DNA of 64,000 bases from Antedon bifida. Taxonomy: Eukaryota; Echinodermata; Crinoidea; Comatulida; Antedonidae. The translations under genes were made by a program, and so were the position numbers. The DNA is taken from NCBI GenBank assembly GCA_963402885.1, contig OY727096.1:16473820-16537819 (forward strand). Reading direction: 5' to 3'. Of the stretch, positions 1-64,000 are shown one piece after another. The number at the start of each line of letters is the position of its first letter. Position 1 is the first letter of the stretch. Below the pieces are notes generated by a model. It was not told where the DNA came from and ran no database searches. It saw only the letters and a program-made list of their open reading frames with translations.

Positions 1-590
1 ACTGTATACAGTAGCAAGGAAGGATGAACAAGCTAGTGGTGGACTGGGATTTCTTTGTACTGTAGCTCTTGCTGTATGTGGAGCAGCCGTGGGTTTGGCT
101 GCAGTATTTTACTCTCAGAACAAGGTACGGTATGTGGAAAACAAATAATAAATCACTCCAAGAGAGGTGGCAAGTCCCTGATTGTAAACTATTCTTGTAT
201 AGCAGTACCATAATTAAACACATAAATCTTTGTAATGTTTTATTCTAAAATTAAAACTTTTACATCAGATTAAGGACCATCTCTTCACCACTCCAAAATT
301 ATTCCTTACAAACATAATCAGGCTACCACACCTTTACTTTGTGTGTACCAATACGATGCACACCCATCCCACTCATACTACGTAACTATACTTATTTTTG
401 TAATTTAACCAACAGTAATTTTGAATTCAAAGTGAACTCAACAGAGAACATACACAGGCTATATCTATCATTTCAAGGGATACCTATGTATCTCCAATGA
501 CTTACCCACAATGGAATAATAGAAGATTCACTTGGTGAATATGGAATTCAAGAAGATTCAACAGTGAAGTTACATAGATTTACAGTTGTG
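1..590 (+). pseudogene. 3' remnant of a cGAS-like receptor/ubiquitin-like fusion gene (decayed paralogue)
   Basis: Bases 2-148 read in one frame as a short charged segment, then EQASGGLG and a hydrophobic stretch. This matches the membrane-segment exon of the intact gene at 44519-47387, including the phase-2 donor after an ACAAG-type end. After an intron of about 280 bases, an acceptor near 417 opens a segment starting SNFEFKV, equivalent to SDFEIKV in the intact ubiquitin-like exon. The middle of that exon has lost sequence and the frame stops early. The final stretch (DSLGEYGIQED-like, then STVKLHR-like) is recognisable to about 585. The nucleotidyltransferase exon would lie left of the window. 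I infer a non-functional copy, since the ubiquitin-like domain cannot be read through. It lies antisense within the region where WDR90 continues leftward. Confidence 0.75.
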
Positions 591-1023
591 AATGATTTTA
601 CTGAATAATGACCACGAAATAATGATTTTATTAAATTTTATTAAATCATTACAAAAACACAAATGATATTATGATAACTATTTTGAAGAATAATCTAAAC
701 AATGATTTATTGAAAAAAAATGTTAATGAATAATTACAAAAACACAAATGATATTATGATAATTACTATTTTTAAGAATAATCTAAAACAATGATTTTAA
801 TGAAAAAAGATTTTAATGAATAATTATATTAAATTGTAGTGAAATGATACTCTATATTATTACACAACAATAATAAAAATATTCCATATAGTATTATTAT
901 ATGTAGATGGAGGATTTTTAAAAGCATTCAATCTTGCATATTAATTCTTCTTACATGAAATCTAAAATCATATTATATATTTAAGGTATTTTAATACTTA
1001 AAATTGCTTCATACTTTCCTTAA
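591..1023. repeat. AT-rich spacer with a ~105-bp tandem duplication
   Basis: Two adjacent copies of an AT-rich segment (about 620-725 and 726-830) share the phrase AATTACAAAAACACAAATGA and its surroundings. No coding potential was seen in the rest. Confidence 0.6.
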
Positions 1024-1112
1024 ATCTAACAAGAGCAAGAATATAAATGCATTGCTTAAGTTAAATATGCTTTTACACAATTGTTATAGGTAATAAAGTA
1101 TTTTACACACCT
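1024..1112 (-). pseudogene. Ghost of an ependymin-related gene intron (segmental duplication)
   Basis: This stretch is closely similar to 48728-48829, the intron between exons 3 and 4 of the intact ependymin-related gene. It shares GAGCAAGAATATAAATGCAT and the AGGTAATAAAGTATT region. The flanking exons are not preserved. With the cGAS-like remnant at 1-590 it shows that the pair of neighbouring genes was duplicated together and the left copy decayed. Confidence 0.7.
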
Positions 1113-1830
1113 GTTTCTGATTGGTCAGTAGTTAATTATAAATACTTTAAATGGAACAACCCGTTTAGTTTCTCCTACCAGTCGGTGGTAAGTTTGTGTT
1201 CTTTGGTTTGGTTTAATCAAATATTTAATTTGGGACTACAATCAGACTAAATAGTCTTATTATAATAGTCTTATTATATTATATTAGCAAGCATCTGTCT
1301 TGGTTAAACCCTGTTTTATAAAACACACACAAAGTACAGTACACATAAAAATAAAAAATACTCATGTCAAACACTTTATTTGCAACAGAAACAGAGCAAA
1401 AACATATTTCATTTTGTACTTTTTAAATATTCCTACATGTTGTGCATTGAATTCAAAATGTTAAATATAAATTGAAACCAATAATCTAAAATATCTACAC
1501 TCGTATATACATTTTCAAAATATACAAATCACTGAAATATATAATATAATGTTGTAGTATAAATACATATGTACATAATTTGCATAGAAAAAGGAAAAAA
1601 TAGTGGTAATTTAATATAACTGTGTCTCAAGTGTTATTTTTGGCAGTGTGCGTGTGTTTATATTTATATGGCTTATTGCTTGGTAAAAGTATTAAAACCT
1701 GAGATAATGGGCAAGTTGGGGAAGCTATCCCAATGCCATTTTTTAAATACCATTCACAGATGGGAACCACTTAATATAAGTTCTTGTAATAAAAAAAAAA
1801 AGCTATCATGTTAGTATTAAATGTCTTGAC
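1113..1830. other. Non-coding AT-rich stretch
   Basis: No conserved reading frame, RNA gene or clear repeat was seen. It probably lies in a WDR90 intron or 3' region if that gene continues to the left. Confidence 0.4.
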
Positions 1831-2012
1831 AACAACTGTGTCATCAAGAATGATTATGACATCATCAAGAATTATTACTGTATGCCATCATCAAAAATGA
1901 TTATGACATCATCAAGAATGATTATAACATCATCAGGAATTATTACTCTATGCCATCATCAAGAATGATTATAACATCATCAGGAATTATTACGGTATGC
2001 CATCATCAAGAA
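1831..2012. repeat. Minisatellite of ATCATCAAGAAT-type units
   Basis: Imperfect repeats of about 22 bp combine into about 63-bp higher units (catcatcaagaatgattat, then gaattattac and gtatgc). They end just before the WDR90 exon at 2030. Confidence 0.8.
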
Positions 2013-2029
2013 TAAAACATGACACTCAC

Positions 2030-5000
2030 TTGAAAGTTAATGTCCAATCGCATAGGATAATCCCAGATCTTTATGACCTTGTCACCTGCTGTTGCTAGGT
2101 GACGACAATTAGAAATAACATCAATTGAGGAACATCCTGATCTATGGATATGGAAAATCTGAAAACAAAAAAAATTAAGAATTTCATAATCTTACAAAGT
2201 ATAGCTAGTTATAAAATATTTGTTGCTCGCACAAGAGCTGGATTAAGAATTAGTAAGCAGAATAACAGCTTGCTCCCATAGGCCATCTCTCCGGCAATAA
2301 CCAATAAAGTGCGCATTACCAAACAACCAAAGGCCCAATCACATCGAAACAACTTCTCTTTCTGGTCAAAGGTTAAAAATTATCGCATTTATTAGTCCGA
2401 TAATTATCTGATTTGAATGAGATAATTATATCGGTTAATTTTTCTGGAGTGGAATCAGTTAAACCCTGTTTCCACAGGCAGTTTATCGGTTAATAATTAA
2501 TTTGTGGCTGCGGAAAGTGTAGGTCCAGTGTACACATCCAGCTCATGTGCACTTTAAAGAACCTAGTACATCTTTCGAGACGAGTAGGGGTTACTCGGGT
2601 GTACTAGTACATCACAGTCACTGTATGAAACATATAGGCACAACTCAGCAGCACTATAAGCGTATATGCATCAGGTCATATGATGGCGTACATCAACGTT
2701 TTGCGCTCATATTTTAACATATTTTATAAAATTAAATGTCAGTAAAATTATCATTTTGACATTATTTTTATATTTTTAAATCATCCATACTTCATTCATA
2801 AGTCGTCCTGATCTTGAATCGAGTCTCAATAATCTATTGGTAGATGTCACCACTAAAAGCTGACATGCTTTCAATGGTGAAAAATGTACACAAACTGCAG
2901 TGTCTATAATGGCTTGGTCTATGTCTGGACCCATTGATGTGATATCTATACGAAGCATCTGTAAAATTTCAATAAGTATTTTAGTATGTAGCATTTCAAT
3001 TTGTTTGTCACTCTTTCTAGTAATAAAAATCTTTGCTTTATACTTTAGTATAAGTATAGGAATTTTAGTTTTGTAATTAGTTTTAAATTTAAACACTCCA
3101 AAATATCCAAAATAAGACAGAGAGAGTTTGTACAGTTGTCCATCATACAATCTTTTGCTATTGAATGAGCAAAATTACTAACCTCATCTAATGATTTACC
3201 ATCTGCAACTGTAACAGTACAACAACATACGCAACATATTTGCTATCCTCACTGACAGAAAGCATGTCTGGGCCATACTGGTTGCCTTTAGCAACAACAT
3301 TGCCTAGCAACCTCATCACTTGGTAGCCCTCATGCGAGGCATCATAGAGGGCGATAGAGCCCATGGAACAACAACTGTAGAGATACATGGCATTTGGAGA
3401 GTACACAAGACCAGTCACCTTACCACGATGCTCTCTTTAAAATGAAAACAAATAGGTTTGCATAGGTACAACATTCATTTCAATTTTTATTTCAAAATGT
3501 CTGTTACTTACATTTATATCTTGTTAAATTACATTCACTATTTTGAAAAATTAATTTGATAAATTCAGAATGACTTTTAATCAACTTGAAAATAATTGGG
3601 CAGAGGGCACAAAACCCATCAATTACTGGATGAATGTTATACCGAAGATGGCGCATGCCAGAAAGTTTTTGAGAAATCCCCTTTATATTGCATACAGTGT
3701 AACTCACCTGTACTCAGCTACAAGACTGGTAGAAGCAATGTTAAACACCCTGACACACCCACTGTCAAACCCACAGGCAAAGCACTGAAGGCTAGGGTGA
3801 TATTTTATTGCACAAGGACACTCCTGAGGTGTGCTGAAATCATAAAGCTATAAAAGAAAATATTATTAACATGGTGCATGCTTTAACATAATCTTAGCGA
3901 GAGTATAACATTTCATATTTTATTGAAGTGTTAAATTCACTATTTGAGGTTTAGGTTTTACTCATAAAGCGTGGTTCCTACTAGAGAGGTAACACAAGAA
4001 CGTAAGCACAACATAAATGATTCGACCAATCGCAAATGATAGATTGTTCGACCTGTTGCGACTCGCTTGTGTCTAATCAAGATTTAGAGTTTGTTATAAA
4101 GGGTCATCAACTGCACTACCCCCTAGAATCAATAGCATAAAAGATATAGAAACGATTCGGATAACAGAAAACAGACAGGACTGGAGAAAATCAATCCGAG
4201 ATATAAGCAAAGCAGCCGAGGCGGGAAAGTCATCAAACTATCTGGCGGACCGGCAATAAAGTAAAGTAAGTAAGTAGTATGAAGGGTCAGATCTTGGGAA
4301 ATTAGACTACTATTAAATTTTGATTTAAAGCCCCTGAATTGTATTACATAATAAAGATGATTAAAGCTTGGCTCCCACTAGGACGCAACACAAGGACGTA
4401 GACACAACGCAAGCGAGTTGACATCACTTTGCGTTGCGTTACGTCCTTGCGTTGCGTTACGGCCTTGCATTGCGTCCAAGTGGGAACCAAGCTATTATAG
4501 TGAGAGAGGTTGTAATTTATGTTATCTAGTTGTAAGAAATGTTTTCAAAAATCTTTTGTTGACTTGAATAACGATGATCGACATTGCAATTTCCAAAACC
4601 ACCTTGGTAAGCACATTTGAATAGCTAATTAGATAATGGAATTAAGGGTATGGTATGGTCATGTGATACAGTGGCTATGTTCCGACGCAAAGGGTCAAAG
4701 GCAAAACTCAACACCTGATCCGTGTGTGATCGCATGAGAGTTGTATAACTACGTGTTGATACATCAAGTACACCAATGTTGCCAGTAGTTGTCCCGGCTA
4801 AAATGCGTAAACCGTTACTTGATATTGATACAACGGTTACTGGTCCCTCATGCTCTGTGACAAAATAGAATACAGTACATTTTAAAACATTATATAAAAT
4901 ATTTTCTCATATTACATAATTTAATTACATTTTATATAGTGTTTGCGTTATATGCGATATGAAATAGTTTCCATTGCTTATACTAAATTTAGGAATTGAT

Positions 5001-8000
5001 ACTACTGTCAACTTTCCCAATACAGGACACGATTAGATGAGCCAAGTTGTTGGTTTTCCAGAAATTCTGGTATTTCAATTTGCACCTGTTAGACCTCAAG
5101 GTTTTAAACAAGTTTCTAATTTTCAGAGATTCCGGTATTGGGAGAGTTGATTGTATACTATTTTTTTCACATACCTGCTTCAAGATACACACTAGAGAAG
5201 TCCAATGGCCACAGGCGTAGCATACCATCATCAGATCCAGTTGCACAGAATGTATCATTTACATACATACAGTTTAAAGGTATTCCTGATCCTGGAAAAT
5301 TTCATGAAAAGGTGTAACAATTCAATCTATGGGTTTATATACTGTAAATGAATATCTTGTAATAAATAAAAAATACATAACATTGCTTGATGTTTTTAAA
5401 GAATGTCATGAAGTTACTATATTCATAGAATATGTTCCAGAATTTGTGTACCCTAACATATAGTGCAGTACCTGCATATACCAGATTTTTCCGAATGGAA
5501 TTTTTTCATATCATACCATCCATGACAATGGATAAAAGATTAATTTGATTTATATTTTTCATTCCATTGCTAAAAATAACAAACCTGAACAAAAGGTGCT
5601 CTTGTCTTCTTTAGATTTTACAACTGGAAGAAGTCGACGAACGTGAGCTACTAAAACTCTTGCGTGATCTATCTCAAATATGTGGCCAGACCTTGTGCAT
5701 GCTAAACTGTTTAACAAAGCAACAATGTATGATGTATTTTTGTGAGGGTTCCTAATGATCAGCTTCGGCTGGATGGACCACCCTCATAAAATATTATTGA
5801 AATAAATAAATAAATCTTCTTTACCAAAAAATGGGGAAACAAATTAAATTTCGTTTGCGATTTTTGTTAGCTTACATTTTGAATTGATAATATGATTGTT
5901 CACAATGAAAGGATACCTATTGATATTGTGTTTAGGACATCATGCCACAGAATAGTGTGAAGCTGATTGGTCAGATCAGACAGTAGGCTAGCTACAAGGA
6001 AAGTGCCGAACAATGATGAGAAAATTGAAAAATGTTTGCTGCTTTTGTTTCTCGAAGAAGAAACAGTAACTCACATTAACCTGTCTGCTGGATCACGACT
6101 TGGATGATGGGTAGTTTCAAAACATATATCAGTGAACTCGGCAACATTATAATCACCAAGACTGACCGGTGCGGACCGCAACTGTCCATTCTTTACACGC
6201 CATAAACGAACATTGTCTCGTCCACATGTTGCTAGTCTTTAAAGAAAATAGTAGTAGTGAGTCATCGTAAAAAGCTTTATTTAACATACAGTATATATTA
6301 GCATTATATCAGAAATTGGTACAAATTGTACACACAACATAGGCATAAGTTTATTACTTCAATGGCCGTGTTTCCGAAGCCATAACAAAAATGATTAATT
6401 TTTAACCAATCAGATAATCTATAAAAAATCAAGTGCACATGATCAATCATTACCAACACAATTTGTCCTACATGTCAAAAGATACAGATAAGTATCTGAT
6501 TTGAATGAAATAATTATCGGTTAAATTTTCTCAAGTAGAATCGGTTAAAACCCGGTTTCCACAGGAACTTTCATCGGTTAATTATCTTGAAACCTTCAGG
6601 GCAAGTTTTTTATGTAAAGCACCATCTTTGCTTAATGCACTACCCATCGAAATTCGAAACTCAACATCATTTAATATTTTTTTTTAATATCTCCTAAATA
6701 TGCTATGGCTAGGCATTGTCCCTGAGGGTTTCGAAATGTTCATACATATATATATTTATTGGTCTATTTTTTTCTCTTTTTGTTATTCTTTTCGTTTTTT
6801 CGTATTTGTATCGTTCCCATTTTTTAAGTGTTGAGGGCCTCGGCTGTTTTGAGTCATCCTGATTAAACAAAGTTTAATAAAAAAAATAAATCTTTCAATG
6901 AAAATGCCTATAATAACTAAGCAATACTTACCTCATATCATCAAAGGGTGCAATTCTTACTCTCACAATATCAACATCTGTATGAGCTTTAGCAAGGACT
7001 TCAACATCTCCACTACGTTTTACTTTTGAGGTGTTCCACACAACAATCATCTAAAATAATACACAGTTATATTTTACCAAGTGACTAGGACTTAAAATTT
7101 GCAAAAAAAAGTAAAGGGTGGGATCAAAACCATATATAATATTAATAAAAAATAAAAACAAATTTGTCAGTATTATAAAGTAATTAAGAAATATGTACAA
7201 AATAAATAATTACAAACATTCAGTAAATAATAAATGTATACAATTGAAATTTCTTATTTTTATTCTTATTGTACTTCGTTTAGGTTATTCATTAAAATCC
7301 ATTTTCTTTATCAGGTTCTGCTATTATATAGAATACTTGAATGTCTTGCTATGGAAGACATCTTGAATTTCTGACAAAAAAACCCGCAGTAAGCACACAG
7401 TAAGCCGTAAAAAAATAACGTAACTAAAAAAATACCAGTGTTTCAAAAGATCTATTTATTTAAAAAATCGTAACTCCAGAACATACGAGAAACAAATGAC
7501 ACGGATACTACCATATTTGATTAATATTTTTACTTAATCTACACGTAACGATCAAATAATAGTTTTCTCATCGCAACTTGTACAAAGTAATTTAAAAACT
7601 ACAACAATTTTTCAATAAACATATACATTGTACATTTCTATCCTAACAAATTTTTCAAAACTTTTTATTATTTAAAAGTCGAAAAAAAGTCACATTGACT
7701 TCTTCATCAGTACTTCTATGAATGGATGATTAGTTGGGAACATGAACGCTAGTTGATCATACCCAGTACCGTTTTCATCGTGCGATCATTCGGGAAACCA
7801 CCTCATGACGTATACATTATTTTAATTAAGTAACATACACTATCAAACTTTATGTGACAACAAAATGTGATGTATGGACACGATAATGTCATATCCCTGC
7901 CATATTTGAGCACATCACACTTTTTTGTCAAACTAGTTTGGTAGTGGAGACAGAGCTTAAGTCATTGTTTATACAAAAACACAACAGTAATCGGAGTTGT

Positions 8001-11000
8001 GGAATACCTACTTATGATTATGATTAAATACAGTTTGACAAATTTTAAAATAAAGCGTTTGATTTATAAAATCTTTTTTTATTTTTTCTCTCAGAAAATA
8101 TTATTCTATAAAATGTGTAATTCACCCTTAATTTATTTTTTCCTTTATTACTTATTCAAAAAAGTAAATTTATTAAATTAAAATAATTTTACATATTTTT
8201 ACACTAGCTGAAAAAGATGAAGTAATAAATCTAGATTTTTTTGTCCAAAGGTAAATACTGTTTGCAAAAGACGATGTCTCCAACTATTGTCATTTTCAAC
8301 TTCAATAATTAAATATTTTAATGTTACTGCCATTACAATTAGCTACAGCAATTCTACGTGGGTGATGTGAAATGATACATAACTGATGTGGATTATCAAT
8401 TCCATCTTCTTCCTGATCAATTCTTTTGATAAAATGTCCATCACTACTGAATAGTTGTAGTTTGTGGTGACTTGCTACAATGATGTTATCATCCTCATCA
8501 ACTACAACTCCTTTTGGCTCCATCACATTACCATCCTTCTCACCTTCATTGATAAGCACTTTAAATGACTTATCTTCATTATGATATAATACAATTTGAT
8601 TATTTCCATAATCTGCTACAAGCACTTTCCCAGTTTTTGTAAGTGTTACATCATTGTATATAATGTATTCTCCTCTTTGTGATCTTATCTTCATCAGTTC
8701 CTTACCACTATTGATGTCAAACATGAACACACCAGTGTCCAGATTTACTACATAAATAACATTTGTTGCCTCATCCATGTGAATCCCGCGTGCTTTTGTC
8801 AATACACCTTCACCAATGGATTTGATCACATGACCATTCATATCGCATACTTTAATGCAGCTTCTACCACTCAATGCTATGTTGTCATTCTTCATTCTGT
8901 ACATTCTGTAAGTTCCCACACCTTCTGGTAGTGTAATCTTGCTTATGTATTCTCCTGATTGTTTGTACTTGTGAATTTCATTTCTGCAATATGAAACCAG
9001 CAGGCTATCATCATCACACTTTACTACTCCTGTAGGTTTCCAGACAACGTTAATTTCATTTTGATCTATGTTGATAGTATGTGGTGATTGTTTGATTGGT
9101 TTCCCATTGAAATACACATTTAATGTACAGATTCCTGGATTCTTACATACTCCTCTTATAACATAATCATTGTTACCTTCTTCAACAAGACCATTAGTGG
9201 TTTCTCCTGTTGGTTGTGTCCATGTTGCTTTCAGTTGACTTAAACCAACTTTATGTGTTATGCTAATTCTGGCAACAATTGGTTGACCTTTGGTCACACA
9301 TTGAGGACCTTTTAAAATAAGATCATCAGCTGTAATGGTGATAACATATCCAATATCACATTGTTTCAACAGATCAATTTGATTGTTGTTACCAAAGAAG
9401 TAAATTTGTCCACTGTCTTTTTGCTTGATTTCATCTGAATCATTAATGTGATCCTTCAGTGTATTCAATGCAATCTCACTTGACATCATAGCAGTTGCTG
9501 GTTCACTCTTCAGTGATTGATTAAGGAAACTCACATTTGTATTTAAATCGGAAGTGATTGTTCTTAATTCTTTCAGTTGCATGTCATTTATTTTCTTTTC
9601 ATTTGTGTATTTTTCATCAACTTTCATTTTCATTTTGTCTGTTTTTTCCTTCATTATTTTTACCATTTCTTCAAACTGCTCATTGATACTTTTCAAACTT
9701 GCATTTTTACTTTCTTCTAATTTCATAGCATTTTCTGTTACTACGCTGATTCTATTTTCAAGTTTTTCAAGGCGCTCATGGGCAGTGTTCTTTAATTTGT
9801 CAGAAGTTCCCTTAAATATTTTGAATGCTGAGACAATGTCAATTGGTTCATGGTTTGCACCCTTTGCATGGTCCACTATTGCACATTGTATGCATATTGG
9901 TACTTTGCATTTTGTACAATACAACTCCAGTGGTTTTTTATGAGTGGAACATGATGGTGGATGTAAATTAGTAAATTGTTGTGGTGTCATTGATTGCACT
10001 TCTTCTGCAGCAAGTAGCATATGACTTGCTGATATTGGCAACATTTTGTGATGTTTACTACATGTGGAACACAAGTAATGTCTGCATTCCTTACAGTAGT
10101 ATGTCACCTGTTCTGTTGCTCCACAAACACATTTCACTTGATCTTTCTTCTTAAATTGCTCAGTAATTTCCAATAGGTTATTAACAAACGTATTTGGTGG
10201 AAGATTTTCAAGCCCGCCATCAGGAATGGGATGCAGTTTGCGACAAATTGGGCATGACAGCTTTCCATGATTTGATTTTACCCAGTTTTCAAGACATGCT
10301 AAACAGAAGCTGTGGAGGCAGGAAAGTGATCTTGGATTACACAGTGTTTCACTGCATATGCTGCATTCTAACAGCTTCTCATCTATGTTTTCAAGAAGAC
10401 TTAAATCTCTACCAGTAGCCATTATGAAAGCTGAAATGACAATTAAGAATGTTTATAAATATGACGTCTGGGTGGGAGGTTTCAAGGATTAGCTCTTTTA
10501 AAATGTCATACAAAAATTTAAAGAAGTATTTTTCCCTTATTTTTCTGCCTCTGTGTATAATCATGAAGCACGTAACTACTACAAGCAATAGGAAATAAAG
10601 CTCCAGGTGTATGGTACGTTATTATACTTTAATTTTTATGTAAATAATAATGTTAACACTAACCATTATATGTTAACTATTAGAGGTAGATCTAGGTGAG
10701 GCTGAGACAACATTCGAAGAGTATCCTTACCTTATGAAGAATGATTAACTCCTTTGATAAATCTTTATCTGCTTGGTGCTGATGTGGCCGTTGTCAAATG
10801 CAAAGTAAGAAGTTAAGTTTGGTCATGTGACCATTGTGTGCTCACACTATGTTAAGATACAAAGCATTGCTTTTGTATTTGTTCTATAGACCTTGAAATG
10901 TATTACCTTTGAGCTCAAATGAATATGAATTTAATAATAGCAGTTTGGATTTTCCCCTAAAAAACCAAAGCATCAATACTTCTCTCTATCTGAGGCTAGT

Positions 11001-14000
11001 GTGACGTTAAGTACTTCCTGTTAAACAACAATAAAGTACTTTAAAGGAAATGTATACACAGACTTCCCAATAATGATCTCACTTCTCCGCCTGCTTATGG
11101 TGCAAATGTGTTGTGATTGTTTTGAACATGAAAAAAAACCATCCTGATAAAATGTATACATTTATTATTCAGGCTCTACTACTAGGACCTAGTTTGTTAA
11201 CTAATTTATAGTTACACATCACCTCACTGAATATCAGCAGATATACAGTAGTATCCAGATCACCTCGGGTTATATTCTGAACCTTGCCCTATACCAGTCA
11301 ATATTTATATACTTTAATCTCTATTTAACGATTATAATAATAATATACGAGTTCTTGTATAGCGCAGAATTCCAACGAATAGATCATTGCTCATGACGCT
11401 GTGGGCTCATGGCACCGTGGACTCAGTGCTACACTTTGTTCAAATTATATAGTTATCTGACAGTTCTATTGAAGAAGTTCATAACATCCTCACTCACTGC
11501 ATGATTTTATCATGTATGCAGTTTATAATCAATACATGAACGTTGACAAATATCTGGTAGGGTATAGTACATCTAGTTATGTAATAACTCCAGAACATAT
11601 GAGAAACAAATGCCAAGAAATCACATTGTCAATACCATTAGTAAATCACTGTATGAGTTTTTTTTATATATAAATGTATCATATATACTATAGTCAATTA
11701 TATTATATTTATATCTCATATATTTTAGAATAACTTGACTGATCATAAGTAAATAAATGTATGAGTTTTAAAAAACAAACAAAAAAGTTGTATTTTATAT
11801 TTTTTAATTTGAATTTCTTTATTTGGTAATCAATGTTTAAAATAATTACAACCTACTGCCTAGAAATACTAAAAAAACAATTGAATAAAAAGCAGGCCTT
11901 GACTACAAGGAATGCCAAGAAAAGTTAAAAACTTATTTCCACTTGGGTCTTATAACATTAACAAAGAACTGATAAAAAGTACATTTTAATATCTCATACA
12001 TTTTAAAATAGCTTGATTGTACTGAGTATTGAATTTTATTATATAGCAGTTCAAATATGGTAGATATTAATAACACTGATAATCCTACTATGTACACTAT
12101 TTATTTTTTAAGCCATTGTATTGGTGATGGAAAAACACAGCAGTAAATCAGAGTGGTGAAGTATGTGCTTATGATCATCATTTAAGCATTGTTTTGACAC
12201 ATGCTTGTTTTTAAGAAGAAAACTATAAAATAATATAATTTTTTTAAATCAATGATTATTGTGTTGTTGCTTGTAATTATTACTGTATTATAGTATTATT
12301 GAATTTAATAGGTTTTGTTACATTTTTTATTTGTAGTTTTAAAATTTGTTCAAGAAAATATTTGTACCAGTTTTAGCATTACAGTTACTAATTGTTATTT
12401 TTACAGAAAATAATATTCTATAAGATGTAATTCAGCCTCAATTTATTTTATTTTTGTTTTGTGTTTCCTAATTATTTATTCAAATAAAAAAAAATTATAA
12501 AATAATTTTACTAGGTGAAAAAGATAAAGTGATAAATCTAGACTGTTTTGTCCAGAGGTAACTGTATTTTAAACTGCAAAGGACAGTCTCTCCAACTATT
12601 ATCAACTTCAATAATGAAATATTTTAATGTTGCTGCCATTGTAATTAGCTACAGCAATTCTATGTGGGTGATATGAAATGATACATAACTGCTGTGGATT
12701 GTCGATTCCATCTTCTTTCTGATCAATTCTTTTGATAAAATGTCCATCACTACTGAATAGTTGTAGTTTCTTGTAACTTGACACAATGATGTTATCATCC
12801 TCATCAACTACAACTCCACGTGGATTTATCACCTTACCATCTTCATAACCTTTATAAGTACTTTAAATGACTTGTCTTCACTATCATATAATACAATTTG
12901 CTTATTTCCATAATCTGCTACAAGCACTTTCCCAGTTTTTGTAAGTGTTACATCATTGTACACAATGTATTCTCCTCTTTGTGATCCTATCTTCATCAGT
13001 TCCTTACCACTATTGATGTCAAACATGAACACACATTCAGTGTTACATTCTGCTACATAAATAACATTTGTTGCCTCATCTACATGAATACCATATGGGT
13101 TTTTCAATACATCCTCCCCAATGGATTTTATCAGAAGACCATTCATATCACATACTTGAATGTAGTTTTCATCACTGAATGCTCCTGCTTAATGTGTTGT
13201 GATTGTTTTGAATATGAAAAAAAACTTGATAAAATGTATACATTTATTATTCAAGCTCTACTACTAGGCCCTAGTTTGTTAAAATTGATAGTTGCACGTC
13301 ACCTCATAGTAGTATAGTAGGCCTATCCAGATCTGACTGGGGGTTATATTTTGAACCTTGCCCCTTACCCAGTCAATATTTATGATTATAATAATAATAT
13401 ACGAGTTCTTTTATAGCACTGAATTCCAACGAATGGATCATTGCTCATGGCGCTCTGGACTCGGTGTTTACACTTTTTTCAAATTATCAGTTATTGAAAA
13501 CGTAACATCCTCACTCACTGCATGAATTTATCATGTACGCAGTTTATAATTAATACATCAACATTGACAAATATCTGGTTAGGTATAGTCCATCCAGTTA
13601 TTTAATAACTCCAGAACATATGAGAAACAAATGCTAAGAAATCACATTGTCAATACCATTAGTAAATCACTGTATGAGTTTTTTTTATATATAAATGTAT
13701 CATATATACTATAGTCAATTATATTATATTTATATCTCATATATTTTAGAATAACTTGACTGTAGGGAGAGTTGGATTTTATTATATAACAGCTCAAAGA
13801 AAGTAGATAATTATTCTGATACTTATCATACTACCTGTATATACACTATTTTAATACACTTGGTAACATACAGTAAGTCATGTTGATAAAAACACAGTAG
13901 TAAAATCAAGTTGGTGAAATATATACTTATGATCATGTTTTAAGTACTGTTTTGAGGCATGTTTGTGTTTAAGAAGAAAAAGTCTGATTTATAAAAACTT

Positions 14001-17000
14001 ATCAATGATTATTATATTATTGCTTGTCATTATTACAGTATCATAGTATGATTGAAACTATTAGGTTTTTTTACATACTTCAATTGTGGTTGTAAAATAT
14101 TTTCAAGACAATATTTTTACGAGTTTTAGCATTAAAATTAATAATTTTTGTTTTTAAAGAAAATAATATTCTATTCTAATGACTAATCCAGACTCAATTT
14201 ATTTTTATTGTGTTTCTTTTATTATTTATTCAAAAAATTTAAGTTATGAAATTAAATATAATTTTACATACTTCTACACTAGCTGAAAAAAGATGAAGTA
14301 ATAAATCTAGATTTTGTTGTCCAAAGGTAAATACTGTTTCAAAGGACATCTACGTCTCCAACTATTGTCATTTTCAACTTCAATAATTAAATATTTTAAT
14401 GTTGCTGCCTTTGTAATTAGCTACAGCAATTCTATGTGGGTGATATGAAATGATACATAACTGCAGTGGATCATTAATTCCATCTTTTTCCTGATCAATT
14501 CTTTTAATAAAATGTCCGTCACTGCTGAATAGTTGTAGTTTGTGGTGACTTGCTACAATGATGTTATCATCCACATCAACTACAACTGCTTGTGGCTTCA
14601 TCACCATACCATCTTCTTTGCCTTTATTGATGAGTACTTTAAATGACTTATCTTCATTATCATATAATACAATTTGATCATTTTCAAAATCTGCTACAAG
14701 CACTTTTCCAGTTTTTGTAAGTGTTATATCCTGGTATCCACATTTTACTTTTTTTTGTGATCCTATCTTCATCAGTTCCTTACCACTATTGATGTCAAAC
14801 ATGAACACATATTCAGTGTTCCATTCTGCTACATAAATAACATTTGTTGCCTCATCTACATGAATACCATATGGGTTTTTCAATACATCCTTACCAATGC
14901 ATTTAATCACATGACCATTCATATCACATACTTGAATGTAGTTTACATCACTGAATGCTATGTTGTTATTCTTCATTTTGTACATTCTGTAAACTTTCAC
15001 ACCTTTTGGTAGTGTAATCTTGCTGATGCATTCTCCTGATTGTTTGTACTTGTGAATTTCATTTCCAAGAAATGAAACTAGCAAATGGTCATCATCACAC
15101 TTCACTACTCCTCTAGGCTTCTTCTGAACTTTGAAATCTTTTACCAATCCTTTCTTCTCTACCTTGATAGTAAGTGGTGACTGTTTGATTGGGTTACCAT
15201 TGAAATAAACATTCAATGTACAGATTCCTGGATTCCTACATACTCCTCTTATAACATAATCATTATTATCTTCTTCAACAAGACCATTAGCTGTTTCTCC
15301 TGTTGGTTGTGTCCATGTTGCTTTCAGTTGACTTACAACAACTTTATGTGTTATGCTAATTCTGGCAACAATTGGTTGTTCTTGGGTCACACATTGAGGA
15401 CCTTTTAAAATAAGATCATCAGCTGTAATGGTGGTAACATATCCAATATTACATTGTTTCAACAAATCAATTTGATTGTTGTTACCAAAGAAGTAAATTT
15501 GTCCACTGTCTTTTTGCTTGATTTCATCTGAATCATTAATGTGATCCTTCAGTGTATTCAGTGCAATCTCACTTGACATCATAGCAGTTGCTGGTTCACT
15601 CTTCAGTGATTGATTAAGGAAACTCACATTTGTATTTAAATCGGAAGTGATTGTTCTTAATTCTTTCAGTTGCATGTCATTTATTTTCTTTTTATTTGTG
15701 TATTTTTCATCAACTTTCATTTTCATTTTGTCTGTTTTTTCCTTCATTATTTTTACCATTTCTTCAAACTGCTCATTGATACTTTTCAAACTTGCATTTT
15801 TACTTTCTTCTAATTTCATAGCATTTTCTGTTACTACGCTGATTCTATTTTCAAGTTTTTCAAGGCGCTCATGGGCAGTGTTCTTTAATTTGTCAGAAGT
15901 TCCCTTAAATATTTTGAATGCTGAGACAATGTCAATTGGTTCATGGTTTGCACCCTTTGCATGGTCCACTATTGCACATTGTATGCATATTGGTACTTTG
16001 CATTTTGTACAATACAACTCCAGTGGTTTTTTATGAGTGGAACATGATGGTGGATGTAAATTAGTAAATTGCTGTGGTGTCATTGATTGCACTTCTTCTG
16101 CAGCAAGTAGCATATGACTTGCTGATATTGGAAACATTTTGTGATGTTTACTACATGTGGAACACAAGTAATGTCTGCATTTCTTACAGTAGTATGTCAC
16201 CTGTTCTGTTGCTCCACAAACGCATTTCACTTGATCTTTCTTCTTAAATTGCTCAGTGATTTCTAATAGGTTATTAACAAATGTATTTGGTGGAAGCTTT
16301 TCAAGCCCGCCATCAGGAATGGGATGCAGTTTGCGACAAATCGGGCACGATAGCTTGCCGTGATTTGATTTTAGCCAGTTTTCTAGACATGCTAAACAGA
16401 AGCTGTGCAGGCAGGCAAGTGATCTTGGATTACATAGTGTTTCACTGCATATGCTGCATTCTAACAGCTTCTCATCTATGTTTTCAAGAAGACTTAAATC
16501 TCTACCAGTAGCCATTGTGAAATCTGAAATGACAATTACGTATTTTTATAAATATGTCTGGAGAGGATGTAATAATAGCTCTTTTGAAAGGTGTAAACTG
16601 TAAAGAATATTTCATTCCACAAGTACTTCCCTTTCTTTAAATTCTGATTCCACATCTGTGTGTAATCATAAAGTTAGTTAACTAATGCAAGAAATAGGAA
16701 ATTAAGATACAGGTGTACATGTATACTGTAGTTGCAATTCCTATATTATTACAGTTAATCAAACAAGTCTTGGTAAAATTCATCTGCAGTGCAAGACTAT
16801 TAAAGCCAACTTAGGGTTACATTTCACATTGTTACACATTATTACTAGAATTTTTATCTACAAATATTAATGTAGGTCTAGGTGAGGCTGAGACAACATT
16901 CTAAGAACATCCTTACCTTATGAAGAATGATTAACTCCTTTTTTGGTAAATCTTTTCTTTACTCGTGCTGACGTGGCCGTTGTCAAATGTAAAGTAAGCA

Positions 17001-20000
17001 GTTTTTCAGTCATGAGACCATTGTGTGATCACATTAAGTTAAACTTTAACAATTTTATCTGATATCAAGCATTGATTTTGTATTTGCTTTTCAAAATGTT
17101 TTATTAGCTCCATGGACTTTGATCCAATGACAAAGCAGTTACTTGAATTAATTAGTGTACTTAGAACAAATATAGTATGGTTTTTCCCCTAAAAAGCCAA
17201 AGCCTAGGGCCTGTTGTTTTCTAGTTGAGCATATACAGTAATTTGTATTATATAACACCTAAATAAATTCCTGTCATGACAGGAATCTATTTAGATGTTA
17301 TATAAAACAAATAATGAATGTTTTATATTCGTGTAATGGTACAAATAATGGCATTTGGTGAATGATGAAAGATTAAATATCAACCTCGTTGATATATATA
17401 TATATATTTTTTTTTTTTTTAATTTTATTATAATAATTAATAATAATTACAGAGGTTTCAAGATTCATTCTCCAGTTAATGGTGCAATGTTTTGTGATTG
17501 TTTTGGATATTGAAAAAAATCAATCTCAACAGCTGGCATGCGGACCAGATCCCGGCTGTGCATACATTTCATTATGATAAGTACAAAAATCACAAATAAG
17601 CTTTAAAAAAAAGGGTTGATGCTCTTTAAACCTTTAGGACCCCCAATTGGGGCCCCTTGAAGACGCTCCGGTCTATCTGGTCTGCAAGGTTATATTATAT
17701 ATAAATTACAATCATACTAAAAACTGTTGAGAACCTCGGCCCTGTAGTATAGTCTCAAGATCACCTTGAGCCATATTTAGAAACATACTGTACCCTCACA
17801 CCCCAGTCAATATTTACATACTGTAAAAGATTATAGCTTTGTTCAAATTATTAGTTATCCGACAATTCCATTGTGTATGTACATAACATCCCTACTCACT
17901 GTATTATTTTATCATGTACTCAGTTTATAATCAATAAATAAACATTAACGAAATATCTGATAGGGCATGGTACAGTCTATTGCAGGGCTGTCTATATAAT
18001 AATAATTTATAATAATTTATAATAATTTATTTCGGAACTTCACTTTTGTAACAGTGGCACACTTCACATTTTGAAGGTGCGTCCAACAAAAAATATATAA
18101 GAAGAAAGCACAAAATAGACAGAAAAACATAGGTAATCTTACTTAAACTACATACAGTAACATGTAATAAAACCCATTCATTCCCCTCCCTCCCCTTCTC
18201 CAAAAATAACAAGTACAACATATAATTTAAATACAGTACAAGATTACTCTTAATCTACAAAACCAATCACTAATCAACCCCACACCAACCCCCACCCACC
18301 TTACGTACAACATGACGGAAATATAAATATACAACATTTTTTCCTCCATAATTACAATATGAAAAATATAATAACCATTGTTAACAAACAGGAAATTAGA
18401 TTAGAACCAGTATTGTTTATACAACCACTTAGATCATAACTGTTAATATGCATACTATTGTATTTACAGTAACTGTTTATACAAATATAACTAGGCAAAA
18501 GTAAAAGAATTATTATGACGAAAACAATTAACAGACACTATTAAATAATTAGTTATCTACAAAACTAAACCTAATTACAAAATGACACTGCAATACAGAA
18601 CCAGACGCCTCTTAATTTATCTATTTTCTTTATTAATTAATTGAGAGCGCTTTTTCCATAATCTTTTAACATATGCTTTACAAAACCTATCAAGAATATT
18701 CATAACTTCCTTGCTGAAGAGATAATTATCACTTCCCAGAGTAAGTTGTAATTTAACATCAGAGTTCCCATTAATGAATAACTCCCAAATTTCATTATAA
18801 TCAAATGATTGCAGTTGTAACTTTAACCTTGTATTTTCATCGGTCCTTATCTCATTGAACGCAGGACATTCAAATAAAAAGTGTCTGATATTTTCTTTAC
18901 AATTATCACTACAAAGTTTACACAAACCATTACATTCTGGTGTCCAATTACATATTCTACCTTCAAGCGGGAGAGTATTTGATCGTAATTTAAACTTAAG
19001 ATTTACCCCCTCAAAGTCCGTATTATCTAACAAGTAATTCTCAAGATTAGGAATTGTTTTTAATGTAATAATCACTAAGTGAAGACTTACTTCTTCACTC
19101 CAATTTTGAATTGAAGCTTCACTAAGGGCTTGTTTGACTGCAGACGGCCAGAATGTATTGGGAATATCTTTGGAGTTACGAATACAATCAAATATATCAT
19201 TGGCGTTACCTTTCTTAAATATATTTTCTATACAGCTTAGAATCTTATAATTGAAGTCATTAAAATCACAATTGAAGGCAATTAAAGAATCAAGTAATAA
19301 CCTCGGCCATCGACTTTTTTCCATCTTTAAAACTCGATCTATGAAATTAATTCTGAAATTATTTTGTAAGTCTGATATAGGTATCCAGCCAAGATCACCG
19401 TATAATGCTGTTCGTGGAGTATTACGAGATGCTTTCAAAATGCATCGGGCCATTTGAAGTTGCAACCGTTCAAGTTTATCGGTATCGCAACTACTACCGC
19501 ACCACACAGAACATGCATAGTTAATTGAAGGAAGAGCGATTGCTTTCCACAAGATATTACCATAATATACTCGATTTAAGTTATTACAATTGTCAATAAT
19601 AGATTTTATATACGCAATAAGGCGATTCCCTTTCTTAATTACATTATCAATATGGAAGTGATCATTAAGGTTACGAGATATATATACGCCCAAATATTTA
19701 TAGTGATCTACTTCTGAAATACCATGGTTACCTAATTTCCAAATTTTAGTTTTATCAGTACGCTTGCCAATAACCATGACATTGGACTTTTCATAATTAA
19801 ATTGCAATTTCCAAACTTGTGAAAATTGGTCCGCGAGATATAACATATTTTTCATTTCGTGTTCATTGTCTGCAATCAAGACAACATCATCAGCCCAAAA
19901 CAACCCCCCTAACCAAATATCATTAATTCTTACACCGATATCATGGGATCTCAGAAGTTTTGTAAACTCATTTATAAATATGCAGAACAACACCGGTGAA

Positions 20001-23000
20001 AGGACACACCCTTGTTTCACACCTTGTTCAATACTGAATGCCTCTGTATATATATCTCCAAATTTGACATGCCCTTGAATGTTTTTATACAATAGATCTA
20101 TGATTTTCCAAACACGTCCTCTAATGCCAGAGTTCCATACGGCTTTTAAAAGGCCGTTTCTCCATACCGTATCAAAGGCTTTTCGGAAGTCCAGGAAAGC
20201 TAAGTGCGTCGTCTTTCCTTCTTTACGACGGCACGCGATAACGCTTTTTAATGTAAAGATGTGATCTTCGCATCTATGTTCTTGTCTAAAGCCTCCATGG
20301 ACTTCCGATAAGACATTATTATTCTCAAGATAACAAGAAATGTTCTGGGCAATAATTCTATTAAAAATCTTTGAAACACATGATGTCAGGGAAATTCCTC
20401 TATAATTATTAATATCTTTCCGATCACCTTTCTTAAAAATTGGTACTATAATACTAACATTCCATTCATTTGGAATAGCTTCGAGATGAATAATTCTATT
20501 AAATAACTCTAAAATAGAATGATGCAGTATTTCACCACCATTCTTTAACAATTCGTTTGTAATATAGTCGGTTCCTGGAGCTTTATTATTTTTGGCAAGT
20601 GAGATTGCCTCGGCCACAATATCAAAATTAATTTCTATATCATATATACAGTTATCATCGTTGTTTCTTGATTGATCAAGTTTATCATGTCGAATTTGTT
20701 CAACAAACTTATTCGTTATAAAAGAGCTACTATCATTCATATTTATCTTCATTTTACCTAATGTTTCCCAATATTGTTTTATAGTTTGGTTCATCATCTT
20801 CCTGTCTGATATAACCTCATTTGACCCAGGAACCCTGATACAATCAACCTTATTTTTATTATAATTTTGCTTAGATCCTCTAAGAAATTTCCAAAAATCT
20901 TTACATGAGGGACCTCCTTTTTTTGCAATATCAACCGACTGTTTAACATTCTTTTCAAGAATTTTTTCTTTAATCAAAGATTTTGCATGAATACGCTTTT
21001 GTTGATAAGAAAGCCAAAGACAATTGCTTGTACCAGCATCTTGGTCTTTTGACTTTACATAATGTCTATGAAGTCTGGCAGCCTTCTTCCTTTCTTTTAT
21101 AGCTTCATTTACTTGTTTATCAAACCATGGTTTTCGTTTACCCTTTATCTCTTTAACTCCTATGGCTTCAGTTGCCGCGGATATTACAATAACTTTCCAA
21201 GAATCCCAGAGGTCATTGACGTTATCAAAAGAATTGGCATTCCAATTAATAAAACTATCTCTCAATTTTTCACGGTAATTTGTGAAATCTTGTTCATTCT
21301 TAATGTTCCATAATTTTGATTTTGGTTGATACACTATGTTAGGTTTTTGAGGTTGGATATTAAGTGATAATAATAAAGTATTATGGTCGCTACCTAATCC
21401 ATATTTTCTTTCTTCATCCACAAGTAATTCATTAACAGAGTTAATTATATTTTTAGAACATAACATGTAGTCTATTGTGGTTCTTTGATTTGCTCTAAAC
21501 CATGTAATTTTACCGTTACAAAAAATTGTAGAATTTAAAATTGTCATGTTTGCATTATCTTTAAAATGCAGCAACCTCTCACCATTAGAGTTAAGTGTTG
21601 GGTCACCGTTAATTATGTTATTACCTATTCTTGCGTTAAAATCACCCATTATTAAAATATATGGATCATCATCAACATTAAGATTTTCAATTTGAATTAT
21701 TTCGGACAGTAATTGATTATATAGTTCATCTGTAATTTCCACATTAGAACCTTCCACTGGGAAATAACAAATAGCAATATACATAGATCTATTACAATTA
21801 AAGCTAACCTTAACCCATAATCTTTCAAAGTTATCTGACATACAATCAAGAGCATTATCATCGAGAATTGTAATATTATTCGAAATATAAATACCTACAC
21901 CACCCCCACCTTTACCAACTCTGTTTTTACCAATCCAACGATAATTATCAATATCAACTCCCATTTCGTTCTTAAGAAACGTTTCGGCAACCCCAAACAT
22001 GTGAATATTATTGTTATTTAAAAAATTTGAAATTTCATATAATTTTGGCCTTAGTCTATTCACATTATTAAATGCGATTTTAATATCTATAACGTTATTA
22101 AAATTCGATTTACCTTTTTTACCTCCTCGACGATGGCGATGTCTTTTCCGATTTACGTTTGTCTTATTAATGTTATGTTCTTCAATTTGACGAGGAGCAA
22201 CTGTGTCCGACGTATCAAGTTCATCAATTAAAACTGTATATCTGTTTAGTGAATAGTGTTCTGTATTGTGAGAATGTTCTGTATTGCAGGCAAAATCCTA
22301 TGTACCCCGACTAGTTGGTTCGAAATCGCGATTGTAATGTTGATTTCGTCGGCTGGTCTTCCTCGTATGCTGTTGGTTCCATTCAGGAGAAAAGGCATGC
22401 ATGTTGTTGTCTCGGTGTTGCCTATTTCCATAACCGGGTTGATAATAACACTGCCATGTATTATGATTTTTCATCCCACACAGCTTACAATACATTTGAT
22501 TGTAAATCAATTTTTGTCGCTGGTGTTTCTTGTTTGGTTGTTGCTTACTTGGTTTTGCCGATTGCTTAGGTATGATCATGTGTACATCATTAATACTGTG
22601 CAACAGAGCGTGAGTTCCTTGTCTTGTGAGATGTAAACCTCCCTTGTTCAGATTACTTCGAACGATTTCTCCGCTTCTCAACAGAAGCGACTCATCATTG
22701 TCAACAACAACGCAATTTTCAGTGTTTCTAGCGATGTCTCTGATGGACTCATTTAGTCTAGACACGCGCTTTTGATAATCTGGATTATCCAGCCGGGGAC
22801 AGATGGTAGATAGTACGATCTTTGGTGTAATCGGTCTTTTCTGTAGATCCTTAATCATTTTTTGATAGTTGGCAATACCGGATTCAAGCTTTTCGGTTGA
22901 CGTACAGTTGTTAGTGCCAACATGAACCACAACAGTGCTAAACGCTTGGTCCGAGTCCAGCCTTTTGTTTAGTTTCGAATCAATATCCTGAATCCTTCCG

Positions 23001-26000
23001 CCACGCAAACAAATCACCTCTGCATCGATTAGCCCTCGTTCCTTAATGTCTCTAATCATTGAGTCGCCTATCAAAAGTGTGGCTGGAAGTTGCTTAGAGT
23101 TTCCGGTGTCGAGTGGAATATTTTCTTTCGGGGTAGTCTGAGTTGTAACAGCGGTGGTTGTATCGACAATAATGTCTGATCTAGGCACTATTGGTTGATC
23201 ATGATGATGTTGTGAAACCGAAGTATAGTTTTTCAACTTAACTTGTAGGTTCTCGATATTTACAGATTGTTCACTGATAATTTTCGACAATGACCTAATC
23301 TCCTTATTTAGATCAGTTATCACAGCTTCGTGGTCCGAATTAAGTCGTAGTAATGTCTTAATTGTTCTGGGTATGTCCTTACACAGTGGACATATCCACC
23401 CCTTCATGTTCGATGTAGACTTAACATTAAGGCATACTCTATGGAAATGTTCCTGGCATAAAGTACATATAAGTGGTTTCCCTTTGTCAATATGGCCAGC
23501 TTGACAGTTATCTAAACATTGAATCCTAGACAAAGTTTGTGAGTCAGCGATAGATTTATCGTAACTAGTTGAAGGTAAATCTTCTAATTGTAAATCGACG
23601 TCAATATTACTTGAAGAGTTCGTTGTATTGTTAGTAGGCCCAGCCATTATCGATTATTCTTATTCAAGGCCGACGCTTGGCTTGTGGCGTGGGTACCCGG
23701 TGGCGTGGGTACCTTTCAAAGTTGGCGGTTAATTAAGCGAAAATTTGCTTACCTCAGTATTGATAGATTACCACAAAAAATCACTTGATGTATAACATGG
23801 TTTGAACTACTTGGTCAACACATTGATGAATACCTATAGTACATGATTTCTCACGCTAATTTAGCAAATTACTGCGAAATAGAGAAATTCTAATGAAAGA
23901 TTTGAAGAGCCTCCGTAGACCACGTCCGCTCCGTCCGGTATCAATTATATTTTTTAACCTTAACTCTAAACAGTATTTGCTGACAATAAAGGGTCACATC
24001 ACACATAAAACAATATAATGTAGCAAATCACAAAAAAACAGACGAAAAATAACATAAACAAAAATCAAAGATAACAGGTTATAAAAGATAATTTTACATT
24101 TGAGATAAATTATTTGTATTATTTCTCTAAATATACCTGATAGATAAACAATAAAACGATTGAACCCTTGTATTACATCTACTACATTATAAACATGTTT
24201 ATACATGACCAGTCAGCCATGCAAACAGGAGGAGTCAACTGAATATACAGCAACGACCTTCCAAATAGCCATTCTTATGTCCTATTCTAATAGACTATCA
24301 TCAATTACTTTTATATATATTTTTTTATATTAAATGGCTTAATCTAACCTACTTACATTTTTGCCATGTCCATCTTTTCCAACTCCACACAGAGTGCTTC
24401 CTGAGATTGAAAAGCTACGCAAGAAAAACATGTATTTATTGAGTTTTGTTTCAAATTCCTATATTTGGCTGTAAAGCTCTGTCTACACTATCAAACTGTT
24501 TTTTATTTTGTGTTGTGCCCATATATGGTCATGATGATGTCATATCACTACCTTATTTGGGCACATCACACTTTTTTTTGTCAAACTATTTAATAGTGTA
24601 GACAGAACTTTAGATGGGTAAAATAATCAAAATAAAATTTCAATATTAATTTTTTTACCTGAGAGCAAACAAAGAGTGGACATGTGTTTTAAACATAGCA
24701 AGACACTGTCCACTATGAAAGTTCCACACTCGGACAACACTTAAACGTCCAGTTTGACCAGATGCCAAAAGATGACCATTCCCATTCAAAGAGAGAGATG
24801 AAATCTATATTAAATATTACAACAAATGTTATAAATACCACAATAGAAAACTACAATATGGTTTTTGTGTTGACAAATTCTAATCTAATTTATATTCTAT
24901 ATCCAAATTGACTTGTTTCACACAAAAACTAGTCTATGGGTCAAAGGCATTCTGATATGATGTAACTGGTTAGCCACCTCCCACATCTCGATATTGTTAT
25001 TTAAACCATTACTTTTTCTTTCTTATTTATTTACCCAATATAAAGCATTAACATGGTGAGGTGGTTTCCTGATTAATCGTACGATAAAAACGGTAATGGG
25101 TGATCAACTAGCGTTCGTGTTCCCACCTAATCTACCATTCATAGAAGTACTGATGAAGATATCAATCTGTGGCGACAATAGAATGGACCCGAGACCTGGC
25201 TATCTTCGACTTTTAAATAATAGAAATTTTTGAAAAATTTGTTAGGCTAGAAATGTACGTTGTATGATGTGTATGTTTATTGAAAAATGGTTGTAGTTTT
25301 CTAAATTACATTGTACAAGTTGCGATGAGAAAACTGTTATTTGATCGTTAGTTAACGTGTACATAAAGTAAAATATAAATAAAATAAAATTTGTTAGTAA
25401 AACTTTTAATAAGAATAAAGATATAAACATAAATCAATATAATAGTGTATATATCACGGGAGGGGCTAAAAATAATAAAAACTAACACTTTTATTTGGGT
25501 TAGGTCAAATTTATTCTAAAGCTTTCATCATGGACCTATAAATTAGATAGGGCCATGCTTTCACAAAGCTTTATTTTAACCCAGAACTGATGGTACAAAG
25601 ATCCCTTTAAAAAATATGATGTTTTTTTGGGCCTCATCATAATAACAACTTGTTTTTTACTGTACCTTATCCGTGTGACCAATGAAATATCTCTGCTTGC
25701 CATTACTTGCATCCATTGATACAACCACAGCATGGCAAGGGTAAATAATGCGAGTGCCATCCTTTGACCAAATTGCCTAGGGTTTAAATGAAACAAAACT
25801 TAGTGTAGAAGAGAGAGAGTATACAAGATCTAAATTTTAATTACGTTCAGCTTGTTGAAAAGAAATTTAACTCTGCCTGGTTAAATAGTTCTCTTCATTC
25901 ATTCATTAGTGAATACAAATGTATTGTTAAAAAAAACAAAAAAAAAAAAACCTCTGTAGTAGAGTAACCACCAAAACCCACAATTCTTCGCAATGCTAAA

Positions 26001-26615
26001 ATGGGATCTGGTTTCAAACTCTAAAAATAAACAAGAAAAATGTCAAAATTCAGTTTATGCTTCATTTAATCTTAGTCAGAGGTTCTCTGCCTTTGTAGTC
26101 ACATACTTGTATGCCACTGAACAGTGAAACAATTTAAACAGCAAATGTTAAGCACTATTATGAAACAATACCACTGATGATAGATAGTTGAAATAATAAT
26201 TTCAATTTACTTTTACCTTGTTAAATTGTTTGGAGACAGGAGAAGAGCTGGAAACAACCTTTGTAGAGGTACTCTATAAATAGAAAAGGTCTTAATTAAT
26301 GTTCAACACAAACTAATTGTTATATAGTCTGTAGTGTTTTATATAAATTCTTAATTACGGCTAAATTTAGTAAAGTGTAGTGAATGGCAAACCACTAGCT
26401 AAATAATAGTATACAAATTGAAACTGAAATATATGCTTTAACCACAATGTGTTGATGTGTTAGACATCAAGGTATGACAAATCCCTTTTTGCTTTCAGTT
26501 TTATCATGTACAAATACATCATTTCAACAAATTATATAATCCAAAAATAAATATACACAATGTTTATTACCTCCACCAAGGAGGTTATGTTTTCACCCCT
26601 GTATGTTTGTGTGTT

Positions 26616-26646
<31 letters not shown>

Positions 26647-29600
26647 CTGTGAACAGCCTGGAGGCCACAGTTTTTATCCGATTCTCACCAAATTTGGCAA
26701 CAATGATCTATGCCCCAAAAGCTCGGACGAGTTCGAATTTGAGGGGAAAAGGTCATAGGTCAAGGTCACAACTAACAAAAAACTATTTTACTGCCTAGAG
26801 ACCACAGTTTTTATCCGATTCTCACCAAACTTAGCCACAATGATCAATGACACATCATATAATTGTGGTTAAATTTTGAAGGGTCAGGGTCAAAGATCAA
26901 GGTCCACAAAAAACTAAAAAAAAAGAAATAAAAAAATAATAAAAAAAAAAAAAACCCAAGTGGGACTTCAACCAGCGATCTCAACTGTGAGAGGCTGGAT
27001 ACATAACCATTACACCACACTGTCATCCACAACTTTGTAGTGTGCAGTTAACATATTTAGACTTAGAACTAATAAAAAAAAATGTAAAAAAAAAATATTC
27101 AGGGGGCATTTTATGTAGGGGAATTTTACAGTAGGCGGAGGTTTGTACTCTCGGAGTACCCTCTAGTTATTATTATTATTACTACTATAATGAAATGATG
27201 TTTCCGCTTCACTTACCAATCCTGATGCAGCATCATGCCTATGTAAATGAGATAATATACTCACCAATCCTGATGCAGCATCATGCCTATGTAAATGAGA
27301 TAATATACTCACCAATCCTGATGCAGCATCATGCCTATGCAAATGAGATAATGTACTCACCAATCCTGATGCAGCATCATGCCTATGTAAATGAGATAAT
27401 GTACTCACCAATCCTGATGCAGCATCATGCCTATGTAAATGAGATAATGTACTCACCAATCCTGATGCAGCATCATGCCTATGTATATGAGATAATATAC
27501 TCACCAATCATGATGCAGCATCATGCCTATGTAAATGAGATAATGTACTCACCAATCCTGATGCAGCATCATGCCTATGTAAATGAGATAATATACTCAC
27601 CAATCCTGATGCAGCATCATGCCTATGTAAATGAGATAATGTACTCACCAATCCTGATGCAGCATCATGCCTATGCAAATGAGATAATGTACTCACCAAT
27701 CCTGATGCAGCATCATGCCTATGTAAATGAGATAATATACTCACCAATCCTGATGCAGCATCATGCCTATGTAAATGAGATAATGTACTCACCAATCCTG
27801 ATGTAGCATCATGCCTATGTAAATGAGATAATATACTCACCAATCCTGATGCAGCATCATGCCTATGTAAATGAGATAATATACTCACCAATCCTGATGC
27901 AGCATCATGCCTATGTAAATGAGATAATGTACTCACCAATCCTGATTCAGCATCATGCCTATGTAAATGAGATAATGTACTCACCAATCCTGATTCAGCA
28001 TCATGCCTATGTAAATGAGATAATATACTCACCAATCCTGATTCAGCATCATGCCTATGTAAATGAGATAATGTACTCACCAATCCTGATTCAGCATCAC
28101 GCCTATGTAAATGAGATAATATACTCACCAATCCTGATTCAGCATCATGCCTATGTAAATGAGATAATGTACTCACCAATCCTGATGCAGCATCATGCCT
28201 ATGTAAATTAGATAATGTACTCACCAATCCTGATGCAGCATCATGCCTATGTAAATGAGATAATGTACTCACCAATCCTGATGCAGCATCATGCCTATGT
28301 ATATGAGATAATGTACTCACCAATCCTGATGCAGCATCATGCCTATGTAAATGAGATAATGTACTCACCAATCCTGATGCAGCATCATGCCTATGTAAAT
28401 AAGATAATGTACTCACCAATCCTGATGCAGCATCATGCCTATGTAAATAAGATAATGTACTCACCAATCCTGATGCAGCATCATGCCTATGTAAATGAGA
28501 TAATGTACTCACCAATCCTGATGCAGCATCATGCCTATGTATATGAGATAATGTACTCACCAATCCTGATGCAGCATCATGCCTATGTATATGAGATAAT
28601 GTACTCACCAATCCTGATGCAGCATCATGCCTATGTAAATGAGATAATGTACTCACCAATCCTGATGCAGCATCATGCCTATGTATATGAGATAATGTAC
28701 TCACCAATCCTGATGCAGCATCATGCCTATGTAAATAAGATAATGTACTCACCAATCCTGATGCAGCATCATGCCTATGTAAATGAGATAATGTACTCAC
28801 CAATCCTGATGCAGCATCATGCCTATGTAAATGAGATAATATACTCACCAATCCTGATGCAGCATCATGCCTATGTAAATGAGATAATGTACTCACCAAT
28901 CCTGATGCAGCATCATGCCTATGCAAATGAGATAATGTACTCACCAATCCTGATGCAGCATCATGCCTATGTAAATGAGATAATGTACTCACCAATCCTG
29001 ATGCAGCATCATGCCTATGTAAATGAGATAATGTACTCACCAATCCTGATGCAGCATCATGCCTATGTAAATGAGATAATGTACTCACCAATCCTGATGC
29101 AGCATTATGCCTATGTAAATGAGATAATGTACTCACCAATCCTGATGCAGTATCATGCCTATGTAAATGAGATAATGTACTCACCAATCCTGATGCAGCA
29201 TCATGCCTATGTAAATGAGATAATGTACTCACCAATCCTGATTCAGCATCATGCCTATGTAAATGAGATAATGTACTCACCAATCCTGATGCAGCATCAT
29301 GCCTATGTAAATGAGATAATGTACTCACCAATCCTGATTCAGCATCATGCCTATGTAAATGAGATAATGTACTCACCAATCCTGATGCAGCATCATGCCT
29401 ATGTAAATGAGATAATGTACTCACCAATCCTGATGCAGCATTATGCCTATGTAAATGAGATAATGTACTCACCAATCCTGATGCAGTATCATGCCTATGT
29501 AAATGAGATAATGTACTCACCAATCCTGATGCAGCATCATGCCTATGTAAATGAGATAATGTACTCACCAATCCTGATTCAGCATCATGCCTATGTAAAT

Positions 29601-32600
29601 GAGATAATGTACTCACCAATCCTGATTCAGCATCATGCCTATGTAAATGAGATAATGTACTCACCAATCCTGATGCAGCATCATGCCTATGTAAATGAGA
29701 TAATGTACTCACCAATCCTGATGTAGCATCATGCCTATGTAAATGAGATAATGTACTCACCAATCCTGATGCAGCATCATGCCTATGTAAATGAGATAAT
29801 GTACTCACCAATCCTGATGCAGCATCATGCCTATGTATATGAGATAATGTACTCACCAATCCTGATTCAGCATCATGCCTATGTAAATGAGATAATGTAC
29901 TCACCAATCCTGATGCAGCATCATGCCTATGTAAATGAGATAATGTACTCACCAATCCTGATGCAGCATCATGCCTATGTAAATGAGATAATGTACTCAC
30001 CAATCCTGATGCAGTATCATGCCTATGTAAATGAGATAATATACTCACCAATCCTGATGCAGCATCATGCCTATGTAAATTAGATAATGTACTTACCAAT
30101 CCTGATGCAGCATCATGTCTATGTAAATGAGATAATGTACTCACCAATCCTGATGCAGTATCATGCCTATGTAAATGAGATAATGTACTCACCAATCCTG
30201 ATGCAGCATCATGCCTATGAAAATGAGATAATGTACTCACCAATCCTGATGCAGCATCATGCCTATGTAAATGAGATAATGTACTCACCAATCCTGATGC
30301 AGCATCATGCTTATGTAAATGAGATAATGTACTCACCAATCCTGATGCAGTATCATGCCTATGTAAATGAGATAATGTACTCACCAATCCTGATGCAGCA
30401 TCATGCCTATGCAAATGAGATAATGTACTCACCAATCCTGATGCAGCATCATGCCTATGTAAATGAGATAATGTACTCACCAATCCTGATGCAGCATCAT
30501 GCCTATGCAAATGAGATAATGTACTCACCAATCCTGATGCAGCATCATGCTTATGTAAATGAGATAATGTACTCACCAATCCTGATGCAGCACCATTCCT
30601 ATGCAAATGTGATAAGGTACATACCAATCATGATGCAGCATTATGCCTATGTAAATGAGATAATGTACTAACCAATCCTGATGCAGCATCATGCCTATGT
30701 AAATGAGATAATGTACTCACCAATCCTGATGCAGCATCATGCCTATGTAAATGAGATAATGTACTCACCAATCCTGATGCAGCATCATGCCTATGTAAAT
30801 GAGATAATGTACTCACCAATCCTGATGCAGTATCATGTCTATGTAAATGAGATAATGTACTCACCAATCCTGATGCAGTATCATGCCTATGTAAATGAGA
30901 TAATGTACTCACCAATCCTGATGCAGCATCATGCCTATGTAAATGAGATAATGTACTCACCAATCCTGATGCAGCATCATGCCTATGTAAATGAGATAAT
31001 GTACTCACCAATCCTGATGCAGCATCATGCTTATGTAAATGAGATAATGTACTCACCAATCCTGATGCAGCATCATACATATGCAAATGAGATAATGTAC
31101 TCACCAATCCTGATGCAGCATCATGCTTATGTAAATGAGATAATGTACTCACCAATCCTGATGCAGCATCATACATATGCAAATGAGATAATGTACTCAC
31201 CAATCCTGATGCAGCATCATGCTTATGTAAATGAGATAATGTACTCACCAATCCTGATGCAGCATCATACATATGCAAATGAGATAATGTACTCACCAAT
31301 CCTGATGTAGCAACATGCCCATGTAAATGAGATAAGGTACTCACCAATCCTGATGCAGCATCATGCCTATGTAAATGAGATAAGGTACTCACCAATCCTG
31401 ATGCAGCATCATGCTTATGTAAATGGGATAATGTACTCACCAATCCTGATGCAGCATCATGCCTATGTAAATGAGATAATGTACTCACCAATCCTGATGC
31501 AGCATCATGCCTATGTAAATGAGATAATGTACTCACCAATCCTGATGCAGCATCATGCCTATGTAAATGAGATAATGTACTAACCAATCCTGATGCAGCA
31601 TCATGCCTATGTAAATGAGATAATGTACTCACCAATCCTGATGCAGCATCATGCCTATGTAAATGAGATAATGTACTCACCAATCCTGATGCAGCATCAT
31701 GCCTATGTAAATGAGATAATGTACTCACCAATCCTGATGCAGCATCATGCCTATGTAAATGAGATAATGTACATACCAATCATGATGCAGCATTATGCCT
31801 ATGTAAATGAGATAATGTACTCACCAATCCTGATGCAGCATCATGCCTATGTAAATGAGATAATGTACTCACCAATCCTGATGCAGCATCATGCCCATGT
31901 AAATGAGATAATGTACTCACCAATCCTGATGCAGCATCATGCCTATGTAAATGAGATAATGTACTCACCAATCCTGATGCAGCATCATGCCTATGTAAAT
32001 GAGATAATGTACTCACCAATCCTGATGCAGCATCATGCCTATGTAAATGAGATAATGTACATACCAATCATGATGCAGCATTATGCCTATGTAAATGAGA
32101 TAATGTACTAACCAATCCTGATGCAGCATCATGCCTATGTAAAGTGACATTATCCTGATCCTTAGCAAACACATGCACTTCTCCTTGTTCTCCTACGTGA
32201 ACTGATGGGTCTTTACTCGATAAGTTCACGGTAGGTAGTTGAGCGGTCACCTTGGGACGGCGCTTCCGCTCTTTCTTTGGCTTGGTAAGATTATCCATTT
32301 GAGTCACACGTTCATCAGTTTTCTTGTCAACCTGTAATGATATAGAAACAAGAACAATTCTTTAAACAAATATTTCTTGGTGATTACTCACTATTTGATA
32401 CTGGATAACTGTAAACATTCAATACAAGGTTTGCATTGTAAATAACACTACTAAAGTATGGTTTGTGGTACACCATGTGTTTCCACAAGGAAATAAAATA
32501 TTGTTCTAAAAATGGTTCGAAAAACGTTTCTACCAGAGAACCTTCTGGAGAACCTTAAGCCCATTTTCCATGGTGGTGGTAGCATAACAATAGAGACAGC

Positions 32601-34907
32601 CTTACTTTATTTCCTTTTTCTGGAAACACACAGTGTACCACAAACCTTACTTTTTGTAGTGTATACACATACACATCTAAAAATATTGATTAATGTTCTT
32701 TATTATAAAAATGTAGATGTACCATTTTCACACTTATTTTAAATATAAATAAATTATCTCATATCTTACATGCACTTGCTTAGGTTCTACTCGTTGTGGA
32801 CTGAGAGTTCCTAGTGGATGAGGCTGCTTTTGTGGGCTAGAGGCAATTCTTGTGCTGGCAGCTACTTGTATGGAGTCAAATGGTACTTTTGATGCTGATA
32901 CTGGGAACCTACAATAAATTGTAACATACTTGTTAATAAGCGTTCACATACTGCACTAACCCTGGTCAATGCCTGATGGCTACACACCATTTAGTCCAAA
33001 TGTTGGGTGATCTATTAAAGTTGTTAGAATAACATTAATATAATAAAATACTCCTTTACACATATTATGATTGAATAACCTTTGTTAAATATTTCTTTAG
33101 ACAGTTTACATCAAAGGCAAGGCACACAATTTGTTACCACATTGTTTTACAAAGATTTGTTAAAATGTATTTATTTGTGAAAATACAGATTCATTTATTT
33201 TTATTCATTTCTTTATTAGCCATAAAAATACATAGTCCAAGATGGCATGGAATGACCACAGTTTTAAAATAAAACTTTGACCCTCAGGCCGGTCACTCCG
33301 TCTCAGAAAAATATAAATATGTAACAAAAAAAGAATTATTATCTAGCTATACAAATACTATATATAGCAAGTGGAACATCTTAAATAAGGTAAAACTACT
33401 GGATATATATATAATATTAAAATTGATTAAGATTATTAAATGGTAAATTGTAGAAAATACACATTTTTTTTTCTATTTACAAGTTGTTATTTAAATGGAA
33501 AATTAACTATTGTTAATTGTTATTGTAGATTGTTGTAAATACTGTACATATATATACAGTAATCATTTATTTTTATAGTCTATCACACAATTTCACTATT
33601 GTCAGGATAATGAATTTTTCAATAAAAATTCTGAGAAAACGACATACCTTATATAATCATAGAGGTCATACCAATTTTGACCTTTCGGAACATGAAACAT
33701 CATGTCTCTTGGTATTGGGGCAACCCCATGGGCTAGTAGCCCAGCATCCTTTGCCTTCTTCAGTGTTATACCAGGTTCATACTGCATGTCGCTCGTAAAC
33801 ATGTTCTTCACAGCGAGGTTAGCACAAAGCCGAATGTTCTTGAGGTATGCATATTTACGATTTAGGTACATGGAAAGAATGTACTGGAAATCAAGGACGA
33901 GTACTGTCCATTTGGTGCTATTAGGTGCTGGACCATGTCTCACTGTAATTAAAAGTATTATTTTGATTGAATCATTTGTATTATAAGGATTGTATTTGAT
34001 TGATACTCACTTATTGGTGGTGGTTGCAGTTTTGTGTGTGTAAAGTCAGTATGTGTGATAAAACTAAGCATAAACATCTTTCCTATACTGTCAAATCTTT
34101 TCCCAGCCAAGTTGAAGAACTCTTAAATTCCTTGAAAAGATTTGAGAATGAAATCGGGACAACCAGATCATCGTCTGTCAACACATCCAGGTGGACTACA
34201 AAATATTTTCCACCAGCTGGTCGGAAAAGTAGGTAGAGGTAGCGACCGGTCAATCCCAATGACTGGGTGGACGTCTGTGGAAGTTGGATGTAGTTGCCTG
34301 CAGGGATTGAACCAGTTATGCGGTATACAGTGCATTTCAAAGTTTTGTCCTGTGTTGAAAAAAGGAAATATTATGTGTTTAGAGCCGAAGTTTACTTAGA
34401 GGTTAGAAAAGAAAATAAATAAAACATGAATTAGGCTATCTACCATATACATACATAACATTTGCAATTTCTGTTTATTCATTTTTATTTATACAATTTT
34501 TTTTATTGTTATTTCAATTCACAAGACAGCAAGAACAATTCAAAGTACTTTAAACATGTCTTAATTTTAGATTTAAATAAAGATAAGCTATAAAAAAAAT
34601 AACAATAGTATAAAAAAGGCAATTCTAAGGCAATTCTAAGGCAATGCATTCATTAATTAAGGAAATAATTAATAATAATTACAATTTTCATGACAATTTA
34701 CATCTTAAAATTTAAAACAAAACACACTGTAATCCAGTCAATTTGATTATTGTTATTGGGGAGGGATTTTGGCTAAAAACAGTGCCTGGTGCCATTAAAA
34801 CAAGGGTTGCCTTACCATTACTGACATCACCTCTCCTTCTTTGCTTGACTTTTTCCATTCTTCGATATGATAGTGCTTAAAAATATTTACAAATGGATGC
34901 TGCCAAA
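2030..34907 (-). CDS. WDR90: WDR90 / POC16: CFAP20-like domain plus WD40 repeats, 3' end beyond the window
   Basis: Known role: WDR90/POC16 is a centriole inner-scaffold and cilium protein with a CFAP20-like (DUF667) head and many WD40 blades. Exons, 5' to 3': 34816-34907, 34089-34349, 33648-33942, 32770-32908, 32113-32331, 26217-26273, 25952-26020, 25666-25776, 24659-24804, 24357-24414, 6932-7050, 6081-6236, 5585-5706, 5175-5291, 4652-4854, 3708-3847, 3183-3434, 2791-2958, 2030-2158. The head reads WQHPFVNIFKHYHIEEWKK, then YIQLPQTSTQSLGLTGRYLY, then KNIRLCANLAVKNMFTSD. Blades include LRLWPLDFSS and IKIWDYPM. Phases agree at nearly all junctions. Three spots fail: the exon 34089 donor (one base short), the end of the 4652 exon (no GT donor, one WD strand missing) and the 3183 exon (length wrong by a non-multiple of three near 3213). 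These may be assembly errors or real damage. The first coding exon is uncertain, and the C-terminal half is not in the window. Confidence 0.9.
2390..2530. repeat. Interspersed repeat fragment related to 6360-6580
   Basis: It shares ATCTGATTTGAATGA, ATCGGTTAA and GTTTCCACAGG segments with the stretch at 6360-6580. This looks like an eroded short inverted-repeat element in a WDR90 intron. Confidence 0.5.
4125..4270 (+). mobile_element. LINE 3' fragment
   Basis: An open segment ends QDWRKSIRDISKAAEAGKSS, then NYLADRQ and a stop, like the C-terminus of non-LTR retrotransposon reverse transcriptases. A repetitive GTAAAGTAAGTAAGTAG tail follows. It is heavily 5'-truncated and lies in a WDR90 intron, antisense. 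Confidence 0.55.
4365..4493. mobile_element. 129-bp inverted-repeat element (MITE-like)
   Basis: The ends AGCTTGGCTCCCACTAGGAC and GTCCAAGTGGGAACCAAGCT are near-perfect inverted repeats. The interior is rich in GCGTTGCGTTAC-type repeats. A diverged relative lies at about 3970-4075. No coding capacity. Confidence 0.75.
5713..5818 (+). mobile_element. LINE 3'-end fragment with AAATAAATAAAT tail
   Basis: TTGTGAGGGTTCC, then CTTCGGCTGGATGG, CCACCCTCATAAAATATT and a (AAAT)n tail resemble the 3' ends of short truncated LINE insertions. It is intronic in WDR90 and antisense to it. Confidence 0.5.
6360..6580. repeat. Interspersed repeat related to 2390-2530
   Basis: It shares the ATCTGATTTGAATGA, ATCGGTTAA and GTTTCCACAGG blocks with the earlier copy. 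The outer parts show weak inverted-repeat character. Non-coding. Confidence 0.45.
6585..6895 (+). mobile_element. 5'-truncated LINE (C-terminal coding tail and 3' UTR)
   Basis: The start reads ASFLCKAPSLLNALPIEIRN, the typical last segment of CR1/jockey-like LINE proteins (a NSLPxEIRNS-type motif). A stop and a 3' UTR ending TTTAATAAAAAAAATAAATC follow. It lies antisense in a WDR90 intron, just before the exon at 6932. Confidence 0.65.
7535..7807. repeat. Interspersed repeat, inverted relative to 25058-25385
   Basis: About 270 bases match the reverse complement of 25058-25385, for example TTCTCATCGCAACTTGTACA and CTTCATCAGTACTTCTATGA. Both copies lie in WDR90 introns and neither codes for protein. 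Confidence 0.75.
7836..7958. mobile_element. Short inverted-repeat element (MITE), copy 1
   Basis: The ends ACACTATCAAACT and AGTTTGGTAGTGGAGACAGAG are inverted. The interior shares TGATGT...GTCATATCCCTGCC and GCACATCACACTTTTTTGTC with the copy at 24473-24610. Confidence 0.7.
8302..10422 (-). CDS. TRIM-NHL E3 ligase-like protein, copy 1 (706 aa)
   Basis: This is a single coding exon. It has a RING finger at residues 20-60 (C20, C23, C35, H37, C40, C43, C57, C60), a B-box 1 around 98-135 and a B-box 2 around 158-196. A long coiled coil spans about 200-330, a filamin-type Ig domain about 365-465, and NHL-type beta-propeller repeats run to the end (ITLPEGVGTYRMY, VADYGNNQIVLYH, IVASHHKLQLFSSDG). 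Known role: TRIM-NHL proteins use the RING for ubiquitin transfer and the NHL propeller to bind RNA or protein. The substrate here is unknown. An acceptor at 10430 and a matching upstream noncoding exon suggest one 5' UTR intron. Residues 1-450 are nearly identical to copy 2, while the NHL part differs at many positions. The gene is nested in a WDR90 intron on the same strand. Confidence 0.92.
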   Translation of the reverse strand: MATGRDLSLLENIDEKLLECSICSETLCNPRSLSCLHSFCLACLENWVKSNHGKLSCPICRKLHPIPDGGLENLPPNTFVNNLLEITEQFKKKDQVKCVCGATEQVTYYCKECRHYLCSTCSKHHKMLPISASHMLLAAEEVQSMTPQQFTNLHPPSCSTHKKPLELYCTKCKVPICIQCAIVDHAKGANHEPIDIVSAFKIFKGTSDKLKNTAHERLEKLENRISVVTENAMKLEESKNASLKSINEQFEEMVKIMKEKTDKMKMKVDEKYTNEKKINDMQLKELRTITSDLNTNVSFLNQSLKSEPATAMMSSEIALNTLKDHINDSDEIKQKDSGQIYFFGNNNQIDLLKQCDIGYVITITADDLILKGPQCVTKGQPIVARISITHKVGLSQLKATWTQPTGETTNGLVEEGNNDYVIRGVCKNPGICTLNVYFNGKPIKQSPHTINIDQNEINVVWKPTGVVKCDDDSLLVSYCRNEIHKYKQSGEYISKITLPEGVGTYRMYRMKNDNIALSGRSCIKVCDMNGHVIKSIGEGVLTKARGIHMDEATNVIYVVNLDTGVFMFDINSGKELMKIRSQRGEYIIYNDVTLTKTGKVLVADYGNNQIVLYHNEDKSFKVLINEGEKDGNVMEPKGVVVDEDDNIIVASHHKLQLFSSDGHFIKRIDQEEDGIDNPHQLCIISHHPRRIAVANCNGSNIKIFNY
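10731..10800 (-). other. Predicted noncoding first exon of TRIM copy 1
   Basis: The sequence ending TCTTCATAAG before GTAAGG, together with the GGCCACGTCAGC-like stretch upstream, is conserved with 16917-16990 in front of TRIM copy 2. It would splice to the acceptor at 10430, eight bases before the ATG. The upper boundary is approximate. Confidence 0.55.
10801..12607. repeat. Spacer of the TRIM tandem unit
   Basis: Non-coding AT-rich DNA. Blocks such as 11130-11215 and 11560-11740 recur almost unchanged at 13190-13275 and 13590-13760, showing that spacer and genes were duplicated together. No gene was found in it. Confidence 0.75.
12608..13187 (-). pseudogene. Truncated TRIM-NHL copy (NHL propeller end only)
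   Basis: This third copy keeps only the last 190 or so residues of the NHL region, from FSDENYIQVCDMNG to NYNGSNIKIFHY. It joins abruptly to spacer sequence at about 13187. One frameshift near 12830 separates it into two open parts. RING, B-boxes, coiled coil and filamin domain are absent. Its NHL sequence is a mosaic, in places closer to copy 2 (LKNPYGIHVDEATN) and in places closer to copy 1 (SQRGEYIVYNDVTLTK). Confidence 0.88.
13188..14379. repeat. Second copy of the TRIM spacer
   Basis: It parallels 11100-12600 in order and sequence, with local deletions. No gene was found. Confidence 0.75.
14380..16515 (-). CDS. TRIM-NHL E3 ligase-like protein, copy 2 (711 aa)
   Basis: Same architecture as copy 1: RING (CSICSETLCNPRSLACLHSF), two B-boxes, coiled coil, filamin-type Ig domain and C-terminal NHL repeats, in one uninterrupted coding exon. 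The start is fixed by the shared MATGRDLSLLEN and by an acceptor at 16524, eight bases upstream. Up to the filamin domain it differs from copy 1 at only a few percent of positions. After the joining segment (VEKKGLVKDFKVQKKP against NIDQNEINVVWKP) differences become frequent, for example AEWNTEYVFMFD against VNLDTGVFMFD. Function is inferred from the family: cytoplasmic ubiquitin ligase with a ligand-binding propeller. It is nested in the same WDR90 intron and strand. Confidence 0.92.
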   Translation of the reverse strand: MATGRDLSLLENIDEKLLECSICSETLCNPRSLACLHSFCLACLENWLKSNHGKLSCPICRKLHPIPDGGLEKLPPNTFVNNLLEITEQFKKKDQVKCVCGATEQVTYYCKKCRHYLCSTCSKHHKMFPISASHMLLAAEEVQSMTPQQFTNLHPPSCSTHKKPLELYCTKCKVPICIQCAIVDHAKGANHEPIDIVSAFKIFKGTSDKLKNTAHERLEKLENRISVVTENAMKLEESKNASLKSINEQFEEMVKIMKEKTDKMKMKVDEKYTNKKKINDMQLKELRTITSDLNTNVSFLNQSLKSEPATAMMSSEIALNTLKDHINDSDEIKQKDSGQIYFFGNNNQIDLLKQCNIGYVTTITADDLILKGPQCVTQEQPIVARISITHKVVVSQLKATWTQPTGETANGLVEEDNNDYVIRGVCRNPGICTLNVYFNGNPIKQSPLTIKVEKKGLVKDFKVQKKPRGVVKCDDDHLLVSFLGNEIHKYKQSGECISKITLPKGVKVYRMYKMKNNNIAFSDVNYIQVCDMNGHVIKCIGKDVLKNPYGIHVDEATNVIYVAEWNTEYVFMFDINSGKELMKIGSQKKVKCGYQDITLTKTGKVLVADFENDQIVLYDNEDKSFKVLINKGKEDGMVMKPQAVVVDVDDNIIVASHHKLQLFSSDGHFIKRIDQEKDGINDPLQLCIISYHPHRIAVANYKGSNIKIFNY
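16917..16990 (-). other. Predicted noncoding first exon of TRIM copy 2
   Basis: It ends TCTTCATAAG before GTAAGGATG and is conserved with the stretch ahead of TRIM copy 1. It would splice to the acceptor at 16524. Confidence 0.55.
16991..17997. other. Non-coding spacer between the TRIM genes and the LINE
   Basis: AT-rich with no reading frame of note. It contains a near-perfect palindrome (17245-17308), a TA/T-rich run at 17390-17440 and a third, eroded copy of the TRIM spacer motif (TTTTGTGATTGTTTTGGATA) near 17490. Confidence 0.6.
17245..17308. repeat. 64-bp near-perfect palindrome
   Basis: The arms of about 32 bases are centred on CCTGTCATGACAGG and mirror each other out to TATTATATAACA and TGTTATATAAAA, with only a few mismatches and no loop. 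Confidence 0.85.
18617..22297 (-). CDS. LINE ORF2: APE endonuclease and reverse transcriptase (about 1226 codons from the ORF1 stop)
   Basis: The frame is open from the codon after the ORF1 stop to 18617. A basic lead of about 78 codons (RKRHRHRRGGKKGK) precedes the APE-type endonuclease (FGVAETF with the catalytic Glu, LIMGDFNARIG, LGSDHNT). The reverse transcriptase follows (LAFLDFRKAFDTV, QGVKQGCVLSP, WADDVVLIADN with the catalytic Asp pair). The C-terminal knuckle is CKLCSDNCKENIRHFLFECP. No ATG occurs before the endonuclease begins; the first lies just ahead of FGVAETF. ORF2 is therefore probably reached by suppression or reinitiation at the ORF1 stop. Role: target-primed reverse transcription. 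Confidence 0.9.
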   Translation of the reverse strand, partial: DFACNTEHSHNTEHYSLNRYTVLIDELDTSDTVAPRQIEEHNINKTNVNRKRHRHRRGGKKGKSNFNNVIDIKIAFNNVNRLRPKLYEISNFLNNNNIHMFGVAETFLKNEMGVDIDNYRWIGKNRVGKGGGGVGIYISNNITILDDNALDCMSDNFERLWVKVSFNCNRSMYIAICYFPVEGSNVEITDELYNQLLSEIIQIENLNVDDDPYILIMGDFNARIGNNIINGDPTLNSNGERLLHFKDNANMTILNSTIFCNGKITWFRANQRTTIDYMLCSKNIINSVNELLVDEERKYGLGSDHNTLLLSLNIQPQKPNIVYQPKSKLWNIKNEQDFTNYREKLRDSFINWNANSFDNVNDLWDSWKVIVISAATEAIGVKEIKGKRKPWFDKQVNEAIKERKKAARLHRHYVKSKDQDAGTSNCLWLSYQQKRIHAKSLIKEKILEKNVKQSVDIAKKGGPSCKDFWKFLRGSKQNYNKNKVDCIRVPGSNEVISDRKMMNQTIKQYWETLGKMKINMNDSSSFITNKFVEQIRHDKLDQSRNNDDNCIYDIEINFDIVAEAISLAKNNKAPGTDYITNELLKNGGEILHHSILELFNRIIHLEAIPNEWNVSIIVPIFKKGDRKDINNYRGISLTSCVSKIFNRIIAQNISCYLENNNVLSEVHGGFRQEHRCEDHIFTLKSVIACRRKEGKTTHLAFLDFRKAFDTVWRNGLLKAVWNSGIRGRVWKIIDLLYKNIQGHVKFGDIYTEAFSIEQGVKQGCVLSPVLFCIFINEFTKLLRSHDIGVRINDIWLGGLFWADDVVLIADNEHEMKNMLYLADQFSQVWKLQFNYEKSNVMVIGKRTDKTKIWKLGNHGISEVDHYKYLGVYISRNLNDHFHIDNVIKKGNRLIAYIKSIIDNCNNLNRVYYGNILWKAIALPSINYACSVWCGSSCDTDKLERLQLQMARCILKASRNTPRTALYGDLGWIPISDLQNNFRINFIDRVLKMEKSRWPRLLLDSLIAFNCDFNDFNYKILSCIENIFKKGNANDIFDCIRNSKDIPNTFWPSAVKQALSEASIQNWSEEVSLHLVIITLKTIPNLENYLLDNTDFEGVNLKFKLRSNTLPLEGRICNWTPECNGLCKLCSDNCKENIRHFLFECPAFNEIRTDENTRLKLQLQSFDYNEIWELFINGNSDVKLQLTLGSDNYLFSKEVMNILDRFCKAYVKRLWKKRSQLINKENR
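22298..23647 (-). CDS. LINE ORF1: PHD-like zinc finger, coiled coil, SGNH/GDSL esterase (449 aa)
   Basis: A cysteine/histidine cluster at residues 44-89 (CLDNC, CTLCQEHFHRVC, CPLC) has PHD spacing. A predicted coiled coil follows at 94-140. An SGNH hydrolase fold at about 185-345 shows LLIGDSMIRD with the nucleophile block, VVHVGTNNCTS and GLHLTRQGTH with the C-terminal histidine block. Known role: ORF1 esterases of CR1/L2-like LINEs bind nucleic acid or lipids and help form the RNP. The C-terminus is basic and carries CKLCGMKNHNTWQC, a possible knuckle. It ends in a TAG that is followed, in the same frame, by ORF2. Confidence 0.9.
   Translation of the reverse strand: MAGPTNNTTNSSSNIDVDLQLEDLPSTSYDKSIADSQTLSRIQCLDNCQAGHIDKGKPLICTLCQEHFHRVCLNVKSTSNMKGWICPLCKDIPRTIKTLLRLNSDHEAVITDLNKEIRSLSKIISEQSVNIENLQVKLKNYTSVSQHHHDQPIVPRSDIIVDTTTAVTTQTTPKENIPLDTGNSKQLPATLLIGDSMIRDIKERGLIDAEVICLRGGRIQDIDSKLNKRLDSDQAFSTVVVHVGTNNCTSTEKLESGIANYQKMIKDLQKRPITPKIVLSTICPRLDNPDYQKRVSRLNESIRDIARNTENCVVVDNDESLLLRSGEIVRSNLNKGGLHLTRQGTHALLHSINDVHMIIPKQSAKPSKQQPNKKHQRQKLIYNQMYCKLCGMKNHNTWQCYYQPGYGNRQHRDNNMHAFSPEWNQQHTRKTSRRNQHYNRDFEPTSRGT
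23716..24356. other. Non-coding end of the large WDR90 intron
   Basis: AT-rich with no coding or structural feature recognised. It is uncertain where the LINE 5' end stops within 23650-23760. Confidence 0.4.
24473..24610. mobile_element. Short inverted-repeat element (MITE), copy 2
   Basis: The ends AAGCTCTGTCTACACTATCA and ATAGTGTAGACAGAACTT are inverted repeats of about 22 bases. The interior matches 7836-7958. It lies in the intron between WDR90 exons 24357-24414 and 24659-24804. Confidence 0.8.
25058..25385. repeat. Interspersed repeat, inverted copy of 7535-7807
   Basis: It shares GAGGTGGTTTCC, GAAGTACTGATGAAGA and CAAGTTGCGATGAGAAAACT on the opposite strand to the first copy. Intronic and non-coding. 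Confidence 0.7.
26567..27171 (-). mobile_element. SINE-like repeat with internal tRNA-like module, copy A
   Basis: About 600 bases match 42062-42633 in reverse orientation. On the minus strand it holds GTGTGGTGTAATGGTTATG (A-box-like) and GCTGGTTGAAGTCCCAC (B-box-like). The ends are CTCCGAGAGTAC-type and CTCCACCAAGGAGG-type. A (GT)n run at 26605-26648 is internal. The phrase GACCTTGACCTATGACC is typical of widespread invertebrate repeats of this kind. Confidence 0.65.
27214..32142. repeat. 48-bp tandem array, about 103 units, carrying a splice-donor motif
   Basis: The unit reads, on the minus strand, GCTGCATCAGGATTG, then GTGAGTACATTATCTC, then ATTTACATAGGCATGAT. Register is exact: units 95 repeats apart (27541 and 32101) are still in phase. 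On the minus strand the array is open for long stretches as a 16-residue repeat ending in SHLHRHDAAS, interrupted by TGA in four variant units. On the plus strand it is also largely open. The unit includes the exon end and donor of the WDR90 exon at 32113-32331, so it arose by amplifying an exon-intron boundary. The last unit carries a perfect GTAAGT. Higher-order blocks of 2 and 7 units are visible. It is unlikely to encode protein. Confidence 0.95.
32446..32661. mobile_element. 216-bp inverted-repeat element (MITE)
   Basis: CACTAC...AAGTATGGTTTGTGGTACAC at the left mirrors GTGTACCACAAACCTTACTT...GTAGTG at the right, with inner TTTCC/GGAAA arms continuing the match. A partial relative lies at 47497-47545. 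It sits in the WDR90 intron between exons 32113-32331 and 32770-32908. Confidence 0.8.
33193..33305 (-). mobile_element. Probable LINE 3'-end fragment
   Basis: On the minus strand a GC-richer start (GACGGAGTGACCGGCCTGAG) runs into GGCTAATAAAGAAATGAATA and an A/T-rich tail, like short truncated LINE insertions. No protein remains. Confidence 0.35.
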
Positions 34908-35073
34908 CTATAAACAACAAAACACATAATTTAATATGGTATAATACAGTTAATTTCAGGTTATGTTAGCTAGCTAGAAGGGGCCTCTTAGACTTAACCC
35001 TAGATATACACCCTCTGCTCTGGCCAGCCAATTCTATAGAATAGGGCCTAGCTATCCTAGCTAATTACTTAGG

Positions 35074-35622
35074 TTAAAGATGTATTGTCCCTTGAAACAC
35101 AAAAAAATGAAGGCCAAAATATTCTAAATTTAAATTGGCCATATCAAAGTAATAATAAAGTTATTCACTTTAAGTCAAAAATTCGAGTCAAAAACAACAA
35201 TTTTACGTAATTAAAAGCTAAATTAATTTGATTACATTTCGTCTGGAAAATCGTCGCGAGCGAAAGTAAACAAAGATTTCAAACCACGAGTATACATTAT
35301 GCATGATGCTAAGTAGGATTGTTTACAACTCTTCACGGTTGAGAAGGTGTTTTCACACAGATCGCGAGGAATTTTTATGAGTATGCATACAGAGTAGCCA
35401 AATAAGCGCGTTGCATTATGAGGTATGTTTTGATCGAAAACTTTGACTGGAAGTAAAGTCAAAGTTATTTTTTTAACCAAAAAACGTCTGTATTTCAGTT
35501 AAATGATTTTTTTTTCGACTAATTTTTGGTGAAACGATGATACTTCAAAATGACCCACTTTTTTTCAAAATCTTTTATTTTTTATTTTTTTGGAATTTGA
35601 CAAAGGGACAATACATCTTTAA
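35074..35622. mobile_element. TTAA-flanked inverted-repeat element, copy 1 (piggyBac-like, non-autonomous)
   Basis: The ends TTAAAGATGTATTGTCCCTT and AAAGGGACAATACATCTTTAA are inverted and both carry TTAA, the piggyBac target duplication. About 550 bases match the copy at 42753-43308. No transposase. It lies upstream of the WDR90 exon at 34907. Confidence 0.85.
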
Positions 35623-35999
35623 GCTCTATAGACTGGCTAGGCGGTTTTAGCTGACCCCCTTCCTTAAAGTTAAACTTAACTGCTTCTAATCTATATATAA
35701 ATTTACGTAAGGGCAAAATTTGGTAAATCGTGCGTTACTTCTAGAATTTGTACTCCATGGTATTATGATGTTGGTTTATTATACTTTCAGTACTGATTTT
35801 AACCACCTGATGTAACCCTGTTTACTAAATTAAGTTGAGCCAGATAATTAGTTAATTGACAATTAAAACAAATTTAGGTTCAACAATTTGGCAAAATAGG
35901 GTGTTTTCGGATTGTGGTATACACTGTCTAATGGATGTCCATCTTGAAAAATACCCGCACACAATAATACGAGGATGCTTTGTATTTACCTATCTACTT

Positions 36000-36870
36000 A
36001 ACTTCCACAATAATTGCTTTTTATTAGCTGAAAATTTTTAAACAGCTCAAGTATAGCATCATAAAATGTTGAAGACAAGCTGATTTTTTTTTTTAAATAC
36101 TATTTTGATAGATTTTATATACGTTTATACAAATGTTCTTTCGAAAGTAATTTCCAGGGTGCTAATTTTAGTTGACTATTTTTTTTTATTGTCTTTAGGC
36201 AATGTGGCCATGGACTACCAATAGTAAATTAATCACTGTCATTCATTCATTAGTGGAAATCATCATTTCCTTTTATTGTCATTTGCATATACAGTAAAAC
36301 AAAATATATACATAGAAATTGTGTTTGCTCTGATACACAGAATACAGATATAAATTTAAAAAAAAACGCAATTACAATGATAAATGTCACATCACTCTCA
36401 TACGGATTCTTAACTAGCATTCAGTGCCCGAATGGCAGCTGGATAGAAGCTGTTGCGAAACCTATTTGTATGAGAAGTGATGGTCCGGTATCATCTATTC
36501 GGTATCTATTATCGTCATATTAGATAGGCGGTAATTTTTTAGGCTTTTTTGTGAACCAGTTCACCAGGGTAACCCCCTACTCTTCTCGAACTCGAATAAT
36601 GAACTGGGTTCACACAGGTTATAACTGTGTTCACTGGACCTACGGTTTATAGTCCTTATCCTTACTCATGCTGATATTGTTGTCTCTTTAGGTATGGTAA
36701 ACGGCGCCCCTGCCTTAACCGCTCGGCCATTTGACTCGACTACATAAATCACCATTCTCATTTATTCGTTCCTGCAAACGACATGTATAGTCCTGCGGTA
36801 CGTATATTTGAAATCGCCAGTTTTTCACGTTGAAATTACTGTGTATTCAAAACCACGACCCACGACCATC
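36000..36870. other. Spacer with a minus-strand LINE C-terminal fragment
   Basis: On the minus strand at about 36405-36470 the sequence reads TNRFRNSFYPAAIRALNAS then a stop, a common LINE C-terminal motif. An AT-rich 3' stretch runs to about 36260. No other feature was recognised. Confidence 0.5.
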
Positions 36871-37215
36871 TAACCTAGCTAGGCCTTCTAGCCTCTTGTA
36901 AAATTAAAATAAAGCTAGCCTAGGCCTCTAAGTCTAGGCCTACTACTAAACTATCTAGTTAGGCTAGGCCTAGGAGGGCCTATACTAAATAGGCTAGAAG
37001 TAAGCTAACCTACCTACCTAGGCCTAGTATATAGCCTATCTAGGCTAGCCGGCCCTTTTTTTTAGCCTAACTACTCTACTAGGCCTAGCTAGTAGTAGTA
37101 GGCCTAGCATACCTAGCTAGGCCTAGTAGTAGTAGTACCCCTAGTAGTAGCCCTAGCTAGGCCAAGGCCTGGCTAGTAGGGAGGGCCTAGCTAGTAGGCT
37201 AGGCCTCCTACCTAT
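36870..37215. repeat. CTAGGCCTAG-rich low-complexity block
   Basis: Dense, irregular reuse of TAGGCCTAG, CTAGTAGTAG and CTAGCTAGG gives a palindromic, locally GC-richer block just beyond the proposed WDR90 first exon. There is no fixed period. Confidence 0.85.
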
Positions 37216-37350
37216 TTATTAAATTCCAAAAATGTTATGCTTTACATACTTTTCGACATAATTAAGTTGTCAAGTTTAAAGTACAATCTATGTATTTTGT
37301 TAACGCATTTCTATTTTGTTTACAATACAAACAAACAAACTGTTGTTTAC

Positions 37351-37356
37351 CGCCAT
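37351..37356 (-). other. WDR90: Possible first coding exon of WDR90 (ATG GCG)
   Basis: ATGGCG followed by GTAAAC lies in a CCGCCATGTT context, like start sites overlapping a YY1-type motif. Joined to the exon at 34907 it would give M-A then W-Q-H-P-F as in WDR90, but only if one extra base is present. The phase therefore does not close canonically and the call is weak. Confidence 0.3.
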
Positions 37357-37368
37357 GTTTCAAATGTA

Positions 37369-40033
37369 GTCCAGTCAAAAATCACCCTCACCATGGTATA
37401 AGAACGTACCCTAATAAAATTTCATCCGTAGGTTCTATGTATATAGGTAATAACATTTCTTGATGTTGCGTCTTGCAAAACTTGGGATTTTACGAGAAAA
37501 TTAGACTTTTATACCCAATATAACCGCCTCATGTCGTATTATTGTGTACAGCGAATGCGACGAAGCGTGACTGAAATTACGAGACGCCGTTAGCGCCCGT
37601 TGAAAAATACATTAACAAAACTATAAAACCTACAAAATTAATAGTTTATACAATAAGTTAAGTATAGTTTACAATAAATTATATAATAAAATACATAACA
37701 TATAAAGAAAACCCAACTATAAACTAAAATATTTACAGATATGTGTTTAAAAAATGTACAAAAAAAAATGGCCTTCCATGAAATAAAGTGCGCCCTCACG
37801 CGTCATACTTTTATCGGACTTGTATGGATGGTTATACAAGGCATTAATAATAATTATACGAAACCCGATGCGGTTTGTTAGTTATTGCCTTTTTTTTACG
37901 CAAGAGGCAGAATATTTTATTTTCACAAATTTATTTATAATTTTTATCATGGAAAAAAAGGATTTTATATATTTAAACACATTACAACCTCCAGTATACC
38001 ATCATGATGGATTAAGTGCATATTGTATATCTGCTAACGTGTAATGATCTCCTAGCTATCTGGTTTTATTCACAGCATTGCTTGCGTAAATATCACAATG
38101 CATTGCATATTTTGAACTATCATTCGCGATTTGTAATCTTAATTAGAGTAAGAACCAATCATTTAAGGATAATACATTTCGCATAGGCCTATGCGAAAGA
38201 TACTACCTCAAGTAGGTCTACTTTTCACTTTCCAACAATTATTAAGAGCGTATCAAAGGGGCTGGTTGGGATTCGTCTGAATTAACATTTTACATTTTCC
38301 CCTTTCACCCGCCGCCACCCACCGCTGCCCCCACTGCCAATGGGGAGGAGGAGCCGGTTTGATCCTCCCTGAATCCGTGTGGCCTCCACATCGTACCGAT
38401 GTGTGAAGTTTGAGCCAATAAACGTCATTCATGACGATTCTTTAAGTTCGAAGTCGTCTTCCAGAATTCAAAGTATTCTAAAGTTAAAGTATTTTCCCGT
38501 TTTTCCATTCACATTTCACTAAATAATGTTGGAGTGTGATGAAGATTCGCGAGAAACGACATACTGTATTATCCCAATTCTCCTTTTTTAAGGCGTGATC
38601 GACGTATTAAATACATTCTAATATAAAGTTTTTTGGTGGAGAGTAGTCCTACAATGATAATTATTATTGGACATTTTATACACAAAAGCATGTCATAAAC
38701 GATCGGTTCACCTCCACGCCCTGAGTTCTCACTTGGGACGAGAAAGTAAAGCCCAAAACAAAAGTTTTTATGTGCATTTATTTCAAATATTGTTATCCGC
38801 CGAGTCCGACGCATTTTAATGCATTTAAATAATATTTAAAAAGCTTGGGAGAACACAGTAGTTTAATTTGTTGGCTTATTCAAATGCTTATAAATGCCGT
38901 TTTAAACTTAAAAGATGTAGGCTATTGTCCCTAAAAGTCAAGATGAAGATTAATTAATTAATTAATAAAATGTAAAACAATACATAGTTATCCGTCAGAC
39001 GTCTTCGAACATTATAAAGAATCTTGTGGCAGGATTACATTTTCTAAAACACGAAATTGTCTCACACATCATACGATATGGATGCCAATAGACAATTCAA
39101 AGAAACTTAAACAAAACTAACAATCACAAGGATTAACTTTGTTGCGGGTAACCAATGAGAACATGAGACGACTTTATTCATTTAATTTTTATTATCGTAT
39201 ACGCGAAATGGACTGTCATTTAAAAATGATTCTTACTCAAATTAACATTGACTATAATCGCGAATATACAATGCATTGTGATATCCACGCAAGTAATGCT
39301 GTGAAAAAAAAGAATGTCCAAAATAAAACCAGATAACTAGGAGATCATTACGCGTTAGCAGATATACAATACGGCGCTTAACTTAATCCATCATGATGGT
39401 ATACTGGAGGTTGTAATGTGTTTAAATATACAATCCTTTTTTTCCATGATAAAAAATAGAAATATAGTTGTGAAAATATAATATTCTGCCTCTTGCAGAG
39501 GAAATAACTAACAAATCGCATCGGGTTTCGTATAATTATCGTTTTTATTAATGCCTTGTATAACCATCCATACAAGTCCGATAAAAGTATGACGCGTGAG
39601 GGCGCACTTTATTTTATGGAAGGCCATTTTTATTTTTACATTTTTAAACACATATCTGTAAATATTTTAGTTTATACTTGGGTTTTCTTTATATGTTATG
39701 TATTTTATTACATAATTTATTGTAAACTATACTTAACTTATTGTATAAACTATTAATTGTGTAGGTTTTTAGCTTTGTTAATGCATTTTTCAACGGGCGC
39801 TAACGGCGTCTCGTAATTTCAGTCACGCTTCGTCGCATTCGCTGTACACAATAATACGACATGAGGCGGTTATAAATTGGGTATAAAAGTCTAATTTTCT
39901 CGTAAAATCCCAAGTTTTGCAAGACGCAACATCAAGAAATGTTATTACCTATATACATAGAACCTACGGATGAAATTTTATTAGGGTACGTTCTTATACC
40001 ATGGTACATGGTGAGGGTGATTTTTGACTGGAC
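37369..40033. mobile_element. 2.67-kb foldback element with ~800-bp inverted arms, TA-flanked
   Basis: The left arm (37369 to about 38165) and right arm (about 39225 to 40033) are inverted copies, from GTCCAGTCAAAAATCACCCT at one end to GGTGATTTTTGACTGGAC at the other. They share, for example, AACGGGCGCTAACGGCGTCT (right) and its complement (left). TA flanks both ends, as in Tc1/mariner-type or foldback elements. The about 1-kb centre has no convincing transposase frame. The arms are well matched, so the copy is fairly young. It lies 12 bases upstream of a proposed WDR90 start. Confidence 0.88.
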
Positions 40034-40366
40034 TAATGTTATCATTTAGAACAGCGCCCTCAATAGTACAACAACGTCACATAGAGAGAGAAGACGACAA
40101 CAAGAATATGAAATTCCCGAAAAGATATACCGGAGAATACCCCGGAGAATAAACTATTCTGTTGACACAGAGCTACAGAGCCGACTCGAGTGAAGAGATT
40201 TAAAGTAGATTCAAGAAGATAAAGAACTTTAAAAGAACTTGTAAGTTAAAAGAATCTTGTGGGATCAGGTGCCGTTTTCGGCCACCTCGACTTGTAAGGA
40301 CTAGGGTATACCATTATAAAAAGATGGGAAAATAGGGGTTGGTGTCCCATTTATTAATTGAGTGTC

Positions 40367-40930
40367 ATCATCATCATCAGCCGTTGTCAGTCCACTGCTG
40401 GACGAAAGCCTCAGCATGTTTCTGCCACAGTGCACGATCTCTAGCTGCTTCCTGCCACTGCACTGTACCCCAATACTTGTCTATTTCATCTCGCCATCTC
40501 ACTCTTTGTCTTCCTCTATTTCTACTCCCATCCATCGGTCTCCATGATGTCATTAGCGAAGTCCATCTATTGTCTCTTCTCCTACTGATATGTCCAGCCC
40601 ACTTCCACTTACTTAATTTGATAGTTCTTATAATGTCTTGAACTTGTGTTTGTTTTCTCACCCATTCATTTGTTTTTCTGTCTTTATATGTGATTCCGAG
40701 CATATTTCTTTCCATGTTGTGCTGTGCTGCTGCTATTTTCTTTTCCATTTTATTTGACAGTGCCCAGGTCGCAGCTCCATATGTCATGGTTGGTAACACG
40801 CATTGATTAAAGACCTTTCTTTTTAGGCTTAACAGTATTTCCCCTCTCATGATGTTGCTCAGTTTACCATATTGGCACCAGCCCAATCTGATTCTCCTCT
40901 TTATCTCCTGTTCTTGATTCTTTTCTCTCA
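40367..40930 (-). mobile_element. 5'-truncated RTE-type LINE fragment
   Basis: A minus-strand frame of about 169 residues (40886-40377) reads LPTMTYGAATWALSNKMEKK, then LSKWKWAGHISRRRDNRW, then GRQRVRWRDEIDKYW. This is the C-terminus of RTE/BovB-like reverse transcriptases. The 3' end runs into CAGTGGACTGACAACGG and a (TGA)n-type tail at 40367-40381, also typical. The domains before this segment are missing. Confidence 0.85.
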
Positions 40931-41199
40931 GGCTAAATTGAGTGTGCTAAGTGTTAAAATGCTGCTGCTTTTGTTCTTATCTTAGTGCATTATGTTTCGC
41001 TGTAGAATTAACTTCAGTTTTCAAGCTACAGTATATTATATGGAATTTCTATTATATGCCTCTTAATTATTTCTATATCATTTTTAGGTATTCTTCCCTA
41101 ATATGGATATTAGGTGGATTCCCTAAAGGTGGATATTGAATAATTTTTACGGATATAGATACAGAAAGTATAAAGAAATTAGTTTTTATGTTTTTATTC

Positions 41200-41345
41200 C
41201 AGTTACAAATAAAAAATATAATTTATCTAACGTAACGATAACAGTAGTACATAGATCTATCACATACTGATTATTAGGTAATCAGTAAAACAAATAAACA
41301 TTATAATATTGTCAATGAATCTGTACCATTTTGTTCCCAGAAAAC
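41200..41345. repeat. Satellite-like unit, split array part 1
   Basis: It shares GGTAATCAGTAAAACAAATA and GTCAATGAATCTGTACCATTT with 42640-42750 and 43309-43545. The units of about 115-125 bp have been separated by later insertions. Confidence 0.65.
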
Positions 41346-42061
41346 ACAGAACGTTTGTTAAACGTAATCGAAACATTTGACACTGCATGTTTTTAGGTTT
41401 GGTTTTTCTAAAACATTTTAAAGACGTTTTTAAACGTTTCTGTGTTCTAATTGAACGTTTGCATCAAAACGTTATAACGATTGAAAAACGGAGCTGATAA
41501 TGTCGCCATGCAGGAGATGATTGGTGTCTTCCAATATAGCATGGAATACATCGGCAAGCCGTTCGCTGTAGAACGAGTCAAGCTTGCATAGACAAACCAA
41601 TTACTTTCCCCGCTCTACCCAACAGCTTCTACTGATATTCCCAGCCCAACATAGGCTACAATATCCCCAAATAGAACATCACTGATTATTAAAACATAAA
41701 CATTCTATAGTGAAATATCCTGCTTTACCCCAAAGAACCGAGTTTCCTCAAGCAGTATACAGCCTTGTATTTAACTTCTTAATTATATGATCAACATGTC
41801 CACCCATTTAAGCTTTAGTCAAACACTATTCCCAGATACTTATAATTGTTAACAATCTCTGCCTCCTTTCCTTTAATTAATGTATACTTTCAGACCAATT
41901 ATGTTTTCGAAAATCAATTCTTATTTCTTTTGTTTTATTTATGTTTAGTTCAAGAAAATGTTTGCCATAATTGGTAAATCGAATAATCAGAAAGGTACAG
42001 AGAATAATCGTTGTTATAAGTCCAACTATAGCCGAGTCGTCGTAAAACAAAAATACATATA

Positions 42062-42633
42062 ACTAGAGGGTACTCCGAGAGTACAAACCTCCGCCTACCG
42101 TAAAATTCCCCTACATAAAATGCCACCTGAATATTTTTTTTTTACATTTTTTTTTATTAGTTCTAAGTGTAAATATGCTAACTGCACACTACAAAGTTGT
42201 GGATGACAGTGTGGTGTAATGGTTATGTATCCAGCCTCTCACAGTTGAGATCGCTGGTTGAAGTCCCACTGAGGTTTTTTTTTTTTATTGTTTTTTTATT
42301 TCTTTTTTTTTTGTTTTTTGTGGACCTTGATCTTTGACCCTGACCCTTCAAAATTTAACCACAATTATATGATGTGTCATTGTCATTGTGGCTAAGTTTG
42401 GTGAGAATCGGATAAAAACAGTGTTCTCTAGGCAGTAAAATAGTTTTTTGTTAGTTGTGACCTTGACCTATGACCTTTTCCCCTCAAATTCGAACTCGTC
42501 CGAGCTTTTGGGGCATAGATCATTGTTGCCAAATTTGGTGAGAATCGGATAAAAACTGTGGCCTCCAGGCTGTTCACAGACAGACACACAAACATACAGG
42601 GGTGAAAACATAACCTCCTTGGCGGAGGTAATT
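42062..42633 (+). mobile_element. SINE-like repeat with internal tRNA-like module, copy B
   Basis: It matches 26567-27171 in inverse orientation. GTGTGGTGTAATGGTTATG and GCTGGTTGAAGTCCCAC at 42208-42268 resemble pol III A and B boxes. It begins AACTAGAGGGTACTCCGAGA and ends CCTCCTTGGCGGAGGTAATT. It is nested in the 4.0-kb element and interrupts its satellite. Confidence 0.65.
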
Positions 42634-42639
42634 ATGTCG

Positions 42640-43545
42640 TCAATGAATCTGTTACCATTTTGTTTCTGTATCTACAATCGTTTCATTCATTTATCTTTAA
42701 CATTAAATGTAAATGTATCAGGTGATCAGTAAAGCAAACATACATAATTACGTTAAAGATTTATTGTCCCTTGAAACACAAAAAATAAAGGTCAAAATAT
42801 TCTAAATTGAAATTGGCCATATCAAAGAAATATTAAAGTTGTTCACTTTAAGTCGAAAATTCGAGCCAAAAACAACAAGTTTACGTAATTAACAGGTAAA
42901 TTAATTTTATTACATTTCGTCTGGAAAATCGTCGCAAGCGAAAGTAAACAAAGATTTCAAACCACTAGTATGCATTATGCATGATGCTAATTAGGATTGT
43001 TTACAACTTGTCACGGTTGAGAAGGTGTTTTCACACAGATCGCAAGGAAGTTTTATGATTATGCATACAGAGTAGCCAAACAAGCGCGTTGCATTATGAG
43101 ATATGTTTTGATCGAAAACTTTAACTGGAAGTCAAAGTTATTTTTTTAACAAAAAAAAACGTCTGTATTTCAGTTAAATGATTTTTTTTTTTGACTAATT
43201 TTTGGTGAAAGTTAATAACTATTATGATACTTCAAAATGACCCACTTTTTTTTAAATATTTTTTTTTTTTTTTTTTTGGAATTAGTCAAAGGGACAATAC
43301 ATCTTTAATGAATCTGTTACCATTTTGTTTCTGTATCTACATTCGTTTCATTTATTTACATTTAACATTAAATGTAAATGTATCAGGTAATCAGTAAAAC
43401 ACATAAACATATAATTATGTTAGTGAATCTGTTACCATTTTGTTTCTGTATCTCTACAATTCGTTTTACACTTAGCATTAAATGTAAATGTATCAGGTGA
43501 TCAGTAAAACAAACAAAAAACATATAATTATGTCAATGAAGCTCG
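42640..43545. repeat. Satellite units interrupted by a TTAA element
   Basis: Units beginning GAATCTGTTACCATTTTGTT and continuing TTAAATGTAAATGTATCAGG occur at about 42643-42752, 43310-43425 and 43426-43545. The TTAA element at 42753-43308 sits between the first and second. Confidence 0.75.
42753..43308. mobile_element. TTAA-flanked inverted-repeat element, copy 2
   Basis: Same termini and interior as 35074-35622, in direct orientation and with minor differences, including a longer T-run near its right end. Confidence 0.85.
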
Positions 43546-43679
43546 TCTACCGATGCCAGGTTCTTGAGTTCAAATCCATGTTGTTGGGATTTATCCCTTG
43601 CAAATAAAAAATATGATTTATCTACCTATAGGATTGGGCCGATTAGAATGAATTTGCCAAAATTCTTTTACATATTTCA

Positions 43680-43960
43680 CAACATTATAGAGTGTAGTAT
43701 TGTGATATTTAGTTTAGTTTCACATGTTTTAATTCCGATTGTATTGTAGTATTTAAGATGTTTTGATTCCGATTGTACTGTAGTATTTAGTTGTATTGTA
43801 GTTTAACATGTTTTAATTCCGATTGTATTGTAGTATTTAAGATTTTATAATTTCGAATCTGATTGTACTAAAATTTAATGTGTTTAAATCCAGATAGGCA
43901 TAACATAGTATTTAATATGTTTTAATTTTGATTATACTGTAGTGTTTAGTTTAGTTTTTA
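43680..43960. repeat. Imperfect tandem repeat of GTATTGTAGTATTTA-type units
   Basis: Units of about 55-60 bp containing TTTTAATTCCGATTGTATTG recur four to five times with decay. Confidence 0.7.
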
Positions 43961-44330
43961 TATATAGTAAGTAAGTATACCTACTTATATAGGCCGAGTT
44001 AATATAGTAATATTGTTACATAATCTTGGCATTCCGTAACACAGTACCTAATAATAACATGCCTTGTAAAAAGTACATGCTTGCTAGTTTTTGATGTTTT
44101 ATATTGTTCCTTGTAGTTTGTACCGTATGTTACATAACAGAACAATTATATTGTCTTCCATTTTATAGACACCCTTCTCTACATAAAACATAATACACCA
44201 CACCCCTATCATAATAATGGTATAGTCCATATAAGTCGAGGTGGCCGAAAACGGCACCTGATCAATCTTGTGTTGTAGTCTGGCTTGGCTTACAATATAT
44301 AGTTGAAACTACAGTAGTTACATTGTACCA

Positions 44331-44347
44331 TGGATTAAGACACAAGT
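44331..44347 (+). promoter_or_regulatory. Possible end of a noncoding first exon for the cGAS-like gene
   Basis: TGGATTAAGACACAA followed by GTAAGC is a fair 5' splice site 159 bases before the acceptor at 44506 that opens the coding exon. The promoter would then lie next to, or within, the end of the 4.0-kb transposon. Confidence 0.3.
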
Positions 44348-44518
44348 AAGCCGTAGCAAGGAAGGGCTGAATAAATTACACACATATTGTCCTTATTTAA
44401 GATTCACAACAATTGAAAGCTTTCATTTTGTTATAATAAAATGGAGCTGTCAAGTATTATAGAGCTGGAACATCTAGTTCCTAATTTATTTTTATTATCA
44501 TTTTAGAAAAAGCACAAG

Positions 44519-47387
44519 ATGTCATATTACGGTTACGGGAACTGCAGAGAAGATTACATTGGTCCAGTCCAATGTGGAAAGCCATTGCTCTCAAAGCTTA
44601 GATCTTTCTACTACAAACATGCTGTTATTGATAAATCTGTACGAACGGAAGCTAGGCATGTATTGGAGAAGATCATAGAAAAGTTTAAAATGTATACAAG
44701 AAGTACAAGCGTGAAGTATGAATTTGGTGAATTGATTCGCCAGGGCAGTAGCTTTGAAGGTCTGAGGGTAACTAAGCCTATTGAGTTTGATCTACTTGTA
44801 CCAATAACCCTGAATGGCCAAGCCTTTCTTAGAGAGATGAAGGAGGCATCAGGATACTATTTCATATATAGCAGTGATGATATTTGGAAGAAATGTATCA
44901 TAGATGGTATGCTAAGTCCAATAAAAATTAACCGTAGGATGCAAGCAGTGGTAAATGATGCAATTGAATTTATGAAAATACAACTCCCAGGATATGACAT
45001 CAAAATGCGTGATCAAGGTGCAGCGAAGAGGCTTCGTGTAAAACATGGTGATGTCACTATTGATATTGATTTGGTTCCTGCTGTAAAGCTACAAGGAGGA
45101 GAATATCTTGTTGCCAAACGTCATCACCAAGCAGACTATTACCATTCAATGATGCCTCTTGCTGATAATATATTCAACCATATCTGGCGAATGAGTTACT
45201 CTGAACAAGAGAAAGAAGTTATAAATAGAATGGATGAAGTGCATCGTGCATGTCTTAAGATTTTAAAGGCAATTGCAGCTTCAGATCAGCATCGTTCACA
45301 ATTTGGAAAGGTGAAATCATACCATCTCAAAACCTGCCTGCTTCTTCTAAATGAAAGAAATGCGGAATCGTGGAAGGAAAACGATCTTGATATTTGGTTT
45401 AAAGGACTTATTAATATTTTAATAGAGTTCTTACAGGTAGAGGACTCCAAACTGAATTGTTTCTTTAATAGAGATATTAATTTGTTCCAACCAATCAGTG
45501 ATAGTACTTTGGACAATTTAAAAAACTGGTTGCGCCGCATAAGCAGAAGTGATGAAACCCTCATGGCAGTCCTAGACAGGTAAGACAACTCAATATACTG
45601 TACTGTGATAAATCAAAAAATAAAAACCAATTAAAAAGAAGAATTATGGAAGTCTTAAACAGGTAACTACTGTACTGTTACAATCCAACCAATCTATCAA
45701 AAGTCAAAAGTGACAGGCTACGCATGTGTAAGTTAAAAAAATAGTGAAAATATGCTAAATTTTAAAAAATTTATATAGATTGTCAGAATGCTCGGGAACC
45801 CCTATTTTGCATTTCATTTTTTAAAAGTGAATGTATCATATGCATGATTTATTATGAAATTAAGAGAAAAAACATTGATTAAGTCATCATTAATTGCATC
45901 AAATTTGTTTGAATTAATTTCGATAATCAAACAAATTATGACATTTTCTTAAGCCGAAATAACAAACTTAACATTAACTTTCTTCCTTAAAATGTTCACA
46001 GTGCATCATTTTGATGTCATCATAGTAAAAAATTCTAATTCACTACAGGATGTAATAATCTATCTGCACCAAAGTGGTTACTGCATAGTAAATACACGGA
46101 GGAATCTTTCTACAACTTTTAGTCAGCTGTGTATGGTTCAGGTGGTCTGTGCTGGGAAACGAAACAAAATTTTGTTTAAAAATATCCATATTGTTTGTTC
46201 AATTTTATTTCTTAATGTATAGATTATACATATGATCTATATTGAAATCTAGATAAAAAGTAACTTGTTTCTTTATTATTATGTAACAAATGTGGTTTAT
46301 GACATTATACACAGAGGGATCTTTGATCGGATTGTGATACGAGCTATTGTATTTGCGTTAGCAAGATCCTATGATATATTATAAGTATTTAAAGATTTGA
46401 GAAAATCAATCAATATATCTTTTAAAAATAAATTATCTTTATTTAAATCAATGCTTATAACCTATAATTCGTCATAGAGACAAATTAAATCTAGTTAATA
46501 ACTTTAATTTTTAAATTTCAGCCCTACAGATAAATATATAATATAATTTTCAACTTTTGACCAGCATGAAAAACATATTGTTGAATTTAGGTTGTTTGGA
46601 GTAACTACCATTCTCCAAAATATTCATACTGTAATATGTTTACTTTTTGTAATCTATTTCTTTTACTTAGTATACAGGATGAGAAAGACGACAATGATGA
46701 TGATGGCGACAATGATGATGATGGCGGCAATGATGAGGATGACGATAATAATGAAAATGAAGCACAAGAAGAACAAGCTAGTGGTGGACTGGGATCATGG
46801 ATGGGAACTGCTGCTGCTGTGGGTACAGTTGCAGCATTTGGTTTGGCTGTAGCATTTTCCTATCTCAGTACAAGGTATGTGGACAATCATCATTCCATGA
46901 GATGTGGCAACGCCGAATTGTAAACTATTATTTATTAATAAATAAAAATGTACTGTACTATATTAAACACAGAAATCTTTGTAATGTTTTATTCTAAAAT
47001 TAAGACTTTTACACTTGGTGTATCTCAAGGACCATCTCTCGAACCACTCCAAAGTTATTCCTTACAAACGTCACCAGACTACCAGTACACCTTACTGTAC
47101 TACCAATCCCCTACACACCCAACGATATTTCTATTCTATTTTTGTAATTTCATTCCAGCAGTGATTTTGAAATTAAGGTGTACTCCATCGACTCACGAAC
47201 ACAGACAACATACACAAACTTGTCTTCTTCATCCACTGTCAGAGACTTGAAGACAAAGATATTCAGCAGGCAAGGAATACCTGTGTATCGCCAAAGACTT
47301 ACCTACAATGGTAGAGTATTAGAAAATTCACAAACGCTTGGTGAATATGGAATCCAAGAAGGTTCAACAGTGAAATTACACAATTAA
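44519..47387 (+). CDS. cGAS-like nucleotidyltransferase with acidic linker, membrane segment and C-terminal ubiquitin-like domain (about 497 aa)
   Basis: Exons are 44519-45579, 46671-46874 and 47159 (or 47162)-47387; both junctions are phase 2. Residues 1-353 form a Mab21/cGAS-like enzyme: GSSFEGLRV (G76, S77), E89 and D91 in IEFDLLVP, a third acidic site at D182/D184 in TIDIDLVPAV, and SYHLKTCLLLL. The metal-binding residues look intact. No cGAS-type zinc thumb was seen. Residues 357-388 are an Asp/Asn/Glu linker, about 395-419 are a hydrophobic predicted membrane segment, and about 424-497 resemble ubiquitin (TVRDLKTKIFSRQGIPVYRQ; GEYGIQEGSTVKL) without a terminal GG. Family role: cGAS-like receptors sense nucleic acid and make cyclic dinucleotides for STING. 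Activity and topology here are inferred. The start follows an acceptor at 44506; AATAAA follows the stop at 47402. Confidence 0.88.
45580..46670 (+). other. Intron 1 of the cGAS-like gene
   Basis: GTAAGA donor and TTTTACTTAG acceptor. The interior is AT-rich with no further exon or repeat recognised. Confidence 0.75.
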
Positions 47388-47401
47388 TTTTTGATTGATT
47401 T

Positions 47402-47407
47402 AATAAA
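47402..47407 (+). terminator. AATAAA polyadenylation signal of the cGAS-like gene
   Basis: It lies 15 bases after the stop codon. Another AATAAA lies at about 47690 and could be the main one. Confidence 0.5.
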
Positions 47408-48006
47408 ATAGTATGCAGTTATTGGCGAATGATTTCAATTTTATTTAACATTTAAATGTAGTTAATGTTTTGTATTCATGGCGAATAACTAGTAAAGTCA
47501 GTTTGCGGTACACATTGTGTTTCCAAAAAGGAAAAAATAAAGACTTTTGTTTGTTATGCTGCAATCGTCAACTGCAATAATGTTAGTGATTGGTCGTATT
47601 TATAGCTGAATCCAAATACTGTAATAATAATATTTGATCTCATCTGTATATTAGTGATTTGTTAATGAATTGAATGTAATTTTGGTCTCAATAAATGTCT
47701 TTTCTGGCATCAAATAACTCTTTGTGTGTGTCCTTATGGTAGAGATTTCATTGACATAATAGAATCTGCAGATATGTCACCTAAAAATCAAAAGAGAATG
47801 ATAATTGTAAATATGTGCATGCAGATCCAAATGCTGTGCTTTGTTGAAGGCTTCTATGTACTGTGAATGTTTGCAATTCTATTATTGACTAATTGTAGGC
47901 AGACATGTAAAGTAAAGTTCTTTTTTCGTTGATAATTGGATAATCTGAAAGCCATGAGTTAGACACCTTACCATAATACTAAGTTTTCTGTGATTATTGC
48001 AAACCA

Positions 48007-49766
48007 TTAGACATTAATCCAGTCCTCAGGTGGCTTAGGACAGTCTTTTGGCACAGTGAAGAAAGTGCCTGGATCATCAATATTGGGTACAAAGTCAGCA
48101 AAGGTGTTTGTTGTGAGTGTCAAACCTGAAAATTTAGGATTCAGAAATTGAAATTGTTACAATTGTTTTAATACCCTTATTTACTATATCTCGAAACCAT
48201 GGGATACAATAGACTAAACTATCCAACAAGGATTGGTTTAATTAATCAAGAACACTGAGCTCGCCTTGCCAAGATAGGAACTTGTAACATCAGTCGTGGA
48301 ATTGACCATGTCACAGCCACAGATAAACCCTTTGATCTCTGGAGCTCAGCATCCTGTTGTTAGATTGCCTTGGTTTAATATGCTCTATTACAACTGTATG
48401 CATGACTTGCCTGAAGTCTGTAGTATTATCTTTAAATGTTAGTCCACCAGTTGACGTTTAAATTTTTGTTGAGTAAGAGCTCACGTATTACACATTTATT
48501 AAATGTCATGTGTGCCAAAATATTGATCTTTTGAACAATATTAAGTTGAAATGCAGTCAAGACAACTGTATGCCCCACATACCTTCTTTACTGTATGTGT
48601 ATGTTGTTATATCTATTGGAATACACTTGTCAGTAACGGTGTAGCTAGAGTTTATAGCTCCAGACTTCACCATCCATTGGTGGCCATTTAACACTCCTCC
48701 AATCACAAGGCTGCCGAGATAGGTTGCATCATCTAACATGAGCAAGAATATAAATGCATTGCTTAAGTTACTGTATAAATAGTATGCTTTTAAACAATTT
48801 TATAGGTGTAATAAAGTATTCTACGCACCCGAAATGCAAGGAGATGACATGTTTTGTGTCAGTTTTTCCACTGTGCATTTGTTGTTTACAATTGTCCATT
48901 TTGCAGACTACGAAATAAAGCATAATATAATAGTATTTTACAAACTTTAATACAGTATATAGGGGTCACCTTAGAGACCCAACAGGTCCCTGCAGGAAAG
49001 TGTCCCCTTAATATGAGTTTCCCAAAAAGGATGTGTACTTTACTGTATTTAGTATCCTTTCTAACTCATGTTTCAATATTGGTTTTAATTTTATGGTTTA
49101 AAGCAGGACAAAGAGAATAAAAGTAATACATACCAATTTGTAGTCACTAATGGTGTGACTTTTAACAGGGAACACGCCCACTGATGTAGTCACGTTTAAA
49201 CTGTTAAACGATCCAACTAGTTTACTGGTAAAGTCATATGCGAAAGTTTCCCTTCCCACCGATAATGTTCCAACAGCTGTCGATGTATTCATATTCATCA
49301 CACTCACTATCGTTTGACCTGTAAATACAGTCAGTTTTATGGAAAGAAAAGAAAAAAGATAATTCATACCTTTGCTTAAGTGATACTGTAGTTTCCCATT
49401 TTGCTTATTGGCCCAGTAAATCAAATTGAATTTCAAGAAACTAATAAAAACACATGCATTTATTATTTTAAACATATGCATAGAGTATGACTGTTTATAG
49501 AAAGAAAATAGTTAGACTTAACCAGCAAATTGGTATTATTATATGATGAATCACACACCAATTTTAACAGAATGCCATTATTAAGGTAGGACGTATTAAC
49601 AGCAATATAGAGGCCCAAATTCTTCACTTACTCCTCTGACGGTATGCTTACCCAATGAGGCTTGATATTGGTTCGGCAAACAGCATGGCTTTTGACCATT
49701 TGCAAAATAAAATACTGAAATCAACAACAAAAGAAATTTCACCGGATTATGACGCATTGATGACAT
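48007..49766 (-). CDS. Ependymin-related secreted protein (215 aa, 5 exons)
   Basis: Exons, 5' to 3': 49652-49766, 49134-49318, 48829-48907, 48583-48732, 48007-48125. All junctions are GT-AG and the phases close to 648 bases. The product begins with a signal peptide (FLLLLISVFYFANG), then QKPCCLPNQYQASL, matching the PCC-P-QF start of mammalian ependymin-related proteins. Later come TFAYDFTSKLVGSF, CTVEKL...SPCIS, DATYLGSLVIGG, YTVTDKCIPI and DPGTFFTVPKDCPKPP, all in family order with the conserved cysteines. Family role: secreted, calcium-responsive glycoproteins with a hydrophobic-ligand pocket, often lysosomal or extracellular. It is convergent with the cGAS-like gene and divergent from coilin. 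It appears complete, and its length is normal. Confidence 0.9.
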
Positions 49767-50152
49767 CTTTGATCAGAGTATTATTGTTTCTGCTGTCTTT
49801 ACCATGCAATAAGTCTACTGTCCAAGTTCACACAGGTTTTTGTCCCAGATTTATTGCAAATATACCTTGTGATATGGGCTAAATTTTAGAAAGTATTTAC
49901 AGTAGATACTGTTTGTTTTGTAAACGCAGTGTACTAAATTCAAAGTTCATAGTGGTAGTTCTGATATCAATCAATCATTTCAACAAGGGATAAAGTAAAT
50001 AGTAGTTTAAATTCATGAAAGGAACAAAGGATATGCTAACTGTATATTGTCTTTCATGCCCAAACGGCGTTCCATACAATAACATTTCTTACTACGCTCG
50101 AGTAATCGTAAACGCTCGAGTTAAGGTTTTGCAGCACGCTGTTTATCGAAAA
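49767..50152. promoter_or_regulatory. Divergent promoter region of the ependymin-related gene and coilin
   Basis: 386 bases separate the two start codons, which point away from each other. No TATA box was recognised with confidence. A longer in-frame coilin start at 50015 lies within it. Confidence 0.6.
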
Positions 50153-52968
50153 ATGGCTGTCAGGATAAAGTTAATATTTGACGGCGTTGATATCAAGAAA
50201 TGTATGTTCCTTGTTGATTCAAAACATATAATAATTAAAGACTTAGAAAGGGGTATTAAAAAACGTTTTCTTATTGAGAAATCATCCAAAGTGTCTTTAT
50301 TTATTGATGACTTTATTCTACCCTCAAAGGACGGTATTGAGTTGATACACGATAACGACATTGTCTTCGTGAGGTAAGCTACATTAAATCTGCTATTGGC
50401 TGTTTCAAAAGGGCCTAGCTTTTATAGTTATCTTTTTGCGTAGTTATGCTTTATGGATAGTTTTATCATGCTAATTAATTCTTTTACCTTCCTTCTATAC
50501 TCTCTCTTCTATTTGTGAGGCTTAGGTAGGTAGGTTATTATTCTTGCAATACAAATTACAAACAATATGTTTAGTATAGGCTAGTAGTTGGTACAACACA
50601 AGAAGGCTATGAAAAAAGTATATATGATGCTAAGATCCTACTTTGTTTTTTTCAATTGATAATTTTTCAGGGTTCGACTGAAACCAGATGTTTCTGTTTG
50701 TTTAGATGATTGTGAAACTAAAAAAGAGAAAATTAAGAAACGAAAAAGGAAATCTTCAGGAACTGCTGAAAACAGTCAGCTGCTAACAGCTTGTACGCCA
50801 AGCGAGAATGACATTGACAAAAAACTATTATTAGTGAACGAATCAGTAAATAAAAAGAAAAAGGTAGAAGAAGTAAATGATACAGAAAGTGCGAAGAAGA
50901 ATAAAAAAATTGATAAGAAAAAGAAACACAAATTCAAAAAAAGTAATAGTGAAAAAAGTTTGGATAGAGTACAATGTAATTCACAAACGAACACTAACGA
51001 TGAAACTGAAGTAATTAGTAAAAAACAAGCAAAATCATCTCAATTGGAAAAGGTGCTTGATAAAGACAATGTATCGAAAGAATCTAAAAAGAAAAAGCAA
51101 ACAGCAACAATGGACGTACAGAGTAGTAGTAGTGATAGCTCTAGTTCCGATACTTCATCTTCAGATGGTAACAAAAGACCAAGAATTAAATGGAACACTG
51201 AGCTAAGTAAAACTAAAAACAACATTACCACCAATAAGCAAGGGACTAAAAATGCGGTTGAAGTATCGACGGCCAGCGTAGATAACAAAACAAAGGTCAA
51301 GGTTCGTCAGGTGAAGGAGAACGGTGACAAAAAGCACATATTCTTCGAGTCTGATCCAGATAGTAGCAGCGACGATGATACTGATCTTGGAAATATTCAA
51401 GAAGAGACTGGGAATGAAGTGGGAATAAAATCAACAGAAATGAATGATGAAAATAAGGATGACAGATGGGAGGGGGAAGAAATTCAGGAAATGAATAGCG
51501 AGGTTTTAAGGAATCAGGTGATACAGAAGGAAGTGGTTGAGAAGGTAAAAATATTTTTAACTCTACAACAATAACTAAGCATCAGCAAGATTTTTGTAAA
51601 AGTAGGTATACTACTATTACATTTGTTTACGAATTACATTTTTGTTATTTTAGCAGCCCACCAATTTGCCTCCACCTCCATCAAGAGACTACAGCAAATT
51701 AAGTCCACTTATAGGACCACCAAGAGTAGGAGATGTTATTTGTTATAAGGTAAAGTTTTTCATGTTTTTTTTACCTAAATAATATACTATCAATTACAAT
51801 GATTTAAAAAATCGTGTATATGTAACCATAGAAATAAATGTCACCCTACTACAGAGGGCGTTCAGGAAGAGACCTCATGGGTTGAGTCATGTTGTTGAGC
51901 CAGGTTGTGTTGGAACAACCCAATAAGTCTCTATTATTGATAACTTCCACTATATGATTTTGTTTTGTTAGATTTTGGAACTTTCAGCAAGTTACATGCC
52001 AGAAGTGTCTGCATATAAGGTAAATATCATACATGATCTAAATCAAGAAATTAGACAATTAGTGTAGTATACAAAAGGGAAACCTTTGTGGTCAACAGAA
52101 AATCTGTTTACAAAAATTATCTTACTATTGAAATGTGAAGAACAGACTGTCAACTGAGATTTTCTGCCTGAAGTGCCCTTATGTCGACATGGAACTCAAC
52201 TCAACTGTGTTGACATAAGTGCTCCGAGCAACTGAACGCAACTGACAGGCACAAAAAAATGTTGCTTTCAGTTGCCCATGTTCTACTTTTTTTCGGAACT
52301 GAAAACTTCGAATCAAGTCACGCGACCAATAGGGATCAGTTCAATTTTACTTTAAAAGCTCACACATACTGGTTCCTATACAAATATATATATACGTGTT
52401 GTGCAAGTAAGGTAACCATGACTAGTTACAATCAGTTCCAGTGTTGACATATGTGCTCGCACACTGATTCCTTTCAGTTCCATTGATCAAAATTTCGACA
52501 TAAGCACTCTCGCGCAACTAGTTCCTTTCAGTTGAGTGGGGTTGAGTCTAGTTCCGTGTCGACATAAGGGCCCCTTAAACGAAGTCATCCAGTTTTTTAA
52601 TCCAACATATTATCTGATTTCTCTCTCTAGGAAGGAAAGGTAATGGAATATGATGCGACCTCACAATCTGTAACACTAGAATTATGTGAAGGATTCACAT
52701 CAAGTGAAAATATGAAACGTGAGGGACGGTTTGAGATGGAACTAGATGAAGAATACACACAAGATAACACAGAACATGAGAATGTGGTATGTATAAATAT
52801 AATGTAGATTTTGCCACAACAAATATACAAATGTGGAGAAAGAATTTGTGAAGCAAATTATGCTAATTAATAAGATATATTTTTGCTAGAATTGTAGTAG
52901 TGTATTATATTACCTTACAGGTTTCTGTGCAATGGTCAGCAGTTATGGCTCCAAGACTTATCACATAG
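50153..52968 (+). CDS. COIL: Coilin, Cajal body scaffold (480 aa, 6 exons)
   Basis: Exons are 50153-50373, 50671-51544, 51654-51749, 51972-52019, 52631-52786 and 52921-52968, all GT-AG and in phase. The N-terminal domain (MAVRIKLIFDGVDIKKCMFL; then ELIHDNDIVFVRVRLKP) matches coilin's ubiquitin-like self-association domain. The middle is long, basic and serine-rich with KKKRK-type nuclear signals and SDSSSSDTSSSD. The C-terminal Tudor-like domain reads RDYSKLSPLIGPPRVGDVIC, then ILELSASYMPEVSAYKEGKV, and ends in VMAPRLIT. Role: organises Cajal bodies and binds snRNP factors. The start at 50153 was chosen by fit to the family; an upstream in-frame ATG at 50015 would add 46 unrelated residues. 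The acceptor at 51653 is a tandem NAGNAG. Confidence 0.93.
52171..52576. mobile_element. 406-bp inverted-repeat element in a coilin intron
   Basis: The ends AAGTGCCCTTATGTCGACAT and ATGTCGACAT-like ...GTCGACATAAGGGCCCCTT are inverted, and the match continues inward through GGAACTCAACTC and GAGTCTAGTTCC. The TGACATAAGTGC motif is repeated inside. No coding frame. Confidence 0.8.
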
Positions 52969-55476
52969 AAAATGGAATTGTAGGTTTGACCAACTTGCAA
53001 GGTATCAGCAAAAACATCAACATTGGTTATGCTGCCATAGCTTATTGACAGGGTAGTGTAAACAAATGAAGAATCATGTATTAAAAGGCAAGATTTGAAG
53101 ATACTGTACAGTACATGAATATGCAATTTAAATGTAGGTCTTGCATTATTTTAACTTAGCTTGGACACCTGTTCCGCTACCGTCAAATCAAACATAAATG
53201 TTTATTTTTCATGCTGCTACCCGCATATCGATTGGCGCATAGGCGTGCATCATGTAAACGGAACATTGACGTGCAAATTGCTGCCGCACCAGAATCATGA
53301 TGGAACCGGTGTGAAAGACTCTTTATTCAAAAAAACTAATTTTACCAAGTTATTTTATTGTAACCGAAAAAGGACCTAAAAAAAATAAAAGTCAACTATT
53401 GGTTTAATATTCATTGTTCTCAGGTGTCTTTCTTTTATTGGGCAGAAAGTATTAATGTATGTATTTTTTAACAAACCCTGTTCAGAATGTTCTAAAACCA
53501 ATCAAACAAGTGCTGGGTTAGAAATTCATCATATCAGAGCATACTGGTTATCGTAATAATGAAATTGGTATTATATGTTTTCTCTGCAACAAATACAACA
53601 CACAAAAAATAACATAACATTTCTCACCTTTATTTTCGTTCGTTCGTTCATATTTTCACATAATTCAAAATAGTGCAAGGATTTGCTTAAATAACTGATC
53701 ACGGTTTAACGTCTTATTTAACATATTTACACAGTTACACCATCATCTGGTGTAAAAATACAATTTAAAAAAAAAAGTTTGGTGATGCGGTATGGTGACA
53801 ACATTTAGGGCCCTACACAGTTGGTTTGTAAAGGTAAGTTAAAAATAGAAATACATATAAAATGAATATACTGTAATACAGTACTATTATTACTGGGTTC
53901 TATATCAGTAAGGTCAACCAGTGAAATGATACATTGAATGTTGATGTTAAATAGTTGTTTTGTCCCTTGTGTCTCCCCATACCACACCAGCTCAACCTTC
54001 AACAAAAGCAACTATTAAGAACATATGTGGTTAAACAGCTAAGACTGTCCAACAACATTCATCCAATAGGCAATGTTAATAAAAAGTACACTTGATATTA
54101 ATACATTTCTTTTCAACTTTTGGGAACAATTTTGTAACTGTATTTATTCATTGTTATGCACAAGAAACCAAGGTTTAAAATGTGTATGTGAACAAAACAA
54201 TACAATTTTACCATTTTTCACAATTTGTCAATTTTACAGTACACTATACATAATTTGTGAGAATAAAGACCTTATTCATACACATTCCTTATTCATACAC
54301 ATACCTTGTTCTATAATGTGTATGAATAAAGAATCTTATCCAACACCTGTTTCTATACATATTTCCTACACTAATATTTTATTTTACATTTGTACAAACT
54401 AATATTTCTGTATATGTATTTTTTTCTCAAAAATTAGAAGACATTTGTCGGTATAAAACAAATTTGTACTTATAAACAATAAAATAAAAAATTACTTTGA
54501 TAAAATTAAAGTAAAAATACTGTTTAGACAGAAAGAGCAATTTTAAATTACATCTTTGTAAGTAATTTGTGCAAAAACTATAGTATAAATGTACAATATT
54601 ACAATAATGTAAAGCAATAATTTACCCATACTGCTGTTTTTTATAGCATCTACTGTTATAAATATACACCTTTGAATACAATACATAAAGTATGTTTTAG
54701 ATATAGACATACTATTAAATTACTAGAGGGTCAACAAGCAGCAGCAAAATGACATCAAACAGGACAAGGACTCCTCAAAATGGTCCTGTATATCTGTTCA
54801 AAATAATAACTTAAATATGTTTCAATGACAGTACGTATCAGTTTTTATAAAATTATTGTTAATGGCAATGGTCTTAATTTTTTGCATACAAAGATTGAAT
54901 AAGAATATGTTCTTGTTCTCAGATATAGTGGTTCGTGACTAAGTAGAGGGTTAATTTTGAACTGGCATATGAGATTTGGCTGCCATATTTAATGGTCCCT
55001 CTCATTGTTTTTTGATCTTTGATTGTGTGTATTTACAAAATACTGTCAGTCTTTAACAAATTAATATTTATTGGTCTGGATGAATAAGACTATTCTAAAT
55101 AACAAGTGTTTTGGTCTGGATGAAAAAGACTACGACAACTTAAACATTGAATCTGACAACAATTTGTTCCATATTAACAAATGAGCAAAGTATCAATCAA
55201 TTTAAAAGCACCTCAAATTTGGACTGCATAGTTGACCATTTTCAATTCAATTAGCAATGAAATTTCATTGAAATTAAATAAACTCTCTTGATTAGCAAAC
55301 TATAAACTTACAAACTTTAAAAGGTAACTGGAATTGCCATAAAGAATTCTTAGAGCAGACACAAATAATGTTTTATACTTTTTTTGGAACAAGAGACTGC
55401 TTGGTTATGAATGAATTTGTTTTGATACAAATGTGATAATATATATTTTTTTCAACAACTTTGTCTGTCTGAAGTC
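52969..55476. other. Intergenic AT-rich stretch
   Basis: It starts with the coilin 3' UTR (AATAAA near 53386). A GC-richer 170-bp segment at 53160-53330 (CACCTGTTCCGCTACCGTCA to GATGGAACCGGTGTG) looks like a degenerate inverted-repeat element. A short TATTCATACACAT direct and inverted cluster lies at 54277-54335. No gene was recognised. Confidence 0.5.
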
Positions 55477-56090
55477 AATAGGGACTTTTTGATTTTCACG
55501 TCGACTATGTCGACTGCTATCATATTACGTCATTTTTATGATACTCACATGCGAAGGCAACTGGTGGGCTTGTTCAGTGGCATTTTGACGTTCTCTCTCG
55601 GACATGAGTACCAGTGAACATAACACTACAAATGTTTACCCAAAATCATGGCCGAGAATCTTGTGATGATTTTCTGAGAATGTAGTAAGTGTATTTCAAT
55701 CAAATTATATTTGCAAATTATTGATTTGTATTGGTTATTTTAAATAAAGCTTTTAATAATACAGGTTATGGCCTGGGTCTTATCACTAGGACGCCAGCCT
55801 TCATTCAGAAAATTAAGGATCTCGGCTAGGACTAAACTGCAAAGTTAGCCTGGCCTAAGCCCGTGTACTTCCACTGGCCCAGCGCGGTGGTTATAGCACC
55901 ACGGATGAGCGCTACTATAGAGATTACAAGGTCAGATGCCATGGTAATTACGTCATAAGTTGACTGGCATGTCATTTTAAATGTCCACTTAATCTAAAAG
56001 TTCTTATATCTGTCGACGAGAAAAGTTGTCTACGACCCAGGTGGACGTGACCTTCGTGTGCACATTCATTAAACCTAAAAGTCCCTATTG
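55477..56090. mobile_element. 614-bp inverted-repeat element
   Basis: The ends CAATAGGGACTTTTTGATTT and AAACCTAAAAGTCCCTATTG are inverted, with further matching inner motifs (TATTACGTCAT on the left, ATTACGTCATAAG on the right). The interior is GC-richer than its surroundings and includes GCCCAGCGCGGTGG. No protein coding. Confidence 0.75.
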
Positions 56091-56899
56091 TTTACTGTAT
56101 GAGAGACTTTGAGATCGTTTAATTCAAGTTAAATTGCTATTAGTCACCCACTTCCAACCGTCATGATAAGATATTTTCATTTTTAAAATTGCACTGTTTT
56201 AATGATGGTTATAATATTTACTATGTCTTCTGCAACTAACTATAATCATAACATAAAATATTATTTTTCTCTAACAAAAACAATTTTGTTTCTTTTGCCG
56301 ATTATTAGTATATGCTGCTTCCTTGATCTTGTATCCACAAAATTGTTTTGGCTTGTAATAAAAACATGGTAAAATAGACACACGTACGCTATTCCATGTT
56401 TGACTGAATCTTGCTGGTCAGTAACAAATCATTGTAATGTTTCCATGTGATGGTCAACTTCTCCACTAACTAAGAATGTGGAGAAAGAAACTAATGGATG
56501 CTACTGGTCTCTCAAAGTCTGACTGGTTCACCAAGTCTTTCATCAGTATTTATTCAGCAATTGATATCATTTAAATTATCATAAATTCTACATTCTTTCC
56601 ACTGACAAAAGTTTGCCGGGCTAACAGCTTGTAGCAGTCACACAGAACCACACCCACAGTCATGGCATGCACTTGGCAACCATAACATGCACTTAATGGC
56701 ATGCCCTCAGCAGTCATGGCATGTACTTGGCAACCATGACATGCACTTCCAGCAGTCATGGCATGCCCTCAGCAGTCATGGCATGTACTTGGCAACCATG
56801 ACATGCACTTCCAGCAGTCATGGTGTATGACAGTTTATGGCACAATACAGGCAGTTTATGGCACCAATATTGGCACCTATTCCACTTAGTGTTGCACTG
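56091..56899. repeat. Caskin 3' flank with a CATGGCATG minisatellite
   Basis: 56640-56825 holds two to three copies of a unit of about 58 bp made of CAGTCATGGCATG, ACTTGGCAACCATGACATGC and ACTTCCAG. The rest is unremarkable and probably includes caskin 3' UTR. Confidence 0.75.
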
Positions 56900-59800
56900 T
56901 TATTTCATCATACTTGCTAAATCCTCTGCTAAGTTAGTAAACATTGACTGAATGTCATCGAACACATCATCTTGTTCAGGTCCTACTGCGCCAGGACTAA
57001 ACAAAGAAAACAAACATTTAAAATAAACAAAGAAAAGAGAAAAACAATACTTCAAATCAATAACGCAACAACAACATTATAATCTTAAGCATCTCTTCCT
57101 ATCAGCAACCCCAACAATACTTGCTAGGTGCATACATTTTTCTTTCTCTGTCTTAATGTACAATATGTCATTAATTAACTTTTTAACTCTTATTTTACCG
57201 GTGAAAACAAAAAAATTTGAAAGAAATGAAGATACTTACAGAGGAGGTAGAAGATGTGATGGTGGTGGAGGTAGAGGCAGGTCATCATCAGGTATATTCA
57301 AGTCAGAATAATCAATAATATCCGAGGGTGGAGGTGGAAGATCTAACGACGATATTGACACATTCTGGCTGCTGTTTTCTCCTCGTAGTAGTAGAGTTTC
57401 AAGATCTTCAAGATCTAAAAATAGAAAGTTCATGTTTACTTACAAATTCCATCAAACATAAAAGGTGTGATAGATATAATGAAAAATTATTTTTTTCTTT
57501 ATAGAAATTGAGAATAATATAATTTAGCTTCAGTAGAGAATGCTGAAATGTAGTGGAATAGAACAATGTGAAATTGACTGAAATGAAATTGAGTACAATG
57601 GAACACAATGAAATGAAGTACAATGGAATATAATTTGCAAATGTGGGAAGGAGGCAACTTTAGGCTGACATTCTATGAGAACACAAGTGAAAAGCAAGTT
57701 ACCTGCACCAACAGAATGTCCGGATTGTATGTCTCCTGGTGAATCTTCAAATGGAATATCTTTTATAACCTGTTTTGTTGGCTGTTTCTTGATTGTATCA
57801 GTGTTTTCATTCTCAAAACCTGATAACAGATCCACATTATCACTACTGTCTGATTCCACTGCATCATCCATGCCATCCAACTGGTCAAAGTCTGCAGAGT
57901 ACAAATCTACACTCGGTTCTTTGACAAGTAATTTTGTTTGATCATGGTCACCAGTTTTAGCTGGTGAGGCAGTTGCAGGTACAGGTGGCGGTTTGGGCAC
58001 TTCTGGAATGAAGCTCTTTTTGGAGCTTGCATCAGAATAATGTCGATGTTTAGGTGAATGTAAACGTAAAACAGTGTCTGTATCATTAGCACCAAGGTTA
58101 GCAGTCTTAGGTCTGTGTATACCTTCCTCGTCATCACTAGACAAGTTGCATTTATTATCAGGTTTCAAGGTCTTTTTGGGTGATGATTTTGATTTATTTT
58201 TATCCCCATGTTTTTTAACTGCTTCTACCTTTTGCCGATGTGTTGAGTCATCACTTCTGGAAATATTTCTTATTTCATTATACTGTTGTACAGGTGAAGT
58301 CCTTTGTTTAACAGGTGGCTTATGCAAATTACCACCTGTGTTAGGTTGAATATTATTCATATGAATCTGCTCTTTTTCCTTATCATAATTCAAGATGTTT
58401 GAATCCATTGGTTGTTGCTCAGGTTTATTCAAATGTAATGGTTGATTATGCAAATATGTTGGATTACTTTTATGTTCATTATGCAAATGTGTTGGCTTAT
58501 TTGCATATTGGTCACTTGGGCTATGATTAACCTGAACAAGTGTAGGTTTTGGTGGAACTGTACTTGGTGCAGTCACTAATTCCAGACGTAGAGAATTATT
58601 ACGAGTTGGTTTCTTTGGTGGGTTAGTATTTTTTCCAAATGATGACACACGAAATCCAGGCACTTTTCTTGTTTGATTTGTTTCCACCTGGTCTGAAATG
58701 TGTTTCTGTATTTGTTGTTGTTTTTCTAGATTTTGTTGATGTTGCTGCATTTGCTGATGCTGTGTATATTGCTGATGACTTTGTACATTTTGTTGTTGCT
58801 TATGTATCTGTTGATCTTTGTGTTGTTTTTCTAAATGCTGTTCATGTTGCATTTGTTGATGTTGCTGGTGCAAGTGTTCATGGCTCTGTTGCTGTGATTC
58901 TCTATGTTGATGTGCTCTTTGTTGTTGTTGTTGATCTTTCTGTAATTGTTGTTGATGCCTTTGCTGAAGAAACTCTTGATGTTGTCGCTTTTGTTGTTCA
59001 TGTTGCTGTTGTATTTGTTGTTGTTTTTGCTGAATATGATGGTGTTGTACATGCTGCTGATGCTGCATTTGTTGTTGTATTTGCTTTTGTTGCTGTTGTA
59101 TCTGCTGTTGCATCTGTTGCTGATGTTGTATCTGTTGTTGCTGTATATGTTGTTGTTGCTGATTTTGTATCTGTTGCTGTTTCAGCATATGTTGCTGATG
59201 TATCTGTTGTTGCTGTTGCATCTGTTGTTGTTGCTGTATATGTTGTTGCTGTTGCTGTATATCTTGCTGTTTCAGCATATGTTGCTGTTGTTGATGTTGC
59301 ACCTGTTGTTCCTGCTGTTGCTGATATTGCATTTGTTGTATCTTTTGTTGCTGCTGTTCTTTTTGTTGCTGTAATTGTTGCTGTTGTTTTTCCAACTTCT
59401 GTTGCTGTTGCTTTATTGCATTATTAATTTGTTTCTGTTTAAGGTTTAATGGCATTGCAGCTATGGGTGGCTTTGATTGTCTACTTTGCTGTTCTCTTGA
59501 TCCGTTCAAAGGAGGTGATGGTTGTTTGGATTGATCACTGCACTCAACATTGTTGGCATTAGTTTGAGTCTGATGTTGTACAGGTTTTAAGGCAATAGGT
59601 GGCGGCGGGAATGGTTTTTTAAATGGAGAATCATTGTTTGGAACTTTCTGTTCTTGTGCTGAAACATTCTTTTGTGTGTGAAAACTATGTTGTTGTTCCT
59701 CTCTGTTTAATTGGTTTTTATCGATTCCTTCGCTTGATGATGGTCTGAAAGAGACCGGTGGACTCTTTCTGACGGGAGACTGCATGTGTTCATCATTGTC

Positions 59801-62800
59801 TGTAAAAGAACGAGATCGAGGACGGAAATCATCAGCAAGTGGCTGAGGTTTTCTGGGAGGTCTTCTTAATGTTTGATAATAATTTGGAAGTGATCCTTTT
59901 CCATTAGTATGATCATGATATTGTTGTTTGGCAGAGTGAAAGCTTGCTGGGACAATGCTGCTGCCATCACCAATATTAAGGTCACCATTACTTAAGGTTC
60001 TGTTCATTGTACTATGAACAGGACTTCCTCTAACGTTTCCATCACTCTCTCCAGATTGTGTTACATCTGGAAGACTACTGTTGTCAAGTGACGCATTGTC
60101 CGATTGATCTATTACTATGTCACTAGTCAAACTTCCACTAGACGGTGGCCTGTGAAGATTTTGATCATCTCTTTCTTGAGATAAGTGCCGATGTAATCTT
60201 ACAGGATCAGTTCGTCTAGAGGGTGTTCGTTTGATTGTGGCATAGCCTGGTACTTGCGTTGATCGCAAAGCATCAATTGCAGTGCCATTATCAAGTGCAG
60301 CTTTAAATTGTTTTAAAGATTTTCTGCGACCTATTGTTGCAGTCATAAGAGGTTTGTCGGATATAGAATGCATAGAGTTGCCACGTTTTGGGATTGCATA
60401 TGGGTTTTCTTTCAAGTTTTTCAAAGAACCTTGATCAGAAGCACCAGATGATGTGCTACTACTGCCAAAAGAATTTCTGTGAACCATGTCAGGACTATCC
60501 ATACTAGAAGATCTTGGAGGTACTGGAGTTGCTACTGCTTTTGGAGATCCCCCGCTTGATTGCTTGAATGTAGAGAATGACACATTTTGATAAACGCTCT
60601 CTGCATCATGTTCCTCTGGGATGTCTTTCTCAGGCGGTCCTGTAAACACCTTGGTTGGAGATGATTTGACTGTCGTCATACAAGGAACATAAGAAGAGAC
60701 TACTTGATTGTTCGCAGCCATGTTTGGATTTCTTTGTAGCATTAATTTACGAGGATAACTATCATTTGATCCTTTAGATCCAAGAGATCCACCAGATATA
60801 TTTGATATATCACTCCCAATGCTTTCCAGACTTCCCTGGATTGCCGACTTCTGCCGAACAGTAATTGTCACATTTTCAAAAGAAGGTGAGCTGGTGAGCT
60901 TCTGTGCTGTTGGTGTATCCATGGTTAAGTCTTCAAAAGATGCAGCATCCAGTGCATGCTTCTCGTGCTTCTTGATCTCCCGTAGACGTCTCAGTGCCAA
61001 CATGAACTTCTTCTGGTGACCCAGTCTGATGATACCAATCTCTTGAAGGTCTTCCCATGTCATGTCATGCAGGTACTCAACCTGGTCATAACCATTTGAT
61101 ATTAGTGTGTTGTAGTAGGCTTGGAGATCAAGAATTCGAAGCCACGATTGCACATCAGGCTAGAAATTAAAAAACAGTATATAGGGTTTACAAATACATT
61201 TTAATGATATGTACAATTTAAGACGTTATTAGAAAAGGTATGTCTGCAGTACACAAAAGAAAATAAATAAAATATCAAAACAAGACAACACATTCTCAAC
61301 CACAACCATTTCCTTTTGTAAATGCATGGTGACTTTACTAGTGTTTATTCACAATGAAAACCTTTAAACAATTATGACATATATACTGAACTGTCTACCT
61401 TTCTGTTAAAATCGCTGTGTATCAAAGTTTTTTTGTTTTGGACAAGATTGGAAATAATGTACTTACTGGTTTAAAATTTGGAGCTACATCTGGTTCCTTC
61501 ATTTGCCCTATCATGGCAAACATTTTTTTTCGGTGGCCTGGCACGGTGACACCAACCGCAGTCAAATCCTGAAAAATCAAGTCAAATCTCTTTTTAATGA
61601 TTTGTCTTTAGTTATATACTTAAAATCAATAAAAGAATGAAATAATAAAAGAATGAATGAATGATAAATTAAAAATACATTCTGTAAAAGAATGAATGTG
61701 TAAGTTATGTATCACATGTGTGCCACAGAGAATTAAGCAGAAAAGAAGAGTTCAGATTTTCTGGGGCATCTATATCTTTTATCATTTACTAACATTTGGT
61801 TCCTCTTTATTAATGCAACAGTAATACATTTTGACAGAATATAAAAAAGAGATGTCTATTTGTCTAGAAAAAAAATGAATTCTGCAAAGTTGTATGTAAA
61901 ATAACATAAAACATGTATCACAATGTTAAAATTTAATACAAAAATGCTACAATAACAAGAAAAATAGTGTAATTATGGTTGTACCTCTGGGGTCATCTTG
62001 GCAATGGTTGGCATGTCATATCCTGCCTTTGTGAAGTTGTTAGTGTACTCTGGTAACCGTAGTCTCTTTAACCACTCATATATTCTATCAGCATCCTTAG
62101 AAAAAGACAAAGAATAATAATAAATAATCATAATAATTAATAATTTTACAATTATTATAATAATAATAATAATAATAATAATGACAAACAATACAGGACA
62201 AATGACTGGATGGAAAACAAATGATGGATACTATGAGAAAAATATAAATTACAATTAATTATAAACAAAACAAAAGCACATAATATATGCCAATTAAAGG
62301 TAGTAATTATCGTGCGTCAATAGACTGGCAGCAGCAGCTGCCCTGATTAAATAAATAGTATGTAAAGCTTTTTTGTTTTCTCGACTTTATATATATACAT
62401 ATCAACTTATAAAATCTATTGCATAATGCATGTGTGTGTGTGTGTGTTCTACCTTAGCATCCAATGATGGTATTTCATTTTCAATTTTCTTCAGTGGCGG
62501 ACAATCACTGTGCGGTCGTTGTGGAGCTGTGGAGAATAATAAACACATGTTGATCTATACAAACTGTTTTGGATCTTTCAATTCATGTACAGATCAAAGA
62601 ATCATTATCGTTATATATAAAAATTACCTTTAAATGAATTTAAATAAATTGTTTATTGATATTCATATTTATATAATTTTATTTTGGATATTTCATATTA
62701 AGTTTTATATGTAAATATCCAAAATGCTACTACATACTACAAGAGATATGTGTAAAGGCCCATTTACACTAGGACGATGACGATCAACGATAAATATATA

Positions 62801-63990
62801 AGCATGCATGATATGCAGGATAATTTTATGCTGTCTTTAATAAAAATAATATTTTTAAAATTCCAATCAAATGATGTCATGATAAAGAATATCATGATAT
62901 TATTGATCTTACTAATCATGACGTCATTTTATTGGACGTATGAAAATATCATTTTCATCAAAGGAAGCATAGATGGTTATTCTATAGTTCTAGAATGAAA
63001 AATTTTTATATTTCTTTTGTTTTATGTATGAAAAATGCATATTTGTCTATTTATCGTCGATCGTTATCGTTCTAGTGTAAATGGGCCTTAAGCCTTGTTT
63101 GCTTGTATTAATACCTGGAACTATACAGTTTTCATTAAGTACATTCTCACAACTTCTGCTTGGTTTAGGTTTAATACCACGGTGTGATGAAGGTGAAGAA
63201 TTGACCATGTCATGGTGATTTCCAACCATCTAAAGAAAAAAATGACACAATACATATAATATTTTAATATAGAGTGCATACCTGTTGTTTTCAGATAGCA
63301 TGGTATTGCACTAACTTACTTAAGTTCTTGCTTTCCGTAGTGTGCTGAAATTATTTAACTTGTAAGTATTTACCTGGTTTGTTTTCTTTTCCATACTTTC
63401 TGTGGATGAGTTGACATCAACTCCACTCTCCTCTTCTGATGTGTTACCATTCTGAATTGGTCTCCTTGGCCAGACATCTTGGTTAAAATGTTGAGGTAAG
63501 GCATTCTGTCTGTGGGTGGAGGCTAGCAAAGGATCCTTTGAATGAGTACCTAAGTTAAATGAAATTATTTAAATGGATTGCTGGCAATAGATAGGTAGGT
63601 GTTTCTAAATTGTATATAGGTTTTTAAATAATTTAATTAGTTTGTTAAGTTACTGGCAGAACGGTCTTGTAACAAAGGTTATTCAGTATAAAGAAGAAAT
63701 AAGTTAAAAGAAATCAAATAACTAAAAGAAATTATTACTTCTATATATTAAAATAAAGTAGACTAAAAAAACATTTTCAGTCTTGCATATTCTAGTCAGT
63801 GAACTGCTTCGCAATATCATTTGTAATGATTATACAATAATGTAATATAATTTTAGATTTTACCTGGTGAAATTCTTGAATTTGCCATGGAAACTACAGG
63901 CGGTACAGGTGAGTTTCTACTGGTTGCTAACATCTCATGACTTCCTTGACTACCACCTTGATACTTTCTTTGCAATGCCTCTGTTGCATG
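56900..63990 (-). CDS. CASKIN: Caskin-type scaffold: tandem SAM domains, long Q-rich tract, conserved C-terminus (N-terminus beyond window)
   Basis: Exons, 5' to 3': 63864-63990, 63374-63549, 63115-63229, 62453-62526, 61985-62095, 61467-61568, 57703-61159, 57240-57414, 56900-56996. All are in phase. SAM1 is split over two exons (WLKRLRLPEYTNNFTKAGYD; then LTAVGVTVPGHRKK). SAM2 opens the 3.5-kb exon (WLRILDLQAYYNTLISNGYD; TWEDLQEIGIIRLGHQKKFM). Pro/Ser-rich linkers surround a glutamine/histidine-rich tract of about 240 codons at 58690-59415. The end (DVFDDIQSMFTNLAEDLASM) matches the caskin C-terminal helix. Known role: caskins are neuronal scaffolds whose SAM tandems polymerise; vertebrate caskin 1 binds CASK. 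Ankyrin repeats and SH3 should lie to the right. The Q tract is far longer than in vertebrate caskins. Confidence 0.9.
58690..59415 (-). repeat. Glutamine-codon (CAG/CAA/CAT) repeat tract inside caskin
   Basis: Long imperfect trinucleotide runs encode Q with scattered H, L, M, I and E. In reverse they create long open frames on the plus strand, which are not genes. Confidence 0.9.
62755..63089. mobile_element. 335-bp inverted-repeat element in a caskin intron
   Basis: The ends AAAGGCCCATTTACACTAGG and TTCTAGTGTAAATGGGCCTT are inverted, continuing through GACGATGACGATCAACGATA and its complement. The right end lies 26 bases from the caskin exon at 63115. Confidence 0.85.
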
Positions 63991-64000
63991 CTATGAAAAT

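Follow-up and report, generated by a model that had tools for sequence, protein, structure and literature searches.

A cGAS-like receptor gene model with a ubiquitin-like C-terminal domain in Antedon bifida, and relatives that end in diglycine

The central result of this analysis is that a stretch of Antedon bifida DNA of 64,000 nucleotides (hereafter the window, C9:16473820-16537819, where C9 is its contig) holds, at 44519-47387 on the plus strand, what reads as one three-exon gene with inferred exon joins encoding 497 amino acids, in which a Mab-21-type enzyme of the cGAS-like receptor (cGLR) kind is followed by a ubiquitin-like domain. We lean, by a modest degree, toward the interpretation that this is one member of a family of cGLRs with a ubiquitin-like C-terminal domain, and that the tail controls the site or the assembly in which signalling occurs, being attached to proteins in sister genes that end in diglycine and acting non-covalently in the window gene. 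This view draws on domain content, motif residues, fitting splice phases, a domain order that recurs nine times across two contigs, and selection of the purifying kind on both domains when two copies are compared; the mechanism proposed below goes beyond these observations.

Gene model and recurrence of the domain order

The features of the gene are collected in Table 1. Re-reading of the DNA bore out the coordinates, frames and splice phases of the three exons as originally predicted, with each intron crossed by two carried-over bases, and the Pfam matches and fitting phases agree with the prediction of one gene model that unites a cGAS-like enzyme with a ubiquitin-like domain. The HMM search proposed at that time, run with Pfam, found all the expected families—Mab-21 at residues 79-235 (E=1.7e-17), Mab-21_C at 243-336 (E=6.1e-14) and a single ubiquitin domain at 436-496 (E=4.9e-19)—each far over its cut-off. 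A stand-alone ubiquitin-like gene in the window was considered and rejected because its frame is without a Met.

Table 1. Features of the window gene (window positions; slashes mark exon boundaries) and loci at which a ubiquitin match follows a Mab-21 match (contig positions)
Feature	Position	Strand	Description or basis
Exon 1	44519..45579	+	Mab-21 nucleotidyltransferase and helix bundle, residues 1-353 plus two bases; 3' AG/GTAAG
Q75-G76-S77 activation-loop motif	44741..44749	+	alignment with relatives
E89-F90-D91, first two presumed catalytic acids	44783..44791	+	alignment with relatives
D184, presumed third catalytic acid	45068..45070	+	invariant in alignment
Intron 1	45580..46670	+	GT-AG; unspliced reading leads to a stop at 45581-45583
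Exon 2	46671..46874	+	acidic simple-repeat linker and hydrophobic segment; acttag/TATAC ... TACAAG/GTATG
Hydrophobic Ala/Gly/Val-rich segment, residues about 398-419	46801..46866	+	Kyte-Doolittle
Intron 2	46875..47158	+	GT-AG
Exon 3	47159..47387	+	ubiquitin-like domain; starts ttccag/CAGTG; terminates as VKLHN-stop, lacking diglycine; open frame without Met
AATAAA	47402..47407	+	directly 3' of stop, polyadenylation-like; hexamer also elsewhere in locus, e.g. 46937
Mab-21/ubiquitin pairs, cluster A	C9:15725665 (A3), 15731395 (A4), 15735912 (A5), 15760566 (A6), 15765603 (A7)		
Mab-21/ubiquitin pairs, others	C9:16428893, 16472440, 16518572 (window gene), C12:6238392		

The same arrangement recurs across the genome. 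A search of the assembly (315.6 Mb, 27 contigs) gave 53 Mab-21 and 69 ubiquitin matches, which are counts of matches rather than of genes, and nine of the 53 Mab-21 matches have a ubiquitin match about 1.2-2.6 kb downstream on the same strand, against about 0.017 such pairs expected under independence. These nine pairs are not independent events, given tandem duplication, and the two groups on C9 and the copy on C12 lie far apart; the order of Mab-21 followed by ubiquitin is more than chance in this genome. In the gene models of A3, A5 and A7, splicing leads directly from the enzyme exon into the ubiquitin-like one, in the same phase.

Comparison with the C12 copy indicates that both domains have been maintained. 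Blastn gives three matches between the two genes, all within exons 1 to 3 apart from one that extends five bases beyond a donor; the 3' end and donor site of exon 2 align with the C12 copy, whose model includes two small linking exons picked by eye. By our own NG86 script, dN and dS are 0.330 and 1.078 for the enzyme exon and 0.373 and 0.999 for the ubiquitin-like exon, near-equal values that point to like age and like constraint. In this pair of genes, both domains are under purifying selection.

Taken as separate genes lying side by side, the enzyme and the ubiquitin-like part would account for the stop that is reached in frame just past the exon 1 donor when the intron is left unspliced, and for the AATAAA within intron 2. 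Such an arrangement is highly improbable, since it would leave a ubiquitin-like gene without a Met, phases that fit in A3, A5 and A7 as well as in the window gene, one order repeated nine times over two contigs, and synonymous divergence that is equal in both exons.

Enzyme core, linker and hydrophobic segment

The enzyme exon has the hallmarks of a cGLR. According to excerpts of PMC9980059, the cGLR active-site motif is h[QT]GS - X8-20 - [DE]h[DE]h - X50-90 - h[DE]h. In the window protein we find QGS at 75-77, E89/D91 and, by hand count, 88 residues to I181-D182 or 90 to I183-D184; the one departure here is that Arg, rather than a hydrophobic residue, precedes the Q. The last spacing is 91, 91 and 102 in A3, A5 and A7, all over the limit of 90. 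Another cGLR criterion is homology that spans both enzyme core and C-terminal helix bundle, and the Pfam and PDB matches show it. By its sequence, the window protein thus has the features that PMC9980059, as excerpted, sets for cGLRs, with small departures. The catalytic core had been predicted to comprise the GS motif, E89, D91, D182 and D184; when the window protein is aligned with three relatives, Q75, G76, S77, E89, D91 and D184 are invariant, which upholds the prediction except for D182, which varies.

Known structures place the exon among several related proteins. Its best PDB sequence match is MID51 (2.1e-13, over residues 23-337), followed by cGAS-like receptor 1 (8gjy, 2.2e-11) and a Mab-21 domain protein (7lt2, 7.3e-9), both matching in the helix bundle only (221-344 for 8gjy), and by cGAS (1.4e-7, from residue 4 or 22 to residue 324). 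An AlphaFold single-sequence model of exon 1 reached a pLDDT of 36, too low for use. Because MID51 ranks first in the PDB and a MID51-like family is also matched in Pfam (1e-6), the gene product might be read as an organelle factor with a membrane anchor, like MiD49/51, with which it shares the enzyme fold, rather than as a maker of a nucleotide signal. That is very unlikely: Mab-21 and Mab-21_C score far higher, and the matched MID51 chain has H-I-Q where the window protein has E-F-D. MiD proteins are anchored in the membrane by an N-terminal segment, whereas the N-terminus of the window protein is not hydrophobic (by eye) and its two best hydropathy windows both lie in exon 2. A further difference from the MiD proteins is the additional ubiquitin-like domain.

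Relatives of the enzyme were also sought outside animals. Among viral contigs, 48 pattern matches included none that is a relative by tblastn, and a pattern-limited scan of prokaryote genomes gave 20 pattern matches, again with no enzyme relative by tblastn. Elsewhere in the assembly, a long ORF with ankyrin-like repeats (by eye) lies ahead of a Mab-21 match at C1:1870000-1876999.

Exon 2 joins the two domains through the predicted run of Asp, Asn and Glu, which is present and, read directly from the sequence, is encoded by a GAT/GAC/AAT simple repeat. The hydrophobic segment that had been described after it is there as well, but it is weak or borderline, with a best 19-residue Kyte-Doolittle mean of 1.83. 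Anchoring in a membrane by this segment, such as the organelle tether originally proposed, would be plausible. If it were a true single span, the membrane would separate the enzyme from the ubiquitin-like domain, an arrangement hard to square with a role in recruiting a cytosolic partner. One might then picture a true single-span anchor with the ubiquitin-like domain in the lumen, serving a structural role outside the ubiquitin system, and the value in the window gene together with that of 2.38 in two close copies whose ubiquitin parts are damaged speaks for such an anchor. We regard it as quite unlikely, because the segment is weak and Ala/Gly-rich in the window gene and the corresponding stretch of the C12 copy reaches 1.25. 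Along their whole length, A3 and A7 have no window above 0.93 and 1.01, respectively.

Ubiquitin-like tails with and without a diglycine end

The tail of the window gene resembles ubiquitin in fold but not at its end. Polyubiquitin, ISG15 and an OAS-family chain (7sbi) are among the best 60 of 362 PDB matches of exon 3. An AlphaFold model of the ubiquitin-like exon alone has a pLDDT of 62, which suffices for Foldseek matches to ubiquitin (53 matches at E<=0.001, many of high rmsd) and not for fine detail. In the window tail, the Ile44 patch of ubiquitin is altered (I44T, V70H). As had been predicted, the fold comes without the C-terminal diglycine of a conjugatable ubiquitin-like protein: the protein ends in VKLHN, and a pattern scan of 47140-50500 found no diglycine near a stop.

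The sister genes of cluster A differ in this respect. A3 and A5 end in GRLRGG plus one Arg, A7 in GRLRGG, and A4 and A6 in GRVRGG, in all five with plain stops after the diglycine end and no good splice donor there (by eye). These ends suggest that part of the family is built for covalent attachment. The ubiquitin-like domains of A3 and A7 are 42% identical over their aligned length, with synonymous sites saturated; all six residues of GRLRGG are the same in both, and five of the six codons differ. Arg72 of ubiquitin is retained in all five genes, and Arg42 in A3-A6 but not in A7. Since the enzyme exon of A4 has a frame break and the last whole codon of exon 1 is a stop in A4 and A6, intact models are available for three of the five (A3, A5 and A7). 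The C12 copy ends differently again (C12:6236299 and upstream): a hydrophobic unit of ~19 residues is repeated in frame about four times ahead of the stop. Versions with and without a conjugation end—VKLHN in the window gene, hydrophobic repeats in the C12 copy, diglycine in A3-A7—therefore coexist in one genome. At another locus, C10:2473000-2492999, there are seven consecutive ubiquitin-like ORFs, four of which end in diglycine and a stop, with no match there to the Mab-21 exon of the window gene.

Other copies have lost or broken tails. At C9:16428893 and 16472440, close copies have stops within the ubiquitin-like part and damaged enzyme exons, and behind copy C9:16467941 a ubiquitin-like match was looked for and none was found. 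At window positions 402-575 (C9:16474221-16474394), there is a ubiquitin-like exon with an internal TGA, behind a close copy whose enzyme exon precedes the window. Two cluster A genes, at 15714569 and 15720099, stop after the enzyme exon, with relic-like letters behind (by eye). For four genes at C9:15.82-15.85 Mb, no ubiquitin-like match reaches significance; an open hydrophobic stretch lies behind one of them and a matching stretch with a stop behind two others, none of these being joined to the genes in models. Broken ubiquitin parts at two close copies, absence at a third and the missing diglycine of the window gene would all suit a decaying copy in which the enzyme alone still counts and the ubiquitin-like end is a remnant. 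We consider this unlikely, given that the window gene has an open frame of 497 codons and that comparison with the C12 copy shows purifying selection on its ubiquitin-like exon.

Trees recover parts of this history. In the enzyme tree of 17 rows (which left out A4, the C9:15831303 gene, copy 16428893 and other Mab-21 matches), the window gene, the C12 copy and two close copies group with 100/100 support and A1-A3, A5 and A6 with 98/99, links between clades being weak; in the ubiquitin-like tree of 13 rows, A7, the window/C12 genes and A3-A6 stand in no settled order. Phase and place make a single origin of the fusion likely, a point that the trees do not settle.

Possible mechanism and relation to known systems

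On the interpretation toward which we lean, a foreign ligand would be sensed and the enzyme would make a cyclic nucleotide for STING, while the ubiquitin-like tail would set the place and assembly in which the enzyme works. The assembly has 15 STING ligand-binding matches, 14 of them over cut-off, all in one 44 kb stretch (C9:20658532-20702487), so such a pathway may be available. In sister genes with GRLRGG, the tail would probably be activated via the ubiquitin E1-E2 route and then joined to proteins, the enzyme itself perhaps among them, leading to clustering and higher output on the model of bacterial cGAS (with Cap2) and of avian OASL. Without a diglycine, the window tail could act only as a non-covalent ubiquitin mimic, like that of mammalian OASL, and its hydrophobic exon may give membrane association or self-association in place of attachment. 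Against this interpretation stand the frequent loss or damage of the tail in other copies, the trees, from which a single origin of the fusion does not emerge, the varying strength of the hydrophobic segment and the altered Ile44 patch of the window tail. A bolder version, which we hold to be possible but doubtful, is that cGLRs are themselves ubiquitin-type modifiers: sister genes would carry their own tag, attached by ordinary ubiquitin enzymes as an animal counterpart of Cap2 conjugation, and the window lineage would have swapped attachment for a hydrophobic anchor.

Three known systems bear on this. First, animal cGLRs share with the window gene the Mab-21 nucleotidyltransferase and helix bundle, the QGS, the three acids and the presence of many copies alongside STING. 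Excerpts of PMC9980059, a preprint, report that 87% of 3,020 curated cGLRs have no appended signalling domain and name TPR, ankyrin, death-domain and multi-cGLR fusions; the word "ubiquitin" is absent from its main text, as distinct from its Table S2 of fused domains.

Second, the original prediction named no described receptor with its own membrane anchor and ubiquitin-like domain; it overlooked OASL, a described nucleotidyltransferase-fold sensor with C-terminal ubiquitin-like domains, as in the window gene. In OASL, an OAS enzyme carries two tandem ubiquitin-like domains, in contrast to Mab-21 with one here, and none of the window protein's 16 Pfam matches (up to E=1) is to an OAS family. 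We know of no hydrophobic exon in OASL. Excerpts of PMC8764230 state that avian OASL ends in LRLRGG while mammalian OASL lacks the motif, and that transfected chicken OASL forms conjugates in cells, mostly with itself; according to these and to excerpts of PMC4446440, the mammalian tail can substitute for K63 polyubiquitin on RIG-I. The avian and mammalian split parallels that between cluster A and the window gene. Since OAS proteins of lower Metazoa are reported, in excerpts of PMC6307210, to be without ubiquitin-like domains, the Mab-21 fusion looks separate and the likeness of the window gene to OASL is probably convergence.

Third, the earlier comparison with conjugation in CBASS is more apt than could be seen from the window gene, because sister genes carry a diglycine. 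In excerpts of PMC10097602, Cap2 links the C-terminal glycine of bacterial cGAS to other proteins, which raises cGAMP output, and here too a cGAS relative would be conjugated through its own C-terminus in the diglycine genes. Conjugated CBASS cGAS has no ubiquitin fold, a single C-terminal Gly or Ala and its own Cap2, and sits in an operon with Cap2 and Cap3, whereas the present family has a domain of ubiquitin type; R-x-R-G-G occurs there in sister genes and not in the window gene, which is an intron-bearing eukaryote gene ending in Asn.

A nucleotidyltransferase sensor with a ubiquitin-like tail is thus already known; the open-access papers searched gave no case in which the receptor is of Mab-21 type and comes in conjugation-ready and hydrophobic versions, and no record of a cGLR-ubiquitin fusion. 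If true, our interpretation would make this the third arrival at the same design, after bacterial Cap2 and avian OASL, and tails with and without a diglycine in one genome would offer natural pairs for testing the role of conjugation.

Outside this gene family, COX1 on contig C27 was read with genetic codes 4, 5 and 9, of which code 9, used by echinoderms and also by flatworms, gives the best fit as judged by eye and from known COX1 letters. The rest of the window holds further elements. Two intronless TRIM-type ORFs, similar by eye, lie on the minus strand at 8302-10452 and 14380-16545, with RING, B-box and NHL over Pfam cut-offs and filamin under its own; near a ubiquitin-tailed receptor, they are possible ubiquitin ligases. 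There is a partial NHL-like ORF at 12829-13188. A retrotransposon-like ORF pair, reverse-transcriptase-like by eye, occupies 18617-23653 on the minus strand, its second ORF matching GDSL over and PHD under the Pfam cut-off, and a long tandem satellite of ~48 bases per unit (from a 16-residue translated repeat), open in several frames, extends over about 27100-32100.
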